IMG/VR virus record: IMGVR_UViG_3300033156_000961 | Coordinates: 1 to 22,179 of that record | Direction: 5' to 3' (one strand) | Source: a virus | DNA: 22,179 nucleotides | In this document: positions 1 through 22,179 of the stretch, one piece after another | Layout of the letters: every line of letters begins with the position of its first letter | Numbering within the stretch: the stretch's first letter is position 1 | Made by a program: the position numbers and the translations under genes | The notes under the pieces: model-generated | What the model was told of the DNA's origin: nothing | Databases searched by the model: none | Seen by the model: the letters and a program-made list of their open reading frames with translations, nothing else

Positions 1-294
1 TGCTCCGATATCTATTGTACCATCACCATTAGATGTTATATCAAAACCAGATATAATTCCAGCTGATTGAGTTATATTAAATAAATCTTCACAATTATCA
101 TAAGTTGGAGTACCAATGCCAGGAAAAGAAACCTGAGATCCAGATATCTGAATAGATCCCTGACCATAATGTATATTTGTGTTTCCAGAATGATTCCAAA
201 ATGCACCAGAAGTCTGGGATACTACTAATGCCATATCATTCCAATCTGTAGCATCAATAATATCTCCAGTATTTTTAGTATCTTTCCAAGTCAT
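1..294 (-). CDS. Tail fibre/appendage-like protein, N-terminal part (runs off left edge)
   Basis: Open minus-strand frame of 98 codons from ATG at 294 to the window edge without a stop, so the C-terminus is missing. The start MTWKDTKNTGDIIDATDWND resembles the opening seen in many phage appendage proteins, in which a short lead-in is followed by a D-W-N-D type segment. The rest is rich in Gly, Ser, Thr and Ile (for example SGFDITSNGDGTIDIG), as expected for beta-structured fibre or adhesin modules. The ATG lies two bases after the TAA of the upstream gene (297-299), so translation is probably coupled; I see no strong Shine-Dalgarno site. Function as a tail appendage is inferred from position at the distal end of the tail genes and from composition. 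Nothing catalytic is visible. Confidence 0.6.
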   Translation of the reverse strand, partial: MTWKDTKNTGDIIDATDWNDMALVVSQTSGAFWNHSGNTNIHYGQGSIQISGSQVSFPGIGTPTYDNCEDLFNITQSAGIISGFDITSNGDGTIDIGA

Positions 295-296
295 AA

Positions 297-968
297 TTAT
301 TCATATTTAACTTCAACATTTCCATTTTCATCTATATATAGTATTGTTTTATAGTTTCTACCCTTTATTGTTTGTTGATAACCAACTGCATATAATCTCC
401 ATCTTTTTTCTATTGATCGTAAATTAGAAGTAACTCTGATTCTATTTAGATATCCTCCACATTTCTTACAGTGACCATAACCACCAAGTTCCGGTCCTGT
501 ATTAACCACTTCGTTAAACTTATCATATATCTCACCACAATCAGAACATTTCCAATAATCGGAGGATTGACAGTATGGACAGATTGGTGAGGGATAGATA
601 TCATCCTTAACTTTAGATTTGGTATAGAGATGAAAACCTTTATTACAATTATTACAAATATAAAATTCTTCTTGAGATATAAAATTTCTTGTAAATAATA
701 TAAATCTTTTATTCTTATTAATATCTACTTCAAATTTCGGAAGTAATGGATTTGAAACTGCTAATATACCATTTTCTGAAAGTTTATTAGCAAAATCTTT
801 AGAGAATGGATACCAACCAACTTTAATTAAATTATCTTTATCAATATCATTTATGCTATTTGGTTTAAGTGTTTCGATATCATATTGAGGTAGTGCAGTC
901 CCATCTTTATAGGTTGCTACCCAAAAGAAAACTAATGGTCTTTGAGAAATATTTGGCTTGGATGCCAT
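297..968 (-). CDS. Zinc-ribbon virion-associated protein (223 aa), function unknown
   Basis: The first ~90 residues include an F-W-V-A-T-Y-K-D-G-T segment followed by a Q-Y-D motif; from memory this kind of opening occurs in small proteins of phage structural clusters. The middle carries four Cys pairs: ICNNC near 104-108, CPYC near 130-133, CSDC near 142-145 and CKKC near 167-170. That is enough ligands for two zinc ribbons of rubredoxin-like spacing. The C-terminal ~45 residues are beta-like and basic. A strong archaeal Shine-Dalgarno (GGTGAT, then four A and the ATG) fixes the start at 968. It lies downstream of the 208-residue tail protein in the same orientation. Zinc binding is inferred from spacing; the biological role is not recognised. 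Confidence 0.65.
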   Translation of the reverse strand: MASKPNISQRPLVFFWVATYKDGTALPQYDIETLKPNSINDIDKDNLIKVGWYPFSKDFANKLSENGILAVSNPLLPKFEVDINKNKRFILFTRNFISQEEFYICNNCNKGFHLYTKSKVKDDIYPSPICPYCQSSDYWKCSDCGEIYDKFNEVVNTGPELGGYGHCKKCGGYLNRIRVTSNLRSIEKRWRLYAVGYQQTIKGRNYKTILYIDENGNVEVKYE

Positions 969-1001
969 TTTTTATCACCATTGTATTGGTTATTAATACA
1001 T

Positions 1002-1628
1002 TTATGCTTCATCATATACAAATGTAGCTGTCTTACTAGCCTTTAATCCTTGTGTAGCCCCAGAACCAACTATAACTTGAGTTACTACTATATATGATTT
1101 TCCTGTTGCATTCTGACCGAGCCATTGACCAGATACTACCATTAGAGCATTAGCTAGAGAATCAAAATTAGTTATGCTTGATTTTTTACCAGCACAATTA
1201 CTATAATACCAATGATCTGCTTCTATTAAATTACCACTGGTTCCTTGATTTCCTATAGCTTGTGTATATTTATCTTGTGGGCATCCTTGGGTTAAAACCC
1301 TGCAATCACCAACAGATGAAGATGATACACCAACAACTAAATCCCCACTGGTACCCAAAGACCAGTCAGAATTAGGAGATGTATTCCAAGTTTGATAATA
1401 TCTTACATTTTTTATATAAGTATCTGGACCAGATGTACAATCTAAGCACACCGATTTCCAATAAGATGGTCTAGTTCCAGTAGTAGGGACAGGTATTGGA
1501 TATGCTGTAGATCCAGAATCTGCAACATCTGCTGTATAATATCTACTCACTATGGAAGTATTCTTCAAGGTATAGCTCTGGCTACCAGATGGACCAGTAA
1601 TTTCTTTAATTGTTACAGTTGCTACCAT
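1002..1628 (-). CDS. Tail/virion structural protein, beta-rich (208 aa)
   Basis: Opens with MVATVTIKEITGPSGS and continues with Tyr/Ser/Thr/Gly-rich beta segments and almost no charged helices, the composition of a virion surface or tail protein. A PIPVPTTGT motif near residue 44 is followed by a Y-W-K-S-V-C-L-D-C segment; this pattern occurs in phage structural proteins I recall, but I cannot name a family. Six Cys residues could form disulfides or bind metal. The start has no clear Shine-Dalgarno; the TGTATGTT-type element 37 nt upstream suggests its own promoter and a short-leader or leaderless mRNA. Located after the tail chaperone, where tape measure or tail genes normally begin, but far too short to be a tape measure. 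Confidence 0.6.
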   Translation of the reverse strand: MVATVTIKEITGPSGSQSYTLKNTSIVSRYYTADVADSGSTAYPIPVPTTGTRPSYWKSVCLDCTSGPDTYIKNVRYYQTWNTSPNSDWSLGTSGDLVVGVSSSSVGDCRVLTQGCPQDKYTQAIGNQGTSGNLIEADHWYYSNCAGKKSSITNFDSLANALMVVSGQWLGQNATGKSYIVVTQVIVGSGATQGLKASKTATFVYDEA

Positions 1629-1664
1629 ATTAATACTTTTCTTTCATATTCTATTTCAAACTAA

Positions 1665-1672
1665 CACATACA
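1665..1672 (-). promoter_or_regulatory. Candidate late promoter element (TGTATGTG) for the 208-aa tail protein
   Basis: On the minus strand TTATGTATGTGTTAG lies 37 nt before the ATG at 1628. It differs by one base from the TGTATGTT word at the capsid, tube and scaffold genes. Promoter function is inferred from repetition and spacing. Confidence 0.45.
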
Positions 1673-1705
1673 TAATATACAACAAAAAATGTAATACTAA
1701 ATCAT

Positions 1706-1749
1706 GAAGTAGAAAGATCATCATCAAAAAACAATGATGATCCTACTTC
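1706..1749 (-). repeat. Long inverted repeat (two-part hairpin) between tail chaperone and tail protein genes
   Basis: GAAGTAG (1706-1712) pairs with CTACTTC (1743-1749), and GATCATCAT (1716-1724) pairs with ATGATGATC (1734-1742), giving 16 perfect base pairs interrupted only by a three-base AAA bulge, with a nine-base loop. On the minus strand the hairpin is followed by a six-base U tract (+ strand A-run near 1683-1688). It could be a terminator or processing hairpin for the upstream operon, or a small RNA starting near 1755, because a TGTATGTT element lies at 1790-1797. No ORF uses this stretch. Confidence 0.7.
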
Positions 1750-1789
1750 ACTATTGAAACTAAATAAATTAATTAATACTTACATTTAA

Positions 1790-1797
1790 AACATACA
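1790..1797 (-). promoter_or_regulatory. Candidate late promoter element (TGTATGTT) with no ORF behind it
   Basis: Exact TGTATGTT on the minus strand, immediately after the stop of the chaperone extension at 1800. About 35-40 nt downstream, where other copies have a start codon, lies the start of the 1706-1749 hairpin instead. It may drive a leader or a small RNA. Confidence 0.4.
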
Positions 1798-1799
1798 TT

Positions 1800-1997
1800 C
1801 TATCTTAATCTAGAAGATCTAGATGATCTCTGTGCTTCTTTATATGCCTTATACTCCTGCTCAGCTTTCCATATAATATAACTTTCTATGAAAGCCATAC
1901 CATCTGGATCTTCTTCTCTGAGTTTGCCTATCTGCTTTGGAGTTTTACCAAGAAATTCACAGAGCTTAGCTTCTAGCTGACCAACTCCAGACTTAAC
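1800..1997 (-). CDS. Tail assembly chaperone, C-terminal extension (T part, made by frameshift)
   Basis: A 65-codon stretch open in the +1 frame relative to the upstream chaperone ORF, beginning GTT AAG TCT GGA and ending at TAG 1802-1800. It encodes VKSGVGQLEAKLCEFLGKTP and then helical, charged sequence ending in a basic tail (RSSRSSRLR). It has no start codon or ribosome site of its own and begins where the upstream ORF stops. This is the arrangement of the lambda G/GT pair, in which a fraction of ribosomes shift frame and add a second domain that recruits tail tube protein to the tape measure. The predicted fusion is about 226 residues. Confidence 0.7.
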   Translation of the reverse strand, partial: VKSGVGQLEAKLCEFLGKTPKQIGKLREEDPDGMAFIESYIIWKAEQEYKAYKEAQRSSRSSRLR

Positions 1998-2481
1998 GAA
2001 AGGATTGGAGTTCTTCAGAGGTTACTCCAGTTCCCCTCTGAGTTTCTCTAATCAATTCGGTTATAAAGTTCTGAAGAGTTGCAAATGATACTTTATTTGT
2101 CCAGAAATTCTTATCAAGAGATTTATCTAAAGTAAGAGAGGCAGCTAATTCAGGAAGCTGATCATAAATCTCTACCATCTTCTTGAGAGATTCTGGATCC
2201 ATTTTTCCTTCATAGATAGCTGCTTCAGCTGATAATCTCATAATAGTCATCATTTCTTTTTGTGTTGGTCTTTTAGCTAATACCGTCCTTTTAGTCTCAG
2301 GTGAAGAGAAGAAGGTTACGTTAATGATATCCTCATTGTAATCCCTCTCAAGTTTTTCTCTAGTAGCTATTTGTCTAATCAATTCTTTTGTATCTGTTTT
2401 CTTTTTCTCACCTACCTTCTCTTCAAGCTCTTTGAATTTCTCTTTAATATCAGCAGGTTTGTCTTTTGAATTTTCAGCCAT
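1993..2481 (-). CDS. Tail assembly chaperone, zero-frame product (G-like)
   Basis: A 162-residue, highly charged, mostly helical protein: a Lys/Glu-rich N-terminus (KEKFKELEEKVGEKKKTD) and a helical core (RPTQKEMMTIMRLSAEAA). A segment of the form V-T-F-F-S-S-P-E-T-K-R-T followed by a beta strand is typical of tail chaperones, which fold around a short beta hairpin plus helices. A strong Shine-Dalgarno (GGAGGTAAA) precedes ATG 2481. It lies directly downstream of the two tail-tube genes, the canonical position. The zero-frame stop TAA (1995-1993) directly follows a TTT CGT that suits +1 slippage. The family assignment rests on position plus the overlapping extension. Confidence 0.72.
   Translation of the reverse strand: MAENSKDKPADIKEKFKELEEKVGEKKKTDTKELIRQIATREKLERDYNEDIINVTFFSSPETKRTVLAKRPTQKEMMTIMRLSAEAAIYEGKMDPESLKKMVEIYDQLPELAASLTLDKSLDKNFWTNKVSFATLQNFITELIRETQRGTGVTSEELQSFR
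1998..2001 (-). promoter_or_regulatory. Predicted +1 programmed frameshift site (TTT C in TCC TTT CGT TAA)
   Basis: The zero frame reads CAA TCC TTT CGT TAA. A tRNA-Phe with a GAA anticodon on UUU can slip to UUC, after which GTT AAG continues the open +1 frame. The next zero-frame codon is CGT, probably rare here because most Arg codons read nearby are AGA, and a stop follows at once; both favour slippage. The shared open window is only about nine codons (2021 to 1993), and TTT C is the best re-pairing site in it. Confidence 0.6.
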
Positions 2482-2522
2482 TACGGAATTTACCTCCGAC
2501 TTTTTTTTTCTACCTAATTAGT

Positions 2523-2546
2523 ATATCTCCAAAAATAAAGAGATAT
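2523..2546. repeat. Short inverted repeat upstream of the tail chaperone
   Basis: ATATCTC (2523-2529) and GAGATAT (2540-2546) are perfect arms around a ten-base A-rich loop, between the tube gene stop (2565) and the chaperone start (2481). It may be a 3' end or processing hairpin for the tube mRNA. Confidence 0.5.
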
Positions 2547-2564
2547 TACAGTATAACATTTCCT

Positions 2565-3020
2565 TTAATCAGGAAAATCTGTTATATAAGTTCCTCCACC
2601 TTCTAGATGAGTTACACTTGAAACTTTATATGGATATAGCAGTGTGAAATCTACAGATCCTTCTGTGATATCATCAGCAGTACCAATTGAAAAATCGAAA
2701 CCAGTGATCTGACAACTTTTGAAATAGAAGTGTAATGAATTAGTCCCGGTGTTTCCTGATATCTGTACAGAATGACCATCTATCATGCAACCAACAATTG
2801 GACCAACAGCTGAATTATGAAGCTTACAAGATGTAAAAGATCCATCAGCTGATATAGATCCAGCAAGATAGAAATTACCTTTAGCTCCTACTAACTCCTG
2901 TTCGGCTGTACCTTTGCTAATAGTAAGTGAAAAATCTGATAGCGCTAGCACTGTGTGTGATTGGCTGCTTATGAATATTTTAGCATCCTCACCAGTATAT
3001 ATAGTTGGGGTTCCTGCCAT
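2565..3020 (-). CDS. Tail tube protein, paralog 2 (151 aa)
   Basis: A beta-rich protein with the signature found in tube-like proteins of long-tailed phages: SDFSLTISKGTAEQELVGAK followed by a G-N-F-Y-L-A-G-S-I-S-A-D-G-S-F segment. The same positions are matched by the next gene upstream (GDFSLTFSRDTIEQDLIGMP and G-N-Y-F-D-Q-G-A-L-S-C-D-G-S-L), and both share a later S-C-Q-[IV]-T-[GS]-F-D segment, so the two are tandem paralogs. The start at 3020 has GTGAT ahead of the ATG, and this site overlaps the TGA of the upstream gene (3029-3027). One may form the tube and the other a terminal or modified ring; which is the main subunit cannot be told. Confidence 0.75.
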   Translation of the reverse strand: MAGTPTIYTGEDAKIFISSQSHTVLALSDFSLTISKGTAEQELVGAKGNFYLAGSISADGSFTSCKLHNSAVGPIVGCMIDGHSVQISGNTGTNSLHFYFKSCQITGFDFSIGTADDITEGSVDFTLLYPYKVSSVTHLEGGGTYITDFPD

Positions 3021-3026
3021 TTTTTA

Positions 3027-3512
3027 TCACGCATCCGTAATACAACCGCCGATATATTTAATTTTTTGTGGGAGCATATGAACAAAGTCTATGCTTGCAG
3101 TTGTGATAGTGCTTGCATCTCCAACTGAAACATCGAAGGATGTAACTTGGCATGATACCAAATACCAACTTAAGTAACTATAAGATGTATCAGTAGATAC
3201 TGTACCAGATATAGCTAAATATTCAGAGGAGGCATTTACATATCCAGTATCGACTAGATTCTCAAGTAACTCCGCTATTCCACTAGTAGCAAATTTTGCT
3301 GCTGTTAATGATCCATCACAGGACAATGCTCCTTGATCGAAATAATTTCCTGGCATACCTATAAGATCCTGCTCTATGGTATCTCTGCTAAATGTTAGAG
3401 AGAAATCACCGATACCATATTCTGCATTTCCATAGGTGAAGGAAGGAGAAGTCCCACCATCATGAGTAGTGATCAGCACTCTCGCATCTCTACCTGTAAC
3501 TGTTCCGGCCAT
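3027..3512 (-). CDS. Tail tube protein, paralog 1 (161 aa)
   Basis: Beta-rich tail tube candidate. After MAGTVTGRDARVLITT comes GDFSLTFSRDTIEQDLIGMP, a tube-type motif, then Y-F-D-Q-G-A-L-S-C-D-G-S-L-T-A and a C-terminal V-S-C-Q-V-T-S-F-D-V-S-V-G-D-A-S strand pair. It is clearly related along its length to the following 151-residue protein. It has its own TGTATGTT element 36 nt before ATG 3512 and an AGGGA ribosome site, consistent with high late expression and with being the major tube subunit. Located after the tail terminator gene and before the tail chaperone, the usual order. Confidence 0.77.
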   Translation of the reverse strand: MAGTVTGRDARVLITTHDGGTSPSFTYGNAEYGIGDFSLTFSRDTIEQDLIGMPGNYFDQGALSCDGSLTAAKFATSGIAELLENLVDTGYVNASSEYLAISGTVSTDTSYSYLSWYLVSCQVTSFDVSVGDASTITTASIDFVHMLPQKIKYIGGCITDA

Positions 3513-3547
3513 AATCTTTTTTCCCTATATACGGCTTAACATTTAAA

Positions 3548-3555
3548 AACATACA
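3548..3555 (-). promoter_or_regulatory. Candidate late promoter element (TGTATGTT) for the tail tube genes
   Basis: Minus-strand ATATGTATGTTTTTAAATG, with TGTATGTT 36 nt ahead of ATG 3512 and directly after the previous gene's stop (3559). Same word and spacing class as the capsid gene. Confidence 0.5.
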
Positions 3556-3558
3556 TAT

Positions 3559-3957
3559 CTAATCATCATGAAATAATTTATATGAGTAGGTTTGTGTCTT
3601 CCTATATAATCCTGTTTCATCATCATACATTTCTATATCAGATTCTTTACTACATCCTCCAGATATCAATGTCTTTACTACAGCATCAGCGATATCTAGA
3701 GTTTCTTTTCTACTCTTTTTAGAGAATATATCTAACTGAAGCAAAGCCTCTTCTAATCTAATTTTTGATCCAGCTGCTGCAGTCCTATATCCCAAGTATC
3801 CAATATCCGAACCACCAGCTTGAGTTATAACTATACATGGAAAGCTATCTTCTAATCTTGTGAATGACATCTTAATATCAGACTTTGGAACCAAATTAGT
3901 TACAGAAGTAGAACTAATTAAGTAATTTCTTATAGTCTTCGTAATATCTAGAGACAT
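3559..3957 (-). CDS. Tail terminator/completion-like protein (132 aa)
   Basis: The N-terminal helix MSLDITKTIRNYLISSTSVT leads into a loop (NLVP) and then strand-rich sequence (SFPCIVITQAGGSD, EEALLQLDIFSKKSR), followed by a helix (ETLDIADAVVKTLISGG) and a terminal strand (TQTYSYKLFHDD). This alpha-beta pattern, with a helix-start and Q-L-D-I-F strand, is that of small tail terminator or completion proteins. The gene sits between the gp10-like protein and the tail tube genes, the canonical place. ATG 3957 lies just beside the upstream stop (3959), indicating coupling. There is no catalytic motif. The assignment is moderately secure and based on pattern plus order. Confidence 0.68.
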   Translation of the reverse strand: MSLDITKTIRNYLISSTSVTNLVPKSDIKMSFTRLEDSFPCIVITQAGGSDIGYLGYRTAAAGSKIRLEEALLQLDIFSKKSRKETLDIADAVVKTLISGGCSKESDIEMYDDETGLYRKTQTYSYKLFHDD

Positions 3958-3958
3958 A

Positions 3959-4471
3959 TCATATCCTTCTAATAGCTTTTTCTAGATTATATTCTATTAG
4001 ATTTTTAATACTATTCTGCACATCTTTGGATCTTACTGCTGTAGTAAAGTAGTATTTAGGAGATTGGATAGTAAAATATGCACTCCAATGATCTCCAGCA
4101 CCTTGTTGTCTACCTATAGGCCATCCCTTATATTTTTTAGAGCTAGCATATATCTTAGTTCTACCTTGGCGTAATACAGTATCACCAAACTCAACAACAG
4201 CTGCATGTTTAGAGATACATTCAAGAGCAACTTTTAAATCTTCCTCACGTCTAATAGTCCAATTATTTTTATCTGCAATAGATTCACCATCTATAGATAA
4301 GTGAGGATTTACTGATTTGTCTATTAGATTTTCTATAGCTTTATCTCTGAGATACATAGCACTATCTTCTAGTCCTTGTCTGATATTATGAGGTATTGCA
4401 AGTTTTAATTTTTTTATCTTACCAGCAATTAATTTCTTACCTCTAATTTGAGTTACTCTTATAGTAGTCAT
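3959..4471 (-). CDS. HK97 gp10-like head-tail/tail completion protein (170 aa)
   Basis: Basic at both ends, with an early helix (IPHNIRQGLEDSAMYLRDKA) and the short H-A-A-V-V-E-F-G-D motif near residue 90 that is typical of HK97 gp10-like proteins (usually V-E-F-G-T). It ends in a helix, NLIEYNLEKAIRRI. The family acts at the neck or tail-terminator joint. The start ATG (4471-4469) overlaps the stop of the preceding closure-like gene (4468), so the two are translationally coupled. An insertion around residues 100-130 (Q-G-R-T-K-I-Y-A-S and the following Trp/Tyr-rich part) makes it somewhat longer than many relatives. Confidence 0.72.
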   Translation of the reverse strand: MTTIRVTQIRGKKLIAGKIKKLKLAIPHNIRQGLEDSAMYLRDKAIENLIDKSVNPHLSIDGESIADKNNWTIRREEDLKVALECISKHAAVVEFGDTVLRQGRTKIYASSKKYKGWPIGRQQGAGDHWSAYFTIQSPKYYFTTAVRSKDVQNSIKNLIEYNLEKAIRRI

Positions 4472-4788
4472 ACTACTTTTTTCAATAAAGCCTTTTTATA
4501 TGTAAATGAAGAGTCTGTTACCACTTCTCTAACTCTAAATACTTGATTATTGTATGTTATCTCACTATCTTTTGAAATAGAAGCTGATGAAGTACAATAG
4601 CATATATAATTAACATCTTCATATAGTCCAGGATAATCTATCTTAATTCTATCAGTAACTGGAACTACTCTAGAGGGGATGGGAGATGAACTGTTAGTAT
4701 AAGTATATGTCCATTCACCCAAATCATTCTGGGAAGATGCTCTAGTTCGAAGATATATATTGGTATTTAATAAACTTTCAAATGTCAT
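4468..4788 (-). CDS. Head closure/stopper-like protein (106 aa)
   Basis: An all-beta small protein: MTFESLLNTNIYLRTRASSQ, then D-L-G-E-W-T-Y-T-Y and a second half with S-K-D-S-E-I-T-Y-N-N-Q-V-F-R-V-R-E-V, the closing pattern of SPP1 gp16-type head closure proteins, where a short barrel carries an 'x-g-x-x-y-x-V-x-x-V' strand. Its position after the adaptor (140 aa) and before the gp10-like gene supports this. Its ATG (4788-4786) overlaps the TGA of the HNH gene (4787-4785) as ATGA, and its own end overlaps the next start. There is no enzymatic motif. Confidence 0.65.
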   Translation of the reverse strand: MTFESLLNTNIYLRTRASSQNDLGEWTYTYTNSSSPIPSRVVPVTDRIKIDYPGLYEDVNYICYCTSSASISKDSEITYNNQVFRVREVVTDSSFTYKKALLKKVV

Positions 4789-5021
4789 TTTAATTTTATT
4801 ATATTTGCATGTATCTTATAATGACAATCTGCACATAATACGATTAAATTTTTTCTTGAATTATCATGTGATATACTAATTGGGACTATATGATGAAGAT
4901 GTAATTGACCTTTAGCATATCTTCCACACAATTGACATCTATACCCAGCTTCTTTGAATAAAGCTTGTCTTAATCTATTCCAGTTTTCTGGATATAGAGG
5001 TGATGGTCTGTAGCTAGTCAT
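4785..5021 (-). CDS. HNH endonuclease, small, nested between head-tail connector genes
   Basis: A 78-residue protein with a complete HNH core: C-Q-L-C near 29-32, H-L-H-H-I-V-P-I near 41-48, an N-L-I-V-L-C motif, and C-x2-C-H-x3-H at the end (LCADCHYKIH). These provide the zinc-binding Cys pairs and the catalytic His of the beta-beta-alpha metal fold. Phage HNH proteins near terminase or connector genes often act in packaging-linked DNA cutting; freestanding homing activity is the alternative. The gene overlaps both neighbours (5014-5021 and 4785-4788), so it is integrated in the operon rather than loosely inserted. The metal-binding and catalytic residues look intact. Confidence 0.85.
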   Translation of the reverse strand: MTSYRPSPLYPENWNRLRQALFKEAGYRCQLCGRYAKGQLHLHHIVPISISHDNSRKNLIVLCADCHYKIHANIIKLK

Positions 5022-5436
5022 TGACTTTATATATTTTATATTTATAAGTACTTTTTGAATTTAAGATATCCAAAGCCATTCTTTCCCATGTTTTTGATAT
5101 AACAAATGGACTGCTCTGGATATTAGTACCCCTAGATATAGGTTCAGCTAAAGTATAACTATAATCTCCCAATCTTTCTGAACTTAGTGTATAATATTTT
5201 TTTGCAAGAGTTGGGGTTTGAATAATTTTAGATGCTATTAGCAATAAACAAGCTATTTTTACAGAGTTATCAGAAGTTGGTAAACTTCCATTGAAATATA
5301 CCGCTCCAACAAACTCTTCAACTGATTCTATCTTTAAAAGAATTTCAGCTTTAGTAACATCATTATACTCTAATGGAGGAGAGAAGAAATTTCTAACGTC
5401 AGCTTCAGAAAGAAGCTTGGGAGTGTAGTCACTCAT
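5014..5436 (-). CDS. Head-tail adaptor/connector-like protein (140 aa)
   Basis: Mostly helical: PKLLSEADVRNFFSPPLEYN, then KAEILLKIESVEEFVGAVYF, a hydrophobic helix I-A-C-L-L-L-I-A-S-K-I-I, and a C-terminal I-S-K-T-W-E-R-M-A-L-D-I-L helix. This is the layout of portal-adaptor proteins of the HK97 gp6 / SPP1 gp15 type. A good Shine-Dalgarno (AGGAGACTA) precedes ATG 5436, two bases after the previous gene. It is the first of the connector genes downstream of the capsid protein and two small proteins. The assignment comes from helix pattern and gene order. Confidence 0.65.
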   Translation of the reverse strand: MSDYTPKLLSEADVRNFFSPPLEYNDVTKAEILLKIESVEEFVGAVYFNGSLPTSDNSVKIACLLLIASKIIQTPTLAKKYYTLSSERLGDYSYTLAEPISRGTNIQSSPFVISKTWERMALDILNSKSTYKYKIYKVND

Positions 5437-5437
5437 A

Positions 5438-5692
5438 TTAGTCTCCTATTCTTGGATCTTTCCGAATATCTATGGTTTCCTTACCTTTTGTTGGAAAGGG
5501 AAATTGTTTCATCTGATATGTTTTCTCATTAGTTCTTCCACCACCATCTGCACCAGAAATTTCATATAATATTAACTCTTCACTAGTGAGGCTGTTCTTA
5601 TCACGTAATCCAACTCTTCTTTTCTTGAGATAACTTTTTGTTAAAAAGGCTTGAGATTCCTCTTCATAGCCTATACCCTTTCCATGTAACAT
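5438..5692 (-). CDS. Unrecognised small basic protein in the capsid-connector interval (84 aa)
   Basis: A hydrophilic protein with a basic stretch (KSYLKKRRVGLRDKN) and a Gly-rich turn (GADGGGR), ending KGKETIDIRKDPRIGD. No transmembrane helix, Cys pair or catalytic motif. A GGTAAAG site lies before ATG 5692, and the ORF ends two bases before the adaptor gene, so it is part of the same late mRNA. It could be a minor virion or assembly protein; I do not recognise a family. Confidence 0.55.
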   Translation of the reverse strand: MLHGKGIGYEEESQAFLTKSYLKKRRVGLRDKNSLTSEELILYEISGADGGGRTNEKTYQMKQFPFPTKGKETIDIRKDPRIGD

Positions 5693-5698
5693 AAATCT

Positions 5699-5953
5699 TT
5701 ACCACAAGGTATTAAACACAGGTATGTATCCAGTAGTTACTGTAGATGATGTTCCAGATGTATAGTGGATTTTAAGCCACATATTTGCACTAGCTGCTGG
5801 AAGGAATTTTACAGTGCTAACAGCACCTCCAGAGGTGCCAGCACAACTTCCACCAAATAGTACATCACCATCATTATACGCATAGAGTCCCCTACCATCT
5901 TTGGTTAAAGTAAGTTTCTCTATTTCTAATACTGGAATTTTAGCTCCAGCCAT
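5699..5953 (-). CDS. Small beta-rich virion protein downstream of the capsid gene (84 aa)
   Basis: After MAGAKIPVLEIEKLTLTKDG the sequence is Gly/Ser/Thr-rich with alternating hydrophobics (AGTSGGAVSTVKFLPAASAN, then H-Y-T-S-G-T-S-S-T-V), ending in a hydrophobic C-terminus (PVFNTLW). This is the composition of capsid decoration or tube-like proteins. It follows the capsid gene and its terminator-like hairpin and has its own TGTATGTT element 30 nt before ATG 5953, implying strong late expression. A second capsid decoration protein is a reasonable guess, not a demonstrated one. Confidence 0.58.
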   Translation of the reverse strand: MAGAKIPVLEIEKLTLTKDGRGLYAYNDGDVLFGGSCAGTSGGAVSTVKFLPAASANMWLKIHYTSGTSSTVTTGYIPVFNTLW

Positions 5954-5982
5954 AATTCCAACCTAATATTCGTTCACTTAAT

Positions 5983-5990
5983 AACATACA
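5983..5990 (-). promoter_or_regulatory. Candidate late promoter element (TGTATGTT) for the 84-aa virion protein
   Basis: Minus-strand AATGTATGTTATTAAGTG ends 30 nt before ATG 5953. It lies between the capsid terminator-like hairpin and the gene, so it would restart transcription after the capsid mRNA. Confidence 0.5.
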
Positions 5991-6009
5991 TTAATAACAT
6001 TGAATAAAT

Positions 6010-6046
6010 AAAAAAATAAGGGAGATAATTATCATCTCACCTTATT
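6010..6046 (-). terminator. Hairpin plus U-tract terminator behind the major capsid gene
   Basis: On the minus strand AATAAGG pairs with CCTTATT (+ strand 6040-6046 and 6015-6021), extended by GAGAT/ATCTC arms, and is followed directly by a run of seven U (+ strand A6010-A6016). The stem overlaps the capsid stop codon at 6044-6042. This is a bacterial-style hairpin terminator; archaeal polymerase stops at U-tracts, so the stem may protect the capsid mRNA 3' end. Confidence 0.65.
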
Positions 6047-7016
6047 TATGATATATTACACATCCAGCTTTCTCGTTGAGAACATCTGCGCCGAATCTCA
6101 TCGTTACAGAAAGTCCAACTAGGTCATGGATTGGATCATCATACTGTTCTATTGTGATGTCACGCTTCATGCAGATGACACCAAGGTCATTTTTAGATAG
6201 CACTATAGCAGTAACATCTGAGCCTGCAGTTGTATCATCCCAAGTTGGTGATGATGAATCTGTTGCGGTACAGGTGTATGGAGTTAAACCCATGACTTTT
6301 GGAATCTTTCCTTCTGTTAGAGATGTGTTTGTTCCAGCATATGCAACATACGCTAGATTTGAATCGCTGAGTAGATATCCCTCTGCTGTTGGATGTGTAA
6401 CTAATGTATCTGCAAGATAGTTTTGTTTTTTGACTTTAGAGATACCCAATGCTACATCAGATACTGCAATGTGTGGACCAGCTGGATTAAGAGTGTTCGT
6501 GGTTATTTTATTTGCACCATTTAATATTTTGTTCAAGCACTCTCTGTTTAGAGCATTTTCCATCTTAGCTCCAGCCTTCTTGAGTTCAAGCTCGACTACA
6601 TCGAACAGAGAATCTTCTATTAGCTCATTAGTTATCAGTGGTCTAACTCCCCATTTGTCTATTGTAATATCTTGCTTGGTGTAAGTCTGAATATCTATGT
6701 TTATAGCAGCACCTTCAGCTACTTTTTCTGCATAACTTCCGGTCTCACCCTTGATAAATCGCACTGAGTATGAATCAGCTTTAATTACTGGGAAAATCTC
6801 TCTAAAACACTTGAAGGGTTCAGCACCTTCTATGATTGTTTTGTAGACTTCCTCCTGAACTAATGTTGAATTATTTATTGCATCTTTGTCTGATTGCAAT
6901 AATTTGTGTGTGTTCTCTCCAACAGCTTTCTTGAAGGACTCTTTATTTAGGAGTCTGCTTCTCTCTGCATTTCCTGCAAAGCCATATTCTAATAGTTTAG
7001 AAAGTTTGTGAGTCAT
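6042..7016 (-). CDS. Major capsid protein, HK97 fold (324 aa)
   Basis: The N-terminal ~40 residues are helical and charged (delta-domain-like). They are followed by an N-arm and E-loop region around residues 70-125 (R-E-I-F-P-V-I-K-A-D-S-Y, then G-S-Y-A-E-K-V-A-E-G-A-A-I), a spine-helix region (ITNELIEDSLFDVVELELKK) and a P-domain/A-domain end with a G-K-I-P-K-V-M-G-L strand. The terminal VLSKNDLGVICMKRDITIEQ and L-S-V-T-M-R-F-G-A-D-V-L-N-E-K-A segments are typical for this fold. Length is normal for the family. It lies between decoration and connector genes, with a TGTATGTT element 33 nt upstream and a hairpin terminator behind it. No obvious protease cleavage site can be fixed from sequence alone. 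There is no clear Shine-Dalgarno, so a leaderless mRNA is likely. Confidence 0.88.
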   Translation of the reverse strand: MTHKLSKLLEYGFAGNAERSRLLNKESFKKAVGENTHKLLQSDKDAINNSTLVQEEVYKTIIEGAEPFKCFREIFPVIKADSYSVRFIKGETGSYAEKVAEGAAINIDIQTYTKQDITIDKWGVRPLITNELIEDSLFDVVELELKKAGAKMENALNRECLNKILNGANKITTNTLNPAGPHIAVSDVALGISKVKKQNYLADTLVTHPTAEGYLLSDSNLAYVAYAGTNTSLTEGKIPKVMGLTPYTCTATDSSSPTWDDTTAGSDVTAIVLSKNDLGVICMKRDITIEQYDDPIHDLVGLSVTMRFGADVLNEKAGCVIYHK

Positions 7017-7048
7017 ATAAATACTTGTTTTTTAATTCACATATTATA

Positions 7049-7056
7049 AACATACA
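7049..7056 (-). promoter_or_regulatory. Candidate late promoter of the major capsid gene
   Basis: Minus-strand TATGTATGTTTATAATATG joins the TGTATGTT word to a TATA-like TTTATAAT about 27-34 nt before ATG 7016. A start of transcription about 26 nt past the TATA would fall only a few bases before the ATG, fitting the absent Shine-Dalgarno. Confidence 0.6.
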
Positions 7057-7110
7057 TAGATTTATTGAATACTAAATATGTATCTACTATAATTGAGATG
7101 ATGTGATTAC

Positions 7111-7512
7111 TTATACCAACAGTACCTTAGCTGTGCCATCTGCAGAGGTCTGCGTTTCCAAAGCTATAGCATATACTCCAGATGGAATAGCTCCAGAGAT
7201 TTTACTCCACTTTCCTTCATCAACTAAATGAAGTCTATCTCCAGCTGTACAGTGGCTAGCTCCAGAGATAATAACTCTGACTATGTTTCCAGGACCATAA
7301 ACAGCTATTGGTTTCCCATCAGTTTGGCTATAGGCAGCTACTCCTACACAGCCTCCTTGCTCAGTGCCTATTCCAGTCCCAGGAGCTTTCACTTTAAAAG
7401 CATCAACTGCATATACCCCCTGACCTTTGTAGATGGTTCCAGAGGCATCATAATCAAATGCTAAAGTACCTTCTTGAATTATGATCGGATCACTTGGGCT
7501 AGTAAAGCTCAT
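7111..7512 (-). CDS. Capsid decoration protein, DUF2190-like (133 aa)
   Basis: Pattern of small capsid-surface proteins of the DUF2190 type: F-D-Y-D-A-S-G-T-I-Y-K-G-Q-G-V-Y-A-V near residue 20, a glycine-rich middle with G-V-A-A-Y, then I-A-V-Y-G-P-G-N-I-V-R-V-I-I-S-G, A-G-D-R-L-H and the final A-I-A-L-E-T-Q-T-S-A-D-G-T-A-K-V-L-L. It is all beta, lacks Trp clusters and enzymatic residues, and stands just upstream of the capsid gene, as decoration genes usually do. AGGA precedes ATG 7512. I consider the class secure and the exact family likely. Confidence 0.75.
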   Translation of the reverse strand: MSFTSPSDPIIIQEGTLAFDYDASGTIYKGQGVYAVDAFKVKAPGTGIGTEQGGCVGVAAYSQTDGKPIAVYGPGNIVRVIISGASHCTAGDRLHLVDEGKWSKISGAIPSGVYAIALETQTSADGTAKVLLV

Positions 7513-7534
7513 ACTTTATCTTTTTCCTATATTA

Positions 7535-7550
7535 TAACATTAAGTATACA
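7535..7550 (-). promoter_or_regulatory. Candidate late promoter of the decoration gene (variant)
   Basis: Minus-strand ATGTATACTTAATGTTATAA carries split forms of the late word (TGTAT and ATGTT) followed by TATAATATAGG, ending 23 nt before ATG 7512. Weaker match than the capsid copy. Confidence 0.4.
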
Positions 7551-7561
7551 TATATGAGACA

Positions 7562-8257
7562 TTAGTCTTCGGAATAAACTATTCCACCCATTACCCTAAG
7601 AGAGCTTTCGAGTTGTTCTTCTTCCTCATTTTCTTCGATAATAGTCTTTGGTTTAGCTTTGGATTTTGATTTCTCCATTTCTTCTAGCTGTTTTTCTAGT
7701 TCAGAAATTTTATCATCCCTAGCTTTAATAGCTAGTTCCAATTCTTTTTCCTCTGTTTCCTTGGACAATACCTCGATTAATTTATCTATCTTAGCATTAA
7801 GATCTTCTATAGCCTTTTTTGGATATGGATATTTTTCAGGATTAGGATACTTACCACCCTCTAGTTTATTGATTAACTTTGCTAGTTCTTCGATGTCTTT
7901 TTTCGTAACTGTTTCCTTTTTGAGTAGGTCTTTTATCTTTTCTTTAATCACACTGACTAAACCGCCTTTCTCTTCCTCTTCCTGGGTTTCTTCTTCAGTT
8001 TCCTCTTTTTTCTTCTCCTCCTCATCCTCACACTCTTCGTCTTCACATTCTTCCGCTTTGGGCTCTAGAAGATTAGTAACTATTCCTCGAAGACTTTCTA
8101 TCTCTCTCTCTAGTTCACTAATTCTCTCTTGGATATTATCTGTTTTCTCTTCTGTTTTCTCTTCTACCACATCATTCTCGACTAATTCCTCATCTTCAGT
8201 GGCTGCTTCTTCAGTTGCTGTTTCCTCTACCACCTCAATGTTCTCTTCTTCCGGCAT
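7562..8257 (-). CDS. Nested scaffold protein from an internal in-frame start (predicted, 231 aa)
   Basis: Inside the protease fusion, exactly at the junction between protease and acidic coiled-coil tail, an in-frame ATG at 8257-8255 (MPEEENIEVVEE) is preceded by AAAGGTAAT, a usable ribosome site, and 27 nt upstream by an exact TGTATGTT element (8284-8291) like those of other late genes. A separate scaffold would thus be produced in excess over the protease, as lambda does with Nu3 inside gene C. The product is all acidic linker and heptad-like coil with many Glu and Lys and no Trp. This is a prediction from signals, not shown. Confidence 0.5.
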   Translation of the reverse strand: MPEEENIEVVEETATEEAATEDEELVENDVVEEKTEEKTDNIQERISELEREIESLRGIVTNLLEPKAEECEDEECEDEEEKKKEETEEETQEEEEKGGLVSVIKEKIKDLLKKETVTKKDIEELAKLINKLEGGKYPNPEKYPYPKKAIEDLNAKIDKLIEVLSKETEEKELELAIKARDDKISELEKQLEEMEKSKSKAKPKTIIEENEEEEQLESSLRVMGGIVYSED

Positions 8258-9226
8258 ATTACCTTTTTCATTATTACATTCACAACATACAGAATTTAAA
8301 TTTAAATCATTATACTTTGATTTAGATATTACTACAAATCCCGATTTTTCATTAACTGGTAACGAACAGATAGATACCTCAAATATATTTATAGCATCAA
8401 GAACTTCTATACATTTTGATTCATCGCATTCCTCGTGAGATAATATAACTTCACAGCCTATTGAAAATCCATTAAATTCTCCATTTAGTATAGATTCCCA
8501 TATTTTATCTGCTATTTTAAGATCTTTTCTGATTTCAGCGACTATAAATAATCCATTATCATCTACCCTTGTTTTTAGATTTCCATAGGATTTGAGAATT
8601 CTTCCTATCTGAATATTCTTATGAACTAACATTAGATTAGAATAATTTGGATCTGATATAAGAGTTTCTAATCCTGTTTTGAGTACAGAAATTGGTATGA
8701 ATTGGTTTTCACTATCCACTACAGCTACAGATGCATATCCAGCTATAATTCTTCTACCATCAGATGCTTTATCTATTATTTCTAAGTTACCGTTTAAATT
8801 GAATGGGATTTTTTTAGACATCTCTACCACTTTGAAATCATTTACAGGAACTAAGTCTAATTCATATAATGGGATGTAGCTAGTATAGCTTCCAGCATTA
8901 TTATAATGGATATGTACATACTTAGCTACATCTTCATAATTACATTTTAAGATATCTGTAAATAATCTGTATAATCTAAAATCAATTGCTTCTTTTAGTT
9001 TGTCAGAAAAATCTTCACCTCTAATGACTATGTCTATATCATTACTAGACTTTCCTTGAGTAGCTAGAGACCCAACTATCATTATCAAGGGTTTTCTTAA
9101 AGATATTGGTTTTATATTCTCTAACACCTTTTCTTTAGATATAGAAATATCACTATGTTTACCACTTGGTGGAGTTGAAGCATAAGCCTCCTCTCCAAGT
9201 TGAGATAATTCTTTTATATCATTCAT
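7562..9226 (-). CDS. Fusion: pol-beta-type nucleotidyltransferase + prohead protease (XkdF/S78-like) + scaffold
   Basis: Numbering from ATG 9226 (554 aa). Residues ~35-130 form a minimal nucleotidyltransferase: G52-S53 (VGSLATQGKSSNDIDIVIRG), D63 and D65 of the D-x-D pair, and a candidate third Asp D124 in Y-E-L-D-L-V-P. Residues ~145-305 are a capsid maturation protease: H202 in L-V-H-K-N, S255 in G-E-F-N-G-F-S-I-G, and an I-F-E-V-S-I-C-S-L-P-V-N segment. The rest is a very acidic linker followed by coiled coils, as in scaffolds that are digested during maturation. The ATG overlaps the TGA of the holin-like gene (ATGA); a TTG nine bases earlier is less likely. A nested start at 8257 may give free scaffold. 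A nucleotidyltransferase joined to a capsid protease is unusual, and its substrate is unknown. Confidence 0.82.
   Translation of the reverse strand: MNDIKELSQLGEEAYASTPPSGKHSDISISKEKVLENIKPISLRKPLIMIVGSLATQGKSSNDIDIVIRGEDFSDKLKEAIDFRLYRLFTDILKCNYEDVAKYVHIHYNNAGSYTSYIPLYELDLVPVNDFKVVEMSKKIPFNLNGNLEIIDKASDGRRIIAGYASVAVVDSENQFIPISVLKTGLETLISDPNYSNLMLVHKNIQIGRILKSYGNLKTRVDDNGLFIVAEIRKDLKIADKIWESILNGEFNGFSIGCEVILSHEECDESKCIEVLDAINIFEVSICSLPVNEKSGFVVISKSKYNDLNLNSVCCECNNEKGNMPEEENIEVVEETATEEAATEDEELVENDVVEEKTEEKTDNIQERISELEREIESLRGIVTNLLEPKAEECEDEECEDEEEKKKEETEEETQEEEEKGGLVSVIKEKIKDLLKKETVTKKDIEELAKLINKLEGGKYPNPEKYPYPKKAIEDLNAKIDKLIEVLSKETEEKELELAIKARDDKISELEKQLEEMEKSKSKAKPKTIIEENEEEEQLESSLRVMGGIVYSED
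8284..8291 (-). promoter_or_regulatory. Late-promoter-like TGTATGTT inside the protease-scaffold gene
   Basis: Exact copy of the late word within coding sequence, 27 nt before the internal ATG 8257 and preceded by AT-rich sequence. It would direct scaffold-only mRNA. A single word inside a gene could also be chance. Confidence 0.4.
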
Positions 9227-9447
9227 ATTAAACAATTTATTATAACACCAAGTATTGCTACAATCAGACTTATGGTTCCAGCAATAGTTGCTACTCTAAT
9301 GTTTAATTTTATATTACTCTTCTCAAGAGCTCTAATTCTTTTTTCTAGAGAGTTCAGCTCTTTATTAACATATTCCAAAGAGGAAATAGTAGAGCCACGA
9401 AACTCTGCTAGATTAATATCCCATTTAGTAAATTTAGAAGTATCCAT
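9223..9447 (-). CDS. Coiled coil plus membrane anchor, XhlA/holin-like (74 aa)
   Basis: The first ~50 residues are a charged helix with heptads (LEYVNKELNSLEKRIRALEK), then one hydrophobic span of about 22 residues (VATIAGTISLIVAILGVIIN) at the C-terminus. This is the layout of small XhlA-type proteins that accompany holins, with the coiled coil in the cytoplasm. It ends in ATGA overlap with the nucleotidyltransferase-protease gene. Its place inside the head genes is odd for lysis; a membrane tether for prohead assembly is an alternative. No signal peptide. Confidence 0.6.
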   Translation of the reverse strand: MDTSKFTKWDINLAEFRGSTISSLEYVNKELNSLEKRIRALEKSNIKLNIRVATIAGTISLIVAILGVIINCLI

Positions 9448-9456
9448 ATTACTACA

Positions 9457-9834
9457 TTAATTTCTTAATATACAAATTGCTCCTGCAACTCCATCAAAAA
9501 TTAGCGGAATACATGTAACTCTCTTGTAATCATCTGATATATTCAAACTCTGGGTAACTATCTTTTTGGATTTCATTGCTCTATCCAGCAAAGTTTTTTT
9601 ATTTTTAAGAATCTTTCTGATAGAAGAATTAGCAAGTTTATTCTTGTATTTTATTGTTCCATCATCAGTGACAAGTACTATCGGCTTATCAATATAATCA
9701 CATACAAGTTTTAGTAATCTAAACGCCTCTCCATCATAACCAGAATTTATTTCTTCAGCTAATTGTTTTGTAATCTCTTTAAGTTCATCATCAAGTTTCT
9801 TGAGATTCTCTATGTGATAGTCAAGTTCTTTCAT
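9457..9834 (-). CDS. Coiled coil plus PAS-like sensory fold (125 aa)
   Basis: Residues 1-30 are a charged helix (KKLDDELKEITKQLAEEINS). Residues ~45-125 look like a PAS domain: helix, then a D-K-P-I-V-L-V-T-D-D-G-T-I-K-Y-K-N-K-L-A strand-turn-strand, which matches the 'v-x-D-x-x-G-x-i-x-y-x-N' PAS start. After a short helical middle come the closing strands V-T-C-I-P-L-I-F-D-G-V-A-G-A-I-C-I-L. There is no kinase, cyclase or HTH part, so it may be a binding or dimerisation module. It has its own late-type element 41 nt upstream. PAS in a capsid cluster is unexpected; the call depends on pattern only. Confidence 0.5.
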   Translation of the reverse strand: MKELDYHIENLKKLDDELKEITKQLAEEINSGYDGEAFRLLKLVCDYIDKPIVLVTDDGTIKYKNKLANSSIRKILKNKKTLLDRAMKSKKIVTQSLNISDDYKRVTCIPLIFDGVAGAICILRN

Positions 9835-9874
9835 ATTACATCAGTTATCATTCACTAACTTATAGATAAAATAT

Positions 9875-9882
9875 AACATACA
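9875..9882 (-). promoter_or_regulatory. Candidate late promoter element (TGTATGTT) for the PAS-like gene and following genes
   Basis: Minus-strand CTGTATGTTATATTTTATC ends 41 nt before ATG 9834, in the 55-bp gap behind the ligase fusion. It could give the PAS, holin-like and protease genes a transcript independent of the ligase. Confidence 0.45.
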
Positions 9883-9889
9883 GTTAAAC

Positions 9890-12800
9890 CTATAGTTTAT
9901 TAAAGAATTTCTTTTTTGATTCCTCTCTATATTTTTCTCTGCCAAATTTCTTAACTTTTGATGCCTTTGTTGGGTAGTTATATCCAATATCAGCGTGTTT
10001 TATACTATCCATTGGTTTTGGATTTTCGATTGCCTTCCAAACTTCCCATCTAGCTGTTTTATCTGGCCTCTTGAGACATTTTATGATAAACCTGCCTTTT
10101 AATATCTTATCATCTTTAGTCTTGTCTGGATAGAAGAAATATTCATGACAATCATCTCTTGCAACTCCTGTTTTTACTTTACCTATATAGAAGCAGGACA
10201 TATATGCCCACTTATATGGATTTGACCCAACATCACCAGGTTCTATCCAGTATGAATATTCAGGCATATCTAGCTTCTCTATAAGTTTTGCTCCTTTTAA
10301 ATCTATAAGTGGTTCTTTTTCTTTACTCTTCTTTGTGATATCAACCTCTTTGGGTTCAGCACTTGGTTTTACTATTGCTAGACTATGTGCTACATTCATA
10401 ATACCACCAGCTGTCTTTCTATGAGCTCCTGTATACATTTTATAATAGTCTTGTATCGTATTATCAGTAAATACCCATTGTATAAGCATTTTTTCTCCTA
10501 CAGAGCATCTCATATCTGTATGAACGGAGTGGCCTTTAATAATATCAGCGAGGGATTTCTTACCTTTATCATAAGCATCCTTTTCTTCTTGTGTTATCCC
10601 TCTAATGTGATGTTGAAACCATATCCTTCCAGATTTTGGATTGATATATAGCTCTTTAGGAAGAGGCTCGTTGTCTTTAGCTATTGAATCATATATATCT
10701 TTGGGGATTTTACCACTTTCTACCCAGTTTTTTATATCATCTTTCTTTATCGATTTATTATTAATAATATTATCTATATTTAATCTTTCAATATCTAATT
10801 CTCTTATTCTAGATGCTAATTTAATAATCTCATTAGTTATCTCTTCTCTCTTTTTTAATAAAGATTTTGTGTCTATATCTAATTTATTTTCTCCTCTAAT
10901 GTGTCTCAATTCTTCTACTGGTATTCTCTTTGGCTCCATTAGAGATAGTTTATTAACCAAAGATACTGTATCTGTTTTATTTTTTTCTGGTATCAATTCC
11001 ATCACTCTTCCAATATAGAAAGAGTATCTTGGAAATTTCTCATTAACTGGATTATCATATCTAAGAAATTCCTCTCCAGCTATCCGTAGTATATCACCAA
11101 TATTAGCTTTAATATTAGTATTGTCTGTCTTACCCAGTACCATCTCATATTGTCCAGTTTTACCTATAGAATCTTTACCTCTATAGAATTTACCATCTGA
11201 TAATATTCCAACTGAGTGATACCAATCCTTTGTTTTCATTGACACTAACGCATCGTAATAGTCCTTATCAATATCAAGACCTATCCAATAATTATAAGTT
11301 CCTTTACTTCCTTTAACTAAATGTTTTTCTAGAACTCTTCCATCATATTCATGATAAATCTTAGCTTTTCCCCAACCATGATTTGTTGGAGCATCATATG
11401 GATGAGATAACAATTTTATCATTACACCCTCTGCTATAAACTTCGGTCTATCTATTTTATGATTTATAATATTATCTATGGCTTTATTTATACTAGATAT
11501 GTTAGATACTATATAGGCATCTGTCTTCTTATTATCGATATTAGTTGTAGTTCTTTCTATCCATATATGTTTAGATGATTTTATCCTTTGTAAATATTCT
11601 AATCTTTCGTGGAGAGGAAATGATCTGATATCTTCTCCATCATAGAATAGACAGTCAAATGCATATACATATGCATAGTCTTTTAATTCTTCTGGTGATA
11701 TCTTCTTTGCATTTAATAATGAGTTAGCTACAGTTCTATGAAGTATTTCTTTTCCATCCTTATCTAGTGCTATGAATTCTCCATCTATAATTGTATTCGG
11801 TGGAAGTAATTCTTTTAATTCTTTAATAATTTCTGGAAGTCTGGATGAAACATCTGGAGATTTTCCTTTTAATAATTCTGGATCTACATATACAAATGGC
11901 TCATCTCCAGACTTACCAAGAGTTATTCTAAGACCATCAGCCTTGATGTCTATAAGTAATTTTTCATTCAGCCATTTAGCATTCCTTAGTTCTTCATCTA
12001 TAGTTTCAAGTTGAAATCTATAGTAAGGTTTTGCTGTAGACCAATATTTCTTTTTAATCTTTGATTTAGTAACTATAATTTCTGATCTCTTTTTATCCCA
12101 ATCCTTTGCTTCATCATATGATTTTGGAGGATAAGATTTCATATACTTTTCAGATTCTTTATAGCATTTCCAATAAGAGGATTTTTTAGCCTTCTCTGGG
12201 TCCTTTCCAGTATATTCTCTATAGAGATTTTCATCAAAAGGTGGTATAATTGTGAAGTATACACTTCTAAGCACATCAACTAATTTAGCAAAGTATCTAT
12301 ATACTAAATCTAAAGTCCAATCTCCCCATTTCTCTCCTTTCTTTAGTTTTGGATAAGCTGAATTTCCTAAATATCTTAAATCTGCTATACATTCTCTCCA
12401 TCTCTCTTTAACATTTTTCATGTCAGAATCGATGCCTTCTCTTTTAAATTCATCTGGATGGAGTTTATTTTCTAATTTGCTTTTTAATGTGATTACAGAA
12501 TCTTCAGTCAATATCTTTCCATTATATTTAGATAATTCATTCTTAATATCTTTGATTTTATTTTCTAGACTTTTTCTAAGATTAGTCAAATATATTCTTT
12601 CTGGTTTTAATCTATCAGCTAGGTCTAATAATTCTTTAAATGTAGCTTTATGGTCATTTGGTTTTCTTTTATCGTATTCACCAACACCAATTATCCAGAT
12701 ACTTTCTTTTATTAAGTCTTGTTCATATTTACCTAGTCTATCAAATTCTGGTATAATAGATATCTTTTTGTTACGATATGATAATCTAATCCCGATTGCT

Positions 12801-13141
12801 GGCTTACCAACCATTGGTGGTATAGCCATAAAATTGAAGTGAACATGATATAAGTTTATTGATTCTGATATATGCTTGAAATTGCCTTTGAGATCGATAT
12901 TATCTAACACACCTTTAGATGATAAAACTGGTACATTTGGATATTTTTTAAGATAGTTCTTGAGATAGTGGAAATGATCCTCATCTGATTGAGTCACTAT
13001 AATATAATCAACTTTTTTGTCATATTTAACTGATGGATCTATCCAAATAGCATGTCCATCTATATCTAGTAATAAACTAAAATGTTTTTTATTAGGTGTA
13101 GTTAGTGAAGCTGATGTTCCTAATGAAATTATTTTAATCAT
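9890..13141 (-). CDS. Fusion: metallo-beta-lactamase fold + ATP-dependent DNA ligase + LigD phosphoesterase-like domain
   Basis: 1083 residues. (1) Residues 1-215: MBL fold (ISLGTSASLTTP; F-S-L-L-L-D-I-D-G). The usual H-x-H-x-D-H is Q51-S-D53-E-D55-H56, and the late T-H is T-N (L-T-N-L), so metal binding is altered. (2) Residues ~385-720: nucleotidyltransferase/OB core of ATP-dependent ligases: K400-A-D-G-L-R (AMP-accepting Lys), D-G-E 453-455, F-D-C-L-F-Y-D-G 495-502, E-G-V-M-I-K 571-576, W-G-K-A-K 590-594. All motifs are intact. (3) Residues ~760-800 coiled coil, then 835-1045: W-F-Q-H-H-I-R-G, H871-S-V-H874-T-D-M-R878 and I-Q-W-V-F, like the H-Y-D-F-R-L-E core of LigD 3'-phosphoesterase, with an insert. 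The ATG overlaps the upstream HIT gene (ATGA). Expected role: sealing or trimming DNA ends. The location inside the head genes is remarkable. Confidence 0.85.
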   Translation of the reverse strand: MIKIISLGTSASLTTPNKKHFSLLLDIDGHAIWIDPSVKYDKKVDYIIVTQSDEDHFHYLKNYLKKYPNVPVLSSKGVLDNIDLKGNFKHISESINLYHVHFNFMAIPPMVGKPAIGIRLSYRNKKISIIPEFDRLGKYEQDLIKESIWIIGVGEYDKRKPNDHKATFKELLDLADRLKPERIYLTNLRKSLENKIKDIKNELSKYNGKILTEDSVITLKSKLENKLHPDEFKREGIDSDMKNVKERWRECIADLRYLGNSAYPKLKKGEKWGDWTLDLVYRYFAKLVDVLRSVYFTIIPPFDENLYREYTGKDPEKAKKSSYWKCYKESEKYMKSYPPKSYDEAKDWDKKRSEIIVTKSKIKKKYWSTAKPYYRFQLETIDEELRNAKWLNEKLLIDIKADGLRITLGKSGDEPFVYVDPELLKGKSPDVSSRLPEIIKELKELLPPNTIIDGEFIALDKDGKEILHRTVANSLLNAKKISPEELKDYAYVYAFDCLFYDGEDIRSFPLHERLEYLQRIKSSKHIWIERTTTNIDNKKTDAYIVSNISSINKAIDNIINHKIDRPKFIAEGVMIKLLSHPYDAPTNHGWGKAKIYHEYDGRVLEKHLVKGSKGTYNYWIGLDIDKDYYDALVSMKTKDWYHSVGILSDGKFYRGKDSIGKTGQYEMVLGKTDNTNIKANIGDILRIAGEEFLRYDNPVNEKFPRYSFYIGRVMELIPEKNKTDTVSLVNKLSLMEPKRIPVEELRHIRGENKLDIDTKSLLKKREEITNEIIKLASRIRELDIERLNIDNIINNKSIKKDDIKNWVESGKIPKDIYDSIAKDNEPLPKELYINPKSGRIWFQHHIRGITQEEKDAYDKGKKSLADIIKGHSVHTDMRCSVGEKMLIQWVFTDNTIQDYYKMYTGAHRKTAGGIMNVAHSLAIVKPSAEPKEVDITKKSKEKEPLIDLKGAKLIEKLDMPEYSYWIEPGDVGSNPYKWAYMSCFYIGKVKTGVARDDCHEYFFYPDKTKDDKILKGRFIIKCLKRPDKTARWEVWKAIENPKPMDSIKHADIGYNYPTKASKVKKFGREKYREESKKKFFNKL

Positions 13142-13461
13142 TTATCATATTTTATTATTCCTTCTATATGAGCATGCCAATGATCTCTAATGGTTCTTCT
13201 TTTTAGTCGAAGAGTTATTCCTCTCCCAAATATCATTTTACTTCTATATAGAATTCTACCCCATGATTCTCTGGATATAGAGGTTACATGCTCATTATAA
13301 ACTACCATTGGAATTTTACAATTAGAGCAATCAACTATAACAAACTCTGATGTTGGAATATCTCTTGGATCTTCTGGCCAATATAATTTTGTGATAATTC
13401 TACCTTTTGAAAATATTTCACACAGTGGGCAACCATCTACTAGAAAAGTATCTGAATTCAT
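13138..13461 (-). CDS. HIT-superfamily (histidine triad) nucleotide hydrolase/transferase-like protein, zinc-binding
   Basis: Start chosen at ATG 13461 (107 aa), four bases after the stop of the preceding ORF; a longer start at 13527 would overlap that ORF by 62 bp. The protein opens with a C-P-L-C pair followed by E-I-F (compare C-x-F-C-K-I of Hint proteins), has C-S-N-C in the middle followed by K-I-P-M-V-V-Y-N-E-H, and ends with D-H-W-H-A-H-I-E-G, which matches the H-x-H-x-H-x-x triad. The two Cys pairs suggest a structural zinc. HIT enzymes act on nucleotide phosphoramidates and AMP adducts; aprataxin removes AMP from failed DNA ligation ends. ATGA overlap with the ligase fusion (13141) makes a functional link likely, but the specific aprataxin role is inference. 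Confidence 0.72.
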   Translation of the reverse strand: MNSDTFLVDGCPLCEIFSKGRIITKLYWPEDPRDIPTSEFVIVDCSNCKIPMVVYNEHVTSISRESWGRILYRSKMIFGRGITLRLKRRTIRDHWHAHIEGIIKYDK

Positions 13462-13465
13462 TTGG

Positions 13466-13675
13466 TTACAACCATTCTCGTCTAAGCGGAACCCAGTGTC
13501 CTGAGCTTGTTGTTCCAGACCAAACATATAGACACGTAGCTATAGCATTACCACCTTCTATTCCAGATGGTTTGAATCCAGTTATGTTTATAACACCATC
13601 TGAAAATGATGCAGAAGATGTAATTCCATCCGCTCTATAAGTTCCTATTATTGTTATTAAACCCCACTCTCCCAA
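13466..13675 (-). CDS. Small beta-rich ORF, TTG start (69 aa), possibly virion protein
   Basis: No ATG is available; the frame would start at TTG 13675 without a clear Shine-Dalgarno, so the start is uncertain. The translated sequence is Gly/Ser/Thr-rich with beta pattern (DGVINITGFKPSGIEGGNAI, then T-C-L-Y-V-W-S-G-T-T-S-S-G-H-W-V-P-L). This resembles single modules of viral surface proteins and argues that the ORF is real. It fills the gap between the 51-residue zinc protein and the HIT gene, with no other gene in this stretch. I do not recognise a family. Confidence 0.45.
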   Translation of the reverse strand: MGEWGLITIIGTYRADGITSSASFSDGVINITGFKPSGIEGGNAIATCLYVWSGTTSSGHWVPLRREWL

Positions 13676-13689
13676 ATAATAATTACATT

Positions 13690-13845
13690 TTAAATACTTC
13701 TAAGTAATTTAATAGTTTTTCCATCTTCTGTCTCTAATAGCAGAAAATCACCATTATTAATCGCAGCATTCCATCTACATCTATGACACTCTTTGTTTCT
13801 GTTTTTACAGATGTTATAGAATGAACAAACCACTTTTCCACTCAT
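13690..13845 (-). CDS. Small Cys-rich zinc-finger-like protein (51 aa)
   Basis: The ATG (13845-13843) overlaps the TGA of the prohead-protease-like gene as ATGA. Four Cys at residues 7, 13, 20 and 23 (C-x5-C-x6-C-x2-C, with C-H-R-C-R-W) suggest one zinc site; the second half is a short strand-turn-helix (GDFLLLETEDGKTIKLLRSI). The translational overlap makes it a likely real gene. A structural or nucleic-acid-binding mini-protein is possible; function is unknown. Confidence 0.6.
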   Translation of the reverse strand: MSGKVVCSFYNICKNRNKECHRCRWNAAINNGDFLLLETEDGKTIKLLRSI

Positions 13846-14330
13846 TTAATCCTCGCATCTGAGCAAGCTGGATATAAAACAATCGCAGCTCCTATGAATA
13901 CTATATTAGTAGCATCCTTTTTATTATCACTAGAATTCCATACATCTTCTGACTTAAGTTCAACAGATAGCCAATTTACTAGTCCAGCATCTATCAATCC
14001 AATTGTATCCTTAGCATTTCTAGTAACTGGAACTATATATAAATCAGCTTTAATTGCTCCATCCTGAAATCTTGGATTTTCCACATATCCTATCCTATCT
14101 AAAGTGTTCCAAGAATGGTCTAAATTGAGATAGTTCTCTTCCCATTTACTAGCTGCATTTTTTAGTTCACTAGAAGTATATCTGATTGGGTAGCTACTTA
14201 AACTATCACTATATTCACCGGGTGTTAATAGTGTAACATCACGATATATCCTAATATCCGTTGATTTGGATATCTCCTTTTTGTTATACTTAAATGGAAC
14301 TAAAGGTGTGTGTAGATGTAAATTATCCAT
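13842..14330 (-). CDS. Prohead protease-like protein (S78 type), follows portal (162 aa)
   Basis: Contains the conserved pattern of HK97-type capsid maturation proteases: H72 in L-N-L-D-H-S-W, a following I-G-Y-V-E-N-P-R-F and G-A-I-K-A-D-L-Y-I strand pair, then I-D-A-G-L-V-N-W-L-S-V-E with S122 at the catalytic position, and a terminal strand I-G-A-A-I-V-L-Y-P-A. The position right after the portal gene (GGGAGTTAG ribosome site inside the portal's last codons) is canonical. A second protease-like domain exists in the nucleotidyltransferase fusion, so one of the two may have changed role. Length is near that of a minimal protease without scaffold. Confidence 0.72.
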   Translation of the reverse strand: MDNLHLHTPLVPFKYNKKEISKSTDIRIYRDVTLLTPGEYSDSLSSYPIRYTSSELKNAASKWEENYLNLDHSWNTLDRIGYVENPRFQDGAIKADLYIVPVTRNAKDTIGLIDAGLVNWLSVELKSEDVWNSSDNKKDATNIVFIGAAIVLYPACSDARIK

Positions 14331-14332
14331 TA

Positions 14333-15523
14333 CTAACTCCCATCTTTTTTCAACGGCGCATAGCCAAACATAGCTCTAATTTCATCAACAGAGAATGGTT
14401 TCTCTTCACCCTCTCTATAACCTCTAAGTAAATTACCTAACCATTTTGCTTTAACAGCTTCATCTGCATCGGTTACCGAATTAAATTTAATATCTACAGT
14501 TCCTTCTTTTTTATTATATTCCTTTAATATAGCATCTATCAATTCATTTTTTGTTTGATTTGCTAGTTTCATTTGAAATGCTCTTATCATCCTTTCATAT
14601 AGTATTTCTTTTACTTTTGCTGTGGCTTCTGTAGATCCTTGTCCTAAACCCAACGCTTCTTCTGGACATAATAGCCCTATTACTGATTGGGTTAAGAAAA
14701 TATTAAAGTATTCTTCTACACCCTGAACTCCTTTTTCATCTATAGTATCTATCTTAACTACACCAGGAACTACAAACTCATTGGTTGATACAATATCTTC
14801 AAACTTCTTTTCGATATCCTCCATTATTTCTCTTGGAGGTATATCATTTTCATTCCCGACTGTGATTACATATTTTGCTGTATGTCTCTGGATTGCATTA
14901 AATATAGCTTCATCTGTTTCTATCTTTCTATCTATAGTATTCTTACTCGGTTCAATTAGTGATATTCCATATGGAGAAGATGGGTTTGGAAAGAATTTTA
15001 TATGAATAATATCTTCTGGTTTTAATACTACATCTCTTACCTTTCCATTTATTATTTGTTGATAAGATTCTATATTTCCATATGGATCTGTATTAATTAC
15101 TATAGTTTTAGGATCTACGGTCTTGAGATCTGTTATTCTTCCAGAGGGTGTTCTAACAATCTCTATGAATGCATCGCCATATACTAGAGCAAAGACAACA
15201 TTATCTAATAATATTGACTGGAAGTTTAATTTATCTAAATATTTTTGTATTAACTTTTTAGCTTCTTCATCTTCAGAGGTAAGATGGTAGCCCACCATAA
15301 CCGTATTCCAAGCAGTGATATTAATACTAGCAAATACTATTCCCTCTCCATTATAGTATTTCCAATAAGTTTCTAAAGTGTTTACATTTCGAGTAGATGT
15401 CTTTGGGGTTCCTGAATATCTTTTTTTGCCTGTATATACAATAGTTTTGTATCTTCCAGATTCATCCTTCCATATAGAGTTTTTTCTTCTTCTAAATAAT
15501 TTAAATGGATTATATAATTTCAT
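14333..15523 (-). CDS. Portal protein (396 aa)
   Basis: HK97-family portal features: a basic N-terminus (NPFKLFRRRK), a wing with F-A-S-I-N-I-T-A-W-N-T, the clip/stem region with N-V-V-F-A-L-V-Y-G-D-A-F-I-E-I, D-P-K-T-I-V-I-N and P-E-D-I-I-H-I-K-F-F-P-N, followed by S-P-Y-G-I-S-L-I-E-P. A long helical C-terminal half carries T-Q-S-V-I-G-L-L-C-P-E-E-A-L-G-L-G-Q-G and E-A-T-A-K-V-K. It forms the dodecameric DNA gate at the capsid vertex and docks the terminase. Length is normal for archaeal and bacterial tailed viruses. It stands between Alba/terminase and the protease gene. The start at 15523 has only a weak ribosome site. Confidence 0.88.
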   Translation of the reverse strand: MKLYNPFKLFRRRKNSIWKDESGRYKTIVYTGKKRYSGTPKTSTRNVNTLETYWKYYNGEGIVFASINITAWNTVMVGYHLTSEDEEAKKLIQKYLDKLNFQSILLDNVVFALVYGDAFIEIVRTPSGRITDLKTVDPKTIVINTDPYGNIESYQQIINGKVRDVVLKPEDIIHIKFFPNPSSPYGISLIEPSKNTIDRKIETDEAIFNAIQRHTAKYVITVGNENDIPPREIMEDIEKKFEDIVSTNEFVVPGVVKIDTIDEKGVQGVEEYFNIFLTQSVIGLLCPEEALGLGQGSTEATAKVKEILYERMIRAFQMKLANQTKNELIDAILKEYNKKEGTVDIKFNSVTDADEAVKAKWLGNLLRGYREGEEKPFSVDEIRAMFGYAPLKKDGS

Positions 15524-15539
15524 AATCTAATTCTCTTTT

Positions 15540-15797
15540 TTATTCTTTTTTCCTTTTTCCGGAAAGAATTATCTCTATTGTTGATACATTTCTCTTCTCA
15601 AATGGCTCACTTCCAACTGTGATAGTATACTTCGGATCTTCAAGATAATCTCGTATTAGAATAGCTAGAATATCTATAGCTCTTTTTATATTATTGCCTC
15701 TAGCTACTATTTTGATATCTTGGTCTTTCCGAAGGGAGTAGAAGCAAGCTGAGATATATCTAGATATATCCTTATTTCCTATATAGATTTCTTCCAT
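15540..15797 (-). CDS. alba: Alba-family DNA/RNA-binding chromatin protein, virus-encoded
   Basis: An 85-residue protein that matches archaeal Alba from end to end: I-Y-I-G-N-K-D-I-S-R-Y-I-S-A (compare the V-L-I-G-K-K-P-V-M-N-Y-V of Sulfolobus Alba), the I-K-I-V-A-R-G-N-N-I-K-R-A-I-D strand-helix with the R-G-x-x-I-x-x-A-[VI]-D signature, and the beta-hairpin end N-V-S-T-I-E-I. A strong ribosome site GGGAGGTAA precedes ATG 15797. It is packed between the terminase and portal genes (gaps of 2 and 16 bases), an unexpected place for a nucleoid protein. It may coat viral DNA before or during packaging, displace host Alba, or act on viral RNA. The classical acetylation Lys region is replaced by G-N-K-D. 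Confidence 0.88.
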   Translation of the reverse strand: MEEIYIGNKDISRYISACFYSLRKDQDIKIVARGNNIKRAIDILAILIRDYLEDPKYTITVGSEPFEKRNVSTIEIILSGKRKKE

Positions 15798-15799
15798 AT

Positions 15800-17221
15800 T
15801 TACCTCCCTATTTTTCTGATTCTATATTTCTCTTTGTTAACATTCCTAGTTGGGGTTGTTATCTTAGTGTGAATTAAACTAGGAACTTCATTCCAATTTA
15901 TCTCTCTCTCTTTTTCAGAAAGATGAGAGATTTGGATAGCAAATGAAAGGGAATCTATTGTATCATCGTGAGCTCCTCTTGGGAACACTTTTAGTTCCTC
16001 AATCCAATCATCTAATTCAGGATTCATAAATATCCTATTGGTCTCAAAGAGTACCGATAATCTCTGAACTCTTGACATTCTATCATTAGCTATAGAGGTT
16101 TTTATTGGAACAAGTGGTAATGTGCTTATTTCCATGAGTTGATCTGTTATTATCTTCTGTTGAGCCGATGATTCTATTCCTATTCTAATTGGATTCCACT
16201 TTCCAGCGTAAGATTGAATTAATTCAAATTGTCTAAACAATGATGTTTTGGTCCGAAGACCATCTACAACATATATACATCCATTAGCAACTAATATTAC
16301 AGTTATGCAGAAATAATCAGAATCATCTCCAGCTGAAGCAAAATCAACTCCTATGTATGATTCATAAGGAGGGATTGGGATTCTATAATTCTCAATTGAA
16401 TTTTGTAACCATTCACCTCTTATGGGTGAATTCTTATCCATTATTATATTATTTTGATATTGAAGCTCAAAGCTTATTGATCCGATACTTCTTTCTATAG
16501 CTTTTAATTTTTCATATGAGTATCTTTCAGGCCACAGAACTATTTTCTTTTCTCTATCTATGATTGCTTGATATCTCTTAGTTGTAAAACTGGGATCTCT
16601 AGAAAGATAATCATATATATCCCTTTCATTCCATCTAGTTCCTATAGTTATTATTTTTCCTTCTGGTTCTAGCATAGGAACTAGAGTTTGGTTATACCAT
16701 CTTATTAATTCTCTTCTTCTATGTTCTGTTCTAGAATTTCTTTGATCTGTAATATCATCTAAAACTATGATATCATAATGCCCTCCAACCATGGAGGAGG
16801 TGATACCCAATACTGTAACTGTTGGCTCTTTATGAGCAAACCCAGATTTGCCAGCTCTTCTAACTTTTAAAGCTGACCTCGTCCATACACCAGAATATCC
16901 TCTCTGGTCACCAAATAATTCTATTAATTTTTGATTCTCTTCTAGATGATGTTTAATAAAACTCATCATCTCATCAGCCTTATCTTGGCTGATAGTCACT
17001 ATCAATATCCTAATATCAGGATCTCTTATAATTCTCCAAATTATATAAGCTCCAACAAGACTGGTTTTACCATGTGATCTTGGAGCTTGAAGGCAAACGA
17101 ATTGGTGTTTCTCAAATAATTCTAACCATTCCCTATGGAAATTTTTACACTCTAATCCTAATACATCAGTAGTGAAAGCTATAGGATCAAGCGAATATTT
17201 TAATAATTCAAGTTCTGCCAT
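15800..17221 (-). CDS. terL: Terminase large subunit (ATPase + nuclease), 473 aa
   Basis: ATPase: Walker A A46-P-R-S-H-G-K-T53; Walker B I-I-V-L-D-D 151-156; coupling motif I-G-T-R-W 193-197. C-terminal RNase H-like nuclease: D293 in G-V-D-F-A-S, E350 in I-G-I-E-S-S, and D419-D420 in H-D-D-T-I-D-S-L. All expected acidic residues are present, so both motor and cutting activity should work. The protein has normal length and ends in a basic tail (RNVNKEKYRIRKIGR). It translocates DNA into proheads through the portal encoded downstream. The start at 17221 has no strong ribosome site but has late-type elements 35-50 nt upstream. Confidence 0.93.
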   Translation of the reverse strand: MAELELLKYSLDPIAFTTDVLGLECKNFHREWLELFEKHQFVCLQAPRSHGKTSLVGAYIIWRIIRDPDIRILIVTISQDKADEMMSFIKHHLEENQKLIELFGDQRGYSGVWTRSALKVRRAGKSGFAHKEPTVTVLGITSSMVGGHYDIIVLDDITDQRNSRTEHRRRELIRWYNQTLVPMLEPEGKIITIGTRWNERDIYDYLSRDPSFTTKRYQAIIDREKKIVLWPERYSYEKLKAIERSIGSISFELQYQNNIIMDKNSPIRGEWLQNSIENYRIPIPPYESYIGVDFASAGDDSDYFCITVILVANGCIYVVDGLRTKTSLFRQFELIQSYAGKWNPIRIGIESSAQQKIITDQLMEISTLPLVPIKTSIANDRMSRVQRLSVLFETNRIFMNPELDDWIEELKVFPRGAHDDTIDSLSFAIQISHLSEKEREINWNEVPSLIHTKITTPTRNVNKEKYRIRKIGR

Positions 17222-17255
17222 AAGAGTCTATATTAATAACAATAAAAAAATAAAA

Positions 17256-17270
17256 AACATTAAAACATTA
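17256..17270 (-). promoter_or_regulatory. Candidate late promoter region of the terminase gene (TTAATGTT twice)
   Basis: Minus-strand TTAATGTTTTAATGTTTTTT repeats a form of the late word (AATGTT) and is followed by an A/T-rich tract ending 35 nt before ATG 17221. It is a weaker relative of TGTATGTT. The poly-T could also terminate the upstream mRNA. Confidence 0.35.
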
Positions 17271-17302
17271 ACTCTGATATTTCTTTATCTATTTTTAGGC
17301 TA

Positions 17303-17434
17303 TTAGAAGCTAAAGCCTAGACTGAAAGTCAATCCCAGCACAAGTTTAAATAGATAGATAATACCGAGAAATGGTAGAATCCATTTTGCAGCATCAGCAA
17401 GCCATTTATCTAAATCCATATTTTTCTTTCTCAT
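17303..17434 (-). CDS. Single-pass membrane mini-protein (43 aa)
   Basis: Begins with a basic stretch (MRKKNMDLDKW), then an amphipathic part and a hydrophobic span W-I-L-P-F-L-G-I-I-Y-L-F-K-L-V-L-G-L. GTGAT precedes ATG 17434, supporting that start; ATG 17419 is an alternative, 34 nt behind an AGTATGTT word (17453-17460). It lies between the two-helix membrane protein and the terminase. It could be a holin partner or spanin-like anchor. An inverted repeat TAGGCT/AGCCTA (17296-17319) spans its stop codon. Not recognised. Confidence 0.55.
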   Translation of the reverse strand: MRKKNMDLDKWLADAAKWILPFLGIIYLFKLVLGLTFSLGFSF

Positions 17435-17507
17435 ATTATCACATTTCTTCTAACATACTAGATCTTTTAGATACCTTAGTAATACATGAATCAAAATAGA
17501 AACGATA

Positions 17508-17753
17508 CTAGTATTCTACTTCTTCAGTATCATTTCTGTGTTTAATGTAATTTATTGTTGCATGGATTATAGCCACTACTAATGGAATAAAAACTGCATA
17601 TTCTGGTGGAAATTCCTCATTTTGTAGGAATTCGGCAGTGTAAGCAAGTATTACTGGTATCAGTGTCATGAATAATCCAGTAAAGAATTTCTTAACTGTT
17701 ATCCATGGATCATAAGAAGAAACTGTGATTGTTTTCTTTCTCTTTTTTGGCAT
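17508..17753 (-). CDS. Two-helix membrane protein, holin-like (81 aa)
   Basis: A basic N-terminus (MPKKRKKTITV), then two hydrophobic spans (F-F-T-G-L-F-M-T-L-I-P-V-I-L-A-Y near 23-40, and Y-A-V-F-I-P-L-V-V-A-I-I-H-A near 52-66) separated by an acidic loop (EFLQNEEFPPE), and a charged tail. This matches small holins in size and topology. AGGAGGAATGG supplies a strong ribosome site, overlapping the end of the small-terminase-like gene. Location between the terminase subunits is unusual, and no lysis enzyme was seen in the window. Confidence 0.6.
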   Translation of the reverse strand: MPKKRKKTITVSSYDPWITVKKFFTGLFMTLIPVILAYTAEFLQNEEFPPEYAVFIPLVVAIIHATINYIKHRNDTEEVEY

Positions 17754-17766
17754 ATTTCCATTCCTC

Positions 17767-18321
17767 CTATTTATCTTCTATTAATTTTGAAACAGCGTTT
17801 CTACATTTGTCACATAGGACTTTAGAGAACTCTAGGAGCATTATTTTTGTATTTTGCTCCTTTTTAAGATTTATATGATATATATTAGAGGTTTGTCTAG
17901 TTCCATACTGCATTAAAGAAACCCAGTTCTTTCGAAGTTGGTCTAGGCTATCTCTGACTTCTTTAATAGCCTTTAGAGTTATTATAGAATTTCCTTCTTG
18001 CTCCACCTTATCTAGTAATTTAGAAGATTTATTATAGAGTTTTTCAGCTTTAGCATTAAGGTCTTTGATAGCTTTTCTATATTCTTTAATAAATAGATCT
18101 AGTGGATCTTTTCCTTCTTCTAATTTGTCTTCTATTTCTTTTCTTTCTCTGGATTCTATCCATCTCTGCACACTCATTGCAGACAAATCTTTCAAATCGA
18201 CTATTTCTGGATGGTTATTTCTTATAGTCTCAGCTATTTTAGCTCTACTGAGTCCGAAATCCAATAAGGATTGAGCTTCATCCTCTAGTCCATATTTTAT
18301 TATTTTATTTATATTTCCCAT
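17767..18321 (-). CDS. Terminase small subunit-like DNA-binding protein (184 aa)
   Basis: Residues ~8-55 look like a helix-turn-helix (EAQSLLDFGLSRAKIAETIR, then L-S-A-M-S-V-Q-R-W-I-E), the DNA-recognition part of small terminases. Residues ~60-140 are a long coiled coil (KEYRKAIKDLNAKAEKLYNK, then A-I-K-E-V-R-D-S-L-D-Q-L), giving the oligomerisation core. The C-terminus carries C-D-K-C, a possible metal pair. It is the first gene of the minus-strand packaging block, two membrane genes before the large subunit. Assignment rests on architecture and order; sequence families of small terminases diverge too far for recognition. Confidence 0.65.
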   Translation of the reverse strand: MGNINKIIKYGLEDEAQSLLDFGLSRAKIAETIRNNHPEIVDLKDLSAMSVQRWIESRERKEIEDKLEEGKDPLDLFIKEYRKAIKDLNAKAEKLYNKSSKLLDKVEQEGNSIITLKAIKEVRDSLDQLRKNWVSLMQYGTRQTSNIYHINLKKEQNTKIMLLEFSKVLCDKCRNAVSKLIEDK

Positions 18322-18331
18322 TCTATATATC

Positions 18332-18361
18332 CTCTAAATATAGAGTATAGTATAATTATAC
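18332..18361 (-). promoter_or_regulatory. Palindromic leader in front of the small-terminase gene
   Basis: Two palindromes lie before ATG 18321: CTCTA-AATA-TAGAG (18332-18345) and the perfect 12-mer GTATAATTATAC (18350-18361). On the minus strand the first hairpin ends in TAGAGG, so it takes in part of the GAGG ribosome site. Leader control of translation or an operator is possible. Confidence 0.4.
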
Positions 18362-18832
18362 CCTACCTTCATCCCGCCTTAGCTTGGCACGCCGTTCTTA
18401 ACTCTTTCTCTCAATAATATTATATAAAGACCAAAAATATTATATAATAAAAAACGACCCTAGATAGTAGTGATAGAAATCATAATTCCGTTACCGCGTA
18501 GCTGGAGAACTAAGCAGCAACTTAGCATATAGAATTCATTTAAGGTTTGTTTATGTTATATATAAATATTTATTAAAAGACATAAAGTAATCAAATGATA
18601 ACTAATTGTTACTTAGTTAAAGTCTTATCTAATGACTTATAGTAAACATAAAGTCAAATAGACATAAGTCATGACATTAGTCAATGGTTGGATTATCTAG
18701 CTATTTTTATAATATTGATTGAATATTAATTCTCTCCTGTTCCAACAGGAGTAAGTTAAGGTTGAACCTTTACATAAGTTAAGCTCTAGCATTTATATAG
18801 AAATCCTGTAAGCTTACAACCTAAACGAAAGA

Positions 18833-18867
18833 TTTATATACCCCCAAGAGTATTATCTGTTGGTGAT
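18833..18867 (+). promoter_or_regulatory. Archaeal BRE/TATA promoter and ribosome site of the plus-strand HNH gene
   Basis: TTTATATA at 18833-18840 is preceded by CGAAAGA, a purine-rich BRE, and lies 33-40 bases before ATG 18873; GGTGAT (18862-18867) is the Shine-Dalgarno. The TATA-to-ATG distance predicts a leader of about 10-12 nt. Confidence 0.75.
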
Positions 18868-18872
18868 TAAGA

Positions 18873-19397
18873 ATGTGTGAAAAAATCAACATAACGGAAA
18901 TAAAGGAAATTGATGAAACCTATCTCAAGATAGATAGGCTATTACAAGAAAATAAAGAAATAGAAAAACCAACATTCGATGAGAAAGAATGTTGCGTTTT
19001 AAATACAAAAAATATAATAAAAATCTTACAATTATTCGGAAATAAAAGAATACTTGTAAGATACGGTATAGCATTTTTCAGGAGTAACAGTTATTGGAAA
19101 GTAAACTTATGTAATACTGAAAAATTACCTGACTACTTAAAGAAAAATCGGAAATCATTACACAGATTAGTTTATACAGTATATTACGGTTATCCTAAAG
19201 GTATTACTTCAAAAGACTTTGAAATCCATCACATGTGTAGAAATCCAGAATGCTTAAACCCATTACATCTGATAGCTATACCAAAAGATAAACATAAAGA
19301 AGTTGAATATCTAAACCAAAAACTCCTAAAAGAAGGTAAAACCTTTCAAGAGATAAGGTTTATCATAAGGAAAAAATTGAATAAAGGGGAAATCTAA
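18873..19397 (+). CDS. HNH homing-endonuclease-like protein (HNH_3 type, 174 aa)
   Basis: An N-terminal ~85 residues, partly charged helix, precede an HNH_3 core: L-H-R-L-V-Y-T-V-Y-Y-G near 97-107, F-E-I-H-H-M-C near 117-123, R-N-P-E-C-L-N-P-L-H-L near 124-134, then I-P-K-D-K-H. This is the 'H-R-[LV] ... D/I-H-H-x-C ... C-x-N-P-x-H-L' pattern of freestanding phage HNH nucleases. The C-terminal helix is basic (FIIRKKLNKGE). It stands alone on the plus strand between the structural and small-gene blocks, with its own strong promoter. Either a selfish nuclease or an early viral function is possible. Confidence 0.8.
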   Translation: MCEKINITEIKEIDETYLKIDRLLQENKEIEKPTFDEKECCVLNTKNIIKILQLFGNKRILVRYGIAFFRSNSYWKVNLCNTEKLPDYLKKNRKSLHRLVYTVYYGYPKGITSKDFEIHHMCRNPECLNPLHLIAIPKDKHKEVEYLNQKLLKEGKTFQEIRFIIRKKLNKGEI

Positions 19398-19435
19398 AAA
19401 CTCCCCTCTTAATTATAAATAAGGAGATCGAGAAA

Positions 19436-19570
19436 ATGAAAAAATATAAAAATGTAAAAATGGCGTTAAGATACGCCAAGAAAAATAACTTAAAGGTCTA
19501 TCGTGAAAGGGAGATCGCCCAAGATAAAAAAGGTAGACTATATTATAGAACAGTTTACCTTGTCTATTAA
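19436..19570 (+). CDS. Small basic protein (44 aa), unrecognised
   Basis: ATG 19436 follows AAGGAGATCG, a good ribosome site, 38 bases after the HNH stop, so the two are probably on one mRNA. Lys/Arg/Tyr-rich with no acidic patch: MKKYKNVKMALRYAKKNNLK, then R-E-R-E-I-A-Q-D-K-K-G-R-L-Y-Y-R-T-V-Y. Net charge is strongly positive, suggesting nucleic-acid binding; the second half could form a beta hairpin. A long T-run terminates behind it. Function unknown. Confidence 0.6.
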   Translation: MKKYKNVKMALRYAKKNNLKVYREREIAQDKKGRLYYRTVYLVY

Positions 19571-19585
19571 TCTTTTTTTTTTATT
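19571..19585 (+). terminator. Oligo-T terminator of the plus-strand pair of genes
   Basis: Immediately behind the TAA at 19568-19570 lies TC followed by an unbroken run of T and further T-rich sequence. Archaeal RNA polymerase terminates at such U-tracts without a hairpin. Confidence 0.6.
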
Positions 19586-19612
19586 TATTTTATTATTTTT
19601 TTAGAGTAACCT

Positions 19613-19688
19613 ATTACGCATTACATTATCAATATTTTTATTTTTATATTTTTATATTAGTCTATAGAATGTTACGCCAATTATCCCC
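19613..19688. repeat. GTTACGC repeat pair 1 (between convergent genes)
   Basis: Copies ATTACGCATTACATTATC (19613-19630) and GTTACGCCAATTATCC (from 19671). Unlike the other pairs, these lie between the ends of convergent genes and have no start codon or clear TATA to their left, so promoter control is not their only possible role. Confidence 0.7.
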
Positions 19689-19749
19689 AGATTTTTATTT
19701 TAATGATTGGATAATAAAGATCCTATGATTTATATCAGCTGAAATATAT

Positions 19750-19758
19750 AAAAAAAAA
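19750..19758 (-). terminator. U-tract terminator of the 58-aa gene
   Basis: Nine A on the plus strand, read as nine U on the minus strand, begin three bases behind the stop at 19762. Confidence 0.55.
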
Positions 19759-19761
19759 TAT

Positions 19762-19938
19762 TTAGTTTATTAGCTTCAATACGTCGTCCATAGCTAATAA
19801 GAGTAATTCTCTATGTGTAAATCTTTTATCTATCTCTTTTAGCAGATCGTTTTTTGTTTTAATCAATCCTAGAATAACACATACAGATAGGTCTATTATT
19901 TCGTCTTTTAATTCCTTAGTGTAGTCATATTCATACAT
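19762..19938 (-). CDS. Small unrecognised early-type protein (58 aa)
   Basis: ATG 19938 follows GGAGTGA, and a TATATAAA box on the minus strand (about 19984-19991) sits 46-53 bases upstream. The product is helical: MYEYDYTKELKDEIIDLSVC, then V-I-L-G-L-I-K-T-K-N-D-L-L-K-E-I, ending L-L-L-L-A-M-D-D-V-L-K-L-I-N. No membrane or Cys-pair feature. The stop is followed within three bases by a nine-base U-tract (19750-19758). Its promoter-upstream region is a copy of that of the 117-residue gene to the right, which suggests a gene-family-like control unit. Function unknown. Confidence 0.65.
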   Translation of the reverse strand: MYEYDYTKELKDEIIDLSVCVILGLIKTKNDLLKEIDKRFTHRELLLLAMDDVLKLIN

Positions 19939-19982
19939 ATATTTTCACTCCTTTTATTCTATATATAATGTATATAATATAG

Positions 19983-20121
19983 GTTTATATAGTTTACGGC
20001 ATATTACGCATTTGATCCCTATGTTTTTATATTTGTTGAGGGATATTATTGCCAGATTTTTATTTCCAGATTTATATATATATTCTACAGATGAAATTCA
20101 GATTTACGCATATTATTCTGG
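19983..20121 (-). promoter_or_regulatory. Promoter with GCGTAAY repeat pair 2 (58-aa gene)
   Basis: On the minus strand: TGCGTAAT, four bases, CGTAAAC, TATATAAACC. The first element (20003-20018) begins 11 bases past the TATA end, so the two CGTAA words are about one helical turn apart, and the nearer one is where a BRE would lie. A second copy TTTACGCATATTATTC starts at 20103, 100 bp from the first. The section from TATA to about 20070 is a diverged duplicate of 20540-20637. Confidence 0.65.
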
Positions 20122-20154
20122 AGAAAATATATTAGAATTTAGATAATAATAGAG

Positions 20155-20164
20155 AAAAAAAAAA
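20155..20164 (-). terminator. U-tract terminator of the 117-aa gene
   Basis: Ten A on the plus strand abut the stop codon at 20165, read as ten U in the mRNA. Confidence 0.6.
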
Positions 20165-20518
20165 TTAAGAAATTACTTCTGCATCAGGGAACGTATCTAG
20201 GAATTCTTTTTTTATTTTTTCCCATCTTTCTTTAGTGATTTCCCTTAGGTCATCGTATTGTTTACGCCATTCTAAGATTTCCGTATCCGTATCGTCAATT
20301 TCAACGAAATTAACAAGTTTTAGCTTACCTTCCTGCTCTACCATCACTAAATCATCATTGTCAAATAATTCTCTTGTATCAGTAGATAGCATATATAACT
20401 TTCCTTTGAATTCTAGAAGTTTAAGAACTTCATGATAATTACCACCGTTATTATGACGGATATTAAATCCACAGTTACACGGTTCTCTTAATACTTCTAC
20501 TATTTTTATTTTTTCCAT
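20165..20518 (-). CDS. Unrecognised acidic small protein (117 aa)
   Basis: Start taken at ATG 20518, because GGTGAT lies four bases before it and an upstream GTG is part of that ribosome site. The N-terminal half looks beta-like (KIKIVEVLREPCNCGFNIRH, a C-N-C pair and an H-N-N-G-G turn, then L-L-E-F-K-G-K-L-Y-M-L), the second half is acidic and helical (EILEWRKQYDDLREITKERW). It has its own TATA box (20551-20560) and repeat pair, and a ten-base U-tract directly behind the stop. No known family is recognised; the small size and individual promoter suit an early host-takeover protein. Confidence 0.65.
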   Translation of the reverse strand: MEKIKIVEVLREPCNCGFNIRHNNGGNYHEVLKLLEFKGKLYMLSTDTRELFDNDDLVMVEQEGKLKLVNFVEIDDTDTEILEWRKQYDDLREITKERWEKIKKEFLDTFPDAEVIS

Positions 20519-20550
20519 CTTTATCACCTATTATATAGTATATAATACAG

Positions 20551-20684
20551 GTTTATATAGTTTATCCCACGTTACGCATTATATCGGATCATTTTTATAT
20601 TTATCGACAGATATTATTGTGCCAGATTTTTATTCTAGTTTTTTTATATATTTATAGAGATAGAATAGAGTTACGCATTTTATC
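20551..20684 (-). promoter_or_regulatory. Promoter with GCGTAAC repeat pair 3 (117-aa gene)
   Basis: Minus strand: TGCGTAAC, four bases, GATAAAC, TATATAAACC (20551-20578), 33-42 bases before ATG 20518. The second copy GTTACGCATTTTATC starts at 20670, 99 bp from the first. The intermediate sequence (A-T-A-T-T-A-T-T-G-x-G-C-C-A-G-A-T5) matches the interval of pair 2. Confidence 0.7.
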
Positions 20685-20754
20685 TAGATGACAGGATATT
20701 AATATTCCCCACACGGATATTTATCTAAAAATAAATATAAAAAAGAGAGAATAT

Positions 20755-20982
20755 TTAAATATAAATATTCTGAATATCATCGTTTTGTTTTTTATTTCGA
20801 TATTCGAATTCAATAAATCTGATTATCTCCCTCAACGTCATAAAGTTTTTCTCTTCATCAGTAAAAATACTATCTATATACGTTAACGCTTCGTCGTAGT
20901 CTATAAAGACGCCATATTTTAACTTGTCCACTATATCTTTTACTTTCGGAAACATCTTTTTGATTAATTCTTTCTCATTCAT
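20755..20982 (-). CDS. Unrecognised small helical acidic protein (75 aa)
   Basis: ATG 20982 is preceded by GGTGAT three bases upstream and by a TATA-like ATATAAATA (21013-21021). The sequence is helical and acidic: MNEKELIKKMFPKVKDIVDK, then Y-D-E-A-L-T-Y-I-D-S-I-F-T-D-E-E-K, and L-R-E-I-I-R-F-I-E-F-E-Y-R. No membrane, metal or catalytic motif. A U-tract follows about 11-16 bases behind the stop (20739-20744). One of five small genes each under a similar promoter; function unknown. Confidence 0.65.
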   Translation of the reverse strand: MNEKELIKKMFPKVKDIVDKLKYGVFIDYDEALTYIDSIFTDEEKNFMTLREIIRFIEFEYRNKKQNDDIQNIYI

Positions 20983-21012
20983 TTTATCACCATAATCAGA
21001 ATATATTATATA

Positions 21013-21087
21013 TATTTATATGTTTCGCCAAGTTACGCCTTTTATTCACAAATGGGAATATTAATGTATATGTGTTACTCATATTAT
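21013..21087 (-). promoter_or_regulatory. Promoter with GCGTAAC repeat pair 4 (75-aa gene)
   Basis: Minus strand: GGCGTAAC, four bases, CGAAAC, ATATAAATA. The first copy starts at 21032; a degenerate second copy GTTACTCATATTAT starts at 21074, 42 bp away. Confidence 0.6.
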
Positions 21088-21101
21088 AAAAGAATTATTA
21101 T

Positions 21102-21344
21102 TTAAAATGAAGAATTAATAACTGAAAAGAAGAACCTATATTTATTTTGAATTTTATATAATAATCCGATGATATCTTCTGTAAATTCTTTATTAAAAGT
21201 AATTGCTAAAATATTAGGATTATCATAAGATACCTGAGAAACACGTATATCTTTAACAAGACTTAGAATTTCATCTATAGACCTATAGATATCACTAATC
21301 TTATCTCCCATTTTATCCCATATTAAGACAGTTGAGGTATTCAT
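21102..21344 (-). CDS. Unrecognised small protein (80 aa)
   Basis: Start taken at ATG 21344; AGTGATAA is the ribosome site, so the GTG nine bases upstream is not a start. The first half is helical (MNTSTVLIWDKMGDKISDIY, then R-S-I-D-E-I-L-S-L-V-K-D-I), the second is beta/helix (N-I-L-A-I-T-F-N-K-E-F, then I-I-G-L-L-Y-K-I-Q-N-K-Y-R-F-F-F-S). An alpha-beta fold is likely; no known domain. TATA-like TATATATA lies at 21377-21384 with a repeat pair upstream. Function unknown. Confidence 0.63.
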   Translation of the reverse strand: MNTSTVLIWDKMGDKISDIYRSIDEILSLVKDIRVSQVSYDNPNILAITFNKEFTEDIIGLLYKIQNKYRFFFSVINSSF

Positions 21345-21376
21345 ATTTATCACTATATTAGGTAATAAATTATATG

Positions 21377-21460
21377 TATATATAGTTTACGACAGGTTAC
21401 GCCTTTTATCCTGAGAGATTTATATTAATGAGGAGATGATAATCCTTACGCATTTTATTC
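21377..21460 (-). promoter_or_regulatory. Promoter with GCGTAAC repeat pair 5 (80-aa gene)
   Basis: Minus strand: AAAAGGCGTAAC, four bases, CGTAAAC, TATATATA; the clearest example of two CGTAA words one turn apart. Copies start at 21396 and 21445 (CTTACGCATTTTATTC), 49 bp apart. Confidence 0.7.
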
Positions 21461-21588
21461 CAATCTTAGAATAATATTAAATATATAAAAATATCCACTA
21501 TATAAAACTAAATATAAAAAAAGAAAAGAATTAATGAGAATTTCTTTTATGGAATTTTATAATAATATCCATAAGATAATGGGTTATT

Positions 21589-21981
21589 TTATCCATGTTT
21601 TAACTCCTGTTGTAATCTCTTAATGTGACTTTTGATGTATTCGTTTATTTTCTCTACTTGATTTACTGTTTTGTTTTTGTATTCTTTTTTCAATCTAGAT
21701 TTTAGGATTTTTATTCTATTCTTGATATTTTTTTCTCTTAGTCTTGGATGTTTTTCTAGTTGCTTATCTATAATGATATCCTTGATGGAATACGGCATAT
21801 ACCATTTCCTGTATGCTTGAATATTGTAGTCATTATAGAATTTCTCTATGTTACTAGACTTTATTTGATAAGGATTTTCCTTGTTGTATAGGATACCAAA
21901 TCGTTTTATACACTCAGTTGCCTTCATATTTCTTAGGATATCTGGGATATCCTTATATCCTTTTACATCTTTTTTATTCAT
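21589..21981 (-). CDS. Unrecognised basic helical protein (130 aa)
   Basis: ATG 21981 follows an AGAGGT ribosome site. The N-terminal ~75 residues have K-A-T-E-C-I-K-R-F-G-I-L and Y-R-K-W-Y-M-P-Y segments; the C-terminal ~50 are a Lys/Arg-rich coil (NIKNRIKILKSRLKKEYKNK, then E-Y-I-K-S-H-I-K-R-L-Q-Q-E-L). The charge suggests nucleic-acid contact, but no HTH or zinc site can be defined. About 66 bases behind the stop lies a seven-base U-tract (21516-21522). Own promoter and repeat pair on the right. Function unknown. Confidence 0.65.
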   Translation of the reverse strand: MNKKDVKGYKDIPDILRNMKATECIKRFGILYNKENPYQIKSSNIEKFYNDYNIQAYRKWYMPYSIKDIIIDKQLEKHPRLREKNIKNRIKILKSRLKKEYKNKTVNQVEKINEYIKSHIKRLQQELKHG

Positions 21982-22025
21982 ATTCTTTTACCTCTTTTAT
22001 TTCTAGTATTTGTAATGTATTATAT

Positions 22026-22099
22026 CTATATAATACTTTCGACACGTTACGCCTTTTATTCTAGGATTGGGATATTAATATGGTTACGCATTTAATCGG
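22026..22099 (-). promoter_or_regulatory. Promoter with GCGTAAC repeat pair 6 (130-aa gene)
   Basis: Minus strand: GGCGTAAC, four bases, CGAAAG, TATTATATAG. The CGAAAG here equals the BRE of the plus-strand HNH promoter. Copies start at 22046 and 22083 (GTTACGCATTTAATCGG), 37 bp apart. The remaining 80 bases to the window edge hold no visible gene. Confidence 0.65.
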
Positions 22100-22179
22100 C
22101 TTATTATTATAATATTCAGCCAGATAATAAAGATATTTTTATCGCATCTTTAATATAAAAATCAATATATAACCCAAAA

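Follow-up and report, generated by a model that had tools for sequence, protein, structure and literature searches.

Many phages encode cytoplasmic ATP-dependent ligases. Phages are also reported to use host LigD for infection (PMC7719229, citing Pitcher 2006). A second precedent is provided by the phage polyvalent proteins (Iyer et al. 2017, PMC5512222), which are large, multidomain, carry a C-terminal assemblin-like peptidase and are thought to be packaged and processed; phage P1 DdrB, for example, is processed before head packaging. That paper confines Pol-beta nucleotidyltransferases (NTases) to the polyvalent proteins of conjugative elements, and the combination of a DNA ligase with a LigD-type 3'-phosphoesterase (PE) does not appear in its available text. 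Head proteases of the HK97/S78 and XkdF types are also known from protease-scaffold fusions, in which a domain with catalytic His and Ser precedes an acidic coiled coil and the capsid gene lies downstream.

A closer parallel is found in ANMV-1, a virus from methane-seep archaea (KP703175.1), and this was the single record in a phage collection matched by the NTase part of our locus alone (3e-11). Its protein AJP62006.1, encoded directly after the portal gene and annotated merely as an ATP-dependent DNA ligase, carries a homologous NTase at the N-terminus of the ligase as well as a LigD-PE-like domain. The ANMV-1 'MutT-like phage hydrolase' (1913-3193 of KP703175.1, our contig L002) is a portal protein (PF06381, 3.2e-22). 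Here we describe a head locus in which, unlike in ANMV-1, the NTase is carried on the protease and not on the ligase. We found no account of the combination of NTase, ligase, PE and head protease in the open-access papers searched, whether on XkdF with ligase and NTase, on ANMV-1 or on the ligases of Methanophagales viruses.

Results

The window, that is, the whole stretch of DNA analysed, is a 22,179-base fragment of a record from an uncultured head-tailed virus, with its head genes all on the minus strand. The gene order runs from the terminase large subunit (15800-17221; phrog_38, 1.4e-88) and portal protein (14333-15523; PF04860, 5.4e-13), through an S78/XkdF-like protease adjoining the portal gene (13842-14330), a multidomain enzyme ORF (9890-13141) and the NTase-protease fusion (7562-9226), to a capsid decoration/cement-like protein (7111-7512; weak PF09956 match, 0.011; homologue in contig L078) and the major capsid protein (6042-7016; PF05065, 2.8e-10). 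The protease beside the portal, the second in the window, was recognised with our own HMM and an alignment with 28 relatives (phrog_976, 0.055), and has its His in LDHSW and its Ser in WLSVEL. Two protease domains also occur within a single protein in L034 and L075.

The initial annotation had proposed a nucleotidyltransferase, a prohead protease and an acidic coiled-coil scaffold in one protein, and all three indeed lie in a single ORF of 554 aa, which runs on the minus strand from an ATG at 9226 to a stop at 7562 and whose ATG overlaps the stop of the preceding ORF (ATGA). A TTG three codons upstream yields the listed 557-aa ORF; subtracting 3 from TTG numbering gives ATG numbering. The NTase-like domain (8816-9133; aa 35-140, TTG numbering) contains GSLATQGKSSNDIDI, an exact G-S-x9-D-x-D signature with G55, D66 and D68, the last two being the D63 and D65 of the annotation in ATG numbering. 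It is followed by an S78/HK97 prohead protease domain (8333-8767; aa 157-301), matched by Peptidase_S78 (PF04586, E 1.3e-12, 48.6 bits against a cut-off of 21) and, under its cut-off, by TIGR01543 (1.1e-11). The His and Ser already visible to the annotation (in LMLVHKN and GFSIG) are invariant in 25 aligned relatives. The C-terminal remainder (7562-8263) is Glu/Lys-rich, acidic and coiled-coil-like, in keeping with the scaffold assignment, and small separate ORFs occupy the equivalent place in L017 and L079. Protease and scaffold resemble the known HK97/S78 and XkdF fusions; the N-terminal NTase is what the window adds to them.

A scan for close relatives with the whole fusion protein as query gave no match. 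The NTase-protease fusion recurs in other viruses (L005, L006/L081, L078, L079 and L083), amounting to four further lineages when L005 is taken with L006. The protein in L078 has the same NTase-protease-scaffold composition and is 48% identical over 490 aa. Those of L079, L083, L005 and L006/L081 are about 280-310 aa where complete, L005 running off its contig, and are closely followed, where this is readable, by a small scaffold-like ORF (in L079, L083 and, for the L006 contig, L017). Between L081 and L083, the NTase has a dN of 0.05 and a dS of 1.15 (dN/dS about 0.05), and the protease part, with a dN of 0.06 and a dS over 1, is under purifying selection as strong as that on the NTase. Because of this recurrence and purifying selection, we dropped chance or an assembly artefact as the source of the fusion. 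The annotation had also allowed that the domain might be missing from relatives and the fusion accidental; the NTase family is instead present in 60 of 64 related contigs.

Scanning for the pattern and iterating profiles brought together an NTase family of 46 diverse members. In their alignment the signature G and both D residues are invariant (46/46 each) and the second position is G, S or R, which gives the G[GS] and DxD metal-binding motif of the Pol-beta nucleotidyltransferase superfamily. The candidate third Asp fared less well, as its putative column in the sequence alignment is not conserved: the window has E there, 21 of the 46 members have D or E, and 10 have R. A PF01909 search of the window record gave no match whereas 13 of 14 control genomes did, and the family is therefore too divergent for Pfam; a PF01909 match at E 0.017 stays below its cut-off. 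The NTase profile drew 47 matches from the PDB, all of them NTase, Pol beta, TdT or MNT structures, but at E 0.05 or worse. Structure prediction, which had been suggested as a check on the pol-beta fold, gave an AF2 model of the domain (pLDDT 89.4) that recovers the minimal-NTase arrangement, although with modest structural scores: the best matches are minimal NTases (8xeo, Z 5.5; 1no5, 5.4; 8xeh, 5.0), within a range of Z 5.5-4.5, and unrelated MIF folds reach 4.3. Foldseek found no significant match among viral models. Because the profile matches are weak but point in one direction, the AF2 model is confident and its structural neighbours are minimal NTases, we regard the N-terminal domain as a divergent minimal NTase, for which the predicted fold offers good but not conclusive support. 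In size, G[GS]...DxD motif and strand/helix order it resembles minimal nucleotidyltransferases (MNT) such as MntA of HEPN-MNT, but the similarity is weak (Z 5.5 at best) and the viral third carboxylate is not conserved. A short motif of the P-x-SG type precedes the core in distant members, with SG in 24 of 59; it lies at 9115-9175 in the window and, in L004, L005, L021, L042, L073, L088 and others, within the 30 aa preceding the core, and may be a cleavage or binding site.

The initial annotation had placed the fusion in a set of nucleotide-chemistry enzymes together with ligase and HIT genes. Nucleic-acid enzymes are indeed encoded nearby, the ligase among them; the HIT gene falls out of the set. 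The ORF concerned (13138-13527), just upstream of the ligase ORF, encodes 129 aa with an HWHAHIE string and CxxC pairs. It matched no profile, and searches of Pfam, NCBIfam and the PDB brought up nothing of the HIT family, leaving only the string; we dropped the HIT reading. No relatives of the ORF were found in the fetched loci. The ORF at 9890-13141, by contrast with the fusion that holds the NTase, carries the rest of the enzyme set. Its ATP-dependent DNA ligase adenylation domain (11360-11977; PF01068, 4.8e-20) has an intact motif I (KADG), and the adenylating Lys is kept in nearly all other ligases of the collection. In L041 (9779-11086) there is a second ligase-like domain, which lacks the adenylating lysine motif. 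The PE-like domain (10055-10627) belongs to a family whose profile matches the LigD PE structure 3p4h in two colinear halves (3.6e-4), and whose invariant H, H, D and R are the catalytic set of LigD phosphoesterases. LigD_N matches 14 of 32 members (best 2.8e-7), the window PE alone having no Pfam match. By these profile and residue matches, we assign the family as LigD-type 3'-phosphoesterases. Between the ligase domain and the N-terminal part of the ORF lies 'domX' (12071-12466), a conserved helical domain of 130 aa (AF2 pLDDT 89.3) that is 38-57% identical in eight other contigs, where most of the enzymes flanking it have diverged much further. It takes varying positions within polyproteins. 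Nothing in PHROG matched it below E 0.05, and comparison with the PDB gave neither a clear match nor a known family.

The remaining domain of this ORF has a metallo-beta-lactamase (MBL) fold (12545-13132; weak PF12706 match, own HMM, motif check). The HxHxDH motif, present in 14 of 19 family members, is lost in L005, L006 and the window, which has QSDEDH. This degeneracy in the window clade speaks against a role of the enzymes in DNA-end healing, and it suits a different reading of the protease-fused clade, in which the NTase, its catalysis reduced, would serve as a structural adaptor helping to load or orient the protease, a relic of an ancestral NTase-ligase-protease polyprotein. An R at the third acid position of the NTase in G003/L005/L006 and L079 favours the same reading. 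We consider it quite unlikely, given that the G, D and D of the NTase stay invariant throughout the family, fused members included, and given its dN/dS of about 0.05.

To census these loci, we took profiles built from seeds for NTase, MBL, ligase, PE, domX, proteases, portal, terminase and capsid and ran them against 3,905 ORFs. Among 64 distinct contigs, mostly fragments, and with counts taken on the very ORFs used to iterate the profiles, NTase is found in 60, ligase in 58, PE in 62 and a head protease in 48. The 46 contigs recruited through PE alone give a similar picture (NTase in 42, ligase in 43), and the four of them without NTase are all short or edge-cut loci. Names of metagenome-assembled genomes hint at archaeal hosts and one myxobacterial host for the relatives, as a pointer rather than proof. 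The annotation had treated the NTase as a partner of protease or portal, but its usual neighbour is a DNA ligase or LigD-type phosphoesterase: of 59 domains directly after an NTase, 51 are of these two kinds (ligase 43, PE 8) and 6 are proteases.

This neighbourhood also bears on the main rival to a DNA-end healing set, which casts the NTase as an MNT-like enzyme that AMPylates proteins or modifies RNA ends. Such an enzyme would travel with the genome to act in counter-defence or host takeover, and would share with the ligase only its co-packaging in a polyvalent protein. The top structural matches of the NTase are MNT antitoxins and minimal NTases, its third acid is variable, and Iyer et al. 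propose such a role for the minimal NTases of polyvalent proteins (PMC5512222). On the other hand, the NTase stands nearly always immediately before ligase or PE, a far tighter association than a random mix of effectors would give. MntA pairs with HEPN, whereas the viral NTase is fused to ligase, PE or protease, and no HEPN partner was noticed in general domain scans. We judge the effector reading unlikely, although it is the strongest competitor to end healing.

In 13 contigs, NTase, ligase, PE and head protease share a single ORF, forming polyproteins of 840-2050 aa, such as that of L010 (1179 aa, with XkdF at the end) and that of L088 (2052 aa). Multidomain, with a peptidase and in head gene context, these 13 resemble polyvalent proteins in their make-up. 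The polyprotein of L047 (6919-12603, 1894 aa) also includes a Dam-type adenine methyltransferase region (aa 964-1144). The six protease-only fusions group beside ligase-linked members in the NTase tree, and the support there for the NTase-protease group having arisen once is moderate (85/79). The pairing looks like a derived rearrangement, a direction of change that we infer, as the tree is unrooted. Because of the census, the next-domain counts, the gene positions and this tree, we favour reading the window as the remains of a polyprotein that broke up, its enzyme set split over two ORFs, with an NTase that probably stayed with, or moved to, the protease.

A small protein of 81-85 aa, whose gene in the window (15540-15797) lies upstream of that for the portal, is placed elsewhere in relatives, between NTase-protease and scaffold in L017 (13727-13978) and L083 (3031-3276); its moved position is a further sign of reshuffling.

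The enzymes lie between the portal and capsid genes in all 12 loci that hold both, and are repeatedly fused in the same ORF with head proteases of three subtypes. A simpler account would make them ordinary cytoplasmic replication or repair enzymes of a late operon, fused to the protease for expression only and never entering the virion, and the commonness of phage-encoded cytoplasmic ATP-dependent ligases speaks for it (compare PMC7824862). Set against the fixed portal-capsid position and the repeated protease fusions, this account appears improbable, the least probable of the readings considered here. Domain content, fusions, gene position and purifying selection were all read directly from these loci.

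Discussion

The best explanation, in our view, is a widespread head-module system composed of a minimal NTase, an ATP-dependent ligase and a LigD-type 3'-phosphoesterase, often with an MBL enzyme. We give about an even chance to its being a Ku-less, LigD-like module for healing and joining DNA ends that is assembled in the prohead together with the head protease. Its ligase and phosphoesterase, with LigD_N and NHEJ-ligase profile matches, are shared with bacterial LigD. The viral module differs in lying in a head region, in having a minimal Pol-beta-type NTase in place of the primase-type polymerase, and in its additional MBL, domX and protease domains. Ku was found in none of 39 virus records, many of them fragmentary, with a positive B. 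subtilis control, and standard Ku-LigD NHEJ was dropped for this reason. General Pfam scans of the window and related proteins gave no match to a primase-type polymerase. Counting against end healing, the NTase is minimal, at about 110 aa, lacks the fingers of a Pol-beta polymerase and shows no conservation of the third carboxylate.

We infer the virion location, packaging, cleavage, delivery, substrate and chemistry of the module as follows. The protease-scaffold part would carry the NTase into the prohead, an entry supported by gene position, repeated head-protease fusion and the attached scaffold, and one that the enzyme-protease polyproteins of relatives seem to fit. At maturation the head protease would cut the parts loose, and the freed enzymes would remain beside the packaged DNA or accompany it into the cell. 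Once inside, they would process 3' ends by trimming and filling, and sealing of nicks or ends by the ligase would repair or circularise the incoming linear genome. The window lineage would differ in that its NTase rides on protease and scaffold rather than on the ligase.

More broadly, and with somewhat less than even expectation, we propose that many archaeal and bacterial tailed viruses carry an in-capsid, Ku-independent end healing and joining machine (NTase, ligase, 3'-phosphoesterase and MBL), which would arise joined to the head protease in a polyprotein, be freed at maturation and serve at entry for genome repair or circularisation. The window would then represent a stage at which the polyprotein has broken up and the NTase has been kept on the protease.

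About 60 related contigs in which an NTase stands beside a DNA ligase and a DNA-end-cleaning domain suggest a DNA-end repair kit built inside the capsid. If the enzymes are in the particle, these viruses bring their own end-joining kit rather than relying on that of the host, in contrast to mycobacteriophages Omega and Corndog, which borrow host LigD. Such a kit would explain the ligase within the head module of ANMV-1-like viruses, would point to an entry-repair step that can be tested in viruses of uncultured archaea, and would offer a source of LigD-like enzymes that seemingly work without Ku.

Follow-up and report, generated by a model that had tools for sequence, protein, structure and literature searches.

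Among the described systems that come closest to the locus reported here is a cellular repair operon in which the genes of an MBL exonuclease, a ligase and Lhr lie together, the ligase being linked to the MBL protein. Tailed viruses are thought to depend after entry on host ligases or on ligases of their own that are expressed early. In bacterial LigD and in archaeal NHEJ ligase/phosphoesterase proteins (3n9b, 3p43, 5dmp), a phosphoesterase (PE) and a ligase are combined in one enzyme. The LigD PE, which contains a manganese triad (His42, His48, Asp50) and two phosphate-contact residues (His84, Tyr88), converts 3'-phosphate and 3'-ribonucleotide ends to 3'-OH, whereupon the ligase seals (PMC8656161). 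Polyvalent phage proteins are large, shuffled multidomain proteins that are encoded together with the virion genes of portal-terminase viruses and include 2H and adenine-methylase domains; both "DNA ligase" and XkdF are absent from the 2017 survey of these proteins (PMC5512222). In Lactococcus and Rhizobium phages, proteins annotated as DNA methyltransferase/prohead protease name a DNA-modifying enzyme together with an XkdF-type maturation protease. A protein (AJP62006, in KP703175) of the virus ANMV-1, whose hosts are methane-oxidising archaea, is annotated only as "ATP-dependent DNA ligase"; the word "ligase" is absent from the text of the ANMV-1 paper (PMC4372165) as well as from that of the ANME-1 virome paper (PMC9894754).

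The stretch of DNA analysed here (the window) is the virus record IMGVR_UViG_3300033156_000961 over its 22,179 bases (positions 1 to 22,179). On its minus strand, an ORF of 1083 aa (9890..13141) runs from an ATG at 13141 to 9890 without any internal stop, whereas the plus strand across the same positions is riddled with stops. The encoded protein is organised as altered MBL, KGEKWGDW domain, ATP-dependent ligase, OB-fold region and LigD-type PE. The original prediction had described a single giant ORF, which is indeed intact; the strand was not stated there, and a conserved domain at aa 226-352 was missed.

The genes of TerL, portal, S78 protease and HK97-type capsid protein all share the strand of the ligase-PE ORF; its place inside a capsid gene cluster had been stated in the original prediction. 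The order on the minus strand starts with the terminase large subunit TerL (15800..17221; phrog_38 E=1.4e-88), an 85-aa ORF, the portal protein (14333..15523; PF04860 E=5.4e-13, phrog_9232 E=3.7e-27), a 162-aa ORF with a weak prohead-protease match, and an ORF of 129 aa (13138-13527), the stop of which is overlapped by the start of the ligase-PE gene by 4 bases, such that coupled expression is likely. Two short ORFs follow, then the S78 prohead protease, a 133-aa ORF, the HK97-type major capsid protein (6042..7016; PF05065 E=2.8e-10) and small ORFs. The protease gene comprises, also on the minus strand, a Peptidase_S78 domain (8306..8785; PF04586 E=1.3e-12) and, at the N-terminus of the protein, a nucleotidyltransferase-like (NTase-like) module (8810..9136), which is recognised by the NTase profile of the family (E=1e-7) and by PF01909 only at E=0.015. 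Elsewhere in the window, short ORFs at 4785-5021 (-) and 18873-19397 (+) appear HNH endonuclease-like by eye.

A chimera arising from an assembly error was considered and rejected. The related 16.7-kb contig L012 carries the same fusion, plus one extra module, among the same neighbours, and in L013 (69 kb) the genes stand in the same order, the PE having an overlapping ORF of its own next after the ligase ORF; L002 and L003 are split as well.

The nucleotidyltransferase core of the ligase (aa 391-594; 11360..11971, minus strand) is recognised by PF01068 with 72.6 bits against a cut-off of 26.2 (E=4.8e-20). All of the motifs attributed to an ATP-dependent ligase in the original prediction are present: when aligned with 13 relatives, the window copy retains motifs I, III, IIIa, IV and V in full (K400-x-D402-G403-x-R405, D453-G-E455, F495-D496, E571-G-V, K592-x-K594), and K400 of motif I (KADG; codon at 11942..11944, minus strand), the predicted adenylated lysine, is invariant among the 14 aligned family ligases. 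In NCBIfam, DNA ligase models recognise this stretch too, without reaching the cut-offs set for their full length; TIGR00574 reaches E=1.2e-19, yet stays under its own cut-off. The OB-fold region (about aa 600-720; 10982..11344, minus strand) is placed by position and family alignment only, the family ligase profile spanning aa 361-718. By its motifs, the protein is an ATP-dependent DNA ligase, for which AMP transfer and nick sealing are predicted. An RNA ligase or capping enzyme was rejected, PF01331 scoring under its cut-off and the DNA ligase family far over.

The PE (aa 826-1056; 9974..10666, minus strand) is not matched by LigD_N in Pfam scans of the window protein, nor does a profile of it match PDB sequences in hmmsearch; as sequence-only searches did not detect the domain, structure and profile-profile comparisons were used. 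An AlphaFold2 model of aa 827-1071 has a mean pLDDT of 70, with several core strands at 88-95. The top four Foldseek matches of this model are LigD PE chains (3n9b_B, 3p43, 3n9b_A, 3n9d; probability 0.99-1.00), whereas the fifth has a probability of 0.10. When VIA-align was applied to the matches that Foldseek itself had returned, six LigD-PE entries had Z scores of 10.6 (3p43), 10.2, 8.9, 8.8, 8.0 and 8.0, with 110-120 residues aligned at an rmsd of 2.5-4.3, and the entry ranked after them had 4.0. In the profile-profile comparison with five archaeal LigD PE proteins, P is 2.2e-5, compared to 0.28 for an unrelated control domain.

Residues Q843, H845, H874, D876 and R878 align with Gln40, His42, His48, Asp50 and Arg52 of Pseudomonas aeruginosa LigD, such that H845, H874 and D876 take the places of the manganese triad and constitute, with Q843 and R878, the predicted metal site. 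An HxDxR motif is present in 67 of 74 PE segments of the family. At the positions of His84 and Tyr88 the alignment of the window PE is ambiguous, and several relatives possess E and W there. By its modelled fold and predicted metal site, the C-terminal domain is a LigD-type PE, in agreement with the LigD-phosphoesterase-like block that had been proposed from a short motif.

The protein thus shares with LigD the PE fold, the metal-site residues and the union of PE and ligase in one enzyme, and this part of the original comparison stands. There are also differences: no polymerase domain is found among the Pfam matches of the window protein, which is encoded in a viral head cluster and possesses additional MBL and KGEKWGDW domains. 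On the LigD model TIGR02776, it scores 43.2 bits against a cut-off of 373.2; being far below this cut-off and having no polymerase domain, it is not filed as a LigD. No Ku was found in 11 related records, some of them possibly incomplete; Ku-based NHEJ therefore appears unlikely, and the analogy with Ku-dependent NHEJ is weak.

The N-terminal MBL-fold domain (aa 1-219; 12485..13141, minus strand) is met by Pfam below threshold (PF12706, E=0.0046). The AlphaFold2 model of aa 1-395 (mean pLDDT 83) exhibits an MBL fold, with the ELAC homologue 1zkp as best Foldseek match (E=9.6e-14) and PhnP-like and Apyc1 (7u2r) chains lower in the list. The structure predictions thus recovered both of the folds proposed for the two ends of the protein. 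In the ligand alignment, the metal columns of the window copy read Q51-x-D53-x-D55-H56, followed by E132 and N187, whereas the relatives L004, L019 and L024 possess an intact H-x-H-x-D-H followed by His, Asp and His; the replacement of ligands noted earlier is confirmed by this comparison. In the window and its close relatives, the same columns hold Q/S/D-x-D-x-D-H/E, then P or another residue, E and N, and the set D53, D55, E132 and N187 is invariant across this altered subfamily. Between L002 and L003, the MBL domain has a dN/dS of 0.10, indicating purifying selection.

The altered domain is thus retained for some function, and a canonical nuclease is unlikely there; it is probably a structural or DNA-binding module, or one that uses a different metal site. 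As the canonical ligands are missing, the protein is not filed as an MBL nuclease, and the suggested analogy with MBL exonucleases does not hold for the subfamily of the window. The operon of MBL exonuclease, ligase and Lhr differs further: its genes are cellular and separate, its MBL protein is a canonical nuclease, and its phosphoesterase has an unrelated fold.

Between MBL and ligase lies a conserved domain without a Pfam family (aa 226-352; 12086..12466, minus strand), which contains the motif KGEKWGDW, is 44-53% identical in relatives and is all-helical in the model. It has no convincing match in Pfam, and the Foldseek list for the joint model of aa 1-395 is filled by MBL entries. Across relatives, it adjoins ligase, PE, NTase or protease in varying orders. 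In 58 genomes of the candidate-host archaeal class the domain was not found, in a search that had no positive control. A further module of 115 aa, likewise without a Pfam match, is common to many of the family's ligase proteins and is also situated at the C-terminus of portal-like proteins (L027:5477-7054, L107:1830-3488).

Viral contigs with several of these modules, archaeal genomes and the ANMV-1 record were scanned for related loci. The 83 loci with a ligase or PE form 70 clusters below 90% identity, the window included. A ligase is found in 67 of these clusters, ligase and PE in 60, and both in one ORF in 43, as judged with home-made profiles; these were built from family members, for which their E-values are inflated, and the main fusions were therefore checked with Pfam. 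Besides the fusion shared with L012, the modules thus occur reshuffled in about 70 distinct loci. A recognised head gene (portal, protease or capsid) lies on the same strand in 54 of the 70 clusters and in no cluster on the opposite one; in the other 16 it was unrecognised within the stretch examined. Many of the contigs are fragments. The head-gene profiles derive from few members, such that 54 is a lower bound for the stretches examined. In the pair L002/L003, dN/dS is about 0.1 in every module, which points to purifying selection in relatives.

Further domains for repair or nucleic acids are found in single ligase proteins of the family: a uracil-DNA glycosylase in L105:6302-10057, a D12 methyltransferase in L099:1869-7130, a 2H phosphoesterase in L096:5948-10297 and a NUDIX domain in L043:3-2000.

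Nine clusters contain a ligase that is joined to a capsid maturation protease in one protein. L007 contains ligase and Peptidase_S78_2 (XkdF) in one ORF, with both Pfam domains over their curated cut-offs, and the same combination is Pfam-confirmed in L067, L068, L080, L096, L097, L099 and L105. In L040, one ORF comprises the second half of the ligase, the PE, DUF2213 (the family that in L026 and L029 takes the place of the prohead protease) and an NTase-like segment; an in-frame TAG splits this ligase-PE-DUF2213 protein (1363-4656), the first half of the ligase lying in the preceding ORF, and this TAG could be a decoded codon (pyrrolysine) or the sign of a broken gene. In L016, L021 and L023, the KGEKWGDW domain, together with NTase or PE, is fused to XkdF, and the NTase-like module at the N-terminus of the S78 protease is shared by the window, L012, L013, L053 and L054. 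Three protease families and a portal thus each bear modules of the ligase-PE system. The joining of ligase or PE with maturation proteases in relatives, and of a further module with the portal, makes the link to the head firmer than could be known from the window alone, but fusion to a protease does not amount to proof of packaging. No description of a fusion between a ligase and a capsid protease was found in the open-licence literature.

The organisation in ANMV-1 is similar in that AJP62006, a member of the same family, unites ligase, a first PE and a second PE in one protein of 866 aa, the gene of which is situated directly behind the portal. It differs in having two PE modules and neither an MBL nor a KGEKWGDW domain. 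The ANMV-1 gene at 1913-3193 of KP703175 (L008) bears the annotation "MutT-like phage hydrolase"; as the L026/L028 portal profile matches it, its product is probably the portal. With the polyvalent phage proteins (PMC5512222), the window protein has in common that it is a large multidomain protein encoded among the virion genes of a portal-terminase virus; in contrast to them, its family centres on the repair of DNA ends and counts maturation proteases among its fusion partners. The Lactococcus and Rhizobium phage proteins differ in that their enzyme is a methyltransferase and not a ligase or PE.

The identities of the domains are firm. For the protein as a whole, we favour, with a probability of roughly 55%, a tailed-virus enzyme of the "heal and seal" type, similar to LigD, that is assembled along with the head and works on the viral DNA once this has entered the cell or during packaging. 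The C-terminal PE would clean 3' ends, turning a 3'-phosphate or 3'-ribonucleotide into a 3'-OH, and the ATP-dependent ligase would then close the nick or joined end. Expressed together with the head genes, the enzyme would most probably join the procapsid, in the window as partner of the maturation protease that bears the NTase-like module and in some relatives as one chain with the protease, which, as the fusions suggest, may free it. Because ligation needs ATP, it is impossible inside a sealed particle, which counts against this reading; the most likely substrate is nicked or linear viral DNA after ejection, possibly already at packaging. Of the original prediction of an all-in-one DNA-end healing enzyme, the union of ligase and LigD-type PE in one head-cluster polypeptide is supported, and the analogy with MBL exonucleases is not. 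The protein would act like LigD and resembles polyvalent capsid-borne proteins, and it may be packaged into the head and delivered to the host.

Sealing of the genome after entry is our presumption, and repair during packaging would account for the sequence data almost equally well. In many members the gene lies just behind the portal, in L027 and L107 modules are fused to the portal itself, and ATP is at hand outside the particle; an enzyme that works beside portal and terminase on concatemeric DNA, removes nicks and blocked ends and is not carried to the next cell would agree with all three. Maturation proteases work inside the procapsid, however, and such a role would not require the enzyme to be fused to them; we regard it as the main rival, though as a full account it is rather unlikely. 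The head-cluster ligase is the sole PF01068 protein in 18 of 20 records, a finding that speaks for the heal-and-seal enzyme but also for a plain viral ligase of repair or replication whose gene happens to stand among the late genes and is unconnected with the head; the strand bias of 54 to 0 and the physical fusions to three protease families and a portal make this improbable.

Apyc1, an MBL protein degrading cyclic nucleotides, is among the structural neighbours of the MBL domain, and relatives bear methyltransferase, 2H-phosphoesterase and NUDIX domains. The 2H and adenine-methylase domains occur in polyvalent proteins as well (PMC5512222), such that the window protein might be an anti-defence cargo, i.e., a polyvalent capsid protein whose MBL, nucleotidyltransferase and phosphoesterase parts are directed against host nucleases or nucleotide-signal defences, with ligation being secondary. 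Yet the MBL of the window is devoid of canonical ligands and the constant core of the family consists of ligase and PE, i.e., end chemistry, and we consider such a cargo very improbable.

Returning to the heal-and-seal enzyme, a wider reading can be offered tentatively, at slightly less than even odds: tailed viruses of a class not described before, among them viruses that infect methane-oxidising archaea, would load a self-contained repair protein (ligase, 3'-phosphoesterase and nucleotidyltransferase, in one member with a uracil-DNA glycosylase as well) into the capsid, either fused to the maturation protease or as its partner, and would deliver it along with the genome, so that the incoming DNA is mended and sealed. 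If this holds, some tailed viruses carry their own end-repair machine in the particle; speculatively, this could also be relevant to the way in which viruses of slow-growing archaea in sediments deal with DNA damaged during prolonged extracellular persistence. Head-cluster genes whose best present annotation is "ATP-dependent DNA ligase" obtain a common definition from the family, which also contributes at least one conserved domain that is new and is a source of compact ligases that have end cleaning built in.

Concerning the host, ANMV-1 and the genome contigs with relatives, which are binned as Methanosarcinales, Methanophagales and Euryarchaeota (metagenome bins), suggest that the virus of the window infects archaea. 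Its terminase gives no clear host signal. MCM was tried as a marker of archaeal hosts and had no match over the cut-off in 20 records; it is a poor marker, the family having matched all 14 control genomes, bacteria included. Among the matches listed from 50,697 phage records, only ANMV-1 contains the ligase-PE family, and the others listed represent the ligase core or the protease alone.

Intein-like insertions are situated within the ligase domain in L009:5576-9358 and L010:3175-5160, in the NTase of L019:7971-14078 and in the PE region of L099:1869-7130, the last with Pfam Hint and intein-splicing matches. In L002:11218-17996 and L003:13902-22200, genes that appear by eye to be glycosyltransferase-, radical SAM-, ThyX- and sugar-metabolism-like are situated between the PE gene and the protease.

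Follow-up and report, generated by a model that had tools for sequence, protein, structure and literature searches.

A diverged, virus-encoded Alba protein between the terminase and portal genes of putative archaeal tailed viruses

The window, by which we mean the whole 22,179-nucleotide stretch of viral DNA analysed here, carries a head and packaging gene cluster on its minus strand. Within this cluster, a short gene encoding an Alba protein has the gene for the terminase large subunit (TerL) as its upstream neighbour and the portal gene as its downstream neighbour. The main features are:

6042..7016, minus strand: major capsid protein, HK97 type (Pfam Phage_capsid, 2.8e-10)
7562..9235, minus strand: prohead protease (Pfam Peptidase_S78, 1.3e-12)
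13842..14330, minus strand: g20, a conserved module gene with no assigned function, found in the same order in relatives
14333..15523, minus strand: portal protein (Pfam Phage_portal, 5.4e-13; PHROG 9232)
15540..15797, minus strand: Alba protein, 85 aa (Pfam PF01918, phmmer against the PDB, AlphaFold model and fold search)
15802..15808, minus strand: Shine-Dalgarno site of alba, GGGAGGT, overlapping the last two TerL codons and the first base of the stop codon
15800..17221, minus strand: TerL (PHROG 38, E 1.4e-88; Pfam Terminase_6C)
17303..17434, minus strand: very small membrane-like ORF, 43 aa, between g24 and TerL
17508..17753, minus strand: g24, a small protein with two apparent membrane segments (by eye), conserved between g25 and TerL
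17767..18321, minus strand: g25, putative small terminase, judged from where it lies and from its predicted helices (short ones at the N-terminus, long ones after them)

Along the minus strand the genes run g25, g24, the 43-aa ORF, TerL, Alba, portal, g20 and g19, followed by a long protein with a DNA-ligase domain, g17, g16, the prohead protease, g14 and the capsid protein. The position of g25 before TerL is conserved in relatives, and the site of the 43-aa ORF holds similar peptides in several of them and other small hydrophobic ORFs in others. A Foldseek search with the g25 model (pLDDT 86.5) returned no significant structural match. Since g25, itself a candidate only, occupies the small-terminase position with a small-terminase-like make-up, Alba is unlikely to be a replacement for that subunit.

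Several features of the neighbouring genes are recorded here in their own right. The ligase protein (9890-13141, minus strand; 1083 aa) carries its ATP-dependent DNA ligase domain centrally, and its N-terminus resembles a metallo-beta-lactamase fold (a weak Pfam match, 0.0046); it lies within the head gene cluster and is also present in relatives and in an 80-kb contig of a second virus group, described below. The N-terminal part of the prohead protease recalls a nucleotidyltransferase (NDIDIVIRG in the window, 7562-9235, minus strand; GNDVDLVIRG in L044, 5059-5970) and is common to the window virus and the second group; the part bearing NDIDIVIRG has no Pfam match. Just before TerL (17222-17302, minus strand, in the window), an ATGTTT motif is repeated in many relatives as a possible promoter or regulatory site, and other relatives have an apparent inverted repeat in its stead. 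Intein-like in-frame insertions, recognized by eye, occur in the portal genes (at two different sites) and TerL of relatives (L002 2710-4854, L019 4542-6680, L004 3598-5991, L015 1516-4365), some of them inside the GHGKT ATP-binding motif; no such insertion occurs in the window genes.

The alba ORF starts with ATG, and its product matches Pfam PF01918 in a profile search (E 1.3e-8; 34.9 bits, above the curated cut-off of 25) and AF1956 in a phmmer search of the PDB (E 1.2e-7), while Mja10b matches a profile of the window protein's family at 3.7e-15. The AlphaFold model (mean pLDDT 93.6, pTM 0.82) superposes on the Mja10b structure 1nh9 with a Z of 15.0 (VIA) and a deviation of 1.0 Å over 78 residues (Foldseek E 2.3e-7), and in the fold search Alba structures align with it across the entire chain. 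A chance similarity is ruled out by these fold and profile matches. A sequence-only reading of this DNA had placed alba between the terminase and portal genes and seen Alba similarity along the whole protein; both claims are borne out, and the concern that structure might put the protein outside Alba is answered by a model that falls inside the Alba fold. Its scores lie under the NCBIfam cut-offs for canonical Alba (TIGR00285, 37.8 against 88.25 bits; NF003088, 43.3 against 90 bits), so that on sequence we class it as a diverged member of the superfamily. Some Alba versions (L041, L104, L184, L190) have an insertion of ~30 residues before the third strand.

The place of the gene is conserved. 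When contigs were gathered by TerL alone, keeping those whose TerL shares 37-75% identity with that of the window and whose sequence runs on far enough downstream, Alba was found directly downstream of TerL in 68 of 71, a count that includes near-copies and does not equal independent events; the same gene order was recovered when the search started from Alba alone. None of seven contigs with a TerL ~30% identical has Alba next to it, and two contigs at 38% (L196 and L197) carry a divergent, more cellular-looking Alba at the same place. The three exceptions (L172, L194, L195) have no Alba that we could find elsewhere in their records, one of which is 63 kb, and the motor can therefore work without it. 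Among five close relatives (L003, L006, L007, L009, L012), the nonsynonymous difference to the window is 0.03-0.15 for Alba and 0.15-0.25 for TerL, with synonymous sites near saturation (0.63-0.84 differ), and Alba is the most constrained of the module genes tested. This excess of constraint over TerL is limited to close relatives: in the more distant L036, L038 and L024 the corresponding values are 0.18-0.34 for Alba and 0.27-0.31 for TerL, so Alba does not in every case outrank TerL in conservation, and in L024 it is the less conserved (43% identity against 54% for TerL). A recent random capture from a host, which the sequence-only reading had considered as an alternative, is ruled out by the linkage in 68 of 71 related contigs together with the strong constraint.

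The same reading had singled out a strong ribosome site. The anti-Shine-Dalgarno duplex energy of alba in the window is -11.4 kcal, stronger than for any other of the six genes measured there; TerL has +0.1 and the portal gene -2.9. This contrast recurs over the relatives, with medians of -9.3 (Alba), -0.8 (TerL) and -4.6 kcal (portal).

There is good support for a host among the archaea. With 95% identity in Alba and 74% in TerL, the nearest relative is a 4.1-kb contig that was binned into the metagenome-assembled genome (MAG) of a Thermoplasmata archaeon, isolate B78_G9, scaffold B78_Guay9, whose two own Albas sit on other contigs; the 4.1-kb contig may have entered the MAG by a binning error. 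When 389 genomes of the MAG's phylum were searched with TerL, that MAG alone yielded a close match, the others being 23-30% identical, and a DNA search with window positions 2180-22179 (20 kb) against 80 genomes of its class returned only the 4.1-kb contig and weak short matches (E 9e-5 or worse), judged to be noise; a Sneathiella match, L028, was judged to be chance. The nearest match of the window portal in the phage collection is Halorubrum tailed virus 27, a haloarchaeal virus, and a 144,545-bp relative (L005) encodes a family B DNA polymerase and a Rad51-family protein; the same contig also carries epimerase and radical SAM genes. Alba had been put forward as a marker of an archaeal host. 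This holds as far as the domain, since the two of 14 control genomes with Alba matches are both archaea, and does not tell which archaeon; Thermoplasmatota are a possible host.

Alba also occurs in a second virus group of 14 further contigs, where it follows the prohead protease and, in contigs that extend far enough, precedes a capsid gene. Linked to TerL in one group and lying between protease and capsid genes in the other, Alba is thus placed in the head/packaging module in both. One second-group contig has a length of 80,678 bp and carries two capsid genes; in both respects it fits GBV302, an ekchuahvirus of ANME-1 with 80.6 kb and two MCPs, and the text of the ekchuahvirus paper makes no mention of Alba (PMC9894754). 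Two other viral contigs (L099 and L100) have Alba among DNA-metabolism genes, away from packaging genes, and their Albas are more cellular-like. In a tree of 89 columns, the TerL-linked and protease-linked Albas group together (98/97 support) and appear to stand apart from the sampled cellular Albas, which come almost only from the MAG's class and five solved structures. With so few columns and cellular sequences mostly of one class, this separation is tentative. We propose here a clade of viral Albas whose genes lie in the head/packaging module.

Residue changes were compared across 51 viral sequences, numbered on what we take to be the sequence of Sso10b. Viral Albas retain K17 in 49 of 51 sequences and Y22 and R42 in all 51, have mostly lost K16, K40 and R44, and in nearly all cases have gained K47 and fixed R58; K16 is also absent from most of the cellular Albas compared. 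In cellular Alba, K16, K17, Y22, R42 and R44 are named nucleic-acid contacts, and the double mutant K16N/R44I is in the set that binds dsRNA ~80-110x more weakly (PMC7498313). M20 and L24 form part of the oligomer interface mutated in published Alba work (PMC7498313); all 14 long-hairpin Albas compared, whether cellular or solved, have M and L/V at these positions, which are mostly polar in the 51 viral ones. At the dimer-dimer positions the window protein has S12 (M20), S16 (L24), F19 (L27) and Y51 (F60). It lacks both the full contact set of canonical Alba, K16 and R44 being mostly replaced, and the hydrophobic interface of M20, L24, L27 and F60. The loop of the beta3-beta4 hairpin is 7 residues long in 45 of 51 viral sequences, against 11-16 in the archaeal Alba/Sac10b family. 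Some family members are acidic (L014 and L035, each with a pI of 4.9; the second group about 5.3-6.2); Mth10b, a cellular Alba that is likewise acidic, does not bind nucleic acids (PMC3097224). The residue pattern suggests that viral Alba may bind nucleic acid as a dimer and not assemble into the filaments typical of Alba.

Given its place beside the motor genes and its tight conservation in close relatives, Alba probably assists in handling viral DNA when it is packaged, and a packaging role is the most likely of the readings weighed. The sequence-only reading had offered dressing of viral DNA or stripping of its nucleoid protein at packaging, or replacement of host chromatin; the findings support it in part, bearing out the protein's identity and its operon position, and any of these actions may apply. 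More specifically, and with a probability of roughly 45%, viral Alba would prepare viral DNA for packaging as a virus-adapted, packaging-accessory dimer. Translation would yield more of the protein than of TerL and portal, whose genes share its cluster, and its dimer would bind viral DNA late in infection as a loose, non-cooperative coat that replaces host chromatin protein; the coated DNA would then be taken up by the terminase-portal motor. A packaging role is favoured by the TerL linkage, the head/packaging placement in the second group as well, the constraint among close relatives, the ribosome-site contrast, the retention of K17, Y22 and R42, the mostly polar M20 and L24 positions, and the more cellular-like Albas of the two contigs that carry them away from packaging genes. 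It is disfavoured by the three TerL relatives without Alba, the loss of K16 and R44, the acidic members and the weaker constraint in far relatives. The bolder proposal that an Alba devoid of its usual filament contact is a core, dedicated packaging part working with the terminase-portal motor in a lineage of archaeal tailed viruses is possible, if rather doubtful.

Four other roles were weighed. Alba could be a virion nucleoprotein carried into the capsid together with the genome, which it would condense and might also shield during entry. The strong ribosome site suggests many copies, and Alba lies among head genes in both virus groups; this role is nevertheless unlikely, as the hydrophobic dimer-dimer contacts for cooperative coats are mostly polar and tailed-phage motors that pack DNA tightly usually strip bound protein. 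Slightly less likely again is an action on RNA, as an RNA chaperone, a regulator of late-operon translation or a holder of structured RNA at the motor. In Sulfolobus islandicus, Alba acts as an RNA chaperone and needs K17 to do so (PMC7498313), the residue retained in nearly all viral sequences. The 22,179-nt window, however, contains no Rfam family, and a structured RNA before TerL was set aside since that gap is partly occupied by the 43-aa ORF. Lambda gpW, whose small gene sits in the slot between TerL and portal, offers a positional precedent for a head or neck part that chiefly binds proteins and only secondarily nucleic acid; the loss of K40 and R44, the short hairpin and the acidic members would suit such a part, and the Alba fold throughout, with K17, Y22 and R42 kept, makes it improbable. 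Least probable is that Alba takes the place of chromatin protein on the host chromosome, or blocks it there, and shuts down host transcription, its operon place being historical: the MAG with the closest relative does have Albas of its own that a viral variant could displace, but the linkage is strictly to packaging genes, not early ones.

A packaging-accessory Alba would bear on how the motors of archaeal viruses cope with chromatin-coated DNA, for which the viral protein provides a defined subject for testing. A virus-made Alba adjoins motor genes across dozens of contigs and can serve as a marker by which members of this virus group are found, and the viral protein is a case of a chromatin protein altered by viruses at its contact residues. 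The papers searched on Alba and viruses describe no packaging-operon Alba, a 2024 Alba survey does not mention viruses, and a collection of known phages holds no Alba match.

Among known systems, the viral protein is closest to archaeal Alba/Sac10b (Mja10b, AF1956, Sso10b), with which it shares the fold over its whole length (Z up to 15.0) and the conserved G-K, Y, RG, A and D positions. It differs from them by the absence of K40 and R44, by K47 and the fixed R58, by the mostly polar M20/L24 positions, by the shorter hairpin loop and by scores under the NCBIfam cut-offs. A short-hairpin second Alba in the class of the Thermoplasmata MAG (L129-L132) equals the viral form in hairpin length, but retains K40, R44 and S47 like other cellular Albas and falls outside the viral clade. 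Of the Ekchuahviridae, head-tailed viruses of ANME-1 (GBV301, GBV302), GBV302 resembles the second-group contig in size and in having two capsid genes; unlike in the TerL-linked group, Alba in the second group lies between protease and capsid rather than between TerL and portal. A chromatin-type protein tied to a DNA virus has parallels: the virion of SSV1, a Sulfolobus virus, reportedly contains a cellular chromatin protein, which is taken from the host, whereas here Alba is virus-encoded inside the packaging operon. Giant viruses likewise encode chromatin proteins, in their case histones (PMC13260811). They differ in using histones, where the present viruses have an Alba within the packaging operon. 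With phage lambda gpW, the likeness is one of position only, a shared slot between TerL and portal filled by proteins of different fold and family.

Follow-up and report, generated by a model that had tools for sequence, protein, structure and literature searches.

A short oriented word beside the promoters of a small-gene block in a tailed archaeal virus: possible operators of a virus-specific regulator

Analysis of a 22,179-nucleotide stretch of viral DNA (the window; IMG/VR record IMGVR_UViG_3300033156_000961) identified a short asymmetric word, ATAAAAKGCGTAAC in coding sense, with 12 copies in six spacers between 19.6 and 22.1 kb. The copies share one orientation, are confined to one block of small genes and include a subset placed at a fixed distance from the TATA region, and the same layout recurs with unrelated words in three related lineages. 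We tentatively interpret them, with confidence a little short of even, as tandem oriented operators of one virus-specific regulator, which would control a regulon of small, probably early genes, most plausibly by shutting it off.

Distribution of the word and promoter anatomy

A scan of the whole window with GTTACGCMTTTTAT, allowing up to 2 mismatches, returned 11 matches, all on the + strand and within 19671-22096, versus 0.41 expected from shuffled sequences (maximum, 2). The twelfth copy, at 19613, has 3 mismatches to this pattern. Leave-one-out matrix scores of the twelve copies range from 11.7 (19613) to 21.2, against 10.3 for the highest-scoring non-member anywhere in the window. All 12 copies of the GCGTAAC-type word lie on the same strand, with none inside any ORF. 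These scans, by pattern and matrix, bear out the twelve positions, the single orientation and the absence from genes described in an earlier note on this DNA. The count of coding versus intergenic copies, which that note had named as a check, agrees as well, since every matrix match at or above a threshold of 9 in the window is noncoding and the structural block is free of copies. The genome-wide role that it also considered is not supported within this record, where all copies fall in one 2.5-kb block and the remaining 19.6 kb has none. The features of the block are given below; distal and proximal copies were found by both pattern and matrix scans.

22083..22096, - strand: distal element copy, ATTAAATGCGTAAC
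22072..22079, - strand: ATTAATAT box, starting 27 bp upstream of GCGTAAC of copy 22046
22046..22059, - strand: proximal element copy, ATAAAAGGCGTAAC, 10 bp before TATA
22028..22035, - strand: TATA region TATTATAT of gene 21589-21981; BRE CGAAAG upstream
21589..21981, - strand: first small gene of the block seen in the window, 130 aa
21445..21458, - strand: distal element copy
21422..21429, - strand: ATTAATAT box of copy 21396
21396..21409, - strand: proximal element copy, 10 bp before TATA
21378..21385, - strand: TATA region CTATATAT; BRE CGTAAA upstream
21102..21347, - strand: small gene, 81 aa (ORF from GTG at 21353)
21074..21087, - strand: distal element copy, GAGTAAC variant
21058..21065, - strand: ATTAATAT box of copy 21032
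21032..21045, - strand: proximal element copy, 10 bp before TATA region
21014..21021, - strand: TATA region ATATAAAT; BRE CGAAAC upstream
20755..20982, - strand: small gene, 75 aa
20696..20703, - strand: ATTAATAT box of copy 20670
20670..20683, - strand: distal element copy
20571..20584, - strand: proximal element copy, 10 bp before TATA
20553..20560, - strand: TATA region CTATATAA; BRE GATAAA upstream
20165..20518, - strand: small gene, 117 aa
20103..20116, - strand: distal element copy
20003..20016, - strand: proximal element copy, 10 bp before TATA
19985..19992, - strand: TATA region CTATATAA; BRE CGTAAA upstream
19762..19938, - strand: last small gene of the block, 58 aa
19671..19684, - strand: end set between convergent genes, copy 1; weak TATA-like CTAATATA at +10
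19613..19626, - strand: end set, copy 2, degenerate (matrix scan); no TATA downstream
18873..19397, + strand: convergent HNH endonuclease gene adjoining the block

Each of the five small same-strand genes is preceded by its own spacer with a predicted BRE and TATA. At all five promoters, exactly 10 bp separate the end of the proximal copy (20003, 20571, 21032, 21396, or 22046) from the TATA region, confirming the proposal that five pairs place one copy directly upstream of a TATA box. A second copy of the element in the BRE position, as also proposed, did not hold up: the CGTAAAC form is present at only two of the five promoters, the others having CGAAAC, CGAAAG, and GATAAAC, and these words are the general BRE of the virus group. 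In the spacers of relatives, the BRE words ACCGAAAG and ACCGAAGG are strongly enriched (14 versus 1.1 expected at 10 loci and 9 versus 0.6 expected at 9 loci, respectively). BREs of the CCGAAA type are widespread among related viruses, so the supposed second word is an ordinary BRE. The suggestion that a regulator would meet TFB here stands in part: the second word in the BRE falls away, while the neighboring position is retained, with the 10-bp distance at every promoter and the layout repeated in the relatives L053, L063, and L048/L055. Binding of a putative regulator adjacent to TFB and the BRE is well supported by this arrangement.

The sixth pair (19613/19671) lies between the - strand gene 19762-19938 and the + strand ORFs 18873-19397 (HNH) and 19437-19571, and the strands of the flanking ORFs confirm its previously described placement between convergent genes. 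The corresponding position in L053 and L063 is also taken by an HNH gene. In the window, L053, L063, L048, and L055, a good TATA box is missing at the copy closest to the convergent gene, where TATA scores are -1.4 to 1.6 versus 3.0 to 10.7 at promoters; a site that serves to block elongation, and not to start transcription, would be expected to look this way. The end set of the window may not be wholly promoterless, given the weak TATA-like sequence at +10 of copy 19671.

Related viruses and the search for a regulator

The relatives are tailed archaeal viruses collected by terminase. Different words were found in L053 (AAGAGGAATG), L063 (AGGCGGACCCC), and L048/L055 (GCCGTCA), where same-strand tandem copies abut the BRE/TATA ahead of small genes and the block closes with a set that precedes a convergent gene. 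The core BRE/TATA is alike between the window and these viruses, while the words differ. The distance from word to TATA is 12 bp at four of four promoters in L053, 15 to 22 bp in L063, and 15 to 16 bp in L048/L055, which have further copies just downstream of the TATA, near the expected start site. Whole-record counts placed all 8 exact copies of L053 within 1.8 kb of its 66.9-kb record and 11 exact copies of L063 within 1.7 kb of 20.5 kb. The AT box ATTAATAT precedes the word by exactly 27 bp for 4 of 12 copies in the window and 8 of 12 in L053. This tandem bipartite layout, together with the set at the convergent end, is new.

A mechanical search for words at a fixed distance before the TATA recovered the window, L053, L063, and L033/L035, and also gave words shared by three promoters in L011, where the word is the BRE itself, and in L017 and L074; the promoter listings of ten other loci, judged by eye, had nothing clear. 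The GC-rich repeats of L010, L011, L033, and L045 were rejected as the same element, as their orientation is mixed and most lie apart from TATA boxes. An exact pattern scan of viral contigs found no instance of the compound element, and the word of the window is not present in the first 12 terminase relatives, only two of which have isolated two-mismatch matches.

None of the five block proteins has a Pfam or PHROG match. The 130-aa protein (21589-21981) has homologues in L010, L011, and L033 (49 to 57% identity) and a confident all-helical predicted model (pLDDT, 91); it was not assigned as the regulator, as the model has no convincing PDB match. The matches of relatives to the 117-aa protein are confined to short stretches, and these relatives were left out of the comparison. 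A virus-encoded TBP or RHH regulator was also looked for, and the 20 records searched (the window plus 19 relatives, for the most part fragments) contain no member of the RHH_1 or TBP family. The search for a regulator gene in the block proteins and these 20 records gave no candidate, which counts against the operator reading.

Possible functions of the copies

If the copies are operators, one regulator, probably encoded by the virus, would jointly switch at least five small genes, probably early and each transcribed on its own. Placed beside the BRE of each promoter, it would govern the access of TFB and TBP, and the distal copies and those at the convergent end would halt stray transcription. 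Binding could shut the genes off late or keep them silent while the virus is in a carrier or lysogenic state. We consider it more likely that the regulator would turn the block off; the copies of L048/L055 downstream of the TATA favor the operator reading, as repressors sit near the start site.

The block is best read, by analogy, as a regulon of the kind described in rudiviruses, lipothrixviruses, bicaudaviruses, and fuselloviruses, which have virus-specific sequences around the BRE/TATA of small single early genes (PMC11065993), and its expression would likewise be early. Genes of that kind of regulon are expressed immediately after infection, and their products counter host defense. Shared features are small single genes, for the most part unannotated, grouped in a block, a common virus-specific promoter sequence around the BRE/TATA, and core promoters that are alike between viruses while the flanks differ. 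In contrast, the viruses here are head-tailed, their short asymmetric tandem word lies upstream of the BRE, an AT box stands 27 bp from the word, and one more set, ahead of a convergent gene, closes the array.

The proximal copies in the window, L053, and L063 overlap neither the BRE, the TATA, nor the start site, which speaks against negative control. Archaeal activators more typically use upstream sites at fixed spacing. The foremost alternative, although we consider it rather unlikely, is that the copies are upstream activating sites, at which an activator of the virus or the host, bound 10 bp ahead of the TATA, would recruit TFB/TBP and the block would fire together early, with the distal copies increasing occupancy. 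The rigid distance in the window and L053 and the unobstructed core promoter suit this explanation. There is precedent in Ptr2 and TFB-RF1, two archaeal activators that have been studied in detail and that act by recruiting TBP and TFB (PMC5569661, PMC5937170). However, the distance is loose in L063, the copies of L048/L055 extend downstream of the TATA, and the convergent-gene sets of four lineages have no good TATA past the last copy.

Sites of a host regulator or chromatin protein, with words that vary since hosts vary, are improbable. In favor of this explanation, the words of one looser set of relatives are nearly identical among close kin (L010, CGCCCCAC; L011, CGTCCCAC; L033, AGTCCCACG; terminase identity, 72 to 90%) and differ beyond them, and a viral regulator was not found by the Pfam/PHROG search of block proteins or the RHH_1 and TBP search of the 20 records. 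Such a gene may nevertheless lie outside these fragmentary records, and the sole cellular genome with a near terminase relative, a Thermoplasmata MAG whose scaffold may be misbinned, has no copy of the element at up to 1 mismatch.

An iteron cluster acting as a replication origin or partition site (centromere) is very improbable. The repeats are tandem and in one orientation, with dense clusters of roughly a dozen copies each at 1150-1395 of L048 and 3170-3390 of L055, but copies stand in every spacer of the block at the fixed TATA distance, the irregular distances between paired copies (37, 42, 49, 58, 99, and 100 bp) show no helical phasing, and no replication initiator was recognized among the neighboring genes, which match no known family (Pfam/PHROG). 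Least probable of all is a by-product of cassette duplication, in which spacer-plus-gene units multiplied and recombine via their repeated spacers and the words have no binding partner: six sets flank five genes unrelated to known families and the spacers 19964-20084 and 20532-20652 are 72% alike over 121 nt, but the surroundings diverged while the word, its orientation, the AT box, and the distances were kept, and the layout is common to four lineages with different words.

Returning to the operators, the closest bacterial parallel considered is the stoperators of Cluster A mycobacteriophages (L5 and Bxb1), which are asymmetric 13- to 14-bp sites whose consensus varies between related phages; 20 to 30 sites are spread genome-wide, mostly not at promoters, and the bound repressor blocks elongation (PMC6550527, PMC9283540). 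The sites here are likewise asymmetric, in one orientation relative to transcription (12 of 12, and almost all stoperators), and in some cases away from promoters; unlike stoperators, the 12 sites are in one 2.5-kb block and about half lie directly at predicted archaeal promoters. The RHH protein F55 of Sulfolobus virus SSV1 binds tandem sites at several early promoters, where ATAGATAG repeats overlap the BRE and start site (PMC5569661). Tandem sites at several promoters of an archaeal virus are found here too, whereas the words are upstream of the BRE, ending 10 bp before the TATA, and RHH_1 was not found in the same 20, mostly fragmentary records. The rudivirus GTC element, a trinucleotide downstream of the TATA (Kessler 2004, cited in PMC5569661), is a similar virus-specific addition to a standard BRE/TATA promoter, and differs from the tandem word upstream of the BRE here. 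A bolder and decidedly unlikely proposal is a new class of switch, in which tandems of AT box, 27 bp, and word would both control initiation at the BRE and stop elongation before the convergent gene, the word being replaced while the layout is kept, as in immunity systems of diverging specificity.

To our knowledge, almost nothing is known of regulation in head-tailed viruses of uncultured archaea. Because distant relatives keep the layout with a completely different word, our results suggest that each virus may have its own private switch, which would turn these genes on or off jointly. With every gene of an early-type block tagged by one word, the regulon and its regulator can be sought directly, and, if other archaeal viruses are a guide, the tagged genes form a list of candidate antidefense genes. 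Since lineages swap the word but retain the layout, the coevolution of regulator and site would become testable from sequence alone.

The element and the promoters of the window

The 22,179-base window is a complete IMG/VR virus record. It encodes a terminase large subunit, a portal, and an HK97-type major head protein, and by these predicted proteins the virus is a head-tailed one. Its promoters are archaeal (BRE plus TATA), which points to a putative archaeal host. The record looks like a fragment, since it ends just past the first element pair. The closest match in the genome collection is a 4 kb scaffold filed with a Guaymas Thermoplasmata MAG; this scaffold could itself be a virus contig binned in error. 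The window also encodes a 1083-aa protein (9890-13141) that carries the Pfam domain DNA_ligase_A_M of DNA ligases and whose N-terminal part resembles a metallo-beta-lactamase fold by eye.

In the coding sense the element reads ATAAAAKGCGTAAC. Eleven occurrences were found in the window at ≤2 mismatches (0.41 expected), and copy 19613, with three mismatches, scores 11.7 against the leave-one-out matrix (best non-member, 10.3), which bears out the twelve copies claimed in the earlier note. All 12 lie on one strand and in spacers, as had been described, and the structural 19.6 kb, where equally frequent copies were to count against the claim, contains none. The placement of a copy directly before TATA in five pairs was also confirmed, with exactly 10 bp between the proximal copy and the TATA region (5/5). 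The proposal that the element word recurs at the BRE was rejected: what stands there is the BRE itself, found group-wide, with ACCGAAAG / ACCGAAGG among the most enriched spacer words of 26 related loci. At the five window promoters it reads CGAAAG, CGTAAA, CGAAAC, GATAAA, and CGTAAA.

Layout and words in related viruses

Related viruses, gathered from viral contigs via terminase similarity, share the layout but use other words. In L053 (a locus with a 51% identical terminase) the word is AAGAGGAATG/A, with one to four copies per set ahead of the block's small genes and a gap of 12 bp from the proximal copy to TATA at 4/4 promoters. All eight exact copies lie within 1.8 kb of the 66.9 kb record, and three other stretches retrieved from that record contain none. 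L063 (47%) carries eleven exact copies of AGGCGGACCCC within 1.7 kb, the proximal copy 15-22 bp before TATA. The word of the near-identical L048 and L055 (57%) is GCCGTCA, found in tandem upstream of ACCGAAAGG-TATATAAA, immediately 3' of a TATA box, and in a dense, unidirectional cluster before an apparently convergent gene (L048 1150-1395). A mechanical search for words at a fixed distance before TATA independently recovered the window, L053, L063, L033/L035, and a few others.

The site may have two parts. The octamer ATTAATAT starts exactly 27 bp upstream of GCGTAAC at 4/12 window copies (6/12 at ≤1 mismatch) and exactly 27 bp upstream of GAGGAATR at 8/12 copies in L053, and the bases separating octamer and word have diverged. 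By eye, it is not evident in the L063 word flanks.

In the window, L053, and L063, the block closes with a set that separates its final small gene from a convergent HNH gene, and the end cluster of L048/L055 is comparable. No good TATA follows the copy nearest the convergent gene in any of these (scores, -1.4 to 1.6, versus 3.0-10.7 at promoters). For the window, any one score is weak evidence, because the matrix has only 11 training sites and AT-rich background reaches 6.7 at the 95th percentile; L053 and L063 carry the contrast. End-set copy 19671 of the window has a weak TATA-like sequence at +10, and an antisense promoter may lie there.

Other repeats were seen in the relatives. Spacers of the AT-rich L010, L011, L033, and L045 viruses contain the GC-rich repeats CCCGCCCCACA, CCCGTCCCACA, and AGTCCCACG in both orientations, some as inverted pairs, often with TGCTAACA close by; the word differs by one base between close relatives.

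GC-rich repeats in spacers of four related viruses (both orientations)
L010: 4344-4650, 5494-5634, 7294-7428
L011: 225-1414
L033: 9427-11674
L045: 2231-5081

Palindromes centred on AACGATCGTT occur in five spacer copies in L033 (10962-14754), and spacers of L011 (2407-2609) contain palindromes that are perfect, around ACTACTACTACGTAGTAGT in full. A long (TTTG)n repeat behind a block gene of L055 (2866-2933) is shorter in L048. By eye, the L010 portal gene (from 11709) is seemingly split by an intein-like sequence (STEACYDDKTETLTKNGWKRYSEL...). A gene on the L053 record (L086 5622-6839) opens with residues resembling a DNA cytosine methyltransferase.

A putative regulator and known systems

The simplest account of these sequences would be one regulator with its own operators at each block gene. 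We prefer that it represses or shuts off these genes, because copies in L048/L055 lie near the expected start site, because sets with no TATA close by precede convergent genes, and because most such regulators described from archaeal viruses are repressors (PMC5569661). The main rival, activation of the block genes through the copies, would fit the rigid spacing from word to TATA and the free core promoter in the window and L053, but is disfavoured by the same start-site copies and convergent-end sets.

No candidate gene for the regulator could be named among the block proteins, which have no matches in Pfam or PHROG, or from TBP and RHH_1, neither of which was found in 20 records. A 130-aa block protein has a confidently predicted helical fold and no clear structural match. 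Block genes of L063 (6052-6336 and 7114-7407) and L053 (5532-5846) encode paralogues, roughly 95 aa long and predicted to fold into four strands plus a helix, whose best structural matches are the single-strand DNA-binding proteins PUR-alpha and PC4 (Z 5.0-6.9, too low to prove kinship). In ANMV-1, which is distantly related by terminase, a gene close to the terminase is annotated as TATA-box binding protein (L085 9924-10517); the 20 records without TBP are closer relatives.

Among archaeal regulators that have tandem sites, F55 of SSV1 comes closest; its sites, unlike the window element, overlap the BRE and start site (PMC5569661). Mycobacteriophage stoperators are likewise oriented, asymmetric sites with a phage-specific consensus; however, they are genome-wide and mostly outside promoters, a distribution that the window element does not fit (PMC6550527). 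Of all known systems the best parallel comes from Sulfolobales viruses, whose virus-specific early regulatory sequences have been used to predict anti-defence genes; by sequence criteria the window element would be a candidate for this kind (PMC11065993).
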